Positions 1 through 32,684 of a stretch of DNA of 32,684 bases are shown one piece after another. Both the position numbers and the translations under genes were made by a program. The number at the start of each line of letters is the position of its first letter. Within the stretch, counting starts at the first letter, position 1. The notes beneath the pieces are model-generated. The model worked only from the letters and a program-made list of their open reading frames with translations. It was not told where the DNA came from and did not search any database. The DNA is from Bryobacterales bacterium (lineage in GTDB: Bacteria; Acidobacteriota; Terriglobia; Bryobacterales; UBA6623), in NCBI GenBank assembly GCA_022824585.1, contig JAJDZN010000272.1:1-32684 (forward strand), written 5' to 3'.

Positions 1-663
1 CGCCACCCGCGCGTCCGGGTCCGTCGGCGACTCCCACTCCTTGTTCGACAACGTCTTGGGCTTGCGCTGGCGGTCGAAGGCCGCCAATTCCGCCAAAGTC
101 GGCGTCGGCACCCCGGCTGCCTCCGCCAGCCCCTCCACGAACTCGCGGTAGCCCTGCTGGCTGTCCTTGCGCCGCAAGGTCCGCAAGGCCGCGTTGGCGA
201 ACAGCAGCGTGGCGTCCACCGCCAGCGTCTGCCCGTCGGCCAGACCCGCCTGGCGCAACTGCTGCAGCACCCAGGCGAACACCTGCTCATGCGTCTCCAG
301 GCTAATCCGCCGCCGGCTGCGCGAGATCGTCGAGTGGTCCGGCGGGCTGTCCTGCAACTCGTAGCCGAGGAAGGCCCGCAAGCCGAGCGAGTCCGAGACG
401 GTCAGGGCGATGCCGCGCTCGGAATCGATGCCCAGCAGGTAGCCCAGCAGCAGCAGCCGGAAGTACACGCCGGGAGCGAGCGAGGGCCGTCCCAGGCGTT
501 TGGCATAGAAGGGTCGGCACAGGTTCTCGACGTAGGTGTCGAAGCCCATCTCAGCGAGCAGTTGGTTGAGCTTGTCGAAGAAGGGAGTGGTGGGGGCTTG
601 GGGCAGTTGGTCCGGTGCGAGGAACATCGGGATCTGTCCGGGCTTGCGGGTACCCATCGCCAT
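1..663 (-). CDS. IS5/IS1182-like transposase, N-terminal part (cut by window edge)
   Basis: DDE-type transposase of an insertion sequence. The frame is open for 221 codons from the ATG at 663 (a second in-frame ATG lies at 657) to the window edge, so the C-terminal half is missing only because the window ends. The N-terminal region matches the InsH-type DUF772 domain: a conserved stretch around SLAPGVYFRLLLLGYLLGID, then DSPPDHSTISRSRRR, then LAVDATLLFANAAL, which would carry the first catalytic Asp. The last visible residues, SPTDPDARVA, resemble the TDPDAR motif common in IS1182-like transposases. A TAAAAT hexamer (671-676, minus strand) ends 7 nt before the ATG. The family is secure; the exact IS group and whether the element is intact cannot be judged without the other end. 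Confidence 0.85.
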   Translation of the reverse strand, partial: MAMGTRKPGQIPMFLAPDQLPQAPTTPFFDKLNQLLAEMGFDTYVENLCRPFYAKRLGRPSLAPGVYFRLLLLGYLLGIDSERGIALTVSDSLGLRAFLGYELQDSPPDHSTISRSRRRISLETHEQVFAWVLQQLRQAGLADGQTLAVDATLLFANAALRTLRRKDSQQGYREFVEGLAEAAGVPTPTLAELAAFDRQRKPKTLSNKEWESPTDPDARVA

Positions 664-733
664 GACTACGATTTTATCGAAGCCTGATCGAGATTTGTTG
701 GAGTTTCAGTCGACTTTTACCACGGGCTGTTAG
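664..733 (-). mobile_element. Putative terminal region of the insertion sequence
   Basis: The 70 bp between the transposase start and the symporter stop codon hold no gene. Read on the minus strand the segment begins CTAACAGCCCGTGGTAAAAG, consistent with an IS outer end starting near 729-733. IS5-type elements often duplicate short YTAR-like targets, and CTAA here would supply the stop codon of the flanking symporter. The opposite inverted repeat is outside the window, so this boundary is inferred, not proven. Confidence 0.4.
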
Positions 734-2262
734 GCCTGGCGTGGCTCCGACGAGCGGAAGAACTTGGCCAGTGTGCTCTCTGACGGCGGGGCCGTCGCAA
801 GGGAGACTCCCACCAGCGCAAGTGTCGAGGCCGCCACCATCGGCACGACCGGCAGCATGCCCATGAAGAGGTACCCGGGATTGCTGCCGTAGCCGCCGGC
901 GTGGAAGAACGCCCAGCCGACAGCGACTGTCGCGATCACCGCCGCTATTGCTCCGGCGGCTGTGGCCCGGCGCCAGTAGATCGCGGCCACCGCCACCGGG
1001 AACAGTGCCGAGTAGCCGCTGAAGCACCAGACACCGAGCGTGAACACGCTGCGGGGCTCGGCCAGCGAGCACAAGTACGCTGCCGCGGCGATGCCGATCA
1101 CGACCAATCGGCCCAGCCGGACCTTGGCGCGGTCGTCGAGGCGTCCCTTGCCGAGCAAGTCGACCGCGATATCGTTCGTGACCATCGAGCCGATCGCAAG
1201 GAACTGTGAGTCGAGCGAGGACATGACGGCCGCTAGGATGCCCGCTCCGAGCAGGCCGCCCAGCACCGGGGTGGTGAGAGCGCCCACCATGGCACCCAGC
1301 TCGCTGTTGACGGGCGAGTCCGGAGCGATGACCGAGGTGCCGTCGGGTAGCACCGCCGCAGTTGCCCAGACGCCGATCAGGACGCACGGCAGCCAGACCA
1401 GCATCGTGCAGACAGGGTGCAGCACCAACAGGGGCTTGAACGACTTGGCCGACTTTGCTGTCAGCCAGTGCTGGTAGACGTGTGGGAACATCCCGATCGA
1501 CAGCGGGATGAAGCAGTAGCTGAAGAAGTGCAGCTGGCCGAAGTTCTCTGTCCGGGTGAGCTTGTCGGGATGCACTGCCAGCACTGCCTCCGTCGCAGCT
1601 GCAACCCCGCCCAGCTTGGGCGCGATCACAACGAACGTCGCGATCCCCGTCACGATGAACACGCCCGCTTGGAGCGCGTTGGCCCAAGCAGCCCCGCGCA
1701 GCCCTCCTACGAACACGTACAGCAGCACCACGCCCGCGATCCCCAACCCGGTCAGCCATGGCGGCACGGCCCCCCCGGTGGATGCGAACAGCTGCGGGAA
1801 TGCGCCCGGCGTCAGCGCTTGCACCAGGCTTCCGGCGCCGAGCAGTCCGATCAGCACGTACGGGATGACCAGGCCGACCAAGACAGGGAACAGCAGCAGG
1901 CCGAGCGCGCGACTCTCAAACCTGTCGCGAAAGAACTGGATCTGGGTGATATAGCCGTGGCGGGCGCCGAAGGACCACAGCCGCAGCCCCGCAAAGTAGA
2001 ACACGGCCGTATGGACGATGCCAGATGAAGACGCCATCAGCCCGTATACTCCGATGCCGCTGCGGTAGGCCTCGCCGGTGCTGCCGACGAGCGAGAAGGC
2101 CGTCATGGCCGTGCCAAAGACCGAGAGCAGCAGCAGGGTCGGGCCGATGGTGCGGCTAGCCAGGAAGAAGTCTTGGGCCGTTCCCCGGAACGAGCGGCTG
2201 CTCAGAAAGCCGAGGCCGATCAGGACGCAGAGATAGGCGCAGATAATGCCGAATTGCGTCAC
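730..2262 (-). CDS. Sodium:solute symporter (SSS family)
   Basis: Inner-membrane secondary transporter of the SSS/SLC5 family, coupling Na+ entry to uptake of an organic solute such as a monocarboxylate or similar small acid (substrate not predictable). The 510-residue product is hydrophobic throughout, about 13 helices. It shows the family stretch GGLRGAAWANALQAGVF around residues 186-203 and the ILAAVMSSLDSQFLAIGSM helix around 342-360, where the Ser pair typically belongs to the Na2 site. Its ATG overlaps the TGA of the upstream DUF3311 gene (ATGA), indicating translational coupling. The C-terminus (EPRQA-stop) ends exactly at the presumed insertion-sequence boundary, so the last residues may have been cut or replaced by the insertion, although the length is normal for the family. 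Confidence 0.9.
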   Translation of the reverse strand: MTQFGIICAYLCVLIGLGFLSSRSFRGTAQDFFLASRTIGPTLLLLSVFGTAMTAFSLVGSTGEAYRSGIGVYGLMASSSGIVHTAVFYFAGLRLWSFGARHGYITQIQFFRDRFESRALGLLLFPVLVGLVIPYVLIGLLGAGSLVQALTPGAFPQLFASTGGAVPPWLTGLGIAGVVLLYVFVGGLRGAAWANALQAGVFIVTGIATFVVIAPKLGGVAAATEAVLAVHPDKLTRTENFGQLHFFSYCFIPLSIGMFPHVYQHWLTAKSAKSFKPLLVLHPVCTMLVWLPCVLIGVWATAAVLPDGTSVIAPDSPVNSELGAMVGALTTPVLGGLLGAGILAAVMSSLDSQFLAIGSMVTNDIAVDLLGKGRLDDRAKVRLGRLVVIGIAAAAYLCSLAEPRSVFTLGVWCFSGYSALFPVAVAAIYWRRATAAGAIAAVIATVAVGWAFFHAGGYGSNPGYLFMGMLPVVPMVAASTLALVGVSLATAPPSESTLAKFFRSSEPRQA

Positions 2263-2495
2263 TGCGCTCGTTCCCCGGTCCCTTTTCGAGAATCCCGTGT
2301 CTCATCCAGCCATGCGGGCCAGACGTAGCGCACGATCAACAGCCACACTCCGGCAGTGGCCACCGAGTACGCCACGTGATAGGCCAGACCGGACGGCAGG
2401 AACCCAAAGACCAGCCTCGCGTCGTCCCACAGCCAGAAATCTTGGTGCAGGGCTGCGAAGACGACGATCGCGAAAAGGGCAAGGATGCGTTGCAT
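2259..2495 (-). CDS. DUF3311 small membrane protein, symporter partner
   Basis: Small inner-membrane protein of the DUF3311 type, about 78 residues, with two hydrophobic helices separated by a short loop and a charged tail. The segment HQDFWLWDDARLVFGFLPSG is typical of the family, whose genes usually sit directly before an SSS symporter, as here (4-bp overlap). It is probably an accessory subunit or assembly factor; its role is not established. I prefer the ATG at 2495 (MQRILALF...) over a TTG four codons upstream at 2507. The Shine-Dalgarno signal is weak (GAAG about 8 nt upstream), so expression may depend on read-through from the DUF1501 gene 44 nt upstream. Confidence 0.82.
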   Translation of the reverse strand: MQRILALFAIVVFAALHQDFWLWDDARLVFGFLPSGLAYHVAYSVATAGVWLLIVRYVWPAWLDETRDSRKGTGERAQ

Positions 2496-2539
2496 CGGGC
2501 GCTTCAATGGAAGGGCGGACCTGCTGGGCAGTCTCGCGG

Positions 2540-3970
2540 CTATGCCATCGCCTTTTGGACGAGCCTGCCGTGAACATCGGTCAAGCGGAAATTGCGCCCT
2601 TGGTACTTGAACGTAAGCTTCTCGTGGTCGATCCCCAGCAGGTGCAGGACGGTCGCCTGGAGGTCATGCACATGTACGGGATCCTCGGTAATGTTGTAGC
2701 TGAAGTCGTCAGTTTCGCCAATCACTCCCGGTCGAATGCCCGCCCCGGCGAGCCAGATGGTAAAGCAGCGCGGGTGGTGGTCGCGCCCGTAGTTGCCGGA
2801 CGTGAGCTTGCCCTGGCTATACACCGTGCGGCCGAACTCGCCGCCCCAGACGACCAGCGTGTCCTTGAGCAAGCCGCGCCGGTCTAGGTCCTTGACCAGC
2901 GCCGCTGAGGCTTGGTCCGTGTCCTTGCACTGCCTTCGGATCTGCTCGGGCAGGTCGGTGTGCTGGTCCCAGCCGCGGTGGAACAGCTGCACGTAGCGCA
3001 CGTCTCGCTCCAACAGCCGGCGCGCCAGCAGGCAGTTCGCCGCGTAGGTGCCGGGCGTACGCGAATCGGGACCATAGAGTTCGAAGGTGGATTCGGGCTC
3101 GGACGAGATATCGGTCAGCTCCGGCACCGATGCTTGCATGCGAAATGCCATCTCGTACTGCGAGATGCGTGTGAGTATCTCGGGATCGCCGAAGTCCTCG
3201 TACTTGATCTGGTTGAGCCGGCCCAGATCGTCCAAGAACCGCCGCCGGCCGTCGCGGTCAATGCCCTCCGGATCGGACAAGTAGAGTACGGGATCGCTGT
3301 TCGAGCGGAACTTGACCCCTTGGTAGCGGGTCGGCAGGAACCCGCTTCCCCAGAGCCGGTCGTAGAGCGGCTGCCCGTTGCGGCCCGACCCTGACGAGAC
3401 CATCACGACGAAGCCGGGAAGGTCGCGGTTCGCGCTGCCGAGTCCGTAAGAAATCCACGCGCCGATGGAGGGCCGGCCGGCCAGTTGCGCTCCGGTTTGG
3501 AAGAATGTGACGGCCGGGTCGTGGTTGATCGCCTCCGTGTGCATGGACTTGACAATGCACAGGCGGTCGGCGATCTCGGCCGTGTGGGGCACCAGCTCGC
3601 TCATCCACGCGCCGGTTTGCCCGCGCTGGCGGAACTCGAAGAGCGAGGGCGCGATCGGGAATGTCGACTGCGTGGCGGTCATGGCGGTCAGGCGCTGCCC
3701 CTGGCGCACCGACGAGGGCAGGTCCTGGCCGCTAAGCGCTTCGAGTCCCGGCTTGTAGTCGAACATGTCCAGCTGCGACGGCGCGCCGGACTGGAACAGG
3801 TAAACCACCCTCTTGGCCTTGGGTGCAAAGTGGGGCAGCCCGGGCAATCCGGAGTCCGGCAGCTCCTCTCCCAGCAGGCTGCCGAGGGCGGCGATGCCCA
3901 AGCCGTACGCGCTCTTGCCGAAGAAGTGGCGTCGCGTGCTCAGGGCGGATGCCGCAAAGGGTTGTGGCAT
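2540..3970 (-). CDS. Tat-exported DUF1501 protein
   Basis: Exported protein of the DUF1501 family, which has an alkaline phosphatase/sulfatase-like fold and no firmly known substrate. From the ATG at 3970 it has 476 residues and begins with a twin-arginine signal ([20 protein letters not shown]). Family landmarks are [18 protein letters not shown], the [14 protein letters not shown] segment with a potential metal-binding His/Asp pair, WDQHTDLP, and GGEFGRT followed by [15 protein letters not shown]. An ATG at 4042 is in frame, but the TATAAT at 3989-3994 lies between the two starts, so 3970 is the better choice. DUF1501 proteins normally pair with DUF1549/DUF1553 proteins; that partner sits 0.8 kb upstream, separated by a cupin gene. 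Downstream genes on the same strand are DUF3311 and the symporter, possibly one operon. Confidence 0.9.
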
Positions 3971-3988
3971 GGTCTCGAATCCGCGTCC

Positions 3989-4017
3989 ATTATACGCTTG
4001 ACACTGGCGGCTGACAT
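3989..4017 (-). promoter_or_regulatory. Predicted promoter of the DUF1501 gene
   Basis: On the minus strand ATGTCA (4/6 match to the -35 consensus) is followed after 17 nt by a perfect TATAAT. Transcription would start around 3982, giving a leader of only about 12 nt before the ATG at 3970. This placement also excludes the longer in-frame start at 4042. Confidence 0.5.
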
Positions 4018-4135
4018 AACGTGTTCGGCCGTGGCGACGCATCCGGCTTCGCCCGAGGCGCTGGTTTCCGCTCCGGTCCGTGAACGCTAACGTCGCGGCC
4101 GACCGAGCGGATCCCGCGACCCCGTGCCGGTGTGT

Positions 4136-4546
4136 CTAGCCAGCTCGTCGACTAGGGGATCGATCGTCTTCCGTTGGCCAGCGGCCAGGGACACGGTAGG
4201 CTTCGTCGTCTCCCGGCCAAGGGGGAATCGTGGCTAGGACGAACTCCAGCGGTGTGTCCCCGGTGTTTCTGAACTGGAAGTGAGCGCCGAGGGGAATTGC
4301 GAGAGAAGTGCCGAGCGAAACGTCAATGACTTCCTCGCGTTCGCCGAGCTTGCGCCAGACTTGGCCCTGGCCGGCAAGGAAATACCAAACCTCCTCCACC
4401 GTTCTGTGCGCCACTGCCCCCGAGGTTTGTCCCGGAGGCAGCGAGCAGTGCGCCATGCTCCCGCTTGCCGTGGCTGCGAGGACGCGGATCTCGGAGCCGT
4501 CCGGGGCCAGCACGTCATAGGCTTCGGGACGGTGCTTGGTTTGCAT
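4136..4546 (-). CDS. Cupin domain protein
   Basis: Small single-domain cupin of about 136 residues, cytoplasmic (no signal peptide). The two cupin motifs are visible: motif 1 is PPGQTSGAVAHRTVEEVWYFLAG, where His and Glu are probable metal ligands, and motif 2 is IPLGAHFQFRNTGDTPLEF with the ligand His. Such proteins can be isomerases, dioxygenases or sensors; nothing here fixes the reaction. The ATG at 4546 is chosen because GAAG lies 7 nt upstream; an in-frame ATG at 4552 and a GTG at 4570 are alternatives. The gene lies between the DUF1501 gene and the cytochrome/DUF1553 gene on the same strand, so it may act in the same pathway. Confidence 0.8.
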   Translation of the reverse strand: MQTKHRPEAYDVLAPDGSEIRVLAATASGSMAHCSLPPGQTSGAVAHRTVEEVWYFLAGQGQVWRKLGEREEVIDVSLGTSLAIPLGAHFQFRNTGDTPLEFVLATIPPWPGDDEAYRVPGRWPTEDDRSPSRRAG

Positions 4547-4570
4547 GGTCATTCTTCGAGTGCTCGACAC

Positions 4571-4780
4571 TATGCGGCCTTCGGTCTATACGGTGTCCAC
4601 GGTACAACGGGGTTGCACGGACTGCCAACCTCGCCGCTGACAGGGCAGCTGTCCGATGGAAGGAACGAGGCGAGCGGGAATGTTCGTCGCCAATCCGGGC
4701 GGGCTGGTGTCAGACTGCTGCCTCGAACGCGGATGTGTGGCTAGGACTACCCGCTATCCGGGATCTCTTCGGGGAGCGCA
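4571..4780. other. Intergenic spacer, no gene seen
   Basis: This 210-bp stretch lies between the cytochrome/DUF1553 gene and the cupin gene. I found no convincing coding frame. A small inverted repeat (GACAG-ggcag-CTGTC) near 4640 is too weak to call a terminator. Confidence 0.4.
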
Positions 4781-7700
4781 CTACTCTCGCGTGATCGTCT
4801 CGTCGAGGTTCAGCACCAAGCTGGCCATCATGGTGTATGCCGCGGCTTCGGGTTGCGAGACTTCGGCGGGGTGCCTCGGTTGCTCTCCCAACAGCGCGGT
4901 CGCAGCCTTGGGATCGCTGCGGAAGCGATCCACATGGTGGTTGAATCCGGACGACAAAACCTGTGTCTCGCGCTCGTTGGGGTGCCGTGAGGTCGCCAAG
5001 CGGAACATGTAGCCCAAGCGCTGGTCGCGCCCGTCGCCTGCTTCGCGCAGCGCCCTGCTGGCGAGCGCCTTCGATGCCTCCATGTAGGCGGCGTCATTCA
5101 TGCGGTTCAGAGCTTGCAAGGGAGTGTTCGTGCGCACGCTGCGCACCGTGCAAGCTTCGCGCCCGGCGGAATCGAACAGCATCATCGATGGCGGAGGCAC
5201 GGCGCGCTTCCAGAACGTGTACAGGCTCCTGCGGTACAGGTCGGCTCCGCTGCCCACGTCGTAGTCGGCTCCGCCGGCCAGCTCGGTCCATAGCCCGGCA
5301 GGCTGGTAGGGACGCACCGAGGGGCCGCCCAGCCCTTCCACCAACAGGCCCGAGACGGCGAGGCTGAGGTCACGGACAGACTCTGCGGGCAGGCGCAGGC
5401 GAGGACCGCGGCCCAGCAGCCGGTTGTCCGGATCCGGCCCGACCTCGCCTTGGCGCAGGCGGGACGACTGGCGGTAAGCCGCGCTCATCACAATCGTCTT
5501 GGCCAGGGCCTTCATGTCCCAGCCGGATTCCATGAACTCCACGGCCAGCCAGTCCAGCAATTCGGGGTGGGTGGGCCATTCACCTTGCGATCCGAAGTCT
5601 TCGACCGTCTCGACGATGCCAGCGCCCCACAGCATCTGCCACACGCGGTTGACGGTGACGCGCGCAGTCAGGGGATTGTCGCGGGAGACCAGCCAGCGGG
5701 CGAAGCCCAGCCTGTCGCCCGGATCTGCAGGCGACAGGGCCGCAGGCAGACCCGGCTGCACTTGCTCGGCGGGAGCGTCGTAGGCCCCTCGATCCAGGCG
5801 GAACGTCTTGCGCCGGGGCGACGCCTCTTGCATCACCATCACCGTGGGCACCGCGTCGAAGTACTGGCCTTGCTCGCGCTCCAAGTCCCGGATCCGTGCC
5901 GACAAGGCCGTCAGATCTGCCGGGCCGAGCGCCTGGCGATAGGCCTGCTCGAGCTTCAGAGACTGGGTCGGAGTGCGGTTGGCCGCGGGGATGGCGGCGA
6001 TCTGGTCGAGGCTGCGCTCTTCAGACGCGATGCGCATCTCTTCTGGGGTCAAGGCCCGGCCGTAGATCAACAGGCGGCGCAGCTTGCCCCGGTAGTCGAA
6101 CCCCAGGCCGCGACCTACCCGCAGAGGCTCCTTCGAGCGGATCTCTTGGTTCATTTCATCGCGGATGACCTTGAGATCGACCGATTCCCCGTCGATGAAG
6201 ATGCGGACTCCCGAGGCCAGCCGGGTGCCGTCATAGGTGAAGCCGACTTGCTGCCACTCGCCGATAGCGACCGGCTGCACAGTCTCAAGCCGCAGGCAGT
6301 CGTCCAGCCAGCGGTTGACCAGGTTTACCTGCAGCTTTCCGTCCTTGAGGTACAGGCCCCAGCCGGGGTTGGACTGGGTGTCATCTTCCGGCAATACGTG
6401 CCTGGTCCTCGAAACGATCGTCCCGTTCGGGTCTTCCGGGTGGATCCACGCAGTGACGCTGAAGCGGTCGCGAAAGCCGAAACTGGCCTTGTCGCCCAGC
6501 TCGGCGAAGCTGCCGGGTTCGAACGCGCGCTCGGCCGGCCTTGGCAGATCGTGGCCTTCTGGGAACGCAAGCGTGAGGTCGAGCCCGTCGATCCACTCGG
6601 TAGGCTCGCTCGCAATATCTCGCTCCCACTCCGGTCGGCCACTCTGGTGGCGCTCCTCAACGCGGTCTCGGTCGGCGCGCGCGGCAGCCAGATCTGCGTT
6701 CATCCGGGCCAGGGTGGCCTGCTGCTCGCTAGTGGGGGCTTTGACGAAGGGCGGGGAATTGCCGTACTTGAACGCCTTCCCCTTCTCCGGCACGTTGTTG
6801 AAATAAGCAAACAGCTCGTAATACTCCGTTTGGGTGAACGGGTCGTACTTGTGGTCGTGGCAGCGAGCGCAGCCAAGCGTCAGTCCCAGCCAGACCGTCG
6901 AGGTTGTGTCGACGCGGTCGACTACATACTCCACCGCGTACTCGGCGTCGACGATGCCGCCCTCGCCGTTGCCCCGGTGATTGCGATTGAAGCCAGTCGC
7001 GATGATTTGGTCCAAGCGGGCGTTGGGAAGCATGTCGCCCGCGATCTGCTCGATAGTGAATTCGTCGAACGACTTGTTGGCATCGAAGGCTTCGATGACC
7101 CAGTCGCGCCACCGCCACATGTCGCGTTCGGCGTCGGTCTGGTAGCCGTTCGTGTCGGCGTAGCGCGCAGCGTCGAGCCAGCGGATCGCCATCCTTTCCG
7201 CATAGCGGGGCGACGCCAGGAGCCGGTCCACGACGGTCTCGTAGGCATCCGGAGCGTCGTCTGCCATGAAGGCGTCAATGTCGCTCAGTTCCGGGGGCAT
7301 GCCCGTCAAGTCCAGACTTGCTCGGCGGATCAGCGCTTCCTTGGATGCCGGTGCCGATGGCTCCAGGCCCTCGGCGCGCATGCGGCGCAGGATGAAGCTG
7401 TCCACCGGGTTGACTGGCCAGCCGGGGTGCTCGCCAGCAGGCACGGCGGGCCGCTGCGGCGGTAGAAACGCCCAGTGTCCCTGCCACCGGGCACCTTCGG
7501 CGATCCACTGGCGCAGCAGTTCGATCTCGCCGTCCGCGAGCGGGTCATGCCCCATGGCCGCCGGCGGCATGCGCCTGCTCGGGTCTGAAGCCGATACGCG
7601 CAGGAACAACTCGCTGCTGCCAGGATCGCCGGGCACGATAGCCTTGCGCCCTCCACTGAGCGCCGTTTCCGCCCCCAGTTCGTTGTCTAGACGGAGGGAT

Positions 7701-7861
7701 GTCATGCGCTTGGCCGCGTCCGGGCCGTGGCAGGCAAAGCAGTTCTCGGACAGGATCGGGCGAATGTCGCGGTTGAACTGCACGGTCGCCCCCGCCAGCG
7801 GGCTCAGGGCTGCGCCCGCGAGCAACATGTGCAGCAGTGGGGCTGGAACTCGCACGATCAC
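4781..7861 (-). CDS. Exported cytochrome c / DUF1549 / LamG / DUF1553 protein
   Basis: Large exported multidomain protein (1026 residues) of the type first described in planctomycetes and common in acidobacteria. In order: a Sec signal (about 1-25, ending LAGA), a planctomycete-type cytochrome c domain with CFACH at 41-45 and the ligand-like RRMPP near 100, DUF1549 (about 150-360) with a second haem-type motif CARCHDHKYDPF, a LamG/concanavalin-like domain (about 445-600; FSVTAWIHPEDPNG), and DUF1553 (about 715-975; RVTVNRVWQMLWGAGIVET). It is probably periplasmic or surface-bound, moving electrons while the LamG part binds carbohydrate; the substrate is unknown. Its usual partner is a DUF1501 protein, present at 2540-3970. 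The start is GTG at 7861, with another GTG two codons later; a TATAAT ends 5 nt before 7861, suggesting a leaderless message. Confidence 0.92.
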   Translation of the reverse strand: MIVRVPAPLLHMLLAGAALSPLAGATVQFNRDIRPILSENCFACHGPDAAKRMTSLRLDNELGAETALSGGRKAIVPGDPGSSELFLRVSASDPSRRMPPAAMGHDPLADGEIELLRQWIAEGARWQGHWAFLPPQRPAVPAGEHPGWPVNPVDSFILRRMRAEGLEPSAPASKEALIRRASLDLTGMPPELSDIDAFMADDAPDAYETVVDRLLASPRYAERMAIRWLDAARYADTNGYQTDAERDMWRWRDWVIEAFDANKSFDEFTIEQIAGDMLPNARLDQIIATGFNRNHRGNGEGGIVDAEYAVEYVVDRVDTTSTVWLGLTLGCARCHDHKYDPFTQTEYYELFAYFNNVPEKGKAFKYGNSPPFVKAPTSEQQATLARMNADLAAARADRDRVEERHQSGRPEWERDIASEPTEWIDGLDLTLAFPEGHDLPRPAERAFEPGSFAELGDKASFGFRDRFSVTAWIHPEDPNGTIVSRTRHVLPEDDTQSNPGWGLYLKDGKLQVNLVNRWLDDCLRLETVQPVAIGEWQQVGFTYDGTRLASGVRIFIDGESVDLKVIRDEMNQEIRSKEPLRVGRGLGFDYRGKLRRLLIYGRALTPEEMRIASEERSLDQIAAIPAANRTPTQSLKLEQAYRQALGPADLTALSARIRDLEREQGQYFDAVPTVMVMQEASPRRKTFRLDRGAYDAPAEQVQPGLPAALSPADPGDRLGFARWLVSRDNPLTARVTVNRVWQMLWGAGIVETVEDFGSQGEWPTHPELLDWLAVEFMESGWDMKALAKTIVMSAAYRQSSRLRQGEVGPDPDNRLLGRGPRLRLPAESVRDLSLAVSGLLVEGLGGPSVRPYQPAGLWTELAGGADYDVGSGADLYRRSLYTFWKRAVPPPSMMLFDSAGREACTVRSVRTNTPLQALNRMNDAAYMEASKALASRALREAGDGRDQRLGYMFRLATSRHPNERETQVLSSGFNHHVDRFRSDPKAATALLGEQPRHPAEVSQPEAAAYTMMASLVLNLDETITRE

Positions 7862-7866
7862 TTGCG

Positions 7867-7872
7867 ATTATA
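7867..7872 (-). promoter_or_regulatory. TATAAT -10 element abutting the cytochrome/DUF1553 start
   Basis: A perfect TATAAT on the minus strand lies only 5 nt before the GTG at 7861. Initiation about 7 nt downstream would fall at the start codon, implying a leaderless transcript that uses the GTG at 7861 or the one at 7855. No good -35 is seen at 16-18 nt. Confidence 0.4.
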
Positions 7873-8035
7873 CGGCGCTCGGGGCGGCTGCGGCTCCAAT
7901 TCTTCAGGGGGGATGGATCGAACGAAACGGCTCTTCACGCCCTATTCTCGGGATCAGAGTTGCCACGAGCCGATGTCCGTTCTCAGGGGGCGCCAGCGTT
8001 GCGGAAGCGTCCAAGGCTGCGGATCGGACCGGGGC

Positions 8036-8566
8036 TCACATGACCCTTGGAGCCTCTTGGCGCGCGATCAGCACAACAGCGTGCGCCTCGGCTAGCTCAC
8101 CGCTGCCTACCGGCCCGACACCCTCGCCGGTCTTGGCCTTCAGGCCGACCGCGGACGCTTCGATTCCCAGCAGGGAAGCGATGTTCTGGCGGATGCGGTC
8201 GCGATGCGGCAGCAGCTTGGGCTTTTCGATGATGACCACGGCGTCTACGTTGACGACCCTCCAGCCGTAGCCGGTCAACAGTTCTGCCGCATGGCGCAGG
8301 AACACGCTGCTGTCCGCCCCTTTCCATTGCGGATCCGTGGGCGGAAAGAGCTCCCCTATGTCGCCTTGAGTCGCCGCGCCCAGCATCGCATCGGTGATCG
8401 CGTGCAGCAGGATGTCGCCGTCCGAGTGGCCCAGCAGACCCTTGTCGGCCTCGATCGCGATCCCGCCCAGGACTAGCTCGCGGCCTGCGGCCAGCCGATG
8501 GCAGTCGTATCCGATTCCGACGCGAGTCTCAGTCGGCTCAACACCGGGGAATGGGGGCGGATTCAC
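8036..8566 (-). CDS. ispF: 2-C-methyl-D-erythritol 2,4-cyclodiphosphate synthase
   Basis: Cytoplasmic MEP-pathway enzyme that converts 4-diphosphocytidyl-methylerythritol 2-phosphate to the cyclic diphosphate with release of CMP. The 176-residue product, average for IspF, shows the metal-binding GIGYDCHRL segment, LGHSDGDILLHAITDAMLGA with the conserved His, GDIGELFPPTDPQWKGADS, and LKAKTGEGVG near the C-terminus (the usual substrate-binding Thr-Glu). The start is GTG at 8566, preceded by GAAGAA. The first 29 nt lie inside the end of ispD in another frame, so the two are translationally linked. The pair is split as two genes rather than the IspDF fusion found in some bacteria. Confidence 0.95.
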   Translation of the reverse strand: MNPPPFPGVEPTETRVGIGYDCHRLAAGRELVLGGIAIEADKGLLGHSDGDILLHAITDAMLGAATQGDIGELFPPTDPQWKGADSSVFLRHAAELLTGYGWRVVNVDAVVIIEKPKLLPHRDRIRQNIASLLGIEASAVGLKAKTGEGVGPVGSGELAEAHAVVLIARQEAPRVM

Positions 8567-9269
8567 GGTTTTCTTCGTCGAAGTAGAGCTGCGCGATCGA
8601 GAGGTGGTGCGGGCGCGTTATCTTGATATTGCGCTCGCTTCCGCGCAGCACGTACACGTCTTCGTTGATGTGCTCCACCAAGCTGGCCTCGTCCGTCGCT
8701 GTGAAACCGTCCTGGGTCGCTTGGCGGAAGGCGCGCTTGAGCAGGTCGACGGCGAAGACCTGAGGCGTCTGGACCAGCATGATGCGCTCGCGGGGCAGGG
8801 TGGCCCGCACGACCTTGAGGCTGATTTGCTTGACGGTCTCTTCGGCGGGCATGCCGAGAATCACGGCGCCTCGCCGGGCGGCTTCGTCCAGCGCCTGCTC
8901 GATCAGGCTCACCGGGACGAACGGGCGGACGCCGTCATGGACCGCTACGAACTGGATCCCGTCCGACACCTCGTCGAGGCAGTGCCGAACGGACTCCTGG
9001 CGGTTGCGCCCGCCTGCCAGCGCGCGCACGCGGGACGTCTTTGCAGTGTCTGCGAGCATCGCTTGCACGTCCGCTTCGCTGCCTTCCGGCACCGCGACCA
9101 AGATCTCCTTGATCCTCGGGACGGCTAGGAACTTGCGGATCGTCAGCGCGAGGATCGGTACGCCGCCCAGCTTCATGAACTGCTTGCGGTCGCTGCCGTA
9201 GTCCTTCGACAGGTCCTTGCCCATGCGCGTGCCGTGCCCGGCAGCCGGAAGGATGGCCGCGACGTCCAT
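8538..9269 (-). CDS. ispD: 2-C-methyl-D-erythritol 4-phosphate cytidylyltransferase
   Basis: Cytoplasmic MEP-pathway enzyme that joins CTP and methylerythritol 4-phosphate. The 243-residue protein has the nucleotide-binding ILPAAGHGTRMG loop at the N-terminus, KQFMKLGG with the conserved Lys, VHDGVRPFV in the middle, VQTPQVF, TDEASLVE, and GSERNIKITRPHH close to the end, all standard for IspD. An insertion-like DLSKDYGSDR follows the glycine loop. The start is ATG at 9269. Its end overlaps the start of ispF by 29 nt, so both are made from one message. This is a housekeeping gene pair unrelated to the flanking catabolic genes. Confidence 0.95.
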   Translation of the reverse strand: MDVAAILPAAGHGTRMGKDLSKDYGSDRKQFMKLGGVPILALTIRKFLAVPRIKEILVAVPEGSEADVQAMLADTAKTSRVRALAGGRNRQESVRHCLDEVSDGIQFVAVHDGVRPFVPVSLIEQALDEAARRGAVILGMPAEETVKQISLKVVRATLPRERIMLVQTPQVFAVDLLKRAFRQATQDGFTATDEASLVEHINEDVYVLRGSERNIKITRPHHLSIAQLYFDEENRESAPIPRC

Positions 9270-9355
9270 GACTGGGAACTACCTTGCGTGCTTGCGAGCG
9301 CGGGCGCTCCACGATGACGGCCTGGCCGCCGTTCCGCCGGAAGTGGCCGATCGGA

Positions 9356-10240
9356 TTACGAAGCCAGGGCCCGCTTGCAGTAATTGAAGCACTTCTCGAC
9401 TTCCTCTACGGTGTCGCCGCCCTTGTACTCGTACTCGATGTTAGCGGGGATGTCGTAGCCGTTGTCGCGCAGCAGGGCGAGCGTCTCGCGGATCGGGGTG
9501 TCGCCCTCTCCGAACGGCACGTTCTCGCCTTGGTCCCGCTTGCGGTCCTTGATGTGCAGCGTGACGATCTGCGCGTGGTGCCGCTTGATGTAGTCGATCG
9601 GGTCGAAGCCGGCGGCGATGAAGTGGCCGATGTCCAGATTGACCACGATGTGGCTGTTGCCCTTGGACGCGGCTGCGAAGTCGTCCGGCGTGGCGTACTC
9701 GTTTTCCCGGATGCGGGAATGGTTGTGCATGCCGACTTGCAGGCCGTAGCGCTGGGCGTGGGCATTGACGCGCCCGGCCACGCTGACCGTGCCGGACGCG
9801 GTGAGCGCCTTGGCGCCCATGGCCTTGGCCATCTCGAAGCCCCGGGCGATCTCTTTATCGGAGAAGTGGTCGCGGAAGCTGTAGTTGAACGAGTTCAGTT
9901 CGATCCCGGCCTCGTGGAAGCTCTCGCCGATCTCCTCGTAGTGGCTCAGCGGCGTCTCCAGGCGGAAGGCGCGCAGCTTCTCGCGATCCCTGCGGAGTTC
10001 GCGCAACGGCTCCGTGTGGCCGCTCCACAATTCGCAAGAGCCGATGCCGATTTGCTTCATCGCCGCGATCGCTTCGTCTAGGGGACGATCCCGGAAGCTG
10101 TAGCTCTGTGCGCCGATGGTCACCCCAGAGAACGTGGAATTGATCCTGTCGTGGGCGGTGAAGACACGAGCTCCAGCCAAGCCGGCACCCGCACCGAGCG
10201 CAATGCGGGTGAACTTCCTGCGTGTGAAACTAGATTGCAT
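9356..10240 (-). CDS. Tat-exported TIM-barrel sugar isomerase/epimerase-like protein
   Basis: AP-endonuclease-2/xylose isomerase-like TIM barrel of 294 residues with a twin-arginine signal at the N-terminus (TRRKFTRIALGAGAGLAGA), so it is probably exported folded with its metal. Candidate metal or substrate residues are the Glu in CELWSGH, the His residues in MHNHS, Asp and His in NLDIGHF, and His and Asp in LHIKDR. Exported relatives are often annotated as sugar phosphate isomerases, but an extracytoplasmic protein is more likely to act on free sugars or glycosides (inference). The start is ATG at 10240 with a strong AGGAG Shine-Dalgarno 5 nt upstream. It is transcribed away from the Cache/solute-binding gene with a 189-bp divergent spacer. 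Confidence 0.88.
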   Translation of the reverse strand: MQSSFTRRKFTRIALGAGAGLAGARVFTAHDRINSTFSGVTIGAQSYSFRDRPLDEAIAAMKQIGIGSCELWSGHTEPLRELRRDREKLRAFRLETPLSHYEEIGESFHEAGIELNSFNYSFRDHFSDKEIARGFEMAKAMGAKALTASGTVSVAGRVNAHAQRYGLQVGMHNHSRIRENEYATPDDFAAASKGNSHIVVNLDIGHFIAAGFDPIDYIKRHHAQIVTLHIKDRKRDQGENVPFGEGDTPIRETLALLRDNGYDIPANIEYEYKGGDTVEEVEKCFNYCKRALAS

Positions 10241-10393
10241 TCACTCTCCTCGAATAGCCATTGTTACACAGTGGCCGCTGACAGCCTCGGCGAGGCGTAT
10301 CATCGGCAATCGGGGACGCCGCGAGCGCCAAGTGTTCCCGCAAGAGCTAGTTGCGCCTCACCGAGGCCCCGCCGCTCGACGCGGCGCGAGAGA

Positions 10394-10421
10394 TTGACTC
10401 TCCAAACCAGCGTTTCATAAC
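10394..10421 (+). promoter_or_regulatory. Predicted promoter of the Cache/solute-binding fusion gene
   Basis: TTGACT (10394-10399, 5/6 match) is followed after 16 nt by CATAAC (10416-10421, 4/6). Initiation about 7 nt downstream falls at roughly 10428, two bases before the GTG start at 10430, and there is no Shine-Dalgarno site, so a leaderless transcript is predicted. A short GC hairpin (CGCCGC-TCGAC-GCGGCG, around 10369-10385) lies just upstream. Confidence 0.5.
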
Positions 10422-10429
10422 CTCGTAGG

Positions 10430-13400
10430 GTGACGCGAACAACCTGGTTCCTCCTGCTAGCCATTCTTGTACCGATTGCCGCTTTGCCCGCACGCGCCAG
10501 CGAGCCGGTCAGTTGCGCGGAGCACCAAATCAGCGCGAGCGCCGTCCGCACGACGAGCGACGTCCAGGCGTTCGTTCGGTGCGCGGCGGAGTACTTGGCT
10601 GAGCACGGCGCCGCCGAAGCCAGGCGAGCGTTCAATGAGGACGAGCGCTGGAAGCACGGCCCGATCTACCTGTTTGTCGAGCAGGTTGCGCCGTCCGCAG
10701 ATGAAGCGCTCGTCTACATTTACGCGCGCGATCCGTCCAGAGAAGGCGACGTCTGGGGCACCTATATCGACGCGTTTGGGACCGATTACTATTCCGAGTC
10801 CTTTCGCATGCTGGGACTTGTCGATTCCGGCTGGATGTATTACTGGAGCGGAAACCCGTCCTCGGGGACGCAACAGCCTAAGAGTTCGTATCTGGCCGAA
10901 GTGGACTGGGAAGGCCGGCGCGCCGCGGTCGGGGCTGGCATCTACGCTCCCGACCTGCCCGGCACCTGCAGCTCCGACGAAGTGAATGCGGCCGACTTGG
11001 CGGCCGCTCCGAGCGAGGCAAAGCTAGAGGCCTTCGTGCGCTGCGCCGCAGTGTTGCTGGAGGAGAAGGGCTACTTCGCCCGCGAGGAGCTCGAAACGAG
11101 CTCGCGCTGGCGGCACGGCTCCAACTACGTATTCGTTATGGACTTGGAGGGAAACCAAGTCCTGACCGGCAACGGCGTGCGGATCAACGGCAAGGCGCTG
11201 CACGAGTTCGGCGGCAAGAGCGATCCCATGGACCAATTCAGCGGGCGCGACATGGTCGCTGTGGGAGATGCGTTTGGCGAGGCCCTGATCTACTACCGGG
11301 GCCGCAATCCGAAGACAGGCGCCATCCAGCCCAAGGTCGGAATGCTAAAGCGCGTCGTCTCGCACGGCGTGCCACTCGTCTTGGGCGCGGGTTACGAGCT
11401 GGGCTCGGAACCGGCGGTCCGCGAACCCTCCTGCGACGAGAACCGCGTCACGGCTCGCGGGATCCGCACGCGGCGGGACCTTCAAGCGTTCGTACGGTGC
11501 GCGGCCGAGTACATTGAGCTGCACGGCGAGGAGGAGGCATACCGGGCCTTTCACAATGACGAGCGGTGGCGTCACGACGACGACCTCTACTACGTCTTTG
11601 TCAATTTCCTTGCGCCGACCCCCGAGCAGTTCATCTCGGGCACTGCGGTGTTCCCTCCAGAGCCCTTTCGGGAAGGAGCCTCGCGGGAGCTCGTGGATAA
11701 TTTCGGGACTGACTACTACTACGAGCTGCACCGCGTGTTGCGAGACGTGGATGAGGGATGGCTGCACTACGCCTTCACCAACTTCAGCGCGGGAAGATCA
11801 GAGCCGAAGAGCTCTTACGTCGTAGAGGTGGACTGGAACGGGCGCCGCGCTGCGGTCGGGGCCGGAATCTACCTCCACGACCTGCCTGGCACGTGCCCTA
11901 GCGGGGAAGCAGAAGTCAACGCGGCGGCGCTGGAGGCTGATCCAAACGAGCAGAGACTGAGGGACTTCGTTCGATGCGCGGCGTTCGAAGTCGAGTCCCA
12001 GGGGTACTTCGCCGGGGCCACGCTGGCACACGATCCGCGCTGGAAGGGCGATTCGATCTATGTGTTCGGCGTCGACGTGCACGGCAACACGCTGTTCTCG
12101 GGCGATCGCGGCAGCCGGTCCGGCATGCGCGCATCCGAGCTGAGCCCAGCCGGCGGCCAGGACAGGGTAAGCGTGGGCGACGCGTTCGGCGAAGCCTTGC
12201 TGCACTACACGGCCCGCAACCCCTCCACGAAGATGCCGGAACGCAAGGTGACGTTCGTCAAGCGGGTGATGGCACAGGGGCTACCGATCCTAGTCGGCGC
12301 CGGATACTATCCGGACTACCGCCCGGCCGCGGTTCTGCCTTCGGAAGGAGCCGATCCAGGCACAGGCGCCTCCGGCGGAGGCATGCAGGCCGCGGGGCGG
12401 GGCGACACTGCGACTCTGATCCAGTGGCAAGCGCCAACGACTCTCAACCCCTACCTCTCAAGGGGGACCAAGGACGCCGAGGCCGCCACGCTAGTGATCG
12501 AGCCGCTAGCCGAGTACGATCCGGACGGGATGTTGATTCCCGCGCTTGCGGCACGTATCCCCTCGGTCGCCAACGGCGGAATCCCACAGGACCGCACGAG
12601 CGTCACTTGGAGCCTCCGCGACGATGTGGTTTGGTCCGACGGCACGCCGTTCACCGCGCATGACGTGGTGTCTACTTGGCGGTACTGCACTGCCAGCAGC
12701 GTGGACTGCGCGCGCACCTCGCGCTTCGATCGCGTGGTGTCGGTCGAGGCGGTTGACGAGCGAACCGTAACCATCACGTTTGACGGCCCGGTCGCGTTCC
12801 CCTTCTCGCCGTTCGTTTCCATTCAGAGCCCGGTTCTCCAAGCATCCCAGTTTGCCGACTGCTTGGATGCGGGCGTAGCCTGCGGCGATGCGAATCGAAT
12901 TCCGCTCGGCACCGGTCCGTACATCGCGGCAGACTTCCGCGCAGGTGACTCCGTCCGCTACGAGTTCAATCCGCAGTACCGCGGCGCCGGAGTCGGGCAA
13001 CCGTACTTCCGGGAAATCGTCCTGCAGGGGGGAGGCGACGCGATTCAAGCGGCAAGGTCCGTTCTGGAGCTGGACGAGGCCGACTATGCTTGGAACCTCC
13101 AAGTCGAACCCGACACCTTGGCCGCGATCGCGGACGGCGGGAGCGGAGTTGTCGTCTCGGGATTCTCCACGAACGTCGAGCGGCTGCTTCTCAATCAAAC
13201 CAATCCGGATGCGGGCCTGGGCGGCCTCCGGTCCGAGTACGCGGACGGCACGAACCCTCACCCCTTCCTGACCGACCCGGTCGTAGGCCGGGCTCTGTCG
13301 CTGGCGATCGACCGCAGCGCGCTCGTGCGGATCGGCTACGGCGACCTCGGAGGCCGGCCCACGTGCAATGTCTGGCCGGTACCGGGCCAGGCGTCGAGAA

Positions 13401-14035
13401 ACAACGACGAGTGCCTGGTGCAGAACCTCGAATTGGCCAATTCGATTCTCGATGATGCCGGGATCGTGGACTCAGATGGAGATGGCGTAAGGGAACGCGA
13501 CGGAGTCCCGCTCAAGGTCCTGCTCCAGACCTCGACGAACGCCGTTCGCCAAGCCACCCAAGACCACATCAAGGCATGGTGGGCGGAAATCGGCGTGGAG
13601 GCCGAGCTGAAGCACATCAACGCGTCCGTGTTCTTCGGCGATGACCCCAACAGTCCCGACACGGCCGGGAAGTTCTATGCAGACGTCCAGATGTACACGA
13701 CAGGGGGCAGTAGCTCGGATGCGGAGGGCTATCTCGTATCGTGGACCTCAGGCGAGATCGCGCGAGCGGCCAACTCGTTCCGCGGCAGCAACTCGGAACG
13801 CTTTAGCTCTGATGAATTCGACCGCCTCCATCGCGAACTGAGAACTACCTTCGACCCGGACAAGCGCCAACAGATCACGATCGCCCTGAACGACTTGCTC
13901 GTACAAAGCTACGCGACCATCCCGCTGATCCACCGCGGATCCGTGGCGGCCTACGGGAATGACATCGAGGGCTTCCACGTGAATGGTTGGGACTCGGATC
14001 TCTGGAATATCGAGGCGTGGACCCGTCGCGAGTAG
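10430..14035 (+). CDS. Exported protein: four Cache-like modules fused to a family 5 solute-binding protein
   Basis: Exported protein of 1201 residues. A Sec signal (1-24, ending ARA) is followed by four Cache-like ligand-binding modules at about 30-180, 182-325, 335-490 and 494-632. Each has a FVRCAA helix motif (48, 202, 354, 513) and ends in a PK...GAGIY or GAGYY strand. Modules 1 and 3 resemble each other (FGTDYY, EVDW-GRRAAVGAGIY, DLPGTC), as do 2 and 4 (VGDAFGEAL, NP-T, VPLVLGAGY). A Gly-rich linker (about 638-660) leads to an SBP_bac_5 domain like peptide/nickel-binding proteins (LRDDVVWSDGTPFTAHDVV; ATIPLIHRG). Cache modules bind small ligands in sensors and SBP_bac_5 proteins feed ABC importers, but no permease or ATPase gene is nearby. 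It may capture or sense several ligands; its function is not known. The start is GTG at 10430 behind a promoter-like pair. Confidence 0.85.
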   Translation: MTRTTWFLLLAILVPIAALPARASEPVSCAEHQISASAVRTTSDVQAFVRCAAEYLAEHGAAEARRAFNEDERWKHGPIYLFVEQVAPSADEALVYIYARDPSREGDVWGTYIDAFGTDYYSESFRMLGLVDSGWMYYWSGNPSSGTQQPKSSYLAEVDWEGRRAAVGAGIYAPDLPGTCSSDEVNAADLAAAPSEAKLEAFVRCAAVLLEEKGYFAREELETSSRWRHGSNYVFVMDLEGNQVLTGNGVRINGKALHEFGGKSDPMDQFSGRDMVAVGDAFGEALIYYRGRNPKTGAIQPKVGMLKRVVSHGVPLVLGAGYELGSEPAVREPSCDENRVTARGIRTRRDLQAFVRCAAEYIELHGEEEAYRAFHNDERWRHDDDLYYVFVNFLAPTPEQFISGTAVFPPEPFREGASRELVDNFGTDYYYELHRVLRDVDEGWLHYAFTNFSAGRSEPKSSYVVEVDWNGRRAAVGAGIYLHDLPGTCPSGEAEVNAAALEADPNEQRLRDFVRCAAFEVESQGYFAGATLAHDPRWKGDSIYVFGVDVHGNTLFSGDRGSRSGMRASELSPAGGQDRVSVGDAFGEALLHYTARNPSTKMPERKVTFVKRVMAQGLPILVGAGYYPDYRPAAVLPSEGADPGTGASGGGMQAAGRGDTATLIQWQAPTTLNPYLSRGTKDAEAATLVIEPLAEYDPDGMLIPALAARIPSVANGGIPQDRTSVTWSLRDDVVWSDGTPFTAHDVVSTWRYCTASSVDCARTSRFDRVVSVEAVDERTVTITFDGPVAFPFSPFVSIQSPVLQASQFADCLDAGVACGDANRIPLGTGPYIAADFRAGDSVRYEFNPQYRGAGVGQPYFREIVLQGGGDAIQAARSVLELDEADYAWNLQVEPDTLAAIADGGSGVVVSGFSTNVERLLLNQTNPDAGLGGLRSEYADGTNPHPFLTDPVVGRALSLAIDRSALVRIGYGDLGGRPTCNVWPVPGQASRNNDECLVQNLELANSILDDAGIVDSDGDGVRERDGVPLKVLLQTSTNAVRQATQDHIKAWWAEIGVEAELKHINASVFFGDDPNSPDTAGKFYADVQMYTTGGSSSDAEGYLVSWTSGEIARAANSFRGSNSERFSSDEFDRLHRELRTTFDPDKRQQITIALNDLLVQSYATIPLIHRGSVAAYGNDIEGFHVNGWDSDLWNIEAWTRRE

Positions 14036-14150
14036 CGCAGCGCTCCCGGCGCACCGGACGGTGCAGCAATCAATGCCTCACGCCGCTCGGCATGGCGGAG
14101 CCCACGCAGTCATAGAGACCTCCGCGGCGGCCCTGCTGTAGAGTGGGCAG

Positions 14151-15011
14151 GTGGAAACTGCAAAGCACTTCAAGCTCTCGGTCTGCAACGAACTCTACGG
14201 CGACACCGATTTCGCAGATTCGTGCCGCTCGATGCGCCGCGCGGGATGGACCGGTATCGAGATTGCGCCGTTCACGTTGATGCAGGACGCGACAGGGCTG
14301 CCTGCCGAGCGTCGGCGCGAGGTTCGTGACATCATCGTCTCCGAGGGGCTCGGATTCGTTGGCTTGCACTGGCTTACGGTCGGTCCGGAGGGGTTGCATG
14401 TCACTACGCCAGACGAGACTGTGCGGCGACGCAGCTGGGAGTACGTGCGCGGGCTGGTCGAGCTTTGCGCCGACCTGCGCCCGGAGGGCTCTACGGGCGG
14501 CGTCATGGTGTTCGGCTCGCCGGTCCAGAGAAGGACCACAGGCGGGCTGACCCGAGCGCAGGCCGAGGCCAATTTCATCGAGGGCGTGCGCTCGATCGTC
14601 CCGGACCTTGAGGCATCTGGGGTGACCCTGTGTGTCGAGGCGCTGCCCACGGACCAGTGCGATGTCATCATCTCGCTGGATCGCGCAGCGGAAATCGTCG
14701 ATGAGATCGGCAGCGCCAGGGTCCAGACCATGTTCGATTCGCACAACGCGATCGAAGAGGAGCGGCCTCACGCAGAGCTGGTGTCCAAGCACTGGTCAAA
14801 GATCCGCCACATCCACGTCAACGAACTGGACGGCAGCTATCCGCGCAGAGGGGGCGGCTACGACTTCAAGCCGGTGCTGCAGGTGGCCGCGGACCGCGAC
14901 TTCGAAGGCTGGGTGTCCATGGAGGTGTTCGACTTCTCGCCCGGTGCGGAGAGGATAGTCACGGAGTCGATCGCCTACTTGAAGGACGAGATCGACCAGC
15001 TCCAGGGCTAG
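14151..15011 (+). CDS. TIM-barrel sugar phosphate isomerase/epimerase-like protein
   Basis: Cytoplasmic AP-endonuclease-2/xylose isomerase-like TIM barrel, 286 residues, with no signal peptide. Likely metal ligands are visible in order: Glu in LCVEALP, Asp and His in MFDSHN, His in HIHVNE, and Glu in VSMEVFDF near the C-terminus, the pattern of D-tagatose/D-psicose 3-epimerase and related enzymes. The reaction is probably epimerisation or isomerisation of a ketose or inositol-like compound; the substrate is unknown. The start is GTG at 14151. TAGAGT lies 6 nt upstream and no Shine-Dalgarno is seen, so a leaderless start is possible. It follows the Cache/solute-binding gene on the same strand after 115 bp and meets the gene for the secreted 160-residue protein tail to tail. 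Confidence 0.88.
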   Translation: METAKHFKLSVCNELYGDTDFADSCRSMRRAGWTGIEIAPFTLMQDATGLPAERRREVRDIIVSEGLGFVGLHWLTVGPEGLHVTTPDETVRRRSWEYVRGLVELCADLRPEGSTGGVMVFGSPVQRRTTGGLTRAQAEANFIEGVRSIVPDLEASGVTLCVEALPTDQCDVIISLDRAAEIVDEIGSARVQTMFDSHNAIEEERPHAELVSKHWSKIRHIHVNELDGSYPRRGGGYDFKPVLQVAADRDFEGWVSMEVFDFSPGAERIVTESIAYLKDEIDQLQG

Positions 15012-15045
15012 CCGCTAGTGCTGCACCTCCGAACAGGGCCCGGGC

Positions 15046-15528
15046 TCAGAAAACCGAGAATGTGAAGACGATATTCTGGCCGTCGGGCGTGATGCCGTAC
15101 TCGCCCGGGGCCAGGCTGGCGTTGATCCGGATCCGGATCACGCGACCCGCCACGCCCTCCAGGTTGAGAAAGTAAGGCTCGGCCACGACCTTTTTCTTCC
15201 TTTGGTAGAGGAGCTCGCGGCGGCCGTTCTTCACCTCGAACCCGAACAGGCTCAGGTTGCGGGGGTCGATCTGCTCCGAGTCGAACAAGAACTCCGGGGC
15301 CGCCAGCGGCGTGCGCACCGCGGCTGCCGGGCCGGCGATCCAGTAGCGCAGCTGGTTCTTCGTAGTCTCCTCCATGGCATCGACCCGCTCCAGCTCTCGG
15401 ATATCGCTGCCGTGGATCAAGTACGGGATGTCCGGCTTGGGCGGGTTGGGCAGGCCAAGCCTGTTGCGGTCGGCTTGGCCCGGCAGGGCCAAGGCGCTTA
15501 GGATCAAGAGCGTCGCTATGCGGGCCAT
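15046..15528 (-). CDS. Secreted protein of unknown function
   Basis: 160-residue exported protein with a short Sec signal (MARIATLLILSALALPGQA). The mature part has an IPYLIHGSDI segment, an Ala/Pro stretch, PLAAPEFLFDSEQIDP, a basic YQRKKKVVAEPY segment, and ends in a beta-rich RIRINASLAPGEYGITPDGQ. I associate this layout with hypothetical proteins of Acidobacteriota but know no function. The frame stays open upstream to 16533, but that part is antisense to the GMC gene and lacks its codon pattern; the ATG at 15528, directly followed by the signal peptide, is the real start. It is convergent with the TIM-barrel gene and divergent from the GMC gene. Confidence 0.75.
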   Translation of the reverse strand: MARIATLLILSALALPGQADRNRLGLPNPPKPDIPYLIHGSDIRELERVDAMEETTKNQLRYWIAGPAAAVRTPLAAPEFLFDSEQIDPRNLSLFGFEVKNGRRELLYQRKKKVVAEPYFLNLEGVAGRVIRIRINASLAPGEYGITPDGQNIVFTFSVF

Positions 15529-15843
15529 ACGGCACCAGAGTAACCGACCTTGGGCCGGCTGTCGAACCGATCGCGGGCATCGCCTCGATCCTCTTGCCAT
15601 GCCCTCGATCCGAGGATCGTGCGCGGCTCGCCCTGAGTCTGTCTTGGCCAATACCCGAATGCCATCGCTCAGCCAGGCCGAGCAAGAGACCCGGAGGATC
15701 CGGAACTTGGACCGACCTCGGCAAGGCGCTGTAAAATCGTGATTCCGCGATTGCAGCGTCGCCCAGGCTCGCCGCCCGCGCCAGTGGGCTCGCGAGTTGC
15801 GAAGCGCCGGCACGACGCTGCAGTCTGCGCGCGGGAATTCTGA
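15529..15843. promoter_or_regulatory. Divergent control region with an operator-like palindrome
   Basis: This 315-bp spacer separates the secreted-protein gene (minus) from the GMC gene (plus). It contains the palindrome CGATCC-GA-GGATCG (15606-15619). The 9-mer CCTCGATCC occurs at 15583-15591 and again at 15603-15611, exactly 20 bp apart. A -10-like TAAAAT (15732-15737) faces the GMC gene about 105 bp before its start. In the GMC frame a GTG at 15739 opens 34 codons ending with the TGA that touches the GMC GTG; this could be a leader peptide but may be chance. Confidence 0.3.
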
Positions 15844-17544
15844 GTGCCACAGCTTGCAGACGGCGGCCGAGAGATCTTCGACGCGCTGATCGTCGGCTCG
15901 GGCGCGACCGGCGGCTGGGCGGCCAAGGAGTTGACCGAGGCCGGCCTGTCGGTCGTCCTGTTGGAGGCCGGCCCCGAGACCACGCCAGACCAGTTCGCCG
16001 AGCACGTCCCGCCGTACGCGATGAAGTATCGTGACACGCGTCCGAACGGTGTCACTTCGCCCGAAGTTGCGCGCCTGCGACCCATGCATGCGCAGCAAGG
16101 GGCTTGCTCGGAAGTCAACTACAAGTGGTTCGCCAACGACATCGAGAATCCGTTCACCACGCCCGCGGGCAAGCCCTTCGTCTGGGTGCGCGTGCGGGCT
16201 CTGGGGGGACGGACTTTGACATGGGGCCGGCAGAGCTACCGACTCAGCGACTTGGATTTCAAGGCGGCCAGCCGCGATGGCGTAGGTGTCGATTGGCCCC
16301 TCTCGTACAAGGACCTCGCTCCCTACTACTCGAAGGTCGAGCGCTTCATCGGCATCAGCGGCCGCAATGAAGGGCTGGCGCACTTCCCCGACCAAGAGCT
16401 CCTGCCGCCGATGCCCTTCACTTGCGGCGAGCGCGTCTTCAAGCGGGCTGTCGAGAGCCGCTTCGGGCGTCCCGTCACCATCGGACGCTCCGCGGTCCTC
16501 ACGGCTCGACACCGCGGGCGCGAGGCCTGTCACTACTGCGGACCGTGCAACCGCGGCTGCGTGACATATTCATATTTCTCGAGTCCCTTCACGACTCTGG
16601 CGGCCGCCAAGCGGACGGGGCGGCTAACGCTTCTTACCGACGCCGTGGTCTCACACATGACGATGGACCGCGCCACAGGCCTTGCCTCGGGAGTTTCGTA
16701 TGTCGAACGGGCCCGTCGGCGCGTGCGCGAGATCCGCGCCAGAGTGGTCCTGCTGTGCGCGTCCACCCTCGAATCCACCCGTATTCTCCTCAACTCTGCC
16801 CCCGGAGGGCTGGCCAATTCCAGCGGCACGCTTGGGCGCTACCTGATGGACCACATGTACGGGGCCACGATCACCGGCCGCATGCTTGGCCTAGGTCGGG
16901 CGAAGCCGTGGCACGGCCCGCCGCGGCGGCCAAATGGGATCTTCGTCCCGCGGTTCCGCAACGTGACACAGGTGCACACCAACGGTGTGATCCGGGGATT
17001 CAGCTACCAGGGTGGAGCCGGACCGCGCTTTGCCACGACTACTGCGGGATTTGGCGAGGCGTTCAAGCGGTCGGTGCACGAAGACGCCTACTGGCAGGCG
17101 AGTCTGCACGCCCTTAGCGAGGGGCTGGCCAGCCACAACAATTTCGTCGAACTCGATCCCGATGTGGTCGATGCGTGGGGCATCCCAGTGTTGAGAATCC
17201 ACATGGAGTGGGGGGGCAACGAGCGCGCGCTGTTCCGCGACAGCCTCGAGCAAGGCGCTGCGATGCTTGAGACCGCCGGGGCTGTCGACATCAGGACATC
17301 TGATCGCCCCAAGACCCCCGGCGACGGGATCCACGAGGTCGGCACGGCCCGAATGGGGCGGGACCGACGCACATCAGTGCTGAACCAATACTGTCAGGCG
17401 CACGATGTCAAGAACCTCTTCGTGACCGATGGAGCCGCCTTTCCGAGCTTGGGCTCGGTCAATCCGACCCTGACCATGATGGCGAATACCGCCCGCGCCT
17501 GCGACTACCTTCTGGAAGCCGCTCGCAAGGGCGAGCTGGGATAG
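15844..17544 (+). CDS. GMC family oxidoreductase with Cys cluster motif
   Basis: FAD-dependent glucose-methanol-choline oxidoreductase, 566 residues, resembling gluconate/fructose dehydrogenase large subunits. The FAD-binding GSGATGG loop (about 18-24) is followed by LLEAGPETTP; the C-terminal half carries HEVGTARMG, LFVTDGAAFPS and SVNPTLTMMA, where the active-site base sits. A CHYCGPCNRGC motif around residue 235 matches the Cys pattern of dehydrogenase-type members, where relatives bind an iron-sulfur cluster. It probably oxidises a sugar or alcohol and passes electrons to a cytochrome. No small Tat-bearing subunit or dedicated cytochrome subunit is adjacent, and no signal peptide is seen. 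The start is GTG at 15844, preceded by an in-frame TGA and a GGGAA 7 nt upstream. Confidence 0.9.
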   Translation: MPQLADGGREIFDALIVGSGATGGWAAKELTEAGLSVVLLEAGPETTPDQFAEHVPPYAMKYRDTRPNGVTSPEVARLRPMHAQQGACSEVNYKWFANDIENPFTTPAGKPFVWVRVRALGGRTLTWGRQSYRLSDLDFKAASRDGVGVDWPLSYKDLAPYYSKVERFIGISGRNEGLAHFPDQELLPPMPFTCGERVFKRAVESRFGRPVTIGRSAVLTARHRGREACHYCGPCNRGCVTYSYFSSPFTTLAAAKRTGRLTLLTDAVVSHMTMDRATGLASGVSYVERARRRVREIRARVVLLCASTLESTRILLNSAPGGLANSSGTLGRYLMDHMYGATITGRMLGLGRAKPWHGPPRRPNGIFVPRFRNVTQVHTNGVIRGFSYQGGAGPRFATTTAGFGEAFKRSVHEDAYWQASLHALSEGLASHNNFVELDPDVVDAWGIPVLRIHMEWGGNERALFRDSLEQGAAMLETAGAVDIRTSDRPKTPGDGIHEVGTARMGRDRRTSVLNQYCQAHDVKNLFVTDGAAFPSLGSVNPTLTMMANTARACDYLLEAARKGELG

Positions 17545-17590
17545 CCCTGCCCTCGCTGCGGGGCAACGCGGGCCGGCGGGCGACCCGTCA

Positions 17591-17613
17591 GCTGCAGATT
17601 GTGATTCTGCAGC
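17591..17613. terminator. Hairpin between convergent genes
   Basis: GCTGCAGA-ttgtgat-TCTGCAGC forms a perfect 8-bp stem with a 7-nt loop in the 113-bp spacer between the GMC gene and the convergent DUF1552 gene. It has no T-tract on either side, so it may act as a weak bidirectional terminator or protect 3' ends rather than being a classical intrinsic terminator. Confidence 0.35.
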
Positions 17614-17657
17614 CGCGGAACGGACCGGCGTCCACTCGCTGGGTCTTGAGTTGCAGC

Positions 17658-18998
17658 CTAGACGCGGCTGAAGATCGAATCGCTCAGCGTGGAAGTGCTG
17701 TCGGCGAACGATTCCAAGCCGATCCCCATGGAGTGCAGAATGCTGAGATACATGTTCGACATGCGCGTCTCGCCGTCCCGCCAATACGCGCCGTGGCGCA
17801 GGCCCATGTTGGCGCCGCCGACCAGCAACGTCGGCAAGTTGCGCGAGGTGTGCGTCGTGCTTGCACCACTGCCATACAGCACGATGGTGTTGTCCAGCAC
17901 AGTGCCCTCGCTGTCGCGGTAGCCCTCCATCCTGCCGAAGAAGTGTGCGAGCTGCTGGCTCAGGAACAGGTCGTACTTGGCGAATTGCCCTTGGCCGTGT
18001 TTGTCCGTCGCGTGTGACAGCTTGTGGTGGGTAGCCGACAGGCCGAGCTTCAGCGGGAATGTGTCGCTGATCCCCATGCCGTCCTCGCGATTGAGCATGA
18101 ACGCTACCGACCGGGTGATATCCGCATCGAAGGCCAGTGCGATCAGATCGAACATGGTTTGGTAGTACTCGGCCGGCTCGCCCCCCGGTGTGGCGTCGAG
18201 GTTCAAGTGCGAGTAGTCCTGCCGCTTCAGCGGGATGTCGATCCAGCGCTCGGACGCGATCATGCGCGACTCGAGTTCATCCAGCGAGGTCAGGTACTGG
18301 TCCATCTTCTGGCGGTCGGAATTTCCCAGCTGGCGGTCCAGCGAACGCGCGCTCTCTGCCACGGCATCGACGAGCTTGATGCGGCGCTGCAGGCGCGCGC
18401 GCTCGGATTCCATGGATTCGCGGTCGCCGCGGAACAGGCGGTTGAAGACACGGCGGGGATTGTTCTCGGCCGGGATTGGCCGGCCCTCAAAGTTGTAGGA
18501 GATCGTCCCCGTGCGTGAGAGGTAGCCCGTGCCAGCGTCGATGGAAAGCACCAGCGAGGGCTGGCGGCAGTGCTGCTTGGTGTGCTGCGCCACCACTTGA
18601 TCGAGGGCGACGGTGTTATAGGTTCCCGGCTTCGGGTTGTGCAGCGGGGCGCCGGTCAGCCACATGTCCGAGCAGGTATGCGGGTCAGCCTTGGGGCCGC
18701 TGGGATGGTACAGCCCGCCCATGAAGCTCAGCTTTTGCCGAAACTCGCTCAGCGGCTCGGTCGAGCGGCCGAAGACGAACTCGCCTTCGCGCTCGGCAGT
18801 CGGGAACCAGCTCCATTCGTCGATGCCGTTTTCAGATCGCGGCAAGGCCATGCCGTTGGCCGTGTACAAGGCGCAGAACCGGCGCGGGGTCTGCTCGGCC
18901 ACTTCGGCTCCCATGGCATCCAAGACAGGCAGCGCCAGCGAGGCCCCCCCGAGGCCGTAGAGGAACGCTCGTCGGTCGATCTTGCGGGACATGGTCAT
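17658..18998 (-). CDS. DUF1552 exported protein
   Basis: Member of the DUF1552 family, about 446 residues, with an N-terminal Tat-like signal ([21 protein letters not shown]). Family landmarks are [41 protein letters not shown], the long charged helix around [15 protein letters not shown], and [24 protein letters not shown] near the end. DUF1552 proteins almost always accompany DUF1587/1592/1588-type cytochrome proteins, and the gene for one ends 22 nt upstream. Their joint activity is not known; extracytoplasmic oxidation or hydrolysis of a polymer is a common guess. The chosen start at 18998 has GAGAGG 4-5 nt upstream; ATG at 18992 is an alternative, and a longer in-frame start at 19019 lacks such a site. 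Confidence 0.9.
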
Positions 18999-19020
18999 TG
19001 AGCCTCTCTGGGCAGCCACC

Positions 19021-22000
19021 CTACTTTTCCAGGAAAAACTTGCTCGTGACTACGTAACGGAGCATGTCCTGCATCCGGTAGCCGCCTTGCTTGAGCTTCA
19101 ACCCATCTTGCTGGAGATAGCTTACTTCATTGTAGGCAAGATCGCGACCGTTGGCATAGGTGACTAGGTGCTTGAGCACGCTGAATGCGACCTGGTCGAT
19201 CCGGTCCTCGCCCAGGTAGCGCTTCAGATCGCCTATGCCGGACACTTCCGTGCTGTCCGGCAGCATCGAGCGGGCGTCCACCGGGTCCTGCTTGAACAGT
19301 CCGTCGGCGTCGAACTCCTCGAGCGCGACGCCCCACGGGTCGATCTTAAGATGGCATTGAATGCAGCCGGGCTGGCTGCGATGCTGCTCGAGTCGCTGGC
19401 GGAGGGGCAGGCCCTCGGTGCTCTCGCTGAGATCCGGCACGTTCGGCGGAGGATCGTCGGGCGGCTCGGAGATGATCTTGCGGGCTAGCCAAGCTCCGCG
19501 CTTGACTGGATTCGACTCACGCCCGTCAGAGAGGCCGGCCATGATCGCAGCTTGGCTCAGCAAGCCGCCGAGTTCGGGTCGGCCGTGGACCATGGGCGCG
19601 AAGTCGAGCCCGCTCTCGGTGCGGTCGCCCAGGCCGTAGTAGCTGGCGACAACCTCGTTCGCGACGATGTAGTCCGACACGATCAGGTGCCTTGCGGGCA
19701 GGTTGTTGCGGAACAGGTGCCGCAGCAGTTCGATCGGCTCGCGCCGCAGCTGCTTGCGCGTGGCCCGCGTTAGCTTGGGGAAGCGCTCGCGGTCAGGCTC
19801 CAGTATGTCAATCTTGTCAAGACTGAGCCATTGCGAGGCAAACTCATGTACGAATCGCCCAAAGCGCGCGTCAGCCACCATGCGCCCGACTTGGTCGCCG
19901 ACCTGAGAGCGCAGTTTGCCGGTGGCGGCCAGCTCTAGGAGTTCGCGATCCGGCGCGGCGTTCCACAGAAAGTAGGACAACTTGGACGCGAGCTCGTGCT
20001 CTTCCAATTGCTCCGGCTCCGGCGTGGCGCTGCGCTCGACCAAGAACAGGAACTGCGGGGACGTGAGAGCGACTTGCAGCGCGTCCTTGATGCCGTCGCG
20101 AAACTTGCCCGAGTCCGCCAGGGAGGACCGGTAAACACCCAGCAGCGCCGACACTTCGGCCTCCGACACGGGGCGCCGGTAGGCCCGGCTCGCGAAATTG
20201 GAAATCACGCGCCGCGCATAGGCGTCCGAGTCGGTCTTGCGGTCGAAGTCCACGAAAACGCTGCTATGCGACTCTGGCGGCCATTGGTCGTAGAACGGCC
20301 CTTCGAACTCCACTGAGCGGATCATCAGGCGCGGCATGTCGCGCCCATCGGTGTACTCGCTGCGGACGCCGATCTCGCGGACGCCGGCCAGATAGTTGAT
20401 GTTGTCCTTCTCCACGTCGGGACTCGGGAAGTCTTGGATTGCGCCCTCGAACACGAAGCGCCGCAGGTCGGTCCCGGGCACGGACTGGGGCGCGCCGACC
20501 GGTGCAAGCGTGCTGCCGCAGTCGCGCCGGAGGCCAAGGTAGACTCCGAGGCGCGGAACGCGCTTTTCAAACGCTTGGAATCTCCTGGCGACATCGTGGT
20601 CGGCGTCAAGCAGCGTGAGCACGATCCTGTCCAAGTCCTTGACGCCCGTCGGGGCAGCGCTAACGGGAAGCGTGCCCGCTTCGAGCCGGACGGCTAGGAA
20701 CGCGGGCTGCTCCAGAGTGCCCGAGAATTGGCGACCGCCCAGCGTCAACGTCACTTCTTGGGGCTTGTCGGGGGGCGGCTCGGCAAAGTGCTGACCGGGC
20801 TTAACCAAGGCTTGCAGTTCGGCTTCGCTGAGTGCCCGGCGGTAGAGTCGCACCTCGTCAATTTGCCCGCGAAACGGACCCTGCTGGGGGGTTTGGCCGA
20901 TATGTAGGTCGAGTTCAGGATTGTCTAGGTCTGCCGCCTCGATCGTCCCCCGCGCGACGGCGTAGCCGTTCACGTAGAGTTTGGCCTCGTTCGCGCCCCG
21001 CCGCACGATGGCTGCGACATGCTGCCAGACCTTTGGCTTCAGCACTCCCCGCGACGATGTGACCACGCCGTTGGTCTCGTGTGTAGGGCCCGTCGTCTCG
21101 AGGCGCAGTGAGCCCCGGTTATCTGCCATTTCCAGAAACCAACCGTGGGTGCGCTGGTTGGCGCCGCGCGCTACGATGCCGGCCCGGTGGTTTTGCTTGG
21201 GCCTGATCCAAGCCGCGACACTAAAGTCAGAAGTGCCGACATTGAGGTCTACCGGCTGGCGGACTACCGCGCCGCCCTCATAGTTCGCTCCATCGAGCGA
21301 GAGTGCTTTCCCGAACGGCGAGTCGACGAAGCGTCCCTTTTCGCCTAGCTCGATGGCTTCGTCGCCGTCTAGCGTCCACGCCCCTGCGAGGCCTTCGCCT
21401 AGTCGCGAGAGGTCTGTAACCGGCGTCGGCTCGCTCCGGGGTGTTTCGTAGATGTCGACTTGGTATATGCCGCCGCGCTCCAGTCGCACTGTGCTGGTCC
21501 GCTCTGGATCGAGAGCTGCCGCACTTGGGTTGCGGCCTCGAGGCTGGGCGGCATCGCTCTTGTCCAACAGCAGCCCATCGTTGTACTTTGCAGCGGTGAC
21601 GGTGACGCGGAAGTGTCCGTGGTCGGGTAGCTCCCGCACCGAGATTTTGAAGTTCGCCTTCGGCCCGAAGGTTCCGTCCAGGCGGAACAACTCATCGTTG
21701 GGTATCGCCGGCCGGAGCAGCAGGCCCTCCGGAACTGTGCTGTACGGCAGGCCCTTGGGATAGCCGCGGCTACCGCGCATGCAGGCGAACACAGCGTGGT
21801 AGATGGTGTCGAACTCGCGCCAACCCCGCACGGTTGCATTGCCCCGGTAGCCCTCGTTGAAGCGGTAGCTAGTGCGCATGCGCTTGTGCTCGAAAGCGAA
21901 CGGCTTGGCGGGCGTGGGTTCGCTGACCACGTAGTCGGGAGTGGAGAGCAGCATGCTGTTCGCGCCGAGGATCAGCTCCTCCTCCAGCGGCTCGGGATTG

Positions 22001-22659
22001 ATCCCGGCCCCGAGATCGACGCGGAAGTTCTGGATTGAAGGCCTTGCATCGGGGTCGACGATGGCTCGGCCGAGAGCCTCGTCGGCGATCCGCAGATAGG
22101 CCTCCATCAACAGGGGGGAAAGCTCTAGGGTGGCGGTGTTGTTCACGAAGCCGTCCTTGGAGATCGCATCCGGCGGCAGCGTATCGGTGATGTCGTCCTG
22201 CAGTCGCAGCAGTTCGCGCAGGGTGTTCCGGTACTGCGCCACCGTGAGTCGGCGCACGACGCCGTTCTTTGGCACGGGCCTTGAACGCGCTACGTCCAGA
22301 GCTTGCTCGATCCAAGCATCCATGCGCTGACGTTCGGCGGCCGTGGGCTGGGGTGCGCCCTTCGGGGGCATGGACTCGTCGACCACCCTCTTCTTGACGA
22401 CTTCCCATAGGCGAAGGTGCCGGTCTTCCAGCGCGGCGTCGAGCTGATCCAAGCGGACGCCCGACATGGCGGTGTTCTCGTTGTGGCAGGCGACGCAGTT
22501 TTGGTTCAGGAATGGTCCCGCAGTCTGTTCGAACGACGCTTCAAGCGATGGCGGCGCACCATCTGCTGCATCGGAAGGAAGCAAGCTCAGGTTCCAAGCA
22601 ATAATCACGGTGCCGGCAAGGGCGATGCCCAACCTTGCCTGTGGTCTCGTTGGTGTCAT
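19021..22659 (-). CDS. Exported cytochrome c / DUF1587 / LamG / DUF1595-1592-1588-1585 protein
   Basis: Very large exported protein (1212 residues). A signal anchor (about 10-32) precedes a cytochrome c domain with CVACH at 55-59 and the ligand-like MPPKG near 97. Then come DUF1587 (about 135-200; [17 protein letters not shown]), a LamG domain (about 440-620; [21 protein letters not shown]), DUF1595 ([16 protein letters not shown]), DUF1592 ([17 protein letters not shown]), DUF1588 ([23 protein letters not shown]) and DUF1585 ([20 protein letters not shown]). A second haem-type motif, CIQCH, lies near 1100 between the last two. Such proteins are thought to act outside the cytoplasm in polymer or sugar oxidation. 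The LamG insertion between DUF1587 and DUF1595 suggests carbohydrate contact (inference). Forms a two-gene operon with the DUF1552 gene. The start is ATG at 22659 with AGGA just upstream. Confidence 0.92.
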
Positions 22660-23069
22660 GGATCCTGCCGCGACAGTTGCGGCCGTGGGCGACCAAGCGT
22701 CCTTCTCATCGTATGCGACCGAGTCGGCATGTTGGGAGCCCGGGTTGGCACCGGGTCACGTGATGACGGAAGCGTGCGGAACGGCCCTTGGACCAATCAC
22801 CTTGGTGCCCATGTGCGCGAGTGGAAGCCATATCTGGATGGAGACAGAGTCCGACGCTGCGATCGGGGCCGTTGTTGATGCACCGGCGGTTGACCTGAAT
22901 CAACTAACCCCATGTGCCTCAGTGAAGTTCAATTCTCGCAGTGCGATATCGTTTCTAGATAGTCGACTGCCCGCAACCAGCGGCCTGCGGCTATAGATTC
23001 GCCGAGGCCAGCGGGTCCTGCGACTGGAGCAATGGCCCGAGTCTGAGTACTCGCAAGAAGGAGTCCATC
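22660..23069. promoter_or_regulatory. Divergent intergenic region
   Basis: These 410 bp lie between the cytochrome/DUF1592 gene (minus) and the cyclase gene (plus). No frame looks like a real gene. A TATAGA hexamer near 22991 could serve the cyclase gene, whose AAGGAG Shine-Dalgarno sits 6 nt before its ATG. No clear promoter is seen for the leftward gene. Confidence 0.35.
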
Positions 23070-24035
23070 ATGCTGCCTGCCCCTGCTGCTTGCGCAGCTT
23101 CTGCGCTGCTCTTGCTAGCGCTGCATTGCACCTCCGAACAGGAGCCTCGGTCTGATCCTGCTGCTGGCGTCGGCTCCGGCCTCGATGAGGCCGTGGTCGA
23201 AGCTAGCGCGGTCGGGGAGTTGACCGGGCCGGCGCGGCGCGTAGTTGACCTCACCGTGTTGTTATCGGAGACATTGCCCGCACACTGGGGCTCCAACCCA
23301 CCCTTCGCGCGCTGGACAAATAACTGGTTCGAGCAACCCACCAACGTGTATGGCTCGCCAGCGTCGGGCAGCAATGGACCGTACTATTCCCAGCGCTTCG
23401 TCCTCGACGAGCACACTGGCACCCAGACAGACTTCCCCGCGCATTTCGTGCCGCCACCGGATTCGGGCCTGCCGCATGCCAGCCCGATGGGCGCCGTCAC
23501 TGGCGACAAGTATCCGTTGAACAGGATGATGGGGCCCGCGGCGGTCATCGATGTGACAGATCTGCGCGACGAGGCCGAGCCGGGATTCTCCGCGCCGGTC
23601 ACCGTGGAGCGCATTCAGGCTTGGGAGTCCGAACATGGCCCGATCCAACCCGGCGAAGTGGTGTTGTTCCACAGCGGGTACTCGGATGCGTACTACAAGC
23701 CCTTGCCAGAAGGTGCCCGCATGACGTTGGAGCCGGTGGTGCTGAAGACCGCTCCGGGATGGCCAGCGCCGACTCCCGAAGCGGTCAAGTACCTCTTCGA
23801 CCGCGGCGTTTGGCACCTTGGAACTGACGGCGCTTCGATGGGGCCTGTCGAAGATGGCCAGCCCACGCACCTAGCCGGGCTGCAACAAGGCATGAGTTGG
23901 GAAGAGCTGCTGATCAACCTTGGCGAACTACCGGTGCGGGGTGCGTTCTATGTCGCGTTGCCACTGAAGGTCGCCGACCAGTCAGGCGCCCCCACCAGAG
24001 CGATCGCGCTGTTGCCGGAAGGGGAATCCGAGTGA
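23070..24035 (+). CDS. Cyclase family metal-dependent hydrolase, exported
   Basis: Member of the cyclase/kynurenine-formamidase-like family, 321 residues. A hydrophobic N-terminus ending LLLALHC could be a Sec or atypical lipoprotein signal (His before the Cys is unusual), followed by a low-complexity linker to about residue 52. The metal site is HTGTQTDFPAHF around 115-126: Gln replaces the second His of the classic HxGTHxDxPxH, as in the GTQ subgroup. Further landmarks are VVLFHSGYSD, WHLGTDGASMGP, and THLAGLQQGMSWEELLINLG with the family C-terminus. It probably hydrolyses an amide or lactone outside the cytoplasm; the substrate is unknown. The start has AAGGAG 6 nt upstream. Its stop shares one base with the start of the PQQ dehydrogenase (TGATG), so the two are coupled. 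Confidence 0.88.
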   Translation: MLPAPAACAASALLLLALHCTSEQEPRSDPAAGVGSGLDEAVVEASAVGELTGPARRVVDLTVLLSETLPAHWGSNPPFARWTNNWFEQPTNVYGSPASGSNGPYYSQRFVLDEHTGTQTDFPAHFVPPPDSGLPHASPMGAVTGDKYPLNRMMGPAAVIDVTDLRDEAEPGFSAPVTVERIQAWESEHGPIQPGEVVLFHSGYSDAYYKPLPEGARMTLEPVVLKTAPGWPAPTPEAVKYLFDRGVWHLGTDGASMGPVEDGQPTHLAGLQQGMSWEELLINLGELPVRGAFYVALPLKVADQSGAPTRAIALLPEGESE

Positions 24036-25780
24036 TGACAACGCGCTGGGGACTCAGTTCGGAAGATTGCTGTGGGGTCGTACGAATCGTCCGTCGCCCC
24101 AAGATCCGGCCAAACATCCCGCGATGTGCGGCGGCATTGCTGCTTGCAGCAGGGCTGGCTCTGGGCGAGGAGGTCGATTCCGCGAGGCTCGACCGCGCAG
24201 TTGACGAGCCGGAGAACTGGTTGACGTATTACGGCACGTACAAGAGCTGGCGCTACAGTCCGCTGGATCAGATCAACCGCTCGAACATCGAACAACTCCG
24301 GCCTGTGTGGGCATTCGAGAGCGGTGTGACCGACGGCGGATTGCAAGCTGCGCCGCTGGTCGTTGACGGCACTATGTACGTCTCGACCGCTTGGAATCAC
24401 GTCTTCGCGCTCGATGCGGCCACGGGCGAGCAGATCTGGCGTTACGACTATCCCAAGCCCGACCAGATTCCCGGCACCTACGGGACTTGGAACCGCGGCG
24501 TAGCAGTGGCCTATGGACTCGTCTTCATGGGCACATTGGACAACCATGTAGTCGCCCTGGACCGAGAGACCGGGGAGGAAGTCTGGCGCGTCGAGGTGGA
24601 GAACTCCAAGCAGTGCGGCTGCAACATCACCGCTGCACCGCTAGTGGTCAAGGACTTGGTCATCACGGGCGTTACCGGAGGTGACTCGGCTCATCGCGGA
24701 TACATCAACGCCTTCGATGCCCGCACCGGGCGGCACCGCTGGCGGTTTTGGACAATCCCCGGGCCCGGCGAGCCTGGTCACGATACTTGGGCGGGGGACT
24801 CGTGGGTTTACGGTGGCGGATCGACTTGGGTGACCGGAACGTACGATCCCGAGCTGGACCTGCTGTATTGGGCAGTGGGAAACCCGGCCGCCGACTTCTA
24901 TGGCGGCGACCGAGAAGGCGACAACCTCTACACGGATTCCGTCGTTGCGCTCGATCCGGATACCGGCGAGATCCAATGGCACTACCAGCAGATCCCGCAC
25001 GACGTGTGGGACTACGACACCGCTTACGAAATGGTCCTGCTGGATCTGGAAGTGGACGGAGTGATGCGCAAGACCATGCTCAATCCGTCCAAGTCGGGCT
25101 ATGTGTGGCTCCTGAATCGCCAGAGCGGGGAGTTCCTGGGCGCTTGGCCGCTGGTGGAGAGTTCGAACTGGATTGAAGGCATCGACGAACAGGGACGCTT
25201 AATTGGAAGAAACGAGCCCCCCGTCGGCGAGACCAGCTTCGTCTGCCCGGCGATTGGCGGAGGTAGGAGCTGGAATCATGGCGCCTACTCGCCCCAGACC
25301 GGCTGGTTTTATTCGACTGGTCTGGAATGGTGCCAGACGCTGACAGTCAGGCAGGAGGATCCCCAAGAGGGTCTCGCGTTCTTCGGTGGAGAGTTCGAGA
25401 TGGCTCACCCGAAGAGCGGAAAGGCGCATGCGCACCTGTCGGCCTACGATCCGGTCACCGGAGAGCGCAAGTGGCGGATTCGGCACAAGTACCCCCTGCT
25501 GGCATCGCAGTTAGCTACCGCCGGCGGGCTAGTGTTCAGCGGCGACGCCACGGGCAGGTTCTTCGCGCTCGACGCCGGCGATGGTAGCGAGCTGTGGAGC
25601 TTTCGGACCGGCTCCGGCCATCGCGGCTCCGCCATCACCTACGCGGTGGGCGGCCGGCAGTACATCGCCACTCCCAGCGGCTGGGGCTCGGCTCTAGCCG
25701 GGCTCACGACACAGCTCTGGCCGGAGGCCGAGAACTTCCCTTCCGGCTCAAGCATTTTCGTCTTCGCTCTGCCTGAGTGA
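24035..25780 (+). CDS. PQQ-dependent alcohol dehydrogenase-like quinoprotein
   Basis: Periplasmic eight-bladed quinoprotein of about 581 residues without a C-terminal cytochrome domain. It oxidises an alcohol or aldehyde using PQQ and a metal. The signal is long (hydrophobic core AAALLLAAGLALG at about 33-45). Family features are GTYKSWRYSPLDQIN, NRGVAVAYGLVFMGTLD, FWTIPGPGEPGHDTWAGDSW, GTYDPELDLLYWAVGNP, DNLYTDSVVALD and PHDVWDYD. The DYD in the last holds the catalytic Asp plus the extra Asp linked to lanthanide use. The usual vicinal Cys pair before NRGVAV is absent; QCGCNITAAP lies later. The metal-ligand Glu is Asp here (GVTGGDSAHRG). The frame is open 46 codons further upstream inside the cyclase gene, but the ATG at 24035 has GGGGAA upstream and overlaps the cyclase stop. 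Confidence 0.9.
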   Translation: MTTRWGLSSEDCCGVVRIVRRPKIRPNIPRCAAALLLAAGLALGEEVDSARLDRAVDEPENWLTYYGTYKSWRYSPLDQINRSNIEQLRPVWAFESGVTDGGLQAAPLVVDGTMYVSTAWNHVFALDAATGEQIWRYDYPKPDQIPGTYGTWNRGVAVAYGLVFMGTLDNHVVALDRETGEEVWRVEVENSKQCGCNITAAPLVVKDLVITGVTGGDSAHRGYINAFDARTGRHRWRFWTIPGPGEPGHDTWAGDSWVYGGGSTWVTGTYDPELDLLYWAVGNPAADFYGGDREGDNLYTDSVVALDPDTGEIQWHYQQIPHDVWDYDTAYEMVLLDLEVDGVMRKTMLNPSKSGYVWLLNRQSGEFLGAWPLVESSNWIEGIDEQGRLIGRNEPPVGETSFVCPAIGGGRSWNHGAYSPQTGWFYSTGLEWCQTLTVRQEDPQEGLAFFGGEFEMAHPKSGKAHAHLSAYDPVTGERKWRIRHKYPLLASQLATAGGLVFSGDATGRFFALDAGDGSELWSFRTGSGHRGSAITYAVGGRQYIATPSGWGSALAGLTTQLWPEAENFPSGSSIFVFALPE

Positions 25781-25921
25781 CCAGTGGGTCTCCGCGACGG
25801 GCCAGAGCGATGCTGACAATCACGCAAATTACTGAGCAGTGGTCATTTGTGACTCACACCTGCGATCCGAGGCGGTCACGGCGTAGCGTGAAATCCGCTC
25901 CGTTCCCGAAAGTAATGGAAG

Positions 25922-26654
25922 ATGGATAGCGGTTCGGCGGTTGAGCCTCATTCCTTGGGGAAGTGTCTCTTCCTGCATCTAGCTCCCGGCATCGCAAACA
26001 TAGGAGCGACCTTGCTGGGGTTAGCGACCTTTTGGAACCCGTCATTACCGCCGGAGCTATTCTTCGGCGTATTCGCAAACGCATTCGTGCTGATCCCCGT
26101 GCAGCTAGGCTACCTCTACTACCTAGCAAGAAGCGGCACAACCCTGGGTGGTCGCTTGAAGGCATCGTTGTGTACAGCCAACCAGTCTCCTGGTCCCGCT
26201 ATTTCATATGGGTTCCCGCGATCCTGGTGCCAACTGCAATTATCTTCGCAGCGCTTGAGCCGATCACCCGTTGGCTCGAAACTCTCGTTGGTGTCAGCGT
26301 CCTCGCCAAGTACCAAACGACGGGGGTTCGGAGATTGCATGGGTCGCTCTATTTGCGAACATCTTGCTCACCGGCATCTTCGTTCCCATAGCCGAAGAGC
26401 TCTATTTCCGCGGGTATCTGCTCCCAAGAATGCCAAGCCAGTTCGGGCGCCTAAAGCCCGCTGCGCACAGCTTACTTTTCTCCATCTACCATTTCCGCAC
26501 GCCGTGGATGATTCCGGTCCGCACATTGGGCATTCTGCCGCTCATCTACACAACCATCAACACGCACAGTGTCCGCCCCGGCACAATTGCGCACTGCCTC
26601 GTCAATTTGGCAAACTTCTCCGATTCCGTGTCGAGGCGTGTTGGGAGCCAGTGA
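25922..26654 (+). pseudogene. CPBP-family intramembrane metalloprotease, broken by two frameshifts
   Basis: A CAAX-protease/bacteriocin-processing (CPBP) membrane protease whose reading frame moves through all three phases. Part 1 (25922 to about 26128) encodes two helices ending LGYLYYLA. Part 2 (about 26129-26326) encodes KKRHNPGWSLEGIVVYSQP and a further helix. Part 3 (about 26324-26654) encodes the catalytic core with EELYFRG (26394-26414), FSIYHF and AHCLVN, and ends in a normal stop. One missing base near 26128 and one missing G in the GGGGG run at 26322-26326 would restore a single protein of about 240 residues. Either the gene is dead or the assembly has two indels; the conserved catalytic residues favour recent loss or sequence error. 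The start is ATG at 25922, with GGAAG directly before it. Confidence 0.75.
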
Positions 26655-26892
26655 ATGTCCGAGTATGGATCTTCAATGACGCAGACGACGCCTGACAAGA
26701 CGCCAGAACTCGATTGGGCAACTTGGGCGCAAGCCCGTCGCACCAATCACATAGGCGACCTGAACGGCGCAACGGGTAATTGGCGGGAACCGGCGCGAGT
26801 GTCGAGCGAACCGCGCATCTCGAGAGTGAGAGATACAATTTGTCCCGTCGAGCCAGCTGTGGCAGCAAGCGGCGGGCTGGCACCGTGGAACT

Positions 26893-27360
26893 ATGAACGA
26901 AGCGCACATGAAGCGGGCGGTGGCGCTGTCCGACAAGGGCATGAGGCTGGGCCACGGCGGGCCGTTCGGGGCCGTGGTCGTTCGCGATGGCGCAGTCGTC
27001 GGCGAAGGCTGGAACCAGGTCCTGTACACGAAGGACCCCACAGCGCATGCCGAGATCGTGGCGATCAGGAACGCCTGCCGCAAGCTGGCGACGTACGACC
27101 TGACAGGCTGCGAGATCTACTCCAGTTGCGAGCCTTGTCCAATGTGCCTGGGCGCGATCTATTGGTCGCGCATCGGCAGGGTCTACTTCTCGGTCAACCG
27201 GCACGACGCCGCCGGTATCGAGTTCCGCGACGAATTCATCTATGAGGAGCTGGCGAAGCCGTTCGAGGAGCGCGAGCTGCCGATGGTGCGTATACCCTGC
27301 GGCGGGGCGCTCGATGTTCTCGACGCCTGGACGAATCTGGCGGGCGATCGCACCTACTGA
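26893..27360 (+). CDS. guaD: Guanine deaminase
   Basis: Cytidine-deaminase-fold enzyme of 155 residues that converts guanine to xanthine and ammonia in the cytoplasm. Zinc ligands are His in PTAHAEIVAIRNAC with the catalytic Glu, and the two Cys of SSCEPCPMCLGAIYW. The GGPFGAVVV segment, the FRDEFIYEEL region and the Trp near the C-terminus (LDAWTNLAGDRTY) match the Bacillus GuaD type better than tRNA adenosine or cytosine deaminases. A TACAAT hexamer about 55 nt upstream may be the -10. It follows the broken CPBP gene after 238 bp that hold no gene. The NCS2-type transporter at the right end could supply its substrate or export its product (inference). Confidence 0.88.
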   Translation: MNEAHMKRAVALSDKGMRLGHGGPFGAVVVRDGAVVGEGWNQVLYTKDPTAHAEIVAIRNACRKLATYDLTGCEIYSSCEPCPMCLGAIYWSRIGRVYFSVNRHDAAGIEFRDEFIYEELAKPFEERELPMVRIPCGGALDVLDAWTNLAGDRTY

Positions 27361-27378
27361 GATGGGGGGCTGACCTCG

Positions 27379-27843
27379 GTGGGCCGCAGGATGACGAAGG
27401 CGGGCGGGGCGATGCCCTTGCTCGTCGGCTACTACGGCATCTTCCAGACCGGGCACTTCGTCTTGAACGTGACGTACCTCGGCGGACTCCGGCCGATCCA
27501 GGGCTTTCCGCCACCGCCGACCGAGGGCTGGCATCCGCAGGCGACTGCGTTGTGGACCAGCATGGGCCTGATCGACACTGTGATCGGCTTGTTGGCACTC
27601 TATTTCGTGGCGGCATTCTTTGGCGGACGGCGCCAGGCGCTGTGGGTGGGGCTTGTCTCGCTGACGACGTTCGTGTACAACGCGTTCACCTTTAACTACT
27701 CGGTGATCGCGACCGGGGCCTGGGCACGGCATCCGGCGGAGTACGTCGTGCTGAACGCCGTGTCGATTCCGCTGGTCCTCCTCTTCGCTCTGGTCGTTCG
27801 CGAGGTGCGGTCCGACTTGCTAGGCGGGGCTAGATCGACGTGA
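27379..27843 (+). CDS. Four-helix integral membrane protein of unknown function
   Basis: 154-residue membrane protein with about four hydrophobic helices (residues around 12-30, 55-80, 88-110 and 122-142) and a loop rich in Pro (GFPPPPTEGWHPQ). I recognise no family with certainty. It starts at GTG 27379 or ATG 27391; neither has a strong Shine-Dalgarno site. It lies 18 bp after guaD on the same strand and is probably co-transcribed with it. Confidence 0.65.
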   Translation: MGRRMTKAGGAMPLLVGYYGIFQTGHFVLNVTYLGGLRPIQGFPPPPTEGWHPQATALWTSMGLIDTVIGLLALYFVAAFFGGRRQALWVGLVSLTTFVYNAFTFNYSVIATGAWARHPAEYVVLNAVSIPLVLLFALVVREVRSDLLGGARST

Positions 27844-28030
27844 GTGGTCCGGTGCGCCGTTCCGCCGAGAGGTCGGGCCTCGGTGGGGACTTGGCCGATA
27901 TGTTGCTGGATCGCTTGGCGGGTTGGACGAGCGGCTTGGCGAGAGCGACGGAAGATGTCAATGCGGCAGGGACTCCGGATGAATTGCAATGGAACAATGT
28001 GTGATTTACAGTGTTTTACAGGAGGAAGAA
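27844..28030 (+). promoter_or_regulatory. Spacer with predicted promoter of the DUF1330 gene
   Basis: The spacer holds no convincing gene. TTGCAA (27984-27989) is followed after 17 nt by TACAGT (28007-28012), each a 4/6 match, and then an AGGAGG Shine-Dalgarno 7 nt before the DUF1330 ATG at 28031. Confidence 0.35.
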
Positions 28031-28318
28031 ATGGCTGCCTACGTAATCATCGATGCCAGAGTGACGGATGATGCTCCGTTCAGGGCCAACCTCGACCAAG
28101 TGCCGGCAATCGTCAAGGCTCACGGAGGCAAGTACTTGGTCCGTGGCGGGACTCATGAAGTCATCCGGGGCGACTGGACGCCGGACCGCCTCGTCGTGCT
28201 TGAATTCGACAGCGTCGAGCAGGCAAAGGCATGGCAGAACGCACCGGACTATGCCGACATCAGAGAGGAACTCAACAGGTTCTCCACGACCAATATCGTC
28301 GTCGTCGAAGGGGTATAG
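28031..28318 (+). CDS. DUF1330 family protein
   Basis: 95-residue cytoplasmic protein of the DUF1330 family, a ferredoxin-like dimeric alpha-beta barrel fold. Typical features are AAYVIIDARVTD at the N-terminus, HGGKYLVRGG in the middle and RLVVLEFDSVEQAKAW followed by DYADIRE. The family's reaction is not established. The frame extends 14 codons further up, but the perfect AGGAGG 7 nt before 28031 fixes the start. Confidence 0.88.
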   Translation: MAAYVIIDARVTDDAPFRANLDQVPAIVKAHGGKYLVRGGTHEVIRGDWTPDRLVVLEFDSVEQAKAWQNAPDYADIREELNRFSTTNIVVVEGV

Positions 28319-28451
28319 AGGCCGTGGAGTGAAGCTTGCGACGCACGGCGGTGCGCGGCGTCATCGCCGGGCAACGGTTTCAACGTGCGCTCATACTGAT
28401 GCGTCGACACGCCGCCGATGCTCATCGACGGCAATCGACCACCACAGGCGG

Positions 28452-28990
28452 TCAGGGCTGGCCCTGCCGCACGATGGCCTCGACCTGCCGCACGATGGCC
28501 TCGACCTGCGATAGGGTTTCATCCAATGTGCACCCGGACGTGCCCACGACACGTGCGGTCGTCCATGGCTCATAGCTTAGGTCCACAACCTGCTGCCAAG
28601 TCGGAGGTACAAGGCCGGGGACATCACTGACGCGTGACTCGACCCGCTGGCGATGGCGGCGCTGGTCGCTGCAGGTAACCTCGATCTCCACGAGATCCAT
28701 CTCTAGACGCGCCGCGGCTGCGTGCCAGTGGTCGCGAGTAATCGCTGCCGGATTGCCGAGTCGACGATGACCGTGTGGCCGATGCGCGGATTGTCCTCCG
28801 CAAGACTCCGAGTTGCAAGATATCCCGCTGGCCCCGACACCGTGTGGCCCTCATTCCGCAGCGCCTGCTCGATCGTGTCGATGCGCAGATGGACCCCTGT
28901 ATTCTCGGGGCGAGCGATGTCGCGACCTGTGTCCAATGGACCCCGACTAGCGCGACGCCTGTCGCGATACGACGCACGAATCGACCGAGA
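28452..28990 (-). pseudogene. Decayed duplicate of the P-loop kinase gene at 30485-31048
   Basis: This segment is a degenerate copy of the intact kinase gene 2 kb to the right. Its 3' part (28452-28700) still encodes DLVEIEVTCSDQRRHRQRVE and the VEAIVRQ tail. The middle (28703 to about 28910) encodes HLRIDTIEQALRNEG and GHTVIVDS in another phase. Compared with the intact copy one A is missing near 28757 (attgccgag against attgaccgag), which breaks the frame. The Walker A loop is gone: where the intact copy has GLPGVGKST this one reads about GVHWTQVA. A 21-bp tandem duplication (28464-28505) adds seven residues at the tail. The DNA similarity extends past the stop codon to about 28409. Confidence 0.8.
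28464..28505 (-). repeat. 21-bp perfect tandem duplication in the kinase pseudogene
   Basis: The 21-mer starting CTGCCGCACGATGG (plus strand) occurs twice without interruption at 28464-28484 and 28485-28505. It encodes a repeated VEAIVRQ-type heptad at the pseudogene's C-terminus. The intact copy at 30485 has it once. Confidence 0.9.
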
Positions 28991-29107
28991 TCATGCGAGC
29001 AGGAATCTGGCATGGCCGTCTCTGTCTGCCGTCCGTGCACCGTAGCCTGTCGCATCCGCAGAGACTGAAGATTCCGGCCAGCGCAGAAGAGCTTTTTCCG
29101 ATTGGGG

Positions 29108-29136
29108 TTGACAGCTGCCCCTATGCTCTGTAATGT
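29108..29136 (+). promoter_or_regulatory. Promoter of the membrane protein/regulator operon
   Basis: A perfect TTGACA (29108-29113) is followed after 17 nt by TAATGT (29131-29136) or after 15 nt by the better hexamer TGTAAT (29129-29134). The -10 lies inside the first palindrome of the operator array, so a bound regulator would block RNA polymerase. Confidence 0.6.
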
Positions 29137-29176
29137 AGAGTTACTCTGTAATGCAGAGAACCTCAGTAATCCAGAG
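29126..29176 (+). promoter_or_regulatory. Three tandem 15-bp palindromic operators, 18-bp period
   Basis: Three copies of an inverted repeat lie end to end: CTCTGTAATGTAGAG (29126-29140), CTCTGTAATGCAGAG (29144-29158) and CTCAGTAATCCAGAG (29162-29176). Each has five-base arms CTCTG/CAGAG around a TAATG-like centre and is separated from the next by 3 bp, giving an exact 18-bp period. They cover the -10 region and reach to a few bases before the AGGAGG of the next gene. The likely binder is the HTH_34 winged-helix regulator encoded as the second gene of the operon. Confidence 0.75.
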
Positions 29177-29190
29177 TCAAGGAGGACGCG

Positions 29191-29760
29191 ATGACCGACA
29201 AAACTCAACTCAAGGAAGATATCGCGTTTGTTCGTGCCGCGGCCGAACGATCGGAGACGCGATCCGTTCCTGCGATCTATCTCTTGTGGGCGCTGCTTGG
29301 TGGCGTTGGCTTCGTGCTGGTCGACTTTGTCGACGACTATTCGTGGATCGGCACCTACTGGCTCTTTGCAGGGCCTATCGGATTCGTGCTCTCGGTTTGG
29401 CTCGGGATGCGCGCGAGTCGAAGCGCCGGCTTGCGGGATCGCCAGACAGGTGTACGCAATGGCCTTCACTGGCTGTCATTCATGACTGCAGGTCTACTTG
29501 GACTGGCCCTCGTCAGTGCAGGGCAACTGACGTGGGCTGGGTTCGGGTCCCTGTGGGTCCTGCTGCTCGGGCTGACCTACTTTCACGGGGGCCTTTATGG
29601 CGAGCGCCGGATGATGCCTATCGGCGTTCTGATGGGCGCCGCGTACTTGGTCACCGTCTGGGTTCCCGGCTATGGCTGGACCACTGCAGGTGTAGTGCTC
29701 GCCATCGCGCTTGTCACCGGAGCCCTGCTCGGAGCACCGAAGCGTGAAACGGCCAACTGA
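29191..29760 (+). CDS. Integral membrane protein in operon with HTH_34 regulator
   Basis: 189-residue membrane protein. A charged cytoplasmic N-terminus (DKTQLKEDIAFVRAAAERSE) is followed by about five helices (around 28-48, 52-70, 93-112, 117-132 and 145-180). I do not recognise a named family. The ATG at 29191 has AGGAGG 6 nt upstream. It is the first gene after the triple-palindrome promoter and overlaps the regulator gene by 17 nt. Membrane proteins in such pairs are often the regulator's main target, but the signal and role are unknown. Confidence 0.8.
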   Translation: MTDKTQLKEDIAFVRAAAERSETRSVPAIYLLWALLGGVGFVLVDFVDDYSWIGTYWLFAGPIGFVLSVWLGMRASRSAGLRDRQTGVRNGLHWLSFMTAGLLGLALVSAGQLTWAGFGSLWVLLLGLTYFHGGLYGERRMMPIGVLMGAAYLVTVWVPGYGWTTAGVVLAIALVTGALLGAPKRETAN

Positions 29761-30073
29761 TCCCGAAGTGCCTGCTCTTGACGAGCTCGACCTCCTCAAC
29801 GGCGTCCTCGAGCATCGCGTCCGGCTGGCGGCGTGCGTCCTGCTCTCCAGGCACGACGCGATGTCTTTCACCGGTCTCAAACAGGTGCTTGGCGAGACGG
29901 ACGGCAGTCTCGGCGCGCATCTCCGCAAGCTCGAGGAATCCGGCTACCTGGCAGTAGAGAAGACCTACCGCGATCGGCGGCCGGTTACTTGGTACCGGCT
30001 CAGCGAGAGCGGTCGGACCAGCCTCAAGCGGCACCTCTCAGTGCTGACGAGGCTGATCGATCAAGCGGCGTAG
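29744..30073 (+). CDS. Winged-helix transcriptional regulator (HTH_34 type)
   Basis: Small DNA-binding regulator of 109 residues. One winged-helix domain spans nearly the whole protein: LEHRVRLAACVLLSRHDAMS, then the recognition region LKQVLGETDGSLGAHLRKLEESGYL, then the wing KTYRDRRPVTWYRLSESGR. This matches the PF13601 (HTH_34) pattern. No sensor domain is present, so any signal would act through dimerisation or the partner membrane protein. I place the start at GTG 29744, inside the end of the membrane gene with GGAG 9 nt upstream; a longer in-frame ATG at 29711 is possible. It probably represses its own operon through the three palindromes at 29126-29176 (inference). Confidence 0.87.
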   Translation: MKRPTDPEVPALDELDLLNGVLEHRVRLAACVLLSRHDAMSFTGLKQVLGETDGSLGAHLRKLEESGYLAVEKTYRDRRPVTWYRLSESGRTSLKRHLSVLTRLIDQAA

Positions 30074-30136
30074 CTGCGACCAATCTCCCGCTCCGGATCA
30101 GGTGAGCTCGAACTTTCCCCGAGTGCCGATCGACCG
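30074..30136. other. Short spacer after the regulator gene
   Basis: No gene or clear hairpin is seen between the regulator stop and the secreted-domain remnant. The rest of the 410-bp gap before the kinase gene is occupied by that remnant. Confidence 0.4.
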
Positions 30137-30440
30137 TCAGTGCCGGTGCGGTGGCGCCCGCATGGGTTGAGCCTGGGCGGCTCGCGCTTCTCGAGGCTGT
30201 GGACCGCAGGCGGAGACCTCCCGGTGCGCTGTCCAGGCCGCGAACGGTTCTACCCCTGAAGGCAGGTGCACGGTAACAGATTCCTAGGGAGCAAGGTCGG
30301 TTCTCACCGGTGGGCCCAGTTCGACTCCGCTCGACAAGTGCACCTCGACGCGAACGGCGCAGAGGGTCTGTTGCGTGGTGGTCTCGACCGTGCCGCCGAA
30401 GGCGCTTTGGGCCGGGTCGAATGCTAGGATGAGCCGCGCT
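30137..30440 (-). pseudogene. Remnant of an exported FxGTVxN-type domain with internal stop
   Basis: On the minus strand the frame reads LILAFDPAQSAFGGTVETTT, then TLCAVRVEVHLSSGVELGPP and TDLAP. It meets a TAG at 30284-30286, and resumes in the same phase with ESVTVHLPSGVEPFAAWTAH before a TGA at 30137. This resembles a secreted beta-sandwich domain that I recall with a typical VRVEVHLSNGxELGP...DLAPGES...WTxHxEV course, in which the stop replaces the Gly of PGES. There is no start codon or signal peptide; the 5' end runs into the sequence following the kinase gene. It looks like a truncated, stop-interrupted fragment. Confidence 0.55.
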
Positions 30441-30484
30441 CCAGGCCGCCGGTGTGCGTCAACGCCAATCGGCCACCATAGGGG

Positions 30485-31048
30485 TCAGAACTGGCGCTGC
30501 CGCACGATGGCCTCGACCTGCGATACGGTTTCCTCCAATGTGCGCCCGGACGTGTCGACGACGTGAGCGGTCGTCCACGGCTCATAGCGTCGGTCTAGGA
30601 CCTGCTGCCAAGTCGGAAGTATAAGGCCGCGGACATCGCTGACGCGTGACTCGACCCGCTGGCGATGCTGGCGCTTGTCGCTGCAGACAACCTCGATCTC
30701 CACGAGATCTATCGCCAGGCGCGCAGCATTCGCGTGCCAGTAGTTGCGAGTAATCGCTATCGGATTGACCGAGTCGACGATGACGGTGTGGCCGATGCGC
30801 AGATTGTCCTCGGCGAGATTGCGAGCTGCGAGATATCCTTCTGGCCCCGACACCTGCAGGCCCGCGTTCCGCATCGCCTGCTCGATCGTGTCGATGCGCA
30901 GATGTACCGCACCGATCCTCCGGGCCAGTGATGTCGCGATGGTCGACTTGCCCACACCCGGCAGACCGCCCAGTGCGATCAGCACCACACCACTTCCGAG
31001 GTTGCTCCCGTCGGTCACGTCCGGTCGGGAGCTTCGAGTCGTGCTCAC
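30485..31048 (-). CDS. P-loop kinase / AAA_33-type ATP-binding protein
   Basis: 187-residue cytoplasmic P-loop protein resembling small kinases (AAA_33, adenylylsulfate or gluconate kinase-like). The Walker A loop is GLPGVGKST at about 28-36, followed by HLRIDTIEQAMR (Asp likely in the acceptor site), GHTVIVDSVNP as Walker B-like strand, and a basic segment DKRQHRQRVESR that may form the lid. The substrate is unknown. It starts with GTG at 31048, which overlaps the TGA of the NCS2 transporter (GTGA), so it is translationally coupled to it. A decayed copy lies at 28452-28990, showing a past duplication. Confidence 0.85.
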   Translation of the reverse strand: MSTTRSSRPDVTDGSNLGSGVVLIALGGLPGVGKSTIATSLARRIGAVHLRIDTIEQAMRNAGLQVSGPEGYLAARNLAEDNLRIGHTVIVDSVNPIAITRNYWHANAARLAIDLVEIEVVCSDKRQHRQRVESRVSDVRGLILPTWQQVLDRRYEPWTTAHVVDTSGRTLEETVSQVEAIVRQRQF

Positions 31049-32684
31049 AGAGAGGCGGCCGGACCCACCCGCACCGTGATCACGTCCGTATCGTGGAACT
31101 GCTGGTGGCGCACGGACGAAGCGTAGTGGCGCAGCAGGCGCAGGGAGATCTCCTCCTCGACCGGCGGGCCGGCAACGCGTTCACCGAGTAGAGCCAATCG
31201 ATCCTCCAGGTTGGTGTCGTCGGTTGCCGCCGCGAACTCGAGATTGACCGCATCGCCGTCGTTGCGCGCCACCACCAGCAGATGTCGCTCTGCCGTCGGC
31301 CCGTCGCTTGCCCGTGGCCGGGACAGGGTGACCAGCAGCTCTTCGCCTACGCCCCGGATCCGGTCTGTCATCTCCGGGCTACGCTTCCCGCGTGCGGCGA
31401 AGTCGGACAGGAAGTCGTCTACCTCCGTGAAGTTCTCGAATGTCAGTTCTGTCTTCAGGCGCCGGGGGCGAGGCCCTGTCAGCTCCACGAACTGCATCAG
31501 GATGATCACCGTCAGGCCGCCCACCGTCATCCCGTTCCCGAGTAGCTCGCTCCACGCGCCCTGGAAGTACTCGGGGAATATCCAGTCCATCTGAAAGGCG
31601 AGCCCCAGCCAGAATCCGAGGCCCACGGCGAAGCCCTTGCGATAGTCGAGACCGTCGTGAACAAGGATCCGGACGCCGAGGATGAAGAGAAACGCCATCA
31701 ATACCACGAAGTACGCTGCGACTACCGGACCGGGAATCGCGATGATGATGGCGACAAGCTTCGGGAGAAACGCCAGCCCTACGTACATCACCCCGGCACA
31801 CACGCCGACGACACGCGCCGCCACCCGAGTGAGGTCGGCGACCGCGATACTGCTCGCGTAGGTCGTGTTCGGCACTGTACCTAGCAACCCGGACAACAGG
31901 TTGCCCAGGCCGTCGGCGGCAAGCGCGCCCTGAATGGACTGGAAGTCGACGGCGCGCGGCTTTCGCCAAGAGATCCGCTGGATCGCAATCCCGTCCCCGA
32001 TCGTGTCCAGTGCACCGACGAGCGTCACGATGACGAATGCGGGTAGCAAGGCCCAGAAGTCGGGACCGAGGCTGAGGTCGATGCCGGGCCACGCAAGCGC
32101 CGGCAGCCCTACCCACGCCGCTTCCAAGACGCGCTTGCTGTCGTAGATTCCGAAGGACACTCCGCCCACTAGGCTGCCCGCTACCAGCCCCGCCGCCGCG
32201 GCCCAGAGCCGAAAGGCTCCGCTAGCACGCATCGAGATCGCGACTATCACTGCCAGAGTCACCCCGGCTGTGACCGGCGCGGCGGCCGACGCAGCCTCAG
32301 CCGGCACGTCGGTTAGCCTGCGCACGATGATCGGGGCCAGCGTCACCGGAATCAGCATTAGCACTGTGCCCGCCACAGTAGGCGTGAAGATCTTCCGGAA
32401 CAGGGAGAGTTTGGCCGCCAGAACGAACTGGCAAAGCGACGAGATGACGATAAGGCTCGCTAGGAGTTCGCCACCGCCCTGCTCGAGTGCAGGAACGCAG
32501 ACGCCGAGGAAAGCGCTGCTGCTGCCCATCAGCAGGATGTATCCGGAGCCCAGGCGTCCGACGCGAACGACCTGAATCACCGTGGTCACTCCACTCACAG
32601 CGAGGGCCGAGAACACGACCCAACTGAGATAGTCGTCGCTACCGCCGACGGCGCCAACCAGCAGTGCCGGCGTCAACACGATAC
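31045..32684 (-). CDS. NCS2/SLC23-type transporter with C-terminal ATPase-like extension (5' end outside window)
   Basis: Inner-membrane transporter of the nucleobase:cation symporter-2 family, open to the window edge; about 546 residues are visible and the true start lies beyond 32684 (the nearest GTG at 32679 is internal, in LTPALLVGAVGG). The TM8 segment reads VGALDTIGDGIAIQRI. The TM10 region is PNTTYASSIAVADLTR, whereas the family motif has Glu-Asn-x-Gly before the Thr-Arg; both polar ligands are replaced by Ser. After the last helix (about 400) comes a soluble domain of about 140 residues (GVGEELLVTL ... SLRLLRHYASSVRHQQFHDTD) that resembles an anti-sigma/histidine-kinase ATPase fold with degenerate motifs. 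Substrate uncertain. It overlaps the kinase gene by 4 nt. Confidence 0.85.
   Translation of the reverse strand, partial: IVLTPALLVGAVGGSDDYLSWVVFSALAVSGVTTVIQVVRVGRLGSGYILLMGSSSAFLGVCVPALEQGGGELLASLIVISSLCQFVLAAKLSLFRKIFTPTVAGTVLMLIPVTLAPIIVRRLTDVPAEAASAAAPVTAGVTLAVIVAISMRASGAFRLWAAAAGLVAGSLVGGVSFGIYDSKRVLEAAWVGLPALAWPGIDLSLGPDFWALLPAFVIVTLVGALDTIGDGIAIQRISWRKPRAVDFQSIQGALAADGLGNLLSGLLGTVPNTTYASSIAVADLTRVAARVVGVCAGVMYVGLAFLPKLVAIIIAIPGPVVAAYFVVLMAFLFILGVRILVHDGLDYRKGFAVGLGFWLGLAFQMDWIFPEYFQGAWSELLGNGMTVGGLTVIILMQFVELTGPRPRRLKTELTFENFTEVDDFLSDFAARGKRSPEMTDRIRGVGEELLVTLSRPRASDGPTAERHLLVVARNDGDAVNLEFAAATDDTNLEDRLALLGERVAGPPVEEEISLRLLRHYASSVRHQQFHDTDVITVRVGPAASL

Follow-up and report, generated by a model that had tools for sequence, protein, structure and literature searches.

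Solute-binding proteins (SBPs) are assigned by default to transport and Cache domains to membrane receptors; what, then, is the role of a protein that carries both on one exported chain? This question is raised by an open reading frame at positions 10430 to 14035 (+) of the window, the 32,684-nucleotide stretch of DNA analyzed here, which is the whole of contig C333 in a draft genome (G000) of 341 contigs with 6.41% contamination. Because both kinds of binding domain sit on a soluble chain and the hallmark Opp/Dpp permease domains went undetected in the genus, either default annotation may mislead here.

Domain make-up of the fusion protein

Translation of the frame gave a protein of 1,201 residues that starts with a GTG codon. 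By eye, it opens with a Sec signal peptide of about residues 1 to 24 (positions 10430 to 10501, +), where a hydropathy maximum also lies. The Kyte-Doolittle 19-residue mean reached 1.34 at most past residue 30, compared with 1.87 in the signal, and no membrane-type hydrophobic stretch was found after the signal peptide in 19-residue windows; the exported soluble chain proposed in the sequence-only reading is borne out by both observations. A lipoprotein anchor through Cys29 was considered and rejected by eye, because no lipobox precedes this residue and because Cys29 is a conserved module cysteine, kept in 98 of the 107 modules compared across the family.

The signal peptide is followed on the forward strand by four Cache modules: module 1 (type A, residues 28 to 178, positions 10511 to 10963, with Cys29/Cys51 and pocket-equivalent Y80, Y138, and K151), module 2 (type B, residues 179 to 331, positions 10964 to 11422, with Cys180/Cys205 and Y233, Y289, and K302), module 3 (type A, residues 332 to 488, positions 11423 to 11893, with Cys335/Cys357 and Y388, Y447, and K460), and module 4 (type B, residues 489 to 633, positions 11894 to 12328, with Cys489/Cys516 and Y544, Y593, and K606). 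A Gly/Pro-rich linker (residues 634 to 657, positions 12329 to 12400, +) leads to the SBP_bac_5 solute-binding domain (residues 658 to 1201, positions 12401 to 14032, +), which contains Cys753/760, Cys811/818, and Cys979/995. The 14 cysteines are so placed that each Cache module could hold one pair and the SBP domain three, and these pairs may form disulfides.

Profile searches of both halves against Pfam-A gave scores above the gathering thresholds. SBP_bac_5 matched residues 717 to 1108 (E 9.8e-54, 183.3 bits against a cut-off of 32.4) and was covered at positions 11 to 363 of its 368, which agrees with the full domain read from the sequence earlier. Over the whole protein, dCache_2 (E 2.1e-12, 47.2 bits against 26.5) and sCache_2 (E 4.9e-12, 46.5 bits against 25) each matched in three stretches, in keeping with the earlier description of four Cache-like modules with FVRCAA and a GAG strand. 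The absence of a kinase or MCP output was likewise upheld: a Pfam scan of the protein at E values up to 10 found no MCP, kinase, or cyclic-nucleotide output domain. A ligand call for the SBP was dropped. The nine listed NCBIfam models all stayed below their cut-offs and thus name no ligand class, and sequence matches in the PDB were spread over binders of mannosides, nickel, peptides, and other ligands.

Cache modules and putative pockets

FVRCAA and a [VL]GAG[IY] strand are present in each of the four modules. Modules 1 and 3 (53% identical) and modules 2 and 4 (44% identical) are the most alike, the remaining pairs being 24 to 30% identical, and the order of the array is therefore A-B-A-B. 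A long N-terminal helix and a PAS-like sheet were both found, and at the level of the domain the modules have the Cache fold. Structure prediction, a check proposed with the sequence-only reading, succeeded to this extent; for the whole protein the model reached a pLDDT of 46.5, at which the arrangement of the SBP and the four modules is unreliable, and it was excluded from all claims about fold. Foldseek, run with a model of a Cache pair, returned a mixture of PAS and dCache chains, with query TM-scores of 0.20 to 0.31 and rmsd values above 10 among the matches listed, and the structural comparison of the pair was based on VIA-align instead. A structural neighbor of the pair is 5ERE (Dret_0059), where the match lies at 367 to 496 of the chain.

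Single sCache_2 modules of known structure, Adeh_3718 (4k08) and PscD (5g4y/5g4z), are carried on membrane chemoreceptors. Of the PscD carboxylate triad Tyr90, His103, and Lys156, the Tyr and Lys equivalents occur in all four window modules and the His in none (0/4), and the positions of Trp92 and Trp145 are substituted in all four. The Cache ligand class is therefore uncertain, and carboxylate binding is not claimed; the putative pockets probably accept small polar ligands, carboxylate-like or otherwise. The window modules, which lack His103 and the Trp pair, further differ from Adeh_3718 and PscD in having a cysteine pair each and no output domain.

Could the modules simply form a rigid extracellular rod, for adhesion or as a chaperone or scaffold, in which the pockets are irrelevant? 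Arrays in the family vary from two to four strong modules plus weaker extra ones, and tandem arrays of variable module number would suit such a role. However, the pocket-equivalent Tyr, Tyr, and Lys are kept in 102 to 106 of the 107 modules, a degree of conservation that goes beyond the need of a scaffold but that folding could also explain, and we consider a structural role quite improbable, the lowest ranked of the four functions weighed here.

Both halves of the protein are under purifying selection. In seven comparisons of the window protein with other four-Cache fusions, w was 0.11 to 0.20 in the SBP and 0.08 to 0.34 in the Cache modules, the linker being relaxed with values of up to 0.79; for distant pairs, where dS is about 1 or above, w is rough. 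Against the two-Cache proteins L030 and L031, w was 0.17 to 0.18 in the SBP and 0.24 to 0.39 in the aligned pair (modules 3 and 4), and the stretches of these proteins aligned to module 2 were set aside as partial (w of 0.85 over 57 residues and 1.08 over 28). Fused and free SBPs shared 132 invariant columns of 544, with three fixed differences (W/Y, V/I, and S/A), in a comparison of 10 fused and 6 free rows from which the contig-end fragment free_L077 and four fusions of family f23 were left out.

Distribution and origin of the fusion

The fusion was found in 9 of the 11 genomes of the genus to which the window belongs (g1). It is a single open frame in G000, G001, G002, G003, G004, G007, G009, and G010 and two overlapping frames in G005; the G002 copy spans query residues 46 to 1201, its start missing, and G003 has two copies, one of which is 65% identical. 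No SBP_bac_5 match was found in G006 and G008. A version with two Cache modules is present in at least two (G015 and G017) of the three genomes searched from g6, a genus of the same family (f1), and a two-Cache version of 869 to 871 residues is present in at least four genomes (G143, G169, G415, and G439) of f23, g83, a family that differs from g1 in class as well. The f23 genomes belong to a set of 396 genomes chosen evenly across the phylum, and all these counts are lower bounds, at most five candidates per genome having been scored in the g1/f1 search and at most two in the phylum sample.

The other matches listed from the phylum sample lie on the SBP side, except for G505, which matched on the Cache side; among the matches listed, some SBP alignments start at the very end of module 4 or within the linker. 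One of these, G458, was rejected as a further fusion: its SBP is free, it starts with a twin-arginine-like sequence, and no Cache part was seen. Among open reading frames of at least 250 amino acids that passed the motif filter in L106 to L120, there was no Cache module of this family. Near-relative records are named Bryobacterales or Terriglobia bacterium, and marine sponges are presumably the habitat from which these metagenome-assembled genomes come.

A single branch (97/100, recovered in 98% of 200 bootstrap trees) separates the 14 fused SBP domains tested from 7 free and 4 outgroup rows in a tree from which L067, L065, and L072 were left out; the fused clade had 94/100 in a first tree, which held 10 fused rows. 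The outgroup row L067 was very long-branched in the first SBP tree and is perhaps in the wrong frame. Because the fused SBP domains form one clade, a single fusion event is favored by these sequences among the rows tested. Furthermore, since f23 and g1 belong to different classes, transfer between lineages is likely, although the tree is no proof of it.

These data also bear on the possibility that two adjacent genes were fused by an error of assembly or gene calling. The fragmented and partly contaminated draft genome would invite such an error; however, the fusion recurs in separate named assemblies, its frame has no internal stop, and its SBPs form one clade, so that an artefact is vanishingly improbable. 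A chimeric assembly or frame artefact was accordingly ruled out, and the architecture is no assembly accident.

The history of the Cache array appears less simple. A 55-row tree built on Cache pairs tends to separate the first pairs of four-module proteins from their second pairs and places the two-Cache fusions on the second-pair side, but this split is weak (71/72). The fused arrays of g1 are closer to the Cache-only four-module arrays of the same genus than would be predicted from the history of the SBP alone, and the SBP or one Cache pair may therefore have been exchanged again. In the Cache-only protein of G006, the first pair lies inside the fused group (99/85) and the second at its base (100/98). 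Loss of the SBP in G006 would fit this position, unproven as it is, and as this genome is without SBP_bac_5, one relative of the array manages without the SBP.

Search for a transport partner

Unfused relatives of the SBP occur in five Acidimicrobiales/Actinomycetota records (47 to 56% identical over the SBP) and in G011 (51% identical). In L058, L059, L061, L062, and G011, the SBP, which unlike that of the window protein is free, adjoins genes that read as Opp/Dpp-type ABC permeases and ATPases, Pfam having been run on the SBP, the two permeases, and one ATPase of L058 and on the G011 SBP. Several free Opp/Dpp-type SBPs have, by eye, lipoprotein-like N termini.

In the draft genomes of g1, the parental permease (L058 DppB, E 1e-5), OppC_N, and BPD_transp_1_N were each found in 0 of 11, compared with control genomes in which OppC_N and BPD_transp_1_N were each found in 11 of 14 (OppC_N above its cut-off in 10). 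G008, which is a single contig and 98% complete, is without OppC_N and BPD_transp_1_N, but it is also without the fusion. A BPD_transp_1 protein of some kind, from a family common to many other importers, is present in all 11 genomes. The only SBP_bac_5 in the genome of the window is the fused one; G002 and G007 have an additional unfused SBP_bac_5 and G004 an additional fragment. From these gene inventories, the fused SBP looks orphaned in g1. Since the hallmark permease domains were undetected there and the nearest unfused relatives inspected lie beside Opp/Dpp genes, an unlinked Opp/Dpp-type transporter is disfavored in this genus, and the earlier suggestion that the protein might hand its ligands to one finds no support in the g1 drafts.

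In f23 and g6, OppC_N is present in all six genomes with a two-Cache version, and these carriers also have DppB-like proteins that are 30 to 42% identical over at least 200 residues; because they have Opp/Dpp-type permeases, transport is possible there. The permeases of these genomes and the strong conservation of the SBP sequence are what would be expected if the fused SBP were an importer component that feeds an unlinked ABC transporter and is tuned or anchored by the Cache array. However, none of the f23/g6 permeases is near the 67% of G011, the three permease searches were negative throughout the g1 drafts, and oligo_HPY was found in just 2 of the 11 g1 genomes (G001 and G006) and not in that of the window, and we therefore regard a part in import as improbable.

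The surroundings of the gene were also searched for a partner. None of the 22 other open reading frames scanned in the window (of 106 of at least 100 amino acids) encodes an ABC permease or ABC ATPase. The statement of the sequence-only reading that 32 kb hold no permease or ATPase gene is correct for ABC systems among these 22 frames but too broad, as an SSF symporter (730 to 2262, -), a xanthine/uracil-type permease (31045 to 32679, -), and an AAA_33-type P-loop protein (30485 to 31048, -) are present. The same-strand neighbor downstream is a xylose-isomerase-like TIM barrel (AP_endonuc_2; 14151 to 15011, +), and a TIM-barrel-like frame lies 3' of the fusion gene in five of the seven listed named records, the exceptions being L053 and L055. 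In g6, the fusion is adjoined by a gene whose product, from its sequence, resembles an M19 dipeptidase. No conserved neighbor was seen across lineages, and because the neighborhoods vary by lineage, gene context suggests no partner.

Proposed role

Based on the domain make-up and the inventory of transport genes, the reading that we tentatively place first is that of a transport-independent co-sensor in the periplasm, whose state an unlinked receptor would read. It can be envisaged that an exported Cache protein at some time acquired the solute-binding domain of an ABC importer of the Opp/Dpp type and that the product was retained as an extracytoplasmic ligand binder independent of transport. 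Four Cache pockets and one large SBP_bac_5 pocket would then be held on a Sec-exported soluble protein, each putatively able to bind ligand; ligand binding by the Cache array, together with SBP closure, would alter the shape of the protein, and an unlinked membrane receptor might read the loaded form. The earlier idea of soluble multi-ligand capture or sensing is retained as far as the Cache modules, the SBP domain, and the exported soluble chain are concerned, but is not supported for presentation to an Opp/Dpp-type transporter in g1. The Cache-only relative in G006 counts against the co-sensor, as do the two-Cache versions in genomes with Opp/Dpp-type permeases, the BPD_transp_1 proteins of all g1 genomes, and the lineage-specific gene neighborhoods.

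Second in rank, ahead of an importer part and a scaffold, is a ligand sink or buffer that would scavenge several small ligands and keep them, either in the periplasm or extracellularly, and has no signaling partner. The orphan status suggested by the undetected permease domains of g1, the absence of an output domain, and the lack of any conserved partner gene seen so far would all suit a sink, as would the several Cache-only relatives in the same genome, which fit bulk binding. However, a sink has no need of a sensory fold, and the carboxylate affinities reported for the PscD domain (PMC5062169) are modest, at 23 to 356 μM; we judge a sink unlikely.

A broader account built on the co-sensor is possible, though held with less confidence than the co-sensor itself: this SBP lineage would have left ABC transport through one fusion, giving a five-pocket integrator that reports a combination of metabolites to a receptor, moved between classes of Acidobacteriota, and was kept in one genus after, or without, an Opp/Dpp importer. 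If the co-sensor reading is correct, the protein would be an example of an importer part recruited into sensing, and its modules would offer pockets in which metabolite sensing by uncultured Acidobacteriota could be tested directly.

Relation to known systems

A literature search, judged by titles and the starts of abstracts, found no published Cache-SBP_bac_5 fusion, in line with the sequence-only reading that no protein of this architecture has been characterized; that reading missed a close structural precedent, Dret_0059 (PDB 5ERE). Dret_0059 of Desulfohalobium retbaense is reportedly periplasmic and has neither a transmembrane nor a kinase part. Its SBP is presumably of the type I class, and we take SBP class to be a further difference from the window protein. 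Both proteins combine an SBP with tandem Cache/PAS-like domains on one chain, in the window protein without a second membrane stretch. The Cache match at 367 to 496 places the SBP of Dret_0059 presumably at the N terminus, whereas that of the window protein is C-terminal; Dret_0059 has one tandem PAS-like unit in a ligand-bound state, whereas the window protein has four sCache_2 modules with putative pockets. Dret_0059 is described in PMC8694187 as a cytosine-binding dCache, with citation of the study of Wu et al. (2017, Protein Sci 26:857), whose title names both the solute-binding domain and the tandem PAS-like part.

Other proteins share single features with the window protein. Stand-alone Cache proteins such as sCache_heme are rare, over 90% of all Cache domains being attached to signaling modules (PMC12889525); sCache_heme is likewise an extracytoplasmic Cache protein without output, but it consists of one module with covalent heme, whereas the window protein has no CXXCH and carries an SBP. 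The α2δ subunits of calcium channels, which according to PMC9901441 contain two double Cache domains, resemble the window protein in having multiple Cache domains but are not bacterial.

The fusion gene of G005, another draft of the same genus, is interrupted in the linker region (L056:8001-12012), such that the Cache array and the SBP domain lie in two different overlapping frames with additional sequence in between. Unfused SBP_bac_5 genes were found in two drafts of the genus, at L076 (contig C289 of G002) and L077 (contig C85 of G007). The product of the former is presumably YejA-like; the latter is a fragment that clusters (support, 98/96) with the SBP of G011, a genome outside the genus. 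Both unfused genes may represent contamination.

Many further exported Cache-array proteins that lack an SBP domain are encoded in the window's genome, for example, at loci L002, L003, L004, L012, L013, L014, and L015. These SBP-less arrays each have 2 to 4 strong modules, with extra weaker modules in some. Several of the proteins are cut off by contig ends; therefore, the assembly may have been broken by repeats. At L012 (6539-7846 and 7783-8991), a two-module Cache gene has a response regulator-SpoIIE phosphatase fusion as its divergent neighbor, a possible signaling link for the Cache-only relatives.

Within the window, the fusion gene is flanked by two xylose-isomerase-like TIM-barrel genes that differ from each other, one at 9356-10240 (minus strand) and one at 14151-15011 (plus strand), and similar open reading frames are present at one or both flanks in five of the seven named fusion records listed. 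There are also two planctomycete-type gene clusters, encoding DUF1501 with PSCyt1/PSCyt2/PSD1 and LamG (2540-7861) and HXXSHH (DUF1552) with PSD2-5/PSCyt and LamG (17658-22659). At 23070-25780, a putative cyclase gene precedes one for a PQQ-type beta-propeller dehydrogenase, and a perfect tandem repeat (21-base unit, 2.2 copies) lies at 28463-28509.
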